DNA of 29,137 bases from a virus. This document shows, piece after piece, positions 1 through 29,137 of this stretch. Position numbers and translations under genes: made by a program. The stretch spans positions 1 to 29,137 of the IMG/VR virus record IMGVR_UViG_3300010885_025933; one strand, given 5' to 3'. The notes below the pieces were generated by a model that saw only the letters and a list, made by a program, of their open reading frames with translations, made no database searches and was not told where the DNA came from. The first letter of the stretch is position 1. Each line of letters starts with the position of its first letter.

Positions 1-2202
1 AGCGGCGGTGCAGGTAAGCCAGCCAAGCAGACGCCAAACAGAACGACTACTCGCGGCACGATTGCGACTTCCCCATCTAAGGTAAATGTCTCTGGAGGTG
101 CTGGATCACCTGCTGCACAGACATCAAATAGCCCGCTGACGCGAGCACGAATTAAGGAACTGCTCAATACGCCAAGAGTAGAAAGCACTGGTGGGCAGAT
201 TGCCACAGCGCCAGAAACGATCAATGCAACGAGCAAGGTTCCAGTAGTTCGTACGATTAAGCCGAACTTTGAGGCGCTTGATCTTGGTGAGCAACAGTCG
301 ATTAAGATGCTCAAGACCTCACTCGAAGGTCAGAACATCAATCCCAACGACAACGAAGAACTACTCCTACTCCAGGAGATCCTGGCTCGCAAGCAGTTGG
401 TTGAGCCAGAGCAGAACCGACTCCGTTCGATGTTCCGCCGAATGGACAACCTCTACCACCCAGAGACCATCACCCTTGGCGGTGCTGACCACTGGTCGGA
501 TGACCCAAGCGCACGACTATCTGGTCGCGCTCACGTCTCGGTAAACATCCATCACGCCTATGTTCAGATTCCAGCATCGATTCAGGCTGTTCGACCAGTC
601 ATCAACTACGTTCCAACTGGAACTGAAACTGCTGACCGAGAAGATGCTCAACTTCGAGAGAAGTTGTACTTCCGTTGGTGGGATGCTAACGAGATGGATC
701 TTGCGCACGAGCACGCTGCCCTACTGAAAGAACTCTATGGTCACACGGCAGCAAAGGTTTACTGGGATGAGAACGAGGGTGTCCCAAAAATCTCAATCAT
801 TGAGCGACCAGAAAACCTTTACCTAGGATTCTCTAACTCCGACTATAGTCGACTTGACTGGGCTTTGTATTGCTACGGTATGTCGCCACAGTCCATTAAA
901 GAAGATTATGGCATCGACATCATTCCAGTAAAGTCTGGAACTGAGTACTACCCATATACAACCCGTGGAACCCATGATGACCCAATTGGCAACATCTGGT
1001 CCAACACTTTTGACAGGAATCCACTCCGACGCGAGACCGCATATGAGCGTATGCAGGTTCGCGTCTACGACTATTGGTATAAGGTTCCTTCTGCTCCAGG
1101 AAAGCCACCAGTGGTATACAACGCCATCTTTGTCGGAAACACGCTGGTAAAGAATGACCCACACAAGGAGTATGCTGGGCAACTTCCATACGTACACCTT
1201 GCAAACGGCAAGATTCCTGGAAGCCCATACGGTAAGTCCGCACTCCACGATGCAGAGCAGATGCTTCGCGAAAAGGACGAGCGAGTCACCGCCATGGCAC
1301 AGATGATCCAGTCTGTTGTTGGCGGTCAGATGTGGCAGTTGGTTGGTCCAGATGCTCCTGATGAGGTTGCTCCTAACGCCCTACCAAAGCCAGGTCGTGT
1401 TGCAACTCCTGGTCCTGGCAACGAACTTCGTGCCATCCAGCCGTTTATTCCTAACTTCCAGATTGAAGAGTACATCAAGCGTATCGACCGTGAACTCACG
1501 GTTGCCACTGGATTGAATGACCTTCTGCTTGGTCTTGCTCCTGAGTCAGTTCTTGGTTCGTCACGAGCCATCGCTGCACTCATCGCAAACTACGAAGCAC
1601 GACTTGCCCCTAAGCGTAAGACGTTCTACACGTGGATGCGAAAGGTTTGGGAACTATCTGCCCGTATTTGGGAGATCAAGGACCCAGCCGTTGCTGAGAT
1701 CATTAACGGCGAATACCGAATTGAGATTGTTCCACCAGAGTTGACCCCACGCGATACTCTCGAACTTGCCTCTACGGCGATCAACTTGGTCCAGAACCGA
1801 GTATGGTCTGCTGAGCGCGCAATGGATCGAGTCGGCGTTGAAGATCCAGTTGGCGAGAAGGAACTCATCCGAAGTGAGCAGACTGACGCAACGCTCAACC
1901 CATCTGCTGTTGCAACCATGGCTAACGTCATGGGTATCTTCAAGCAGATGCAGGCACAGGATGCCCAGATGCAGGCTCAACAGCAGGGTCAGGGTCAGAC
2001 TCAGCCACAGGCTCCAGTTGATCAGGCTGCAATCCAGGCTCAGTTGGCTCAGCAGGGCGCACAGGCTCAGAATGCCGTACGCACCCTTCAGCAGCCGATT
2101 GCTGGCAACCAGTCATTAAATCAGCCAGAAAATCAGTCTCAGGTACCACAAGAGGCTCTCCCAGCGAACGCCTCACCACTAGTCCCTGGAGGTAACGCCT
2201 AA
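1..2202 (+). CDS. Phage portal protein (5' end cut by window edge)
   Basis: Dodecameric ring protein at the head vertex through which DNA is packaged and leaves; it binds terminase, scaffold and connector. The reading frame is open from base 1 with no stop, so the first Met at 307 is probably not the start: no Shine-Dalgarno precedes it and the upstream 102 codons read as a Ser/Thr/Gly/Pro linker followed by helix. The core has a conserved portal look, for example HYPETITLGG-like text near DNLYHPETITLGG, a Trp/Tyr-rich wing, and the helix run NDLLLGLAPESVLGSSRA followed by IAALIANYEARLAPKRKTF. The C-terminus (about 1950-2150) is Gln/Ala-rich low complexity. It ends TAATG, overlapping the next start by one base. 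Family assignment is from recalled sequence pattern, not a search; the position before scaffold and capsid supports it. Confidence 0.8.
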   Translation, partial: SGGAGKPAKQTPNRTTTRGTIATSPSKVNVSGGAGSPAAQTSNSPLTRARIKELLNTPRVESTGGQIATAPETINATSKVPVVRTIKPNFEALDLGEQQSIKMLKTSLEGQNINPNDNEELLLLQEILARKQLVEPEQNRLRSMFRRMDNLYHPETITLGGADHWSDDPSARLSGRAHVSVNIHHAYVQIPASIQAVRPVINYVPTGTETADREDAQLREKLYFRWWDANEMDLAHEHAALLKELYGHTAAKVYWDENEGVPKISIIERPENLYLGFSNSDYSRLDWALYCYGMSPQSIKEDYGIDIIPVKSGTEYYPYTTRGTHDDPIGNIWSNTFDRNPLRRETAYERMQVRVYDYWYKVPSAPGKPPVVYNAIFVGNTLVKNDPHKEYAGQLPYVHLANGKIPGSPYGKSALHDAEQMLREKDERVTAMAQMIQSVVGGQMWQLVGPDAPDEVAPNALPKPGRVATPGPGNELRAIQPFIPNFQIEEYIKRIDRELTVATGLNDLLLGLAPESVLGSSRAIAALIANYEARLAPKRKTFYTWMRKVWELSARIWEIKDPAVAEIINGEYRIEIVPPELTPRDTLELASTAINLVQNRVWSAERAMDRVGVEDPVGEKELIRSEQTDATLNPSAVATMANVMGIFKQMQAQDAQMQAQQQGQGQTQPQAPVDQAAIQAQLAQQGAQAQNAVRTLQQPIAGNQSLNQPENQSQVPQEALPANASPLVPGGNA

Positions 2203-4976
2203 TGGCTCGACGAGGTCGTTTCGGTAATCCAAGCGGCGGGTCGAACCTTGCGATTACCATTCAGAATATGTTGCGCCAGAAGAAGGCGCAAGAAGAGCAG
2301 TTGCTTCTTCAGCGATTCCGAAATGGTCAAGCAACGCTTGCTGAAGTCCAGTCGTTCTATAACGATTGGATTTCCAGTGCTGGATATTCTCCCGATAGCG
2401 TTGACTATAAGCAGATTCAGCAGAGCATTGAGGATGCAAAGAATCAGAATCTAATCTTCCGTTATAATGACCTGTCTGCTGAGTTTGACAGGACAAATGG
2501 TGCCAATTACAAAGATGTGATGGACTTCCTCAACAATGAGGCAACGACTAGCACCGATTCACAGAACCGACAGAGTTTTGAAGCGCAGAAGCAAAAGATT
2601 ACTACTGGCTATATTCAGGGAGCAAAGAGTCGCCTACTAAGCGGCGAAATTACTATTGATCAGTTTAAGGCTGATCTTGCTGCCAACTTTGATTCAGCAT
2701 TCCCACCTGGAGATGAGTCTGCAAAGACTGCTCGATATGATGCGCTAACTGCTGAGTACGATGCAATGATCAGCGTATTTAACAATCGGATTAAGGCTAA
2801 CCTACCAGGAGCCTATGCTGGTCTTCAGTCATTCATTAAGACATTCCAGAAAGACTTGGTTTCTTACGGTGTTAACACAAACAGCGAACTATACACTCGT
2901 TCGCAGGCTGATGCAGTAACGGCAGTATCTGGGGCAAATGCAGCAGCAGCAACTCCATCAGTAAACCGTGCAAACAAATCTTCCGATAAAATTGGTGCAA
3001 TCCTTGCAGAACTTCAAAAGACTGGTCAAACTGGTTTACCAGCATTAACCGACAAGGACATTAAAGAGGGAAAGACATACGGCGCTGGGGATCTTATGAA
3101 TGATCCAAGCATTGTTGCAAAGATTGTTCGGTTGGTAGATACTGGTGTTATTGCAATGCCGCAGGGTCTTATTGACATGGGCATTACTGATACTTCACAG
3201 TTGTCAAATACTGTCGATGGTCTTGTTCGATCATACTCAGCAAATGTCGTAAGCGCAGCAACTATCGATTCTCGTTATGCAACTGCCGCTATCGGTGCCA
3301 AGATTCTTGCTTCACAGGTTGGAGTAACAACGGGTGTCGATGAGTTTAGGGATGCTCTTGGTCAGTATACTGATGACATTCATGCAGCACAGGTTCGCGG
3401 AGATGACGTTGCTATGGGTCTTGCAATGCACGCATGGGGTGAGTACCTAAATCGACGAGGATCTAAGTACGGTACTCTGCCATCCGATAGCGCCCTAAAC
3501 CCACCTGGATCTGGATCATCTGGTGCTGGCATTCTTGACTCTATTGCAGCCAGCAGGGCAGCAATGGCTGGTCAGCCAACCAACGGCACCCCAGCAGAGA
3601 CATACTTTGGCATCGCCGCTCAGGTAACTACAAACGGGGCAATGACATTCCAAGACGCATATGCCAATGGAAGTTTTGCTGCTGTTATGAAATCCTACAA
3701 CGATCTTCTAACTGGTCGAGCAGTTCAGCACGTATCTTACGATAAATCACATCCAGAACTTGGTCCAAAGTATACAACTGAGGGCAGAAGTCCACTAACT
3801 GCTCAGGGTGGAATTTCTGGATCTGACGTATCTGCAAAGGGTGGTCTTATGACTATTATGACCCTTAAGGACCTTGGTGGAGGAAACTTCGCCCCTGTTG
3901 TTCAGCAGGTTGAAAATATCGGAGTGGTAAATATTGCCCAGCCTGGAAGCACTGCTGCTAAGACCTGGGGATATATCTATCGCATGGAGAGCGGTGCAAC
4001 AGTTTATGCTGAGACAAATGGAAACTTCTACGATGGAAGTCCATTTGGTATAGATCAACGACCAGATAGCAATGGCAATATGATTGTTAACACCAATCCA
4101 CTTCCAACCGCAGTTGCTTCAAAAACTGCACCAGCATTCGATGTTCAGTCAGTTCTTAAGATTGCTGGCAACGGAGACCCATCAAAGGCTACATTTGATA
4201 GCATTCGAAGTGTTGTTTCCTCTGCTAAAAAGCAGATTATCAACAACGGTCTTGCTGCACTAATTCCACCTGGAAACAATATTGATACAATGTTCGATGT
4301 TGTCAACAAGACAGCAGATGCTCTTGAGATGAAGCATATTAACGATACTGTATTCCAACTCAAGACTAAGGAGCGTTCTGGTTACGGAACAGTTGATACT
4401 AGCGAATATGCAAAACTTGCTGCTCGTGCTAACGAAATTACTTCTGGTGAGGGTTCTCTTCCAGCGGATCAGCGAACAAGTGCTGGATCACTCTGGAATC
4501 AGCAAGTACTTCCAAATAAGGATAAGTACCACGAAGTTCAGCCAGGTTTGTGGAAGTTGAAGCCAGAAGTTATTGATGCAAAGAATAAAGTATCTCAAGG
4601 ATTCCAGGGTCTTGCAAATAATATCATTAACTTCGGTACACTTGGAACACCATGGGGTGGCGCAAAAACCAATACTGGTGGATACATTAATACGTTTGAC
4701 TCATATGGTCGACCACTTAATGACGTTATTGATCTACGTACTCCACAAGTTAAGGCTGCCCAAGATGCTGCGACCTCTAAAGTGTATAGCAATCTTGGTA
4801 ATGCCATCATCAACGGTACATTCGAATTCCCAACAGTTAAGTCCCCTACATTAGTTACAAGCCAGGGAAACCAGAACCTAAACAATCAGGCTCTGGAGGG
4901 ATTGCATTCTGCTTCAACGGCAGCAGCAATCGTTGCACCAACAAATACGTCCAAGATCAACATTGGGGGTAGGTAA
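2202..4976 (+). CDS. Large virion-associated protein, 924 aa, function unknown
   Basis: No family recognised. The ATG overlaps the portal stop (TAATG) and a GGAGG lies about ten bases upstream. The first 250 residues are charged and predicted helical, rich in Gln, Lys and Asp; the middle holds Gly/Ser/Ala/Pro-rich linkers (around residues 425-470), then a beta-looking stretch with many Gly, Asn and Thr (about 520-640), then another helical and Asn-rich tail. No signal peptide or clear membrane span is visible. It ends in TAATG with the giant gene, so portal, this gene and the giant gene are translationally coupled. The position suggests an internal or ejected virion protein that works with its 2136-residue neighbour; this is inference. 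Codon choice is AT-richer than in the capsid gene. Confidence 0.75.
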   Translation: MARRGRFGNPSGGSNLAITIQNMLRQKKAQEEQLLLQRFRNGQATLAEVQSFYNDWISSAGYSPDSVDYKQIQQSIEDAKNQNLIFRYNDLSAEFDRTNGANYKDVMDFLNNEATTSTDSQNRQSFEAQKQKITTGYIQGAKSRLLSGEITIDQFKADLAANFDSAFPPGDESAKTARYDALTAEYDAMISVFNNRIKANLPGAYAGLQSFIKTFQKDLVSYGVNTNSELYTRSQADAVTAVSGANAAAATPSVNRANKSSDKIGAILAELQKTGQTGLPALTDKDIKEGKTYGAGDLMNDPSIVAKIVRLVDTGVIAMPQGLIDMGITDTSQLSNTVDGLVRSYSANVVSAATIDSRYATAAIGAKILASQVGVTTGVDEFRDALGQYTDDIHAAQVRGDDVAMGLAMHAWGEYLNRRGSKYGTLPSDSALNPPGSGSSGAGILDSIAASRAAMAGQPTNGTPAETYFGIAAQVTTNGAMTFQDAYANGSFAAVMKSYNDLLTGRAVQHVSYDKSHPELGPKYTTEGRSPLTAQGGISGSDVSAKGGLMTIMTLKDLGGGNFAPVVQQVENIGVVNIAQPGSTAAKTWGYIYRMESGATVYAETNGNFYDGSPFGIDQRPDSNGNMIVNTNPLPTAVASKTAPAFDVQSVLKIAGNGDPSKATFDSIRSVVSSAKKQIINNGLAALIPPGNNIDTMFDVVNKTADALEMKHINDTVFQLKTKERSGYGTVDTSEYAKLAARANEITSGEGSLPADQRTSAGSLWNQQVLPNKDKYHEVQPGLWKLKPEVIDAKNKVSQGFQGLANNIINFGTLGTPWGGAKTNTGGYINTFDSYGRPLNDVIDLRTPQVKAAQDAATSKVYSNLGNAIINGTFEFPTVKSPTLVTSQGNQNLNNQALEGLHSASTAAAIVAPTNTSKINIGGR

Positions 4977-7900
4977 TGCCATTAATTTTTTCTAAGGGTA
5001 CGCAGACCACGACTAGTGGTGCTGATCAGATTCCAGTTAATGACAATGCTGGTGGTGGTCAGGCTTATTCAAGCCTTGGAAAAATTAATATTGATCTTAC
5101 CCAGCCTCAGAACTCAGTTGCTAACACTGCTACTGGATTTGCTGAGGGTCTTCAGGCTGTTGGCAAAGGTATTGTTAATGTTGCAGAAAACCTTCCAATC
5201 GTTGGTCTTGCAGCCAAGCCAATTATTGGAGCCATCGGAGCAGTTGCGGATGCAACCGTCGGCAACGTTGTCAACGCTGTTGCCCAAAGCCCAGTCGGTA
5301 AAGGAATCAATGACGTTGCTGGTGCTGCTGCTGGTATTGCTTTTGCACCAATTGATCTTGGTCTAAAAGCACTCACTGCTCCAGTAAACTATATTGGTCA
5401 GAGGGTTGCTGCTGCACGACTTCAAAATACTATCGAGCGAAAGAACGACGCTGTCTCCTTTATTTTTGGTAATGCCCCTTTAAGTGCTGCAAACATGGTG
5501 AAAGACGGAAAGACCATTGATCAGGTTGCAGAATCAATGGCGACACAGTTTGGAACTGGCGCAGAAGAAATGGGTGCATTTAGCAGCAATGGCTTTGCTA
5601 ACCTTATTTTTAATATTGCACTAGACCCAGTTACCTGGTTTGGTGGAGAATTGCTAAAGCCTATCGAAATTGGTGCAGAGGCTGCAAAACTTTCAGAGGT
5701 TGCCACTGAGGTATACCGAACATCTGCAAAGGCTGCTCTTGCCGATGCTGCTCGCTATAAGGACTTGGCAAAGGTTGCCGCTGGATCCGCTGCGAAGAAG
5801 GAACTCAAGGACCTTGCTGAGAAGCGCGTTGCTGAGGCTGCCGTCCAGACTCGCAATGCTGACTTCGTTGAGAAATGGGCTTGGGCTGGTGAAGTCTACA
5901 AGAACTCTTTCGGTAAAGTTAAGAATCCTTTAACAAAACTACTTGGTGCACCAATTGGTAAGGTCCTTGCCAACCGATTCTTTGAGGTTGCTTCGAGCGC
6001 CAAGGTTGGAGAGCACCTTGATGTCATTAGCAAGGTTCTCGGTAAGGACGCAGTAGACGCCGCCGTTGGGAATGCCGCACTAACACTATCAAACGCTACC
6101 AAGGCTGCCACCGCAGATATTGCAGTAAACTCACGTCGAGCAATCTTTGATAAGACTGGTGAGACAGTTGCAGCCACAGTTCATGCGGCAATCACTTCTG
6201 GGACAACTGGTCGCGCACTTGAGGACCTTATTGTTGGAGATAGCGGAGTAACTCTTAAGGAACTTCTCAAGTCTGGTGGCATTGCAGAGAACGATGTAAC
6301 AAAAGTATTGAAGTCTTTCGAGAGCGGCTACAACAAGGATCTTCGCCCGTTTTTTGAGCACAGCGACGTAAAGAAGTCCATGCAGTTTATTGGTGATGCT
6401 TTTGCCAAGGCTGATGTTCGTGCAAACCCAGACTTCTACCTACAGGTTGGAGACTTCCTTGGAAAGTCAAACATCAAACTTGGCGTTGATGCCGCCGTCA
6501 ACTTGCTGAATACCGCCAAGATGGATCTCATCCGCTTTGCCGAAGATCCAGCAATTGGCGTTCAGTATCTTTCTCGCCTACTTCAGCACGGATATGAATT
6601 GGCAGCAGATCAGGCTGATCTGATTGCCCAAACAACGTTCGATGGGGCAAAGGGTGACGTTCGTGGTCTAATCGACGTGCTTGAGTTCCAGCGTTCTGCT
6701 TCATTTGGAAAGTCAATGCGAACCATTGCTGACATTAAGAATGGTTTCCCAATGACATTTGCAGAGGTTCCAGAGACCATTGCCAGAAGGGCTGCAATTG
6801 CTTCTTCATTCTTTGGATCACTTCCGAAGAAAGAGGCTCAGGCTCTTGCCACTACGTTCGACTCCATCGCTGCTGCAACGGCTCATCGACTTGGTCAAAC
6901 TGTAGAACAGTATTACGAAAAGCACGTGTTTGGTCTCTACGGAAATGCAGAGGACAAGGCAGTTCAACTTGCTGATGAGTTGTTCAAAACAACTGGGGCA
7001 GCAAAGGCAGCATTCGAAAACATCAATGCAGAACAGGTACTCGAAAAGGCTCAGAGCATCCAGCCAACCGAACGCATGAAGGCTGCTGGTCTTGGCGGTC
7101 AATTGCCAGTTCAGGTTGTTGACTTTGGTGGAGATCTTCCATTTGCCCTGCCAGGAGGTCTTGCTGCCCTCGAGGATCCAGCGCCATTTAACTTCATCGA
7201 TGAGGCTATTATCGAGGCTCAGGCTACTAACAAGATTCCTATGGATGTTCGCGTGAAGATCTATAAGAAAATCTGGGCGAATAAGGCTATCAATATGCAG
7301 GATCCAATTGCTGTTGCTAACAGAGTGATGTTTGCGACTCTTTCTGGCAATGCTGGTCTTCTTCCAAATGCTGGTGTCTATGCACTTCTGCGAGTTCGAA
7401 CCCCTGAAGAACTTGCTCAGTTTGCTGCTAAGTGGGGAGATCTTGCCCGATCAGATATTAAGGCAAATGAACTTGGACTACAGTACAAGAAGGAGTTCTT
7501 CGGTGAGGGACCAAAGAACTTCTCAACCTCACAGGCTGGAGTTACTGCCGAAGTTGCTCAGTCAGAAAATAACATTGGCTACGCAATTAGGACGCTTGTA
7601 TTCGCCCATGACAATCCAAAGTGGTTTACCCTTCAGCCTGGCGAAACCATGGAGAAGTTTGCTGATCGACTAACTGGCATCACTGGTGTCGGTCAGAAGG
7701 TTGGAACATTTGCAGCAGAGTTGATGAATCCAGGTCAGTTGAGCCGTGGTGCCTATGACCTTCACATGAGCGATGCTGTCGTGAAGTTTGCTCGAGAGAA
7801 CAATCTTCTTGATCAACTTATTAAGGATCTTGAATTAACTCCTGGTGGCAAAGAGTTTGCAAAGCAGATTCAAACAAAGGGAGTATCTGCTCCAGCATAC

Positions 7901-10900
7901 GAGAGCAAGAAACTTGTTGGTGGATGGAAGGAAAATGTTGCCTCTGATGTAGCGGCAATGATCGATCAACTTCCAGACTGGATTGCTGGAAAAGATAAGA
8001 ATGCTAAGATTTTTGAGGGCAGTGCTGGAGAAGTGATTGCCAAATGGATTGACAGGATTGCCGCATCATACGATGCTGAGGCAATTGCAAAGGGCTTGCC
8101 AAATCCAGGAGTAAGCGAACTTACTGGGGCACAGAAGCAGTGGTTCATCTGGGACCTTCAGCGTGGCAATATCTCACCACATAGTTTTGTAAACACTGGT
8201 GTTGAGCAGATGGCTAAGGCTGAGCCTTCTCAAATCGGCGATGCCATGGCTGCAATTAAGCAAGCAAGTTCTGGAAAGACGTTCGCTGGAGTTGATCCAA
8301 ACATTATTGCTGAGTTCTATGCCAAGACTGGGGATAAGGTACTTGGCGTAACTCAATTTGACAAGACTGGTCGAGCAACGATTAAATTGTTTGAGGGGGC
8401 GGACGTCACAACCGCAATCCACGAAATTGGTCATTTTGCTCGTCGACAACTGGATCAAGAGAATCATGCGCTTCTGGAGTCAGCCTATGGAATTACTGGT
8501 CCATGGACAAAGGTTGATGAAGAGCGTTTTGCTAATGACTTTGTTCTTTACCTTCGAAGCGGAAAGGCTCCAGTCAAGGAGTTGAACGATACGTTCTCGA
8601 AGATTCGCGAGTTCATCGCTAACGTTTGGGACTCAGTCAAGTCAAGTTCTGATGTCAACGTTAAGCCAGAAGTTCGCAAGGTATTTGACAGCCTTTTTGT
8701 TACTAACGGTCCATCACTGACTCAGCCAACGGCAGACCTCTGGTCGCGAGTTACCCTCCTTAGCGACCGTCACCTTACCCAGGGTGTTCGAGATTCCATC
8801 TTGAATGAGGTGGACAATCTTCTTGGTAACGGCGATGGAAGCATTAAGATTACCGATCCAGCCCAGTCTGTTGTTGAGTCAGATGCTGTTATTGATGCTG
8901 CCCCAATCGCCGCCAATGACGGTAAGACATTCAATCCAGTACGCGGGACAGAACGAGTACCTGGAGATGGTCCTGGATTTGCTGTTGCCCTTAAATCAAC
9001 AGCCCCGATTGTTGGTCAGGAACGACTTGCCCTTCTTGCAAGCCCACAGAAGCAGAAGGAATTCCTCAATCTCTTTATCCGCAAGAACTACGAGATCCTT
9101 AAGCGTGCCAATATGAACATTGGTATCTATGACAATGGTAAAGAACTATGGATTGAATTGTCCAAGATGCATCAGGTTGCCCAAGATGCAATCGATGCTG
9201 GCATCAAGAACGGCGAAGAGTCGTTGTTCTCATTCCACCCAGATGCCACTGACGTCATCTATCTTGACACCGAGAAGGGTCGAGCAGCAGCCGCTGCCGC
9301 AGGCAAGAAGGTTGTTCAAAAGGCAGAAGACATCCCAAATCTAGAGAACATTGTTCGACCTACCTTGACTGAGGCTGAGAAGAACTCCAAGGTTAAGAGC
9401 ATCGCCGATATGCTTGTTCAGAAGTATGACGATATTGCTCGTATTTACTATAATAAGGGTGCAGATCCTATGGAGATCATTCAGTTCCTCCAGGATCACC
9501 CAGAGATCATTACTCGAGAACTTAGCACAATTGAACGTAAGTTCCTGCCAGAGGCATTTAAGAATGCTGAGGAGCAGTTGAACCTTGCTGGTTATCGATA
9601 TGGTATCGCACCAAAGAATGGCATCATCGAGCGTACGGCTACGGTAACAGATAGTTTTGGTCGCAGCCGACAGGCACAGATTGTGTCACCGTACACGGAT
9701 CTTCTGGACACGACTGCTATTAATAAGTTTGACGCCGCACTTCCAAGCAAGAATCTTCGACCAACTACGCTCGATAAGATTGTAGACAAGTTGACTCGAA
9801 CTTACGGAAGCGACGTCACTCGAAACAACTATATCCAACGACTCACTGCTGACCTGATGAGCAAGGCTCCACTCAGCCAGCGAGATGTCATGACAATTGT
9901 CAACCGAGTTGGCAATCTTGCATCAACCAAGGAGACTACGGTTAAGGGTCTTTGGTTTGAGAAGGACCAGATCGAAAAAATTTTTGTCGACGTTATGGGT
10001 GAGAAAAACTATATTGCGTACGCCGATAAGAATGATCCACTCCGAGATATTGTCAATGCTGCTGCTGGAGACTATGGCATTGTCGGTCTTGCTCCTGGGT
10101 TCAGTGGTCGAGTAAAGGCTTGGAAGCCAATCATGGGCGTAATTACCGACCGAGCCTACCCAGTCGCACGCTTCGGTAAACTTAACCCAATTTTCTACAA
10201 TCTCCTTGAGCCAATCGAAACTAAAATGAGCAAGTTTGTCTTTGATATTCGTTCAGAAGTTGCCAATGAAACGCTTCAGGATCGCGAATCGGCAGTTCTT
10301 CAGCGTATGTTTATTGACCAGCGTTCAGCCAACCGAGAGTTGAGCGAAGGGTTATTCCGAGATCAAGAGGCAAATATCAAGGCAACAATTACGGCAGTTA
10401 ATGAATCGCCTGGTCTTAAGAATGACATTGCTCGAAAGATTCAACAGATTGGTTTAATTAAAGATCTCAAGTTTGCAATTCTTGATCCACTTAAATATAA
10501 GTTAACTGCTCGAGACTTTACGGCAAGCACCTTGGCTATTCGAGAGTTTGATCAGCGAATGGCTGAGTATGCACCAGAGGCTTGGGCACAACTCAAGGCA
10601 TGGGGTCTTGGAGATGCTCGAACCGTGGTCAATCGAATGCTCGAAGACTACATGATTCAGTCGAACCCAGAGGCGATGGCTCGTGCCCTTAAGGATGGTT
10701 TACCAGAGTCGGTTGGTCTTTGGACCCAGGCTCTTACCCAGACTGGTCTTGAAGCCAGCAAGGCTCAAGAGGTCGCCGCTGCTGCTTACGGAATCTTCCA
10801 GGACTCAATGATTCGGGCGACTAAGACCGCAGACCGCTACCAATACTTCTCGCAAGAGCGAACCTGGTTTGAGCGAAGCATCAATCACCCATTCCTTGGT

Positions 10901-11386
10901 ATCTATCCTTACTCGTACATGACACAGAAGGCGATCCCAATGATGTTGACCTTGATGTTCAAGCCACGTATTGCTGGTCGAATTCGACCTGGTCTTGGCA
11001 TCGTGAACTACCTTCGACTGAAGGAATATCTTGCCAATGATTTGGCAACTAACAATGACTTCTGGTCTGGTCTAGCAAAAGATCGAACGCTATGGTATGC
11101 TGTTAACATCATGCTGCCAGCAACCCCAGAGAACATGGGGTTTTCAGCGCCTTCCTTCTTCCGCAAGGGATTCCTACAGCCAGCCGCCCAGGGAACCCCA
11201 ATGGACCTCAATCAATTATCCAAGATCCCAACCTATGTTGGCGATTCAATTATGCGCGGAACAGTCATTGGTCAGGGCGCATCCCTAATCCAGGCTGCAA
11301 GCGGTGTCGGCAACTCGTTTGACACGCAAATTCAACAGAGTGCCGATGGCATTCAGACCGAGATTAATCGGTTCTTCCTCCCATAA
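4976..11386 (+). CDS. Giant 2136-aa virion protein with zinc-metalloprotease (HEIGH) domain
   Basis: A multidomain protein of the kind called polyvalent or ejection proteins in phages, which are packaged and enter the cell with the DNA. Residues about 45-135 are Gly/Ala-rich and hydrophobic with amphipathic segments, as in proteins that insert in membranes. A zincin motif HEIGH sits at residues 1149-1153, followed about 30 residues later by EERFANDF (Glu 1182/1183), which fits a gluzincin third ligand. Residues about 1380-1432 (from NMNIGIYDNGKELWIELS) resemble a small conserved block recalled from other actinophage giant proteins. The C-terminal third is helical and ends with an aromatic, Pro-rich block near 1970-2000 (ERSINHPFLGIYPYSYM). 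ATG overlaps the previous stop. No frameshift seen over 6.4 kb. Protease activity and ejection are inferred; a tape-measure role is less likely given the position before scaffold. Confidence 0.8.
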   Translation: MPLIFSKGTQTTTSGADQIPVNDNAGGGQAYSSLGKINIDLTQPQNSVANTATGFAEGLQAVGKGIVNVAENLPIVGLAAKPIIGAIGAVADATVGNVVNAVAQSPVGKGINDVAGAAAGIAFAPIDLGLKALTAPVNYIGQRVAAARLQNTIERKNDAVSFIFGNAPLSAANMVKDGKTIDQVAESMATQFGTGAEEMGAFSSNGFANLIFNIALDPVTWFGGELLKPIEIGAEAAKLSEVATEVYRTSAKAALADAARYKDLAKVAAGSAAKKELKDLAEKRVAEAAVQTRNADFVEKWAWAGEVYKNSFGKVKNPLTKLLGAPIGKVLANRFFEVASSAKVGEHLDVISKVLGKDAVDAAVGNAALTLSNATKAATADIAVNSRRAIFDKTGETVAATVHAAITSGTTGRALEDLIVGDSGVTLKELLKSGGIAENDVTKVLKSFESGYNKDLRPFFEHSDVKKSMQFIGDAFAKADVRANPDFYLQVGDFLGKSNIKLGVDAAVNLLNTAKMDLIRFAEDPAIGVQYLSRLLQHGYELAADQADLIAQTTFDGAKGDVRGLIDVLEFQRSASFGKSMRTIADIKNGFPMTFAEVPETIARRAAIASSFFGSLPKKEAQALATTFDSIAAATAHRLGQTVEQYYEKHVFGLYGNAEDKAVQLADELFKTTGAAKAAFENINAEQVLEKAQSIQPTERMKAAGLGGQLPVQVVDFGGDLPFALPGGLAALEDPAPFNFIDEAIIEAQATNKIPMDVRVKIYKKIWANKAINMQDPIAVANRVMFATLSGNAGLLPNAGVYALLRVRTPEELAQFAAKWGDLARSDIKANELGLQYKKEFFGEGPKNFSTSQAGVTAEVAQSENNIGYAIRTLVFAHDNPKWFTLQPGETMEKFADRLTGITGVGQKVGTFAAELMNPGQLSRGAYDLHMSDAVVKFARENNLLDQLIKDLELTPGGKEFAKQIQTKGVSAPAYESKKLVGGWKENVASDVAAMIDQLPDWIAGKDKNAKIFEGSAGEVIAKWIDRIAASYDAEAIAKGLPNPGVSELTGAQKQWFIWDLQRGNISPHSFVNTGVEQMAKAEPSQIGDAMAAIKQASSGKTFAGVDPNIIAEFYAKTGDKVLGVTQFDKTGRATIKLFEGADVTTAIHEIGHFARRQLDQENHALLESAYGITGPWTKVDEERFANDFVLYLRSGKAPVKELNDTFSKIREFIANVWDSVKSSSDVNVKPEVRKVFDSLFVTNGPSLTQPTADLWSRVTLLSDRHLTQGVRDSILNEVDNLLGNGDGSIKITDPAQSVVESDAVIDAAPIAANDGKTFNPVRGTERVPGDGPGFAVALKSTAPIVGQERLALLASPQKQKEFLNLFIRKNYEILKRANMNIGIYDNGKELWIELSKMHQVAQDAIDAGIKNGEESLFSFHPDATDVIYLDTEKGRAAAAAAGKKVVQKAEDIPNLENIVRPTLTEAEKNSKVKSIADMLVQKYDDIARIYYNKGADPMEIIQFLQDHPEIITRELSTIERKFLPEAFKNAEEQLNLAGYRYGIAPKNGIIERTATVTDSFGRSRQAQIVSPYTDLLDTTAINKFDAALPSKNLRPTTLDKIVDKLTRTYGSDVTRNNYIQRLTADLMSKAPLSQRDVMTIVNRVGNLASTKETTVKGLWFEKDQIEKIFVDVMGEKNYIAYADKNDPLRDIVNAAAGDYGIVGLAPGFSGRVKAWKPIMGVITDRAYPVARFGKLNPIFYNLLEPIETKMSKFVFDIRSEVANETLQDRESAVLQRMFIDQRSANRELSEGLFRDQEANIKATITAVNESPGLKNDIARKIQQIGLIKDLKFAILDPLKYKLTARDFTASTLAIREFDQRMAEYAPEAWAQLKAWGLGDARTVVNRMLEDYMIQSNPEAMARALKDGLPESVGLWTQALTQTGLEASKAQEVAAAAYGIFQDSMIRATKTADRYQYFSQERTWFERSINHPFLGIYPYSYMTQKAIPMMLTLMFKPRIAGRIRPGLGIVNYLRLKEYLANDLATNNDFWSGLAKDRTLWYAVNIMLPATPENMGFSAPSFFRKGFLQPAAQGTPMDLNQLSKIPTYVGDSIMRGTVIGQGASLIQAASGVGNSFDTQIQQSADGIQTEINRFFLP

Positions 11387-11392
11387 ATATAA

Positions 11393-11409
11393 ACCCAGAA
11401 GTTCTGGGT
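11393..11409 (+). promoter_or_regulatory. Hairpin between giant gene and scaffold gene
   Basis: ACCCAGAA (11393-11400) and TTCTGGGT (11402-11409) are perfect inverted repeats; a realistic fold is a 6-bp stem with a 5-base loop. It lies 7 bases after the giant gene's stop and 25 bases before the scaffold GTG. There is no T-tract on the + strand, so it is a weak terminator or an RNA processing/stabilising hairpin at the 5' side of the scaffold-capsid message rather than a textbook intrinsic terminator. Confidence 0.4.
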
Positions 11410-11434
11410 AGTAGTTAGAAAAAGGAGAAATGCT

Positions 11435-11986
11435 GTGGCTGATGAAGTCGTAAACAGCGCCGAGACACAGTCGCTCGATACAACCGCTGAGGTTGCTGGA
11501 GCCACTGAGAACGAGGCGGATGTTACCACTTGGAAGAAGCGACTAGCAGGCAAGGATCAGGCGCTCACCGCTACGAAGAAGGAACTCGATGAGATCCGAG
11601 CACGTGCGGATGAACTTTCTAAGTGGAAGGCTGAGCAGGAGCAGGCATCGATGACAGAGGTGGAGAAGGCGCAAGCCAAGATCCGCGATCTCGAAGCGAA
11701 GGCTGCGGCTGCTGAGACTGCTGCAAAGGAAGAGCGCCTAGCGCGGGAATATCCGCTCGCTTATCAATTCCTTAAGGACACAGGCGGTCTCGACGAGATC
11801 TCCCGCGCTGCTGCGCTCGAGAACTTTGTTCGTAATGCTGCCTCTGTTACTACGGAAAACGAGCCGAATCCAGCGCCAGTGGATCTAAACAATGCACGAC
11901 GGGCAACCGCCGCGCCAGATATTAAGCCCACGTCTTCCAGTATCTCAGAAAAACTGAAGGCGTTGGGGAATCCATTCGCTGATTAA
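11435..11986 (+). CDS. Capsid scaffolding protein
   Basis: Internal assembly chaperone that directs capsid subunits into a procapsid and then leaves. The 183 residues are highly charged, Ala/Glu/Lys-rich and predicted coiled coil (about residues 30-105, for example KWKAEQEQASMTEVEKAQAK), with a disordered N-terminus and a Pro/Ser-rich region before a short helical C-terminus (ISEKLKALGNPFAD), the usual scaffold layout. The gene is directly before the major capsid gene. The start is GTG at 11435, with AGGAG seven bases upstream; the ATG at 11430 is out of frame and stops after seven codons. Codon choice (GC-ending, CGC/CGT for Arg) moves toward that of the capsid gene, in line with high expression. 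Confidence 0.8.
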   Translation: MADEVVNSAETQSLDTTAEVAGATENEADVTTWKKRLAGKDQALTATKKELDEIRARADELSKWKAEQEQASMTEVEKAQAKIRDLEAKAAAAETAAKEERLAREYPLAYQFLKDTGGLDEISRAAALENFVRNAASVTTENEPNPAPVDLNNARRATAAPDIKPTSSSISEKLKALGNPFAD

Positions 11987-12000
11987 GAAGGAGTAGCACA

Positions 12001-12972
12001 ATGGCTACCACGCTTACCAGTACGACGAACTTTTCCGATCTCGTCACGCAGTTGGTTTCTGCTCGTGCCGAAGAGGAACTGCGCGCTCGTGCAGTCCATG
12101 CGATGCCAGGGATGTATGTCCCAGCACGCTTTATCAAGGGTACTAACACCCTTCGTTACGCTCGTTACGCTGACCTTGCGGTCAACGTCACGCCGCTGAC
12201 GGAAGGCGCACCACCAGTGGATCAGGCTCTGACGATTTCGTCCGAGTTCTTCACGGCTGTGCAGTACGGTCAGACCGTCGCAATTTCGGATCTCGCGAAC
12301 ATCGATTCGCCACATGATCTGATCTCGATTGCCGCTGAGCGAGTTGCCTATCAGGCGACCCGTTCGATGGACAACATCGTTCGCGACAACATTCACAGCA
12401 CGGCTTTGACGTCGGCTGTCTGGGGCGCAACCGCTTCGGGCACGCTTACCCAGAACGCTGCAAACAGCGCAGTCGCTGCTGCTGGTATCTTCAATGGTAC
12501 GTTCGTAAAGCAGACCGTTGCTCGCCTCAAGGGTGCCAACGTTCCAGCCTTTGCTGACGGTTACTATCGCTGCATTATCCATCCTTCACAGGAGTACGAC
12601 TTGATCTCCGATACGGCTGTCAACGGCTGGATCGAGGCTCGCAAGTACGTGGACAACACCAACCTGCTTACGGGCGAGATTGGTCAGTTCGCTGGTGTTC
12701 GCTTCATCGTGTCTTCGGACGCCAAGGTCTATACGACCGCTGGCGCTTCGTCAGGCAACGTGTATGCCGCGACGTTCCTTGGTCCTGACGCCTACGCAAT
12801 TGGCGACAGCCAGACCCTCCAGTCGTACTTCGTTGCGCCTGGTGGAGACCACACCGACCCACTCGCTCAGAAGGCGTTGGTCGGTTACAAGATGCGCTTC
12901 GGCTCCCTCCTCCTTGACGAGGCAGGCGCTCGCTATCGCATCGTGAAGACCCAGGCTACGGTTTCGGTCTAA
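12001..12972 (+). CDS. Major capsid protein (HK97-fold, N4-gp56-like)
   Basis: Main shell protein of the head, 323 residues, within the usual range for HK97-fold capsids. A GAAGGAG lies 8 bases before the ATG. Recognisable pattern: N-terminal helix SDLVTQLVSARAEEELRARA, then VTPLTEGAPP and a stretch EFFTAVQYGQTVAISDLANI typical of this capsid group, a long spine helix (ERVAYQATRSMDNIVRDNI), and a C-terminal beta region (YKMRFGSLLLDEAGARYRIV). It follows the scaffold gene and is followed by strong tandem hairpins. Arg codons are almost all CGC/CGT and codons mostly end in C, unlike the CGA-rich portal and giant genes. No separate protease gene is seen nearby. Family is from recalled pattern. 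Confidence 0.88.
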   Translation: MATTLTSTTNFSDLVTQLVSARAEEELRARAVHAMPGMYVPARFIKGTNTLRYARYADLAVNVTPLTEGAPPVDQALTISSEFFTAVQYGQTVAISDLANIDSPHDLISIAAERVAYQATRSMDNIVRDNIHSTALTSAVWGATASGTLTQNAANSAVAAAGIFNGTFVKQTVARLKGANVPAFADGYYRCIIHPSQEYDLISDTAVNGWIEARKYVDNTNLLTGEIGQFAGVRFIVSSDAKVYTTAGASSGNVYAATFLGPDAYAIGDSQTLQSYFVAPGGDHTDPLAQKALVGYKMRFGSLLLDEAGARYRIVKTQATVSV

Positions 12973-12990
12973 TCGACTAGGGCGTCGATT
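12971..12990 (+). terminator. Hairpin 1 behind the capsid gene
   Basis: AATCGAC (12971-12977) pairs perfectly with GTCGATT (12984-12990) around a 6-base loop. The stem begins inside the capsid stop codon. It is followed within two bases by a second, stronger hairpin, so the two form a tandem element at the 3' end of the capsid message. Confidence 0.5.
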
Positions 12991-12991
12991 A

Positions 12992-13021
12992 TCCTCCCCC
13001 CGCCATCATACGGGGGGAGGA
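12992..13021 (+). terminator. Hairpin 2 behind the capsid gene, GC-rich, no U-tract
   Basis: An 11-bp perfect stem (TCCTCCCCCCG at 12992-13002 with CGGGGGGAGGA at 13011-13021) with an 8-base loop. It is very stable but the bases after it are AGCCCTGCT, with no T-run. Such tailless hairpins are common as terminators or 3' stabilisers in high-GC Gram-positive hosts. It most likely ends or protects the scaffold-capsid transcript. Confidence 0.6.
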
Positions 13022-13026
13022 AGCCC

Positions 13027-13035
13027 TGCTAGAAT
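13027..13035 (+). promoter_or_regulatory. Possible extended -10 promoter upstream of glycosyltransferase
   Basis: TG-C-TAGAAT matches an extended -10 (TGnTANAAT). It sits just after the tandem hairpins and about 78 bases before the glycosyltransferase ATG. No good -35 hexamer is found at the right distance; the hairpin occupies that place. Weak support, based on one short match. Confidence 0.25.
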
Positions 13036-13095
13036 CAACGTAGAGGCACGCCAGACGAGCAAGGAGCCTCGAAAAGGTCAGGGTGGTACCTAAAT

Positions 13096-13108
13096 ACCCC
13101 CAAGGGGT
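13096..13108 (+). promoter_or_regulatory. Hairpin covering the glycosyltransferase ribosome-binding site
   Basis: ACCCC (13096-13100) pairs with GGGGT (13104-13108) around a 3-base loop; the 3' arm is the Shine-Dalgarno of the gene starting at 13113. The same ACCC could instead pair with GGGT at 13081-13084, so two exclusive folds exist. This would allow translation control, but the stems are short. Confidence 0.3.
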
Positions 13109-13112
13109 CGAT

Positions 13113-14348
13113 ATGCTGAATGTACTTGTTTGGGGACACGTCGAAGACGGTCCATGTGCCTACTTCCGTGGGCACCAGTTCACTGAAGAACTCAAAAAGC
13201 ACGGCGTAAACTACAAGGGATTGAACCGCGTAGACTTCAAGGTCAAGCCTGGCGGCGAGAAGATGATGATGCCAGAGGCGTTCAACAAGGGTCTCATTGA
13301 CTTCGACACTACGGACGTAGACTGGGCAGACGTCATTGTGTTCCGCAGGTACTACAACACCACACTATCCTGTGCCCAAGAAGAGCGTTGCCCCTTCATT
13401 ACGTTCTCCTACGAAGAGGCAATGAAGCATGAGCACGGCTGGAAAGAGCGAGACCTCATCACCCGTCTCCTCTGGAACACCTTTGAGTTTGCCAACCACG
13501 GCAAGGCTTTAGTCTACGAAACAGACGATGACCATTTTACGATTGCCCCTTGGAACGGTTACTCAAAAGACGCAATTGCCGAACTGCCAATGATCGAGGC
13601 AATGGCAAAGCGTGCCGACCTAGTCACCACCTCAACTCAGGTCATCGCTAACAGGTACTCACGGTTTAACGACAATGTCCGAGTTATCCGCAATGCGGTT
13701 GACCCAGAACTATACAAGACGGACACCACTAGACCAGATACCAACACTCGGATGGTCTATTACGGAAGTACCGCACGTATGCGTGACTACGCTGGCTACC
13801 CAGATAGCAGGCGCAAACTTCAGGGAGGGTACGCAGCAAAGGCAATTGCTGACTTCCCCAAGGAGATTCGAAAGATCTTTATTGGGGTAAACCCAGGAAC
13901 TGCCGAGCAAGTCATGCCGTACTTTGATGAGGGCGTGGAGTATATCGAAGGTATCCAGAAGTTTTGCAAGACGCTTGCCGATACCCACCCAGATTTTGGT
14001 CTTGCTCCCCTCATGGGTGATGACTTTGACCGAGCCAAGTCGGAACTCCACTGGCTTGAATACTCCATGGTTGGAGCAGCATTCATCGGTGAACGAATGC
14101 GCGGAGCAGATTCCCCTTACGGAGTTGTCCGAGATGGAGTTGATGGGCTGCTTGCCCGTGGTCGACAAGAGTGGCATGACGCAGTAAAGAAGTTAGTTCG
14201 GAACCCAGGGTTGCGCGAAGAGTTGGCTCACAACGCTCGCGAGCGGGTCCTGAAGGAATACCACTATAAGGATCGAGCAAAGGAATGGGCTGACGCCTTT
14301 AAATGGGCAGCCGAGAATAAGGGTAAAGGAGCCAGAGTAGCCTCATGA
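13113..14348 (+). CDS. Glycosyltransferase, GT-B fold (GT4-like)
   Basis: Transfers a sugar from a nucleotide-sugar donor to an acceptor. The N-terminal Rossmann half begins MLNVLVWGHVEDGPCAYFRG, with ALVYETDDDHF in the middle (the DDD phage GT pattern) and ADLVTTSTQVIANRYSRF before VRVIRNAVDPELY; the C-terminal donor half has GLAPLMGDDFDRAKSELHWL and RDGVDGLLARGRQEWHDAVK, as in GT4 enzymes. The ATG at 13113 with AAGGGG upstream is preferred over GTG at 13083, which has no ribosome site and adds ten non-conserved residues. The gene sits between capsid and connector, where no assembly enzyme is needed, so it may modify the capsid or another virion protein. It shares GGGGTCGATATG at its start with the RmlD-like gene at 19369. 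Acceptor and sugar are unknown. Confidence 0.82.
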   Translation: MLNVLVWGHVEDGPCAYFRGHQFTEELKKHGVNYKGLNRVDFKVKPGGEKMMMPEAFNKGLIDFDTTDVDWADVIVFRRYYNTTLSCAQEERCPFITFSYEEAMKHEHGWKERDLITRLLWNTFEFANHGKALVYETDDDHFTIAPWNGYSKDAIAELPMIEAMAKRADLVTTSTQVIANRYSRFNDNVRVIRNAVDPELYKTDTTRPDTNTRMVYYGSTARMRDYAGYPDSRRKLQGGYAAKAIADFPKEIRKIFIGVNPGTAEQVMPYFDEGVEYIEGIQKFCKTLADTHPDFGLAPLMGDDFDRAKSELHWLEYSMVGAAFIGERMRGADSPYGVVRDGVDGLLARGRQEWHDAVKKLVRNPGLREELAHNARERVLKEYHYKDRAKEWADAFKWAAENKGKGARVAS

Positions 14349-15016
14349 GTGTGACATTTTCTAGCCTGTTGTCGTCGCTTCGACTGACCCTGCGCGACTC
14401 AGCCGTACTTACTTGGTCAGATGCGCAGTTGGGCGAGTTGGCTAACCGTGGTATTGAGACTGTCGGTACGGTCTATCCACAGGAAGTAATTGACTCCGTT
14501 GCCTACACCCAAGGAGCGATTGGTCTTTCGTTCCCCATCACTTTGACAAACGTCAACTGGGTAAGCCGAGTTGACATCTATGACACAAGCGGGAAGTATC
14601 GCGAGACGGTTCGACCCTCGTCTGGCGATGGTCCCGATTCGGGGTGGGAGTTGCATGGTTCTACCTTGTACCTTCCACCCCGCTATGCCCTTAGTTCTTC
14701 AGTTGGCACTGCGAAGGTCGTTGGCTACGGCGACTGGGCACAGATTTCTGCAACCTTCGATAGCACTGGAACAGCCATTAGCCCAAGCACGGTAACTGTT
14801 GCCCTCGATAACACTGCGCTCAATGCCGTCAAGATCTACGTAGAGGCTGAGTGCCTCACGATGTTGATGTATGACCGTGCCCAGTATCAGCAGTGGCAGG
14901 TTGCCCACGGTGCATCAGATATCTCTGCCCTTGGCATGAGCAATATTGCAATGGCTGCACAGCAGCGATGGCGCCAGGAAAAGAGCAGGATTCGTCGACT
15001 TCGAAAGTGGGGCTGA
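14345..15016 (+). CDS. Head-tail connector (adaptor) protein
   Basis: Probably the ring under the portal that joins head to tail. 223 residues: an N-terminal helical part (SLLSSLRLTLRD, then TWSDAQLGELANRGIETVG) as in gp6-type adaptors, a beta-rich middle (about residues 60-150), and a C-terminal helical, basic tail (RQEKSRIRRLRKWG). ATG overlaps the glycosyltransferase stop (ATGA). It lies before the tail genes, the expected place. The beta insertion is larger than in short adaptors. Assignment is by position and helical pattern, so moderate. Confidence 0.6.
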   Translation: MSVTFSSLLSSLRLTLRDSAVLTWSDAQLGELANRGIETVGTVYPQEVIDSVAYTQGAIGLSFPITLTNVNWVSRVDIYDTSGKYRETVRPSSGDGPDSGWELHGSTLYLPPRYALSSSVGTAKVVGYGDWAQISATFDSTGTAISPSTVTVALDNTALNAVKIYVEAECLTMLMYDRAQYQQWQVAHGASDISALGMSNIAMAAQQRWRQEKSRIRRLRKWG

Positions 15017-15019
15017 TCC

Positions 15020-15919
15020 ATGGACTTTAACCAAGCGATTAAGATCTCTACTGGTTCTGCTTCCTCGGCGTTCCTTAACCTGAATAGCATTACCTCAAGC
15101 CCACCTGCCAACAAGGCATTCAATGGGTATGTAACGGAGAACGTCTCGTTTGCCAACGCTCGTGTCGGTGGGTTTATTGACCCACTGGCGCAGCGTGATG
15201 GCGCTGAGGCTGACATTGCCTTGATGGGCGTCCGATCTATCCAGTTGCTTGTCCAGGTATATGGCTCTTCCTCTGGCGCGTTCTACGATAATATCAATAC
15301 AATCAACGGTGCGCTTCAACCGTACCCAGCGTTTGCCTCTTCTACCGATGGCTTCAGGGCGCTAGACTTTTACGAGCCAACCATCTCTTACTCAACCTAT
15401 ACAGCGACTGGCATCCCTGTTCGACTTATGGTTCGACCGACCGCCCTACCAGTCTACAACATCAACAACAATATGCTTACCCCGCGATCCATCACCAATG
15501 GTTTGGACCGTGGTCTAGTTGCTCGGTTTTCGGTTAACCTGATTGCCAAAGACCCACGCAAGATTTCCCAGAGCGCAGTCAGCGTCTCATTCTCCAGCGC
15601 AAGTGCGACCAAGGCTATCCTCAATAACGGCAACTACAACGCCTACCCATCGTTCACGTTGACCAGTACTTCCGCACAGACTGTAAAAATCACTGGATCT
15701 GGGTTTACTACTGGCATTGCCCTCACGGCAAACAGCGCCACTGTAGTTGATTCTACCCTTCGAACCGTTACGGTTGGCGGAACAATGAACATGGCAGCAG
15801 TAACTAGCGTAACAACTTCGTTCCCAGTATTCCCATCTGGAACTAACAACGTTACCATATCCCCTGGAACCTGGACTGGTCTAACGGTAAGTTGTTCTTA
15901 CAATGAGGCGTGGATATGA
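15020..15919 (+). CDS. Distal tail protein, Dit-like
   Basis: A tail-tip hub protein onto which the receptor-binding parts attach. 299 residues with the Dit pattern: N-terminal beta domain with ALMGVRSIQLLVQVYGSS, a mid stretch FRALDFYEPTISYSTY then GIPVRLMVRPTALPVYN, then LVARFSVNLIAKDPRKI, a linker with NNGNYNAYPSFTLTST, and a C-terminal beta-sandwich (TVKITGSGF to the end). The order linker-then-galectin-like domain is typical for Dit. It begins three bases after the connector stop and ends in ATGA with the next tail gene. No signal or membrane segment. Known Dit proteins are about 250-300 residues. Confidence 0.65.
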   Translation: MDFNQAIKISTGSASSAFLNLNSITSSPPANKAFNGYVTENVSFANARVGGFIDPLAQRDGAEADIALMGVRSIQLLVQVYGSSSGAFYDNINTINGALQPYPAFASSTDGFRALDFYEPTISYSTYTATGIPVRLMVRPTALPVYNINNNMLTPRSITNGLDRGLVARFSVNLIAKDPRKISQSAVSVSFSSASATKAILNNGNYNAYPSFTLTSTSAQTVKITGSGFTTGIALTANSATVVDSTLRTVTVGGTMNMAAVTSVTTSFPVFPSGTNNVTISPGTWTGLTVSCSYNEAWI

Positions 15920-17964
15920 GCGATCAGCCAAAATTTCGACTAATCCTCTGGAGCATCTCCTCAACTGGCTGGAGGGGAACCCAAAAGGCTGTTGTCTACA
16001 ATGCTAAGAACCTTGGCGTTGAGGAGCATGCTAATGATGTCGGTTCTGCATTCTGGACACTAGACAACGACCACCCACAGATCTCAGAGTTTGTTCCGCT
16101 TGCTCGGCACTACGAGATTAGCAGGTGGTCTGCTCCTAGAAACCGCTGGGAGTTTGTTGGCGCTGGAATGCTCAACGATTATAATGTTACTGAGTACCAA
16201 ACGACATTCCAGGGTATGGATTACAAGGCTGTATTGAATCAGACCTTTACTCCGCTTAGCGGAATGACTACTGCAAATGCAGGTGTTACCACTACCGTAA
16301 CTCCGTCAACTACCGCTAGTACTTTTTCGTCAAATAGTGTTTTTGCTTTAAACGTAAGCACTGCCACAACAGCAGTACGATATTTGAATAGTTCCTCTAT
16401 TGACGTGGATGGTCCTTACGCTTATGCGTCACCTGGAAAATTAAGAAAACTTACTCTTGATCAATTCAATAACCTCCAACCTGGAACTGGCTATTACATT
16501 AATGATGCTGGCGGAAATTTTAGCGGTCCAACATATTATGAAACCCCTAAAATTGAATTGAACTGGGACGGAGTTTGGAAGAGCAGCACTACCAGCGGGT
16601 TTCCTGTTCCAGTCCCAATGCTATTTTTGGTTCTTTGTAGTCCACCAGCCTTAAAAGATTATGGAACATTACCAATCAATCCACAAACTATTCTTACCGA
16701 AGACCAAGATGTAATGAATGGTCCGACAACTATTTACAATGGCGCAAGATGGACATACCAACTTAATCTATTTCCCCAAGAATTAAAAACTCTTGTAGAA
16801 AAAGAGGAAGGGGTTGGTTCTTTTACTGGGAAAGATTACGTTGACGGCTTGGTTGACTACGGAAATAACGAGACTGATATTGCCTGCCTGAGACCAGGGG
16901 TATCATACTCTTTTCAAGTTTATGCGGCAATTTATAGGGCGTCTGGAAATGGCATTTGGTATCGTACCCCAAAGGGTGTAGTAAGCGGATCTACAAATAC
17001 GGCAGCAACGACTTTTGGCGAGCCAGCAAATGTTACCCTTGGTCAATCCGACGAAGATGTTGCCGCCACCATCAAAAGATCTTTTAACAACGCGGCGTTA
17101 GTTGACCCTTATTCAAGGGTTAGATATGCGTCGTTGTCAATTTCTGGAAGTACAGCAACAACGATAAAAACATATTCTAATGGCGAACCAATGATGCAGT
17201 TTATTGCTAGTGTTTGCGATATTGAGATGGGGGCAAAAACTGACGGATCAAAGGTAGTATTTGGTATTGACAAACCAACAAATGGTGGAACTTACACTGG
17301 AAATTTTAAATTAAATACAAGTGTTTCAAGTGCAGCAACCACCGCGTTTGCACTTCGATACCCAGAAAGCGTTAAGTCATTTTCATTCACCCCTGGATAT
17401 AGCAGGGTTCGAAATGATATTACCCTAATCCCAACAACATTGTATCTTTCTGGCTCAAGCGGTCAGAACGTTGGCGGAACTAGTCTTATTGGGGCAACTG
17501 CGAGCGACAGCGCAAGCATTGCATCAAATGGTCGCATCCCGCTAATTATTACTCGTGCTGGATTGGTAGATGAGAAGGCTGCCCAGAACGAAGCCAATAG
17601 GTTACTTGCTACCTACAAGCCAGCCAATACCAAGCAGGCAAACATTAGGGTAACGCTCAATGGCGTAGACTTGTGGAATGGCTGGGACCTTGGCGACTCA
17701 GTTCGCTTAACAATCAACCGTGGTCTTGCCGTTGTCAATGAAGCATTCGTCATCACTGGAGTCCGTTGGTTTGGAGAGATGGATGGTCACGAGCGAGTCG
17801 AACTTGACCTTGTCCAGGGTACTGCATTTGCCGCCGCCTATGCTAACCCAGCACCTCCGCCAGCCACCCCAGAAGCAGCCTCAATCTATGTACCACCCCA
17901 GTCAGCCATTCCAGTGGCTCAAGGGTTCCACAATGAAGAGCAAGGAGTTAAGAAGTTCTCATGA
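15916..17964 (+). CDS. Minor tail protein (Tal / ReqiPepy6 Gp37-like) with inserted domains
   Basis: Probable tail-tip protein carrying receptor-binding or hub functions. Residues 1-110 (FRLILWSISSTGWRG, then YEISRWSAPRNRWEFVGAGM) and about 545-650 (EKAAQNEANRLLATYKPANT, GWDLGDSVRLTINRG) match the conserved ends of Gp37-like tail proteins. Between them, about residues 128-440, lies an extra block with a fibronectin-III-like signature (LRPGVSYSFQVYAAIY). This block is AT-richer and uses AGA for Arg, unlike the ends. The Pro/Ala-rich C-terminus follows. ATG 15916 is chosen because it makes ATGA with the upstream stop and has GAGG at a good distance; GTG 15910 does not. Likely to decide host range. 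Confidence 0.68.
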   Translation: MSDQPKFRLILWSISSTGWRGTQKAVVYNAKNLGVEEHANDVGSAFWTLDNDHPQISEFVPLARHYEISRWSAPRNRWEFVGAGMLNDYNVTEYQTTFQGMDYKAVLNQTFTPLSGMTTANAGVTTTVTPSTTASTFSSNSVFALNVSTATTAVRYLNSSSIDVDGPYAYASPGKLRKLTLDQFNNLQPGTGYYINDAGGNFSGPTYYETPKIELNWDGVWKSSTTSGFPVPVPMLFLVLCSPPALKDYGTLPINPQTILTEDQDVMNGPTTIYNGARWTYQLNLFPQELKTLVEKEEGVGSFTGKDYVDGLVDYGNNETDIACLRPGVSYSFQVYAAIYRASGNGIWYRTPKGVVSGSTNTAATTFGEPANVTLGQSDEDVAATIKRSFNNAALVDPYSRVRYASLSISGSTATTIKTYSNGEPMMQFIASVCDIEMGAKTDGSKVVFGIDKPTNGGTYTGNFKLNTSVSSAATTAFALRYPESVKSFSFTPGYSRVRNDITLIPTTLYLSGSSGQNVGGTSLIGATASDSASIASNGRIPLIITRAGLVDEKAAQNEANRLLATYKPANTKQANIRVTLNGVDLWNGWDLGDSVRLTINRGLAVVNEAFVITGVRWFGEMDGHERVELDLVQGTAFAAAYANPAPPPATPEAASIYVPPQSAIPVAQGFHNEEQGVKKFS

Positions 17965-18203
17965 CGCAGTCGCAGTTCCAGGCGTTATTGACGGCTATCG
18001 ATGACGTCCGCAAAGAGGTTTCATCGCGCCTCGACGCCATCGAGCACCGTCTCCGCGCTGTTGAAGTAGACCAGGCTAAGGCTTCTGCAATCCGTGCAGT
18101 CAGCAGGGAAGCGGGAATAGATGTAAAATGGAAGGTGGGAATTGCTGTGTCCGCTGTGGGCGCAATCGCTTCCCTGATCGTGGGATTGTTACAGATCCCG
18201 TAG
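17961..18203 (+). CDS. Small coiled-coil plus membrane-anchor protein (XhlA/holin-like)
   Basis: 80 residues: residues 1-45 form a charged amphipathic coiled coil (DDVRKEVSSRLDAIEHRLRA), then a C-terminal hydrophobic span of about 20 residues (GIAVSAVGAIASLIVGLL). This layout is known from XhlA-type lysis accessory proteins and small holins. ATG overlaps the tail gene stop (ATGA). The position right after the tail genes is a usual place for a lysis gene, but no endolysin follows; the next gene is a phosphoesterase. Topology fits, sequence family not proven. Confidence 0.5.
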   Translation: MTQSQFQALLTAIDDVRKEVSSRLDAIEHRLRAVEVDQAKASAIRAVSREAGIDVKWKVGIAVSAVGAIASLIVGLLQIP

Positions 18204-18212
18204 GAGAGACAC

Positions 18213-19343
18213 ATGAGTCTTGAGCACGAAATCCACGAGTTGCGTTCCAATGGACTTTCTTTCGCACAGATCGGTGCAAGGATTGGGTTGACCAAGGATC
18301 AAACGCAGAAGCGATACCAAAAGTTTCTTCTGGCAAATCCCCTCCCCCATACCCCCACCCCAGAGGGGGACGGGTTATTCAGCGGGGGATCTATTAAGAG
18401 AGTTACCCCCCCGACCCCCCCAGTGGACGAGCAGTATATCAAATCAGTTGACATTGTCAACATCGACTACATCCCTGCACTGGGGGCACGTTCAGAAGGG
18501 ATTAATGAATTAGTAATTGCAGCGGGGGACTTCCAGTTCCCCTTTGAGGACCCAGAGGTCTACGCCTCTTTCCTCACTTTCCTTGCATTTGAGAAGCCAG
18601 ACCGCATCGTTTTGACTGGTGACATCCTTGACCTGACTGCTGTCTCGGCATACGACAAGGACCCACGCCTGGGAATGCCAGTCCAGGAAGAGTTGGCGCA
18701 CGCACACCGACGGCTTGCGGAGATCCGCGCAGCCGCTGGTCCTGAGTGCAAGATCTTCTTCCTCTACGGAAACCACGAGGCACGCCTTAGTAAGTGGCTT
18801 GCCAAGAAGGCGCCAGAACTCGTCGGCATGACTGATGCCGAAGGTCGCGAGATCCTTTCGCTCGCAAACCTCCTGCGCCTTGATGCGCTGGAGATCACTC
18901 CATGTCTCTCGGAGGGACTAGCGTATGCAGGACCAGAACATTTCCGTTCGTACTACCAAATTGCGCCCGACCTTATCGCAACGCATGGCACGTATTCTCG
19001 CAGTACTGGCGGCGGTGCGAGCATCATTCCAATCGTCGACTCCATCGGGGTCAGCGTCGTGGGTGGACACGACCATTCGCAGGGGGTCGCTTTCCGAACG
19101 GTCGGCGGCTTCGCTGGCATTGAGGAAAAGCGCACGGCTGCCATCTCGACGGGGATGATGTGCCGACGTACGGAGTTGGGCTATCTTGCCCAGCACCAGG
19201 TCAACCGCTGGTCGGCAGGATTTGCCGTCATTGAACTTTGGGGTGATGAGGCTGCCCAGTGGCAGTCAGACTTTGCCTCCTGGAACGGATCAGAACTTGT
19301 ATGGCGTGGACGAAGATATGCACCGAAAAGTGTGGTAAAGTAG
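18213..19343 (+). CDS. Calcineurin-like metallophosphoesterase with N-terminal helix-turn-helix
   Basis: A two-metal phosphoesterase. Residues about 5-40 form a helix-turn-helix (LSFAQIGARIGLTKDQTQKR) that could bind DNA. A Pro/Gly-rich linker (about 42-72) is encoded by C/G homopolymers. The catalytic motifs follow in order: DFQFPF (D106, with Gln where His is usual), GDILD (136-140), GNHE (186-189), H258 in ATHG, and GHDHS (285-289). All metal ligands except the first His are visible. It starts nine bases after the previous stop, with GGAGAG upstream. Phage copies of this family are often of unknown substrate; the HTH suggests action on DNA or nucleotides near DNA. Substrate not known. Confidence 0.8.
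   Translation: MSLEHEIHELRSNGLSFAQIGARIGLTKDQTQKRYQKFLLANPLPHTPTPEGDGLFSGGSIKRVTPPTPPVDEQYIKSVDIVNIDYIPALGARSEGINELVIAAGDFQFPFEDPEVYASFLTFLAFEKPDRIVLTGDILDLTAVSAYDKDPRLGMPVQEELAHAHRRLAEIRAAAGPECKIFFLYGNHEARLSKWLAKKAPELVGMTDAEGREILSLANLLRLDALEITPCLSEGLAYAGPEHFRSYYQIAPDLIATHGTYSRSTGGGASIIPIVDSIGVSVVGGHDHSQGVAFRTVGGFAGIEEKRTAAISTGMMCRRTELGYLAQHQVNRWSAGFAVIELWGDEAAQWQSDFASWNGSELVWRGRRYAPKSVVK
18339..18361 (-). other. Putative G-quadruplex motif on the minus (template) strand
   Basis: On the + strand four C-runs of 4, 5, 5 and 4 bases are spaced by 1, 3 and 1 bases, so the minus strand reads as a four-tract G-quadruplex motif with very short loops. It falls in the linker of the metallophosphoesterase. 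A further pair of seven-C runs lies at 18406-18421. Seen directly; formation in the cell is not shown. Confidence 0.6.
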
Positions 19344-19368
19344 TTTAAACCAAAATAAGGGGGTCGAT

Positions 19369-20214
19369 ATGTTAGGGGTCGTAGGAACAGGGCAGGTAGC
19401 CCAACACGTTATCGCGCACCTTAAGGATCATGGGATTCTTCATAATGTCTTTACGCGCTCGCCTATCTCCGAGGATAGTGTGGGCGCTTCTGTTTTCTAT
19501 ACGCATGAGAATCTTCCCGACCTACTCAAGGAACACAAGATCACAGCGGTGATCAATTGTTCCGCCTTGCGAGACATCCAGCGTTGTGAAGGTGAGCCGC
19601 GCCAGGCATGGGGAGCCAACGTCGGTCTCCCTTCCATCATTGGTGACCAGGTCAAGCAGGTGTATCTCAGTACGGATTACGTCTTTGATCGCAACCTACA
19701 GAACCGAGTGCTCGACGAGACTGCCGTCTCGGAGGGTGCTCTTACTGTTTATGGCGCAACAAAACTTCAGGGGGAAGACGCAACGCTTTCGCGAGACGGG
19801 ATCGTTGCTAGGATCAGTAGCCCATGGGGACTCTATCCTTCCCCCCTGAAGGCGCACTTTGTGGACTTTGCTTCCATGAACACACATGATCTTGACTTGC
19901 CAACTGACCAGTGGTTTAGCCCAACATACTTGCCAGACATCGCTGGCACGTTGGTCGAGTTGGCTACTGGTCCGCAGCACTATGGGACCTATCACTTGGT
20001 CAATACGGGAAAGACTAACTGGCAATCGTTTGCCATGTTGGCGCGACAATTGAATCACAATAAAAAGAAGACAACTGGTTCCGAAAGAAACGACAAGACG
20101 CGACCAACGAATGGTGCGCTAATCAATACTCGCCTGCCAAAGTTCCGTCACTGGATTACAGCGATGGAAGAATACTTCAAGGGAAAACTAGCAGAGGAAG
20201 GATACACACGATGA
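19369..20214 (+). CDS. RmlD-like dTDP-4-dehydrorhamnose reductase (SDR)
   Basis: Reduces the 4-keto group of a dTDP-6-deoxy-hexulose, last step to dTDP-rhamnose or a relative. 281 residues, normal for RmlD. The N-terminal nucleotide motif is GVVGTGQVAQHV; the family tag STDYVFD is at residues 101-107; the SDR catalytic pair is Y128 and K132 in YGATKLQGE; VARISSPWGLY follows. ATG has AGGGGG five bases upstream, and the start shares GGGGTCGATATG with the glycosyltransferase at 13113. It ends in ATGA with the next SDR gene, so both are coupled. RmlC-like is at 23817; RmlA and RmlB are not in the window, so the host or other phage genes must supply the substrate. The exact sugar product is inferred. 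Confidence 0.8.
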   Translation: MLGVVGTGQVAQHVIAHLKDHGILHNVFTRSPISEDSVGASVFYTHENLPDLLKEHKITAVINCSALRDIQRCEGEPRQAWGANVGLPSIIGDQVKQVYLSTDYVFDRNLQNRVLDETAVSEGALTVYGATKLQGEDATLSRDGIVARISSPWGLYPSPLKAHFVDFASMNTHDLDLPTDQWFSPTYLPDIAGTLVELATGPQHYGTYHLVNTGKTNWQSFAMLARQLNHNKKKTTGSERNDKTRPTNGALINTRLPKFRHWITAMEEYFKGKLAEEGYTR

Positions 20215-21170
20215 AAGCACTAGTAGTCGGTCACCGTGGCTACCTTGGTCCCCTGGTGGTCAAGCACTTGAAGCGCGGCGGTGCTATCGTCCACGGCTAT
20301 GACGAGGACTGGTACAGCGACAGCGTCAACGGTCTGAAGGGCGAACATATTCCAGACAGCGAACGCAACGGTGCTAACGCACGTCTCTTTGACATGGACC
20401 CACTTGGTTCCTACGACGTCATCGTTTGGCTGGCTGCTGTAAGCAACGATCACATGGGCGACATTGACGTTTTTGATACCAATTGGTCGAACACAGATCA
20501 ACCAATCCTTCAGGCAAAGCGATTCTGGCACGAAAACCCAGCGGGAAAGTTTATCTATATTTCGTCGGCTTCAGTCTACGGTGCGGGTGAGAAAACGCCA
20601 TCGACAGAACACTCCCCAGAGAATCCGCTCTCTGCCTACGGTCGAAGCAAATTGGCAACAGACACTTGGCTACGAAACCAGCATGGTCACCAGTGGGTCT
20701 CGCTCCGACTTGGCACCCTGTGGGGCGCTTCGCCAAATATGCGCCGCGACCTTGTGGTCAATGCGTTTGTCTGGGAAACAATCCACAAGGGATTGATTAG
20801 CCCACAGTCTGATGCTCGACGCCCCATCCTGCACGTGGATGACGCCGCCCTGGCAATCAGCCTGTCCGCGTTCAGCCCCTCGGTTAACGGCATCATCAAC
20901 GTGTGCTCGGAGAACATCACGGTCTACGATCTCGCCAAGCGGATTGGTGAATCGCTTGGTGCCCGTGTCACGTACGGAGAGGGCGACTCAGATCGCCGAG
21001 ACTATCACATGGACAACAGCAAGGCGATGTTTGCACTTGAGATCCGCGAGCAGGAGTGGAAGACCACGCATGACCCAGCATACCTCTGGGAGGTTGACAA
21101 GTGCTTGCGCAAGTATGGCGACTTCCTGCCAACCAGAACTGAACTTTACAAACTGGGGTTAGAGTCTTGA
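20211..21170 (+). CDS. NAD-dependent epimerase/dehydratase, extended SDR (sugar nucleotide)
   Basis: Acts on a nucleotide sugar, as epimerase, dehydratase or reductase. 319 residues, normal length. N-terminal NAD motif GHRGYLG (residues 7-13), WLAAVSND (73-80), SSASVYG (118-124), catalytic Y143 and K147 in YGRSK, and WGASPNMRRDLVVN later, close to a recalled group of SDRs with YGxSPRLRxDLVVN. The C-terminal substrate domain is complete. ATG overlaps the RmlD-like stop (ATGA). It is not a clear RmlB: the RmlB-specific motifs are not seen. With RmlD, RmlC and the glycosyltransferase it makes a sugar-nucleotide set. Confidence 0.78.
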   Translation: MKALVVGHRGYLGPLVVKHLKRGGAIVHGYDEDWYSDSVNGLKGEHIPDSERNGANARLFDMDPLGSYDVIVWLAAVSNDHMGDIDVFDTNWSNTDQPILQAKRFWHENPAGKFIYISSASVYGAGEKTPSTEHSPENPLSAYGRSKLATDTWLRNQHGHQWVSLRLGTLWGASPNMRRDLVVNAFVWETIHKGLISPQSDARRPILHVDDAALAISLSAFSPSVNGIINVCSENITVYDLAKRIGESLGARVTYGEGDSDRRDYHMDNSKAMFALEIREQEWKTTHDPAYLWEVDKCLRKYGDFLPTRTELYKLGLES

Positions 21171-21844
21171 AGTCTATGTCGGATATCCTTGATGGGCACA
21201 TCCAACGCAAGGCGCTCGTTGGGCGTCCCTCTGTGGGGCGTTGGCGCGGCTCCTTGCTGGGCGCCTGCATCCGACAGCAGTGGTACAGCGCAGAGAAGGT
21301 AGAGCCGAGCAACCCATTCCCTGACAGCCTGTACAGGATCTTTGAGCGGGGTCATGCTGTGGCGGAGACCTTGAGTCAGGCTGGTCGAAGCGCCCTTGCC
21401 GCAGGAGACCTTCTTGGCTTTGAGGAAGAGGTTCCTCTCGCGTTCCCAGAGTATGACTTCTCTGGTAATGCCGATGCGGTGGTCACTCACCTTGATGGCA
21501 CCAAGGAGGTCTGGGAGTACAAGTCTACGACCCAGCGCGGTCTCATGTACATCAAGGGCGTGAAGCCCGAGCACGCGGTTCAGGCGTCTGTCTACGCCTA
21601 TATCCTAGAGAAGCAGACAGGCATTCCTCACGAGGCGCGGGTCATCTATGCTACGGCTGAGGACTATCGCCTCCTGGAGTACAAATTGGACCGCGCATGG
21701 AGGGACCGTGCATTGAGGGTCCTCCGTGTGCTACAGTACTTTGGCAAGCGTAAGCCGCCACGCCTGCCTAGCCGACGAGGCAAGGACATAAAGGCGGAAT
21801 TCCCGTGCAAGGGATGTCAGTGGTTGAAGGAGTGCAGAGGATGA
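21167..21844 (+). CDS. Cas4-like PD-(D/E)XK exonuclease (RecB family, Fe-S type)
   Basis: A RecB-type nuclease that probably degrades or resects DNA ends for the annealing protein downstream. The active site is visible: H63 (RGHAVAE), D103 (GNADAVV), E117 and K119 (WEYKST). Four Cys, C34 near the N-terminus and C214, C217, C223 at the C-terminus (FPCKGCQWLKEC), fit the Cas4/AddB iron-sulfur cluster layout. 225 residues, usual for Cas4. The start is TTG 21167, overlapping the previous stop; ATG 21176 is an equal alternative that drops three residues (subtract 3 from the numbers). No Cas1 or CRISPR array is present, so this is a phage recombination enzyme. It runs directly into the ERF gene. 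Confidence 0.8.
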   Translation: MKSMSDILDGHIQRKALVGRPSVGRWRGSLLGACIRQQWYSAEKVEPSNPFPDSLYRIFERGHAVAETLSQAGRSALAAGDLLGFEEEVPLAFPEYDFSGNADAVVTHLDGTKEVWEYKSTTQRGLMYIKGVKPEHAVQASVYAYILEKQTGIPHEARVIYATAEDYRLLEYKLDRAWRDRALRVLRVLQYFGKRKPPRLPSRRGKDIKAEFPCKGCQWLKECRG

Positions 21845-22356
21845 CAGACCAACTCAAACTCGCCGCTAAGATCGCAAAGGTCATGGAGGCAGTCGGGTAC
21901 GTTGCCAAGACGGGAACAAACTCGGCACAGGGATACAAGTTCGTGCAGGCATCGGCAGTTGCCGACAAGGTGCGCGAGCAGTTGTCAAAGTTGAGCGTCT
22001 CAATGACGCCTACCAACATTGATGTGATCAGCGAAGGGCTGACGCCCAGCGGCAAGCAGGCGCTGCTTACGCTTCGCTTCACATGGACGTTGACCGATGG
22101 AGAGACTGGCGAGACCATCTCGTTCCAGTCTATTGGCACGGGCGCTGACTCAGGCGACAAGGCGGCATACAAGGCTGCCACTGGCGCCCTGAAGTACGCG
22201 CTCCTCACTGGCTTCCTGATCCCAACTGGCGATGACCCAGAGTCAGACGTCACAACGGATCGCGTCTCCAGTGCAGCCAAGGCAATCTTTGGGGATACTG
22301 AGAAGGTCGCCCCTGCACCTGCCAGTAAGCAGGACCTCAAGGAGTTTGACTTCTAA
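21841..22356 (+). CDS. erf: ERF-family single-strand annealing recombinase
   Basis: Anneals complementary single strands for phage recombination and repair. 171 residues from ATG 21841, which overlaps the Cas4-like stop (ATGA) and has AAGGAG eight bases upstream; a GTG at 21805 would add 12 residues inside the previous gene and is not favoured. Family pattern: N-terminal LAAKIAKVMEAVGYVAKTG, GYKFVQASAVADKVRE, and the strong ERF tag GTGADSGDKAAYKAATGALK (99-118) followed by YALLTGFLIPTGDDPE. The acidic C-terminus (DLKEFDF) may bind a partner such as the OB-like protein downstream. Cas4-like nuclease plus ERF plus OB-like protein reads as one recombination unit. Confidence 0.88.
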   Translation: MTDQLKLAAKIAKVMEAVGYVAKTGTNSAQGYKFVQASAVADKVREQLSKLSVSMTPTNIDVISEGLTPSGKQALLTLRFTWTLTDGETGETISFQSIGTGADSGDKAAYKAATGALKYALLTGFLIPTGDDPESDVTTDRVSSAAKAIFGDTEKVAPAPASKQDLKEFDF

Positions 22357-22772
22357 TGGCAGAGATTACACGCGGACCACAGGTCTCTTACGACCTCTGG
22401 CTCTCAGACAAGAAGGAACCAAAAGAGAAGACTTTCCAGAGTGGCACGACTGCCGTGGAGTTCTTTGCCAGCCGTAGTACGGTTGAGTACCAGACCTGGC
22501 GTGCGCTCCCAAAGGAGAACAAGCCAGAGGCACCAGCCAACAAGTACGTGTACGTGACGCTCACCGTCTTTGACAAGAAGGCGCAGGAGCACCTGTACAA
22601 GATCTACTACAAGGTTTCGGAGGCTCGCTCCAAGGGTGGCAAGGATGTCCGCCCGAACCTGCATGTCACTGGTGAACTCCGCAACCAGCGCGAGTATGAG
22701 GGTAAGAACTACGAGGACGTCACGGTGCGCGACGCAAGTCCGCTCATCTGGACGCCGCTGGTCGAGGGATGA
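22356..22772 (+). CDS. OB-fold-like protein, possible single-strand DNA-binding protein
   Basis: 138 residues. Starts in TAATG with the ERF stop; an AAGGAG lies upstream. Beta-rich with alternating hydrophobics (YVYVTLTVFDKKAQEHLYKI) and a pattern LHVTGELRNQREYEGKNYED like OB-fold ends (V-x-G-x-L then strand). The mid-section is basic (SEARSKGGKDVRP), fitting nucleic acid binding. Position after ERF is typical for an SSB. No classic SSB signature or acidic tail, so the call is by fold pattern and neighbours. Confidence 0.5.
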   Translation: MAEITRGPQVSYDLWLSDKKEPKEKTFQSGTTAVEFFASRSTVEYQTWRALPKENKPEAPANKYVYVTLTVFDKKAQEHLYKIYYKVSEARSKGGKDVRPNLHVTGELRNQREYEGKNYEDVTVRDASPLIWTPLVEG

Positions 22773-23002
22773 TTACGACGCCAGAGCAGGCAGTACTAGC
22801 AGCCACGTGTGCTTTGGCGCGGATTTCGACATTCAAATCCGAGGGTAAGCATAGCGAAGGCTGCTCGTGGTGCGATACAGACCCTCGTGACCTCTGTCGG
22901 ATGGTAGGTGTGTACGTTGCTGACGGCGTTAATGCGTCTACCATCCGACTCTACGAATCTAAGTCGGCGCACAAGACAATGGAGGCAATGTGGCTGGAGT
23001 AA
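22769..23002 (+). CDS. Small Cys-containing protein, unknown
   Basis: 77 residues, ATG overlapping the previous stop (ATGA) with GAGGG upstream. A cluster HSEGCSWCDTDPRDLC (residues 28-43) holds three Cys and His/Asp that could bind zinc. The N-terminal half is an Ala-rich helix. No family recognised. It ends just inside the next small gene, in a run of short coupled genes. Confidence 0.6.
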   Translation: MITTPEQAVLAATCALARISTFKSEGKHSEGCSWCDTDPRDLCRMVGVYVADGVNASTIRLYESKSAHKTMEAMWLE

Positions 23003-23181
23003 AGGCTCAGGCTGGCGGTAAGAGGCTGGACCCAGTCTTTGCCCCTAGAGCCTGTGACTCCTGCAACGAGACCATCGTAAAGTTGGCTGACGCCTATCAC
23101 GTGCGCGTCATTGACATGAACCGCAACCGAACCATCTGGGCATGGAAGCATAGAAAATGCATGAACCTGAACACGAGGTAA
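22990..23181 (+). CDS. Small zinc-ribbon-like protein
   Basis: 63 residues from GTG at 22990 with GGAGG four bases upstream. It has CDSC (residues 22-25) and later HRKC, giving a CxxC...HxxC zinc-ribbon layout. N-terminal part is basic. It overlaps the preceding gene by 13 bases and the next by 25. Function unknown; such miniproteins in phages are often transcription or host-takeover factors, but nothing here proves that. Confidence 0.5.
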   Translation: MAGVKAQAGGKRLDPVFAPRACDSCNETIVKLADAYHVRVIDMNRNRTIWAWKHRKCMNLNTR

Positions 23182-23468
23182 GGCGCGACGGTCGGTTCCT
23201 GGACGACAACTTGGAACTGATCCAGAAGGGTGACACCTGCTGGGCAGCCGACACCAAGATGTTTCGGGTCTGGGCATTCATCTCTCGCCGCTACCTCAAT
23301 GAAGGTGTCTATCCGCCAGAGGGTTGGTTCTTCCTTCGCGAGACAATTGAGAACCGAGTCCTCAACAAGGAGTTGCTTGCTGAGGGAGCCATAGAACTAG
23401 GAGAGAAGGTAGACCTTGGCGACGGTCGCAAGGCACAGACAGCGAGGTTAGTCAGTGGGAAAGTTTAA
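23157..23468 (+). CDS. Hypothetical protein, 103 aa
   Basis: No family recognised. The start ATG at 23157 lies within the previous gene and has no clear ribosome site, so the true start may be a little downstream; the reading frame is supported by its fit between neighbours and even composition. A charged N-terminus is followed by a compact domain with Trp/Tyr (MFRVWAFISRRYL, then PPEGWFFLRETIENRV). Ends overlapping the nuclease GTG start. No membrane or signal segment. Confidence 0.5.
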   Translation: MHEPEHEVRRDGRFLDDNLELIQKGDTCWAADTKMFRVWAFISRRYLNEGVYPPEGWFFLRETIENRVLNKELLAEGAIELGEKVDLGDGRKAQTARLVSGKV

Positions 23469-23820
23469 AGACATAGCGATTGATGAGGCGAACCGTGAGC
23501 GGTCGCTGCGCGGTAAACGTAGCCGACAACGTGGGAACGCTTTTGAACGTGACGTCGCTGCAAAACTTAATGGAAAGCGAGTTGGCATGTTTGGAGGAAA
23601 GACTGATGTTGAGACCGACGCTTTTGTAATTCAGACCAAGAAAGGCAATGGCTTCTTTAGTGAGCGTGTCTGGAAGTGGCTTAAAGAACTTAGCCCAAAG
23701 GCTGATCAAATTGCCGTGGTCGTCATCTCTGACGCACCTGGCGCTGGGACAAAGTCCCGAGCAATGGCAATAGTAGATTTAGATGACCTCTCCGCATGGT
23801 GGGGCAAGGAGGACAAATGA
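23455..23820 (+). CDS. Resolvase-like PD-(D/E)XK endonuclease
   Basis: 121 residues from GTG 23455, overlapping the previous gene by 14 bases. Pattern RGKRSRQRGNAFERDVAAKL (E31) is the N-terminal helix of small PD-(D/E)XK nucleases of the Holliday-junction resolvase type, followed by GGKTDVETDAFVIQTKKG with D51/D55 and QTK (60-62). In most relatives the last motif is E-x-K; here Gln replaces Glu. C-terminal beta and helix (IAVVVISDAPG, MAIVDLDDLSAWW) complete the fold. It may cut branched DNA made by the ERF pathway. The Q-for-E change could weaken catalysis or be a known variant. Confidence 0.6.
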   Translation: MGKFKDIAIDEANRERSLRGKRSRQRGNAFERDVAAKLNGKRVGMFGGKTDVETDAFVIQTKKGNGFFSERVWKWLKELSPKADQIAVVVISDAPGAGTKSRAMAIVDLDDLSAWWGKEDK

Positions 23821-24353
23821 GCGAACCACAGATCATCCAGTCGTCGGTATTCTCGGACACTCGGGGTTTCTTTTCTGAGGTTTTGAAGGATTTCCAGTTT
23901 CGTCAAATCAACATGAGCCTTTCGCATCCCAACGTTTTCCGTGGTATCCATGCTCAGCGCGGTATGGACAAGGCAATGTGGGTGGCAAATGGCGAGGCAA
24001 CGATCTTTGCCGTAAACCTTGACGCTAAGTCCCTGCTCTTTGGCAAGACCGTGTCGCTTCGGATGAAGGCTGGAGACGGCAACGTCTTCTACGCCCCGTG
24101 GTGGTGGGGTCGTGGATTCCTGACCCATAGCGAAGCAACTATTGTGTACGCAACGACTGACATCTACCGACCAGAGCACGAGATTGCCATCAACTACAAG
24201 GACATTAAAGATGTGGAAACGGTAGTTGATCCGCACTACGCCATCATCAGCAACAAGGATCTTGCAGCGATTAGGCTGACTGACCCAGATACCACTCGGT
24301 TCCTTATGGACTGGAAGCGTGCTGGCGACGAGATCTTCTCGGAGCAAGAATAA
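23817..24353 (+). CDS. RmlC-like dTDP-4-dehydrorhamnose 3,5-epimerase
   Basis: Epimerises a dTDP-4-keto-6-deoxyglucose, the step before RmlD. 178 residues, near the usual 180. ATG 23817 overlaps the nuclease stop (ATGA); an in-frame GTG... upstream at 23796 is not favoured. Family pattern: D14-x-R16-G17 (SDTRGFFSEV), QINMSLSHPNVFRGIH with catalytic H45 in RGIHAQ, ANGEATIFAVNLD, then YAPWWWGRGFLTHSE, where relatives have P-x-G-x-x-H-G-F. The WGRGF in place of AHGF is a change near the active site. C-terminal YRPEHEIAINYKD fits. It lies 3 kb from the RmlD-like gene, among small genes. Epimerase activity is likely but the product may be a rare sugar. Confidence 0.78.
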   Translation: MSEPQIIQSSVFSDTRGFFSEVLKDFQFRQINMSLSHPNVFRGIHAQRGMDKAMWVANGEATIFAVNLDAKSLLFGKTVSLRMKAGDGNVFYAPWWWGRGFLTHSEATIVYATTDIYRPEHEIAINYKDIKDVETVVDPHYAIISNKDLAAIRLTDPDTTRFLMDWKRAGDEIFSEQE

Positions 24354-24538
24354 TGGCAGTCCCATACCGAGCAAGGAAGACTGACCCAATTCGCGCCACT
24401 CAGGTGTGGCTCCAGATCTATGCTAACGTTTTGGAATCCCTCGTCGGGACTATAGACGACGTGAAGACAGCACACGGCATTGCTGCAAGCGCGGCGAACG
24501 CGATTATCAAGGAGGTTGAACTTGGCGACCCAGCCTGA
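24353..24538 (+). CDS. Hypothetical protein, 61 aa
   Basis: TAATG overlap with the RmlC-like stop and GGAGC upstream. Mostly helical with Ala and a hydrophobic middle (TQVWLQIYANVLESLVG), no Cys, no clear membrane span. No family recognised. It overlaps the following TTG-started gene by 17 bases. Confidence 0.55.
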   Translation: MAVPYRARKTDPIRATQVWLQIYANVLESLVGTIDDVKTAHGIAASAANAIIKEVELGDPA

Positions 24539-24725
24539 CGAGCGTGAAGAGTACACTGCTCTACCAACAATTCGACAGATCTTCTCAGCCCCAGCCACAA
24601 GCACGAACGTACGGACAACCGTCCTCTTCGGTCTTGCTGCGGCACTTGGTTCGCTGGCTCCGTTCCCCTTCGGTGCGCTGTCAGCCTTCTGTGTTGCGGT
24701 TCTTGCGGCAGAACGGAAGAAGTGA
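24522..24725 (+). CDS. Small membrane protein, possible holin
   Basis: 67 residues from TTG 24522, chosen because AAGGAGG lies six bases upstream, the best ribosome site in this region; an earlier TTG at 24480 has none. N-terminal 25 residues are acidic and soluble (QPDEREEYTALPT), then a hydrophobic region of about 35 residues with Gly/Pro (VLFGLAAALGSLAPFPFGAL, then AFCVAVLAA), enough for one or two spans, and a basic tail ERKK. Basic C-terminus and size fit a small holin, but no endolysin is adjacent. Function not shown. Confidence 0.5.
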   Translation: MATQPDEREEYTALPTIRQIFSAPATSTNVRTTVLFGLAAALGSLAPFPFGALSAFCVAVLAAERKK

Positions 24726-24925
24726 AACTTGGTCTGACCTGCCCTAAGTGCGGCGGGAACATCAGACCTACACGCAAAGAGCCGATGGTGCTGAGACAGT
24801 ACAGGCTCAGGGGATACGAGTGTGTGGAGTGCCGTCGCAAGATAGTGGTTGCTACCTTCATTGCCAACGGAGAGATGGCGAAGTGGCTAGGGAGGATTTA
24901 TGAAGAAGACACAGAAGGACTTTAG
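24722..24925 (+). CDS. Zinc-ribbon protein
   Basis: 67 residues from GTG 24722 in GTGA overlap with the previous stop, with GGAAG upstream. LTCPKCGGNIRP (CxxC) and ECVECRRK (CxxC) give a four-Cys zinc ribbon, close in spacing to NrdR-like or Ogr-like ribbons, with basic residues (RQYRLRG) before the second pair. Only the ribbon and a short helix are present, so it lacks the ATP-cone of NrdR. May bind nucleic acid or a host polymerase; not shown. Confidence 0.6.
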   Translation: MKLGLTCPKCGGNIRPTRKEPMVLRQYRLRGYECVECRRKIVVATFIANGEMAKWLGRIYEEDTEGL

Positions 24926-25259
24926 AACCTACTTCGAGTCTCTCTATGAGGAGGCTGAGAAGATCCTCATCAGCCGACAGGCGCAGTATGGCGCCAGCAA
25001 CATCGAAAGCCTTGGCATCCCTGGGGTCTTCTCTCGCCTAAACGACGACAAGATGAGCCGCATCCGCAAGGCGCTCAATGGCTCGGTGATTAAGGGTAGG
25101 GTCGTCCTCTCAGAGGAGTCGCTCGCGGAACTCCGCCACTCCTCCGTCCGCGACGCCCTCATTGATGCCGCCAACTACTGCCTGATTATGATCTCGCTGA
25201 TTGACAACGAGTGGTCAGAACTAGAACTACACCAAGATGACCAGAGAGACTGGGATTGA
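24900..25259 (+). CDS. Nmad1/DUF1599-like protein (nucleotide modification associated)
   Basis: 119 residues; ATG 24900 has GGGAGG upstream and overlaps the zinc-ribbon gene by 26 bases. Pattern: RQAQYGASNIESLGIPGVFS, RLNDDKMSRIRKALNG, SSVRDALIDAANYCLIM, which follows the family R-x-x-QYG...G-x-x-x-R-x-x-DK...DxxIDxxNY. The family is predicted to act in nucleotide or base modification in phages, but no activity is known with certainty. It is full length. A possible link to the sugar genes is noted under findings. Confidence 0.72.
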   Translation: MKKTQKDFRTYFESLYEEAEKILISRQAQYGASNIESLGIPGVFSRLNDDKMSRIRKALNGSVIKGRVVLSEESLAELRHSSVRDALIDAANYCLIMISLIDNEWSELELHQDDQRDWD

Positions 25260-25455
25260 CTGGGAGTCTCTGGAGACATCGCTGAAGTCGCTCCAGAGGC
25301 ACCTAGGAGCCACCGAGACCGTTGATTCAGTACAGCCTGGTGTATTGACCCTACTTAGTGATGGAGAGCGCCTTTTGGTGGCTCTAGGAGTACGATTCGC
25401 ATTGGAGAACATCCGCAATGAGCGACGACGACAAGAGGATACGAGAGATCTTTAG
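25237..25455 (+). CDS. Hypothetical protein, 72 aa
   Basis: ATG 25237 lies 23 bases inside the Nmad1-like gene; no strong ribosome site, so translation is likely coupled. Helical, with an acidic start (DWESLETSLKSLQRHLG) and a basic C-terminus (ALENIRNERRRQEDTRDL). No Cys, no membrane span, no family recognised. Ends overlapping the next gene by 38 bases, which is long; one of the two starts could be later. Confidence 0.45.
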   Translation: MTRETGIDWESLETSLKSLQRHLGATETVDSVQPGVLTLLSDGERLLVALGVRFALENIRNERRRQEDTRDL

Positions 25456-25624
25456 AGCAGCAGCCGAGTCTGAGGGCGTGTCTCTGCGCCAGTGGTGCAA
25501 GGACAATGGCATCGTCTACGAGACGCTCATTGACCGTGAGATCCCTAGCGTCCAGCCACTGTCGTCTGTGCACGACCACGACGGCAAGATCTTTGGCAAC
25601 TGCCCAGTCTGTTCAGGGGAATAA
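25418..25624 (+). CDS. Hypothetical protein with C-terminal CPVC, 68 aa
   Basis: Last + strand gene. ATG 25418 overlaps the previous gene; ribosome site weak. N-terminal helix-turn-helix-like stretch (IREIFRAAAESEGVSLRQWC, then KDNGIVYETLIDRE) and a C-terminal half knuckle (FGNCPVCSGE). Could bind DNA, but this is only a shape argument. Ends at the A-tract that is the U-tract of the leftward terminator. Confidence 0.5.
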   Translation: MSDDDKRIREIFRAAAESEGVSLRQWCKDNGIVYETLIDREIPSVQPLSSVHDHDGKIFGNCPVCSGE

Positions 25625-25627
25625 AAA

Positions 25628-25659
25628 AGCCCCTGCTGGGGGAGGTACCAGCAGGGGCT
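25628..25659 (-). terminator. Rho-independent terminator of the minus-strand operon
   Basis: A 12-bp perfect stem (AGCCCCTGCTGG at 25628-25639 with CCAGCAGGGGCT at 25648-25659) and an 8-base loop. Read on the minus strand it is followed by TTTTTT (complement of 25623-25628), a textbook terminator for dnaB transcripts. On the + strand it follows the last gene directly but has no U-tract, so it may stop rightward transcription only in part. A second short stem GGGGC/GCCCC is at 25666-25681. Confidence 0.85.
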
Positions 25660-25684
25660 AGGGGTGGGGCGAGGCAGCCCCGAG

Positions 25685-26998
25685 TTAGTTCAGAACAGAA
25701 TCCTTGAACGTCGTCGTTGCCTTCACGAACGTTAGATCCAGTTCACCAGTCGGACCATTGCGATGCTTGGCGAGTGACAGTTTGATCTGCTCCTCGGCGG
25801 CACCGTGCTCTTGACCGTTCTGTCGCCACAACAATAGCACAAGATCTGCATCTTGCTCAATTGCTCCAGAGTCTCGGAGGTCTGCCAATCGTGGCTGACC
25901 TCCTTCTCTGTTTTCTGAGGCTCGCGACAACTGGCTCAGTGCGACCACTGGGATGTTCAGTTCTCGTGCCATCATCTTCAGCCCTCGGCTAATGTCGCTG
26001 GTCTCAACGACTCGGTTCGCATCTTTCGTCTGGCGGGTTGGCAACATCAACTGGAGGTAGTCCACGATGATGAGGTCAAGTCCGCCCTCGGAAGCGAGGC
26101 GCCGAGCCTTGGAACGTAGGTCTACTGGCGACGCCACTGGGCTGTCGTCAATGTAGATCTTCGCCGACTCCAGTCGGTATACAGCAGCAGCGATACGGGC
26201 TAGGTCAAAGCCCTCCACCTCGCCACGTCGGATGCGGAAGATGTCCACACCAGACTCTCCAGCGAGGAGGCGGGTAATCAACTGATCCTTGCTCATCTCA
26301 AGGGAGAAGACGGCGACCCGCTTCCCTTCCTTGATGGCTGCGTGCTGCGCCATATTGAGTGCCATTGAGGTTTTGCCAACACTGGGGCGAGCCGCAAGGA
26401 TCGTCAGGTCTGAGGGCTGCCAGCCACCCGTGAGGTGGTCAAGCGATGCGATCCCAGACCCGACGCCACGAGACTCACCTCGGTGTGCCCTGATCCAGTC
26501 CAGCCGTGAGATGGCTTCCCCGATGAGGGTGTCCATCCCAGAGAAGGCGGATCGTCGTGCCTCTCGTGCCACCGAGAAGATCTCTGCCTCAGCCTGCCCG
26601 AGCGCCTCGTCGGTGTCGGATGGGTTGAGGTAGGCGATCTCGGCAATCCTGCCAGCAGCCTCTAGGAGGCGCCGAAGGGTAGCCGTCTTACGGATGATGG
26701 TCGCATAGTGCTCAGAGTTTGCGGAGGTTGGAGTCCCAGCAACGAGGTCGGAGAGTGCTGCTCGCCCACCCACCTCGTTTAAAGTTCCCTGTCGCTCCAG
26801 TTCATTGGCAACCGTGAGGACGTCCACGACATCCCCACGGCTTCTGAGTTCCTTGATTGAACGCCACACCGCTCGGTGCGAGGGCTGACTAAAGTCCTCT
26901 GGCTTCAGGTCTGATGCAAGGGATAGAGATCCCTCGTCAATCAGGCACGAACCCAGTAGACCAACCTCAGCCTCCTGACTCTTTGGTGCGCTTCTCAT
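25685..26998 (-). CDS. dnaB: Replicative DNA helicase, DnaB-like
   Basis: Hexameric helicase that unwinds phage DNA at the fork and recruits primase. 437 residues from ATG 26998, which has AAGGAGAGGAG just upstream; 29 further residues upstream (start 27085) are possible but Arg/Pro-rich and unlike DnaB. N-terminal domain QEAEVGLLGSCLIDEGSL, LKPEDFSQPSHRAVW; RecA core with GIASLDHLTGGWQPSDLTIL, Walker A ARPSVGKTS (K about 209), FSLEMSKDQL, Walker B LIIVDYLQLM (D about 313), and the C-terminal SGAIEQDADLVLLLWRQ, KHRNGPTG. Length usual for DnaB. The first bases overlap the 3' end of the upstream gene by 32 bases. No primase gene is seen in the window. Confidence 0.92.
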   Translation of the reverse strand: MRSAPKSQEAEVGLLGSCLIDEGSLSLASDLKPEDFSQPSHRAVWRSIKELRSRGDVVDVLTVANELERQGTLNEVGGRAALSDLVAGTPTSANSEHYATIIRKTATLRRLLEAAGRIAEIAYLNPSDTDEALGQAEAEIFSVAREARRSAFSGMDTLIGEAISRLDWIRAHRGESRGVGSGIASLDHLTGGWQPSDLTILAARPSVGKTSMALNMAQHAAIKEGKRVAVFSLEMSKDQLITRLLAGESGVDIFRIRRGEVEGFDLARIAAAVYRLESAKIYIDDSPVASPVDLRSKARRLASEGGLDLIIVDYLQLMLPTRQTKDANRVVETSDISRGLKMMARELNIPVVALSQLSRASENREGGQPRLADLRDSGAIEQDADLVLLLWRQNGQEHGAAEEQIKLSLAKHRNGPTGELDLTFVKATTTFKDSVLN

Positions 26999-27449
26999 TC
27001 TTTCTCCTCTCCTTCCAAGCCCTGTTCTTGAGGGTGTGCTTGTCATCGGTATCCGCCGCACCATAGATGGTGGGATCGTCGGCATCGGATGATAGGTTGA
27101 GGACGTCCTCTGCGGTCAGGCGCTTCCCGAACCGCCGCCTCAATTCTTTGGGATCGCATTGTAGCACTTCTAAGAGTGCTCCGCTGCGCTCGTTCTCGGA
27201 TAGACGATAAAGCGGATGAGAGCGTGTGATGCACGCCCACAGACGACAGTCGTCACAGGTGATGGACATCTCCCACTCGGTATCCATAATTACCCGAAGG
27301 TTTTTATGACCGCGAGCCTGAAGAACCTCAGCCTCGTTATACCCGTCCGAACTAAACTGTGCCACCCTCTTGATGTACAGCATTTTAGCCCTGAGTGGAT
27401 CTACCTCAAACTTCGGCTCGTCAACGAGTGCGTACTCTACCCTGATCAT
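26967..27449 (-). CDS. Hypothetical Cys-containing protein, 160 aa
   Basis: Coupled to the 25-residue peptide gene by ATGA, with GGGGAGG upstream. Residues 1-60 are beta-like (MIRVEYALVDEPKFEVDPLR), then CDDCRLWAC (C65, C68, C73), a possible metal site, then a charged helical second half (LLEVLQCDPKELRRRFGKRL) and a very basic C-terminus (KNRAWKERRKNEKRTKESGG). The last 32 bases overlap the start of dnaB. Could be a helicase loader or DNA-binding factor by position; no family recognised. Confidence 0.65.
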   Translation of the reverse strand: MIRVEYALVDEPKFEVDPLRAKMLYIKRVAQFSSDGYNEAEVLQARGHKNLRVIMDTEWEMSITCDDCRLWACITRSHPLYRLSENERSGALLEVLQCDPKELRRRFGKRLTAEDVLNLSSDADDPTIYGAADTDDKHTLKNRAWKERRKNEKRTKESGG

Positions 27450-27523
27450 TTTCCTCCCCCTGCTGCGATGGCTATGACCAGCATCAGCAAGATGAATTTG
27501 CTAATTGCGAAGAAGGTGCTCAT
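27446..27523 (-). CDS. 25-residue single-pass membrane peptide
   Basis: Below usual gene-finding size. ATG overlaps the previous gene's stop and its own stop overlaps the next ATG, both as ATGA, so it is held in place on both sides. It starts MSTFFAISKF, continues as an uninterrupted hydrophobic segment (ILLMLVIAIAA) and ends GGGK. The longer frame that includes it (to 27688) is the shadow of the WYL_2-like gene. Role unknown; a membrane-acting phage peptide is a guess. Confidence 0.5.
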   Translation of the reverse strand: MSTFFAISKFILLMLVIAIAAGGGK

Positions 27524-27900
27524 CGCACCACCAACCTCTTCCCAGCAAACTTGACCGCCGTGATTGCGTCGGTTGGGATGCTGCGGTACTGCTTGGACTT
27601 GGTGTCCCAAACGACGGCTAGTCCCAGCGCCTTCGGGTCGTACGCCTTGGCGCCACCCTTGAGGTACTTGGTCACGCCAGTGCGGCACGTCATCACACGG
27701 TGCTCGCCTGTCGTCCGCTTCGTGAACTCAATGGTTAAGAAGCGACCGCGTGATCCAACGAGGATCTCGGCAGCCTTCTCCTTGCTGATCTTGTCGGCGT
27801 GCTCGTCTGCCTTCGGACACGTCACTGGCGTCCCCAATGGCTCGTATGCCGATGCCTCAAACTGCTCGCCGCAGTCAATGCACTTGTACGGTGCGCTCAT
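27520..27900 (-). CDS. WYL_2/SH3-barrel-like protein with N-terminal zinc ribbon
   Basis: 126 residues. N-terminal CIDCGEQF (C7, C10) and TCPKADEH (C28) form a possible zinc ribbon; residues 50-120 follow the Sm-like SH3-barrel (WYL_2) pattern: FLTIEFTKRTTGEHRVMTCR, GVTKYLKGGAKAYDP, LAVVWDTKSKQYRSIPTDAI. That family is common in phages and has unknown function; a nucleic acid or ligand role is suspected. ATG overlaps the previous stop (ATGA). The ribbon-plus-barrel fusion is less usual. Confidence 0.65.
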   Translation of the reverse strand: MSAPYKCIDCGEQFEASAYEPLGTPVTCPKADEHADKISKEKAAEILVGSRGRFLTIEFTKRTTGEHRVMTCRTGVTKYLKGGAKAYDPKALGLAVVWDTKSKQYRSIPTDAITAVKFAGKRLVVR

Positions 27901-28079
27901 AGTTTCCCTGCCTCTCTGGCGTCTTCAACGCCGATATCTTCCTGAGCCGAGATGAATGCGTCTACCGCAGCATCTCGCTCGCAGTCGCCGAGGTGATAAG
28001 CACCCCAGTCACGATCTGCGTATGGCTCCCGAACCTCTAGTGGTGCCCCGCACCAGTCGCAGGTCTTCTGCTCTGTCAT
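27897..28079 (-). CDS. Small zinc-finger-like protein, 60 aa
   Basis: ATG in TAATG with the RlpA-like gene stop, with GGAGG upstream. CDWCGAPL (CxxC) and HLGDC give a CxxC...HxxxC knuckle in the first 33 residues; the rest is an acidic helix (CERDAAVDAFISAQEDIGVE). No family recognised. Ends in ATGA with the next gene. Confidence 0.6.
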   Translation of the reverse strand: MTEQKTCDWCGAPLEVREPYADRDWGAYHLGDCERDAAVDAFISAQEDIGVEDAREAGKL

Positions 28080-28501
28080 TACTGACCTCCTTTGCCTCTA
28101 TGTGGATGACCGATGCGCTCCACTCGCACTGGAACAATACCGAGTCCCAGATTTTTTTGCAACTCCAAGAACACCAGCGGACTCATGTCAATGATGCCGC
28201 CACCAACGCAAGCACAGTAGTCCCGCACGAGGCAAGTCGTCCACTTGCCAGTCTTGGTGTTAGTGATCTTCACCCAGAAGGGCTTGTCGTAGAATCCGAA
28301 TCCCTTGACAGCACAGTAGCGGTGCAGTTCACCACCCCGCCCACCATCAGCCTTGCTGAGGTAGGGGGAACAGGTGAACGGTCGTCCGCCGTAGCACACG
28401 GCTCTGGTACGTGCTCCGTACCACGTGCCGTGCCCCTCCTGCGGCGTGGGGATTAGCCACGCCGAAGAGGAGATCACGGCTGCCAGCAGCAACCCTATCA
28501 T
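28079..28501 (-). CDS. Secreted RlpA-like double-psi beta-barrel protein
   Basis: 140 residues. Residues 1-18 are a hydrophobic signal or anchor (MIGLLLAAVISSSAWLIP), without a lipobox Cys. The mature part follows the DPBB/RlpA/expansin pattern: GHGTWYGA (23-30), PFWVKITNTKTGKWTTCLVR (74-93), D94, then GGIIDMSPLVFLEL (101-114, D105) and IVPVRVERIG. In RlpA relatives the acidic residues cut or bind peptidoglycan. Six Cys (36, 44, 63, 90, 96, 98) suggest disulfides outside the cell. ATG overlaps the stop of a 47-residue membrane protein (ATGA), a possible holin partner. Cell-wall action in lysis or entry is inferred. No other lysin is in the window. Confidence 0.7.
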   Translation of the reverse strand: MIGLLLAAVISSSAWLIPTPQEGHGTWYGARTRAVCYGGRPFTCSPYLSKADGGRGGELHRYCAVKGFGFYDKPFWVKITNTKTGKWTTCLVRDYCACVGGGIIDMSPLVFLELQKNLGLGIVPVRVERIGHPHRGKGGQ

Positions 28502-28641
28502 CGTGCCAACACTAGCCCGACAACGACGCCAGCGAAGAACGCTGACACCAGTGCCAAGATCCTAGAGGCAAGCAGCCAGCGTGCCTGACGTCGGCGATCT
28601 TCGTGCGCCAACTTCACGTACCGAAACAGTTCTGGACTCAT
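28498..28641 (-). CDS. 47-residue membrane protein, possible holin
   Basis: Read by translating the minus strand between its neighbours; too short for usual cut-offs. ATG in TAATG with the upstream gene stop, with AAGGAG at a good distance, and TGA overlapping the RlpA-like ATG. N-terminal half is charged and basic (YVKLAHEDRRRQARW), then one hydrophobic segment of about 22 residues (ILALVSAFFAGVVVGLVLA). Together with the secreted DPBB gene it could be a lysis pair; topology only. Confidence 0.6.
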   Translation of the reverse strand: MSPELFRYVKLAHEDRRRQARWLLASRILALVSAFFAGVVVGLVLAR

Positions 28642-28892
28642 TAGTTCACTCCTTCTGGGAACCGATATCCCCAACTCTCGGTGCCCTCCTCGGCGAGGAG
28701 ATAGACACCACCACTCCCGTGCCCAGCAGGCTCGTCTCCGAGCACCAGCACGTTCTCGCTGTCCGACTCACCAAGAGCCAGCGCCTCTGCCGAGATGGTG
28801 GACGCCTCGTCAATGGCATCCTCCTCGGTCTCGGCAGTAACGACGAGGTTCTTGATGAGGCGTACCTCAACCTGAACCAGAAACTTCTTCAC
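28641..28892 (-). CDS. Hypothetical protein, 83 aa
   Basis: GTG start with GGAGG upstream, in GTGA overlap with the previous stop. The N-terminal strand-helix (KFLVQVEVRLIKNLVVTAET, then EEDAIDEASTI) resembles small phage proteins with a V-x-A-x-T-E-E-x-A pattern; the C-terminal half is acidic and Gly-rich. No function known. Confidence 0.6.
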   Translation of the reverse strand: MKKFLVQVEVRLIKNLVVTAETEEDAIDEASTISAEALALGESDSENVLVLGDEPAGHGSGGVYLLAEEGTESWGYRFPEGVN

Positions 28893-29089
28893 TTGACCTC
28901 CTTCACAATCTTCTTCTCCAGCAGTTCACCGATCAGGTCGGTGGTCTTCTGGTTGGCTCCCATGACCACCACCTCAAAGCCCAGCGACGGGATGTTGAGG
29001 GTACGGACACCTGCGCCCGAGATGCCACGGACTGGCTTCATGTTCTTGAGTTCTTCTGCCGTCATGTAGCCGTCAGTTTCCTTTGCCAT
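28889..29089 (-). CDS. Hypothetical protein, 66 aa
   Basis: ATG with GGAGG upstream. A short compact protein, YMTAEELKNMKPVRG then FEVVVMGANQKTTDLIGELL, ending in Lys-rich KKIVKEVK. No Cys or membrane span and no family recognised. Its stop overlaps the next start as GTGA. Confidence 0.55.
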   Translation of the reverse strand: MAKETDGYMTAEELKNMKPVRGISGAGVRTLNIPSLGFEVVVMGANQKTTDLIGELLEKKIVKEVK

Positions 29090-29137
29090 TTTCTGCCTCC
29101 AATTCTAGTGCCCGTACGATGGCGGACTTCGCCGACG
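29073..29137 (-). CDS. C-terminal fragment of a gene continuing past the right edge
   Basis: A frame open to the window edge reads ...SAKSAIVRALELEAENGKGN and stops at 29073-29075. It is the only frame of the three with plausible helical protein text and overlaps the next ATG by 17 bases, in line with the rest of this operon. The start lies outside the window, so function cannot be judged. Confidence 0.4.
   Translation of the reverse strand, partial: SAKSAIVRALELEAENGKGN

Follow-up and report, generated by a model that had tools for sequence, protein, structure and literature searches.

A giant zincin-bearing protein in the virion gene block of an uncultured virus, proposed to be an ejection protein of a short-tailed phage

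Introduction

The question raised by this locus is what a virus does with a protein of 2136 residues that is encoded in its virion gene block and carries a HEIGH motif. The locus lies in a 29,137-base stretch of viral DNA, analysed here as a whole (the window), and an earlier note had read it as encoding a giant multidomain virion protein that is ejected on infection and bears a gluzincin-type protease. Zincins were described in 2017 as the commonest domain of the giant, injected "polyvalent" phage proteins (Iyer 2017, PMC5512222), and the polymerase of phage N4, too, has an HExxH domain. We found no substrate or activity reported for the zincin domains of giant injected phage proteins.

The giant gene and its homologues

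Positions 4976-11386 (forward strand) form a single uninterrupted ORF of 2136 codons, open throughout as the earlier note had stated, and the frame recurs intact, with 100% identity, in a second contig (L002). Besides this identical copy, homologues with 38-45% identity, some full-length and some partial, occur on nine uncultured viral contigs, two of the nine being near-identical to others in the same set; the gene assignment rests on the open frame, these homologous contigs and the alignment of the full-length homologues. Comparison with the homologue in L023 gives identities of 0.58, 0.67 and 0.36 at codon positions 1, 2 and 3, and since third positions diverge most, the protein is under selection. 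The bacterial genomes searched yielded no relative of the family. When compared with one complete relative, the capsid protein is 91% identical, the portal 78%, the giant protein 41% and the product of the preceding gene, ORF2, 31%, making ORF2 the fastest-diverging among the virion-block proteins compared. The giant protein and ORF2 thus diverge far faster than capsid and portal, a behaviour shared by the tail tip.

The first 150 residues of the giant protein contain 31% Gly+Ala and sparse charges, in keeping with the Gly/Ala-rich N-terminus described earlier, but the membrane-like character attributed to this region is modest, with one moderately hydrophobic stretch at about residues 73-93 (5192-5254, forward strand) that has a mean hydropathy of 1.5-1.84 in nine of ten homologues. 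The aromatic C-terminal block is evident, aromatics making up 14% of residues 1951-2100. A small capsid chain of the VP4 type at residues 56-98 was considered and rejected, the PDB profile matches (E 0.15-0.24) being at chance level.

Pfam searches with eight homologues detected no second catalytic or effector domain in the chain, and Pfam and PHROG searches with the same number of homologues gave no match to an RNA polymerase domain; an RNA polymerase or other catalytic domain outside the zincin was rejected, there being no Pfam, PHROG or PDB sequence match. An AlphaFold2 model of residues 940-2136, built on 9 sequences and having a mean pLDDT of 51, includes an alpha/beta region at about residues 1255-1545 (8738-9610, forward strand) with pLDDT mostly 65-86, for which family and fold searches returned no match; in this low-confidence model the C-terminal half is predicted to be mostly helical. 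Foldseek gave no significant match for the model, and VIA-align gave weak helical matches only. Residues 1618-1701 (9827-10078) of the model resemble the helical subdomain at the C-terminus of argininosuccinate lyase (Z 6.5 over 75 residues, 3.2 A, 21% identity), a likeness that may reflect a common helical arrangement.

The zincin domain

The HEIGH motif occupies residues 1149-1153, and the Glu that had been placed about 30 residues on is E1183, 30 residues past H1153. Shuffled versions of the protein also produce such motifs (HExxH in 32 of 5000 shuffles, and HExxH with a Glu at a downstream distance of 20-40 residues in 98 of 20000), so the case for the site is made by conservation. H1149, E1150, H1153 and E1183 are invariant in 14 of 14 aligned domains, half of the rows being phages found by plain BLAST, in agreement with the gluzincin-type site proposed. 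The same four residues agree in a wider alignment of 69 domains, but since most of the extra rows had been retrieved with patterns that include portions of the motif, we did not count the wider alignment as independent proof.

The domain, assigned to residues 1097-1268 (8264-8779, forward strand) from the invariant residues, profile matches and the core of the AlphaFold2 model, recurs in the giant proteins of phages BPP-1 (Bbp10), UFJF_PfDIW6, AF, CP2, Jess A, Carin1 and vir555 and is present in hundreds of viral contigs. A profile of the giant-protein family finds giant proteins in nine reference phage genomes, with significance only around the zincin, and phage records match the giant protein in the zincin stretch alone. 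Some relatives have HExxxGH in place of HExxH in domains that are otherwise alignable (L054, L057, L059, L061, L066, L068, L069, L070, L073, L074 and L081); this is the variant that Iyer et al. had described in polyvalent proteins (PMC5512222). In some close relatives of the zincin, other parts of the chain hold domains of effector type (ART-PolyVal, RelA/SpoT, helicase). AF gp16 (L038) and CP2 ORF24 (L039) each show an extra HExxH upstream of the conserved zincin, at residues 807 and 926, respectively, and in Rhodobacteraceae phage LS06-2018-MD07 (L011) the zincin-bearing frame, annotated as a methyltransferase, spans at least 3120 residues and crosses the record start.

Structure prediction, which the earlier note had suggested as a check, agreed with a zincin in its local arrangement and gave no significant match to a solved structure. 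The AlphaFold2 model of the zincin (253 residues) comprises a two-stranded hairpin and two site helices, 111-124 with HExxH and 146-162 with E1183, the core and both site helices having pLDDT of about 80-95; as modelled, this combination of hairpin, HExxH helix and Glu helix is the arrangement expected for zincins. Searched against the PDB, the 253-residue model matched no solved structure significantly, the Z of 4.3 with PPEP-3 lying within noise, and its significant matches among viral models are all large phage proteins, some of them annotated as polyvalent or ART-PolyVal.

The sequence comparisons taken together show the HExxH segment to be a genuine domain of wide distribution. The invariance of H1149, E1150, H1153 and E1183 makes it likely that the giant protein carries an active gluzincin, and, for the catalytic Glu, it speaks against a site that is structural only. 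Moreover, an invariant site across distant giant proteins, the remainder of which is not recognisably similar, points to strong selection on the site. The conserved site also names the residues, and the culturable relatives, in which the function of the zincin can be tested.

Gene neighbourhood and tail type

The gene order in the window is portal, ORF2, giant gene, scaffold, major capsid, glycosyltransferase, a 223-aa ORF, a Dit-like gene and a 684-aa ORF, and the relatives checked share the neighbours of the giant gene. On the forward strand, the portal gene (307-2202) was assigned by phrog_156 (E 8.9e-17) and a weak P22_portal match, the scaffold-like gene (11435-11986) by phrog_172 (E 2.7e-4) and the major capsid gene (12001-12972) by phrog_1357 (E 6.5e-42), with relatives in Bacillus and Streptomyces phages. 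These assignments bear out the location of the giant multidomain protein in a virion gene block. Its reported position between portal and scaffold stands as well, weakly so for the scaffold, but that description had passed over the 924-aa ORF2 (2202-4976, forward strand), which intervenes after the portal gene and the stop codon of which overlaps the start of the giant gene. Neither family searches nor phage records gave a match for ORF2, which we propose to be a second ejection protein. Further downstream, the glycosyltransferase gene (13083-14348) is followed by the 223-aa ORF, presumably a head-tail adaptor, and by the gene for a Dit-like tail component (15020-15919, forward strand; PF22768 E 2.6e-6, above cutoff; phrog_202), directly after which comes the 684-aa ORF (15910-17964), which we take to be a tail hub.

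Two 41-kb relatives appear to be complete or nearly so, as one gene is split across contig ends, and one of them has a 21-base end overlap. No tape-measure gene is present in either, in accord with the missing tape measure noted earlier, and both also lack a tail-tube gene in the stretch from capsid to Dit, which in the window and its relatives holds the glycosyltransferase and one 212-223-aa ORF only. The absence of tape-measure and tail-tube genes fits a short tail. The siphovirus-type Dit-like protein and 684-aa ORF, accompanied by neither tail-tube nor tape-measure gene, perhaps denote a short tail built on long-tail tip proteins.

In BPP-1, UFJF_PfDIW6, AF, CP2, Jess A, Carin1, vir555 and a Vibrio phage, the giant gene lies directly after a 543-758-aa gene that is often annotated as lysozyme or endolysin and is preceded by genes for tail and small internal virion proteins, a placement equivalent to that of gp15-gp16 in T7. 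An ORF (median 663 aa) abuts the giant gene upstream in 63 of the 65 viral loci with a complete 5' end, and ORF2 stands in the position of the abutting upstream gene of the reference phages.

Proposed role of the giant protein

We consider it reasonably probable that the giant protein is one of the inner proteins that a short-tailed phage packs into its virion and ejects, and its zincin is probably active. Together with ORF2 it would fill the role of T7 gp15/gp16 or N4 gp51/gp50: the chain would be stored in the head near the portal, pass through the tail and refold in the host envelope, where its weakly hydrophobic N-terminus may touch the inner membrane. H1149, H1153 and E1183 would bind zinc, with E1150 as the general base, and the zincin would most likely cut the giant protein itself or the partner ejected with it, either within the particle or during entry, in preference to a dedicated host target; self-processing is no less likely, and probably more so, than the cutting of a host protein. 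The analysis demonstrates the gene, the domain and its conservation, the genomic setting and the relatives, whereas we infer that the protein is packaged and ejected, touches a membrane, binds zinc and is active, and what it cuts. Several lines of evidence favour an ejection protein. The four site residues are invariant in 14 domains, half of which were obtained by BLAST and not by motif, and the zincin occurs in nine reference giant proteins adjoining internal virion or lysozyme-type genes. The gene lies in a virion block with portal, scaffold and capsid, in a lineage whose (nearly) complete members have neither tape measure nor tail tube. Finally, the giant protein and ORF2 diverge fast, and an ORF abuts the giant gene in nearly all loci (63/65).

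Published work on polyvalent virion proteins also argues for an ejection protein. Zincins occur in such proteins, including P1 DdrB, which is processed before packaging (PMC5512222), and JC1 gp69, an unrelated giant polyvalent protein, was detected in purified podophage virions (PMC9144972). BcepIL02 gp70, a relative of JC1 gp69, has its own HExxH motif and gave no match to the zincin profile. A literature search found no published virion proteome of a BPP-1-type giant protein. Several findings count against an ejection protein: neither T7 gp15/gp16 nor a solved protease was matched in sequence or fold, the relatives of the capsid belong to phages that infect Gram-positive bacteria, and the N4 virion RNA polymerase (vRNAP) is packaged uncut despite its HExxH domain.

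The giant protein is a new family within the known class of giant zincin-bearing phage proteins. Like BPP-1 Bbp10 and its podophage relatives (phrog_9880), proteins of 2000-2850 aa, it has a homologous zincin in mid-chain, and just as the BPP-1-type giant gene directly follows an internal virion or lysozyme-type gene, the present one follows the abutting ORF2. It differs from them in having no recognisable sequence similarity outside the zincin, in a gene order that places it between portal and scaffold, and in being known from uncultured viruses only. In 2013 the Bbp10 zincin had already served as a seed for the CLCA_X family of zincins (PMC3650047). With the polyvalent proteins that bear a zincin-like MPTase (PMC5512222) it shares a giant multidomain build, a location near virion genes and a domain with HExxH and Glu, and among its zincin relatives are chains with the HExxxH variant and with other polyvalent domains; unlike in those proteins, no further known domain was recognised in the chain by Pfam in eight homologues.

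The likeness to the N4 virion polymerase "but with protease instead", drawn in the earlier note, fails because N4 vRNAP carries an HExxH domain of its own (PMC5512222, PMC12633501), which we located at residue 2228 of gp50, and because zincins are so common in polyvalent proteins; the comparison is better put as protease without the polymerase. The present protein and gp50 are alike in being giant chains with an HExxH domain, the ejection of which together with partners is presumed by analogy, and they differ in the RNA polymerase domain of gp50, absent here. Homology between the two HExxH domains is only suggestive at the sequence level, since the 10.3 bits that the zincin profile gives on a 420-aa slice of gp50 centred on HExxH contrast with a negative total for the long chain and with 4-5 bits for unrelated N4 frames. 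As with T7 gp15/gp16, the giant protein and ORF2 are an adjacent pair of large, fast-evolving proteins in a short-tail gene set, but they have a zincin and no transglycosylase, and the gene order is another; no sequence or fold match to gp15/gp16 was found, the models being weak.

In line with one proposal of the earlier note, the zincin could instead be an injected effector that enters the cell and cleaves a particular host protein at the very start of infection, for example one involved in defence or located in the envelope; in our estimate this is rather unlikely. Iyer et al. named a host-cutting effector as one option (PMC5512222), and the ART-PolyVal, RelA/SpoT and helicase domains of some close zincin relatives and the invariant catalytic Glu would suit it; however, Pfam recognised no effector domain in the giant protein, and self-processing requires fewer assumptions. 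Host cutting would be a counter-defence or entry step of a kind for which we found no report in any podophage ejection protein. The site might instead be structural or inactive and the giant protein a pure channel or DNA-packing ejection protein, as the unprocessed packaging of N4 vRNAP with its HExxH domain (PMC5512222) and the lack of a significant match between the zincin model and a solved protease would allow, but E1150, which is dispensable for zinc binding, is invariant across distant proteins otherwise not recognisably similar, and we regard this explanation as quite improbable.

The size of the protein, the mostly helical C-terminal half of its low-confidence model and the Dit-like protein at 15020-15919 could also suit a tape measure, if the virus were long-tailed and its genes unusually ordered. 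We consider this highly improbable, and rejected it on gene position and the absent tail-tube genes: the giant gene lies between portal and scaffold and not ahead of Dit, the capsid-Dit interval of the window and its relatives offers only the glycosyltransferase and the 212-223-aa ORF, and the zincin relatives adjoin internal virion proteins.

Host and other genes of the window

A capsid relative was searched for in bacterial genomes and not found, and neither TerL nor the presumed hub had a match in phage records. The capsid resembles those of phages with Gram-positive hosts, among which phi29-like phages are reported to lack T7-style ejection proteins (PMC8954989); this resemblance counts somewhat against a T7-style periplasmic tunnel.

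Elsewhere in the window, RmlD-like, epimerase-like and dTDP-sugar isomerase genes (19369-21170 and 23796-24353) form, with the glycosyltransferase at 13083-14348, a sugar-modification gene set. On the reverse strand, positions 28079-28501 encode a protein of 140 aa that begins like a secretion signal and gives a weak, below-cutoff match to the double-psi beta-barrel family PF03330 (E 0.0023).
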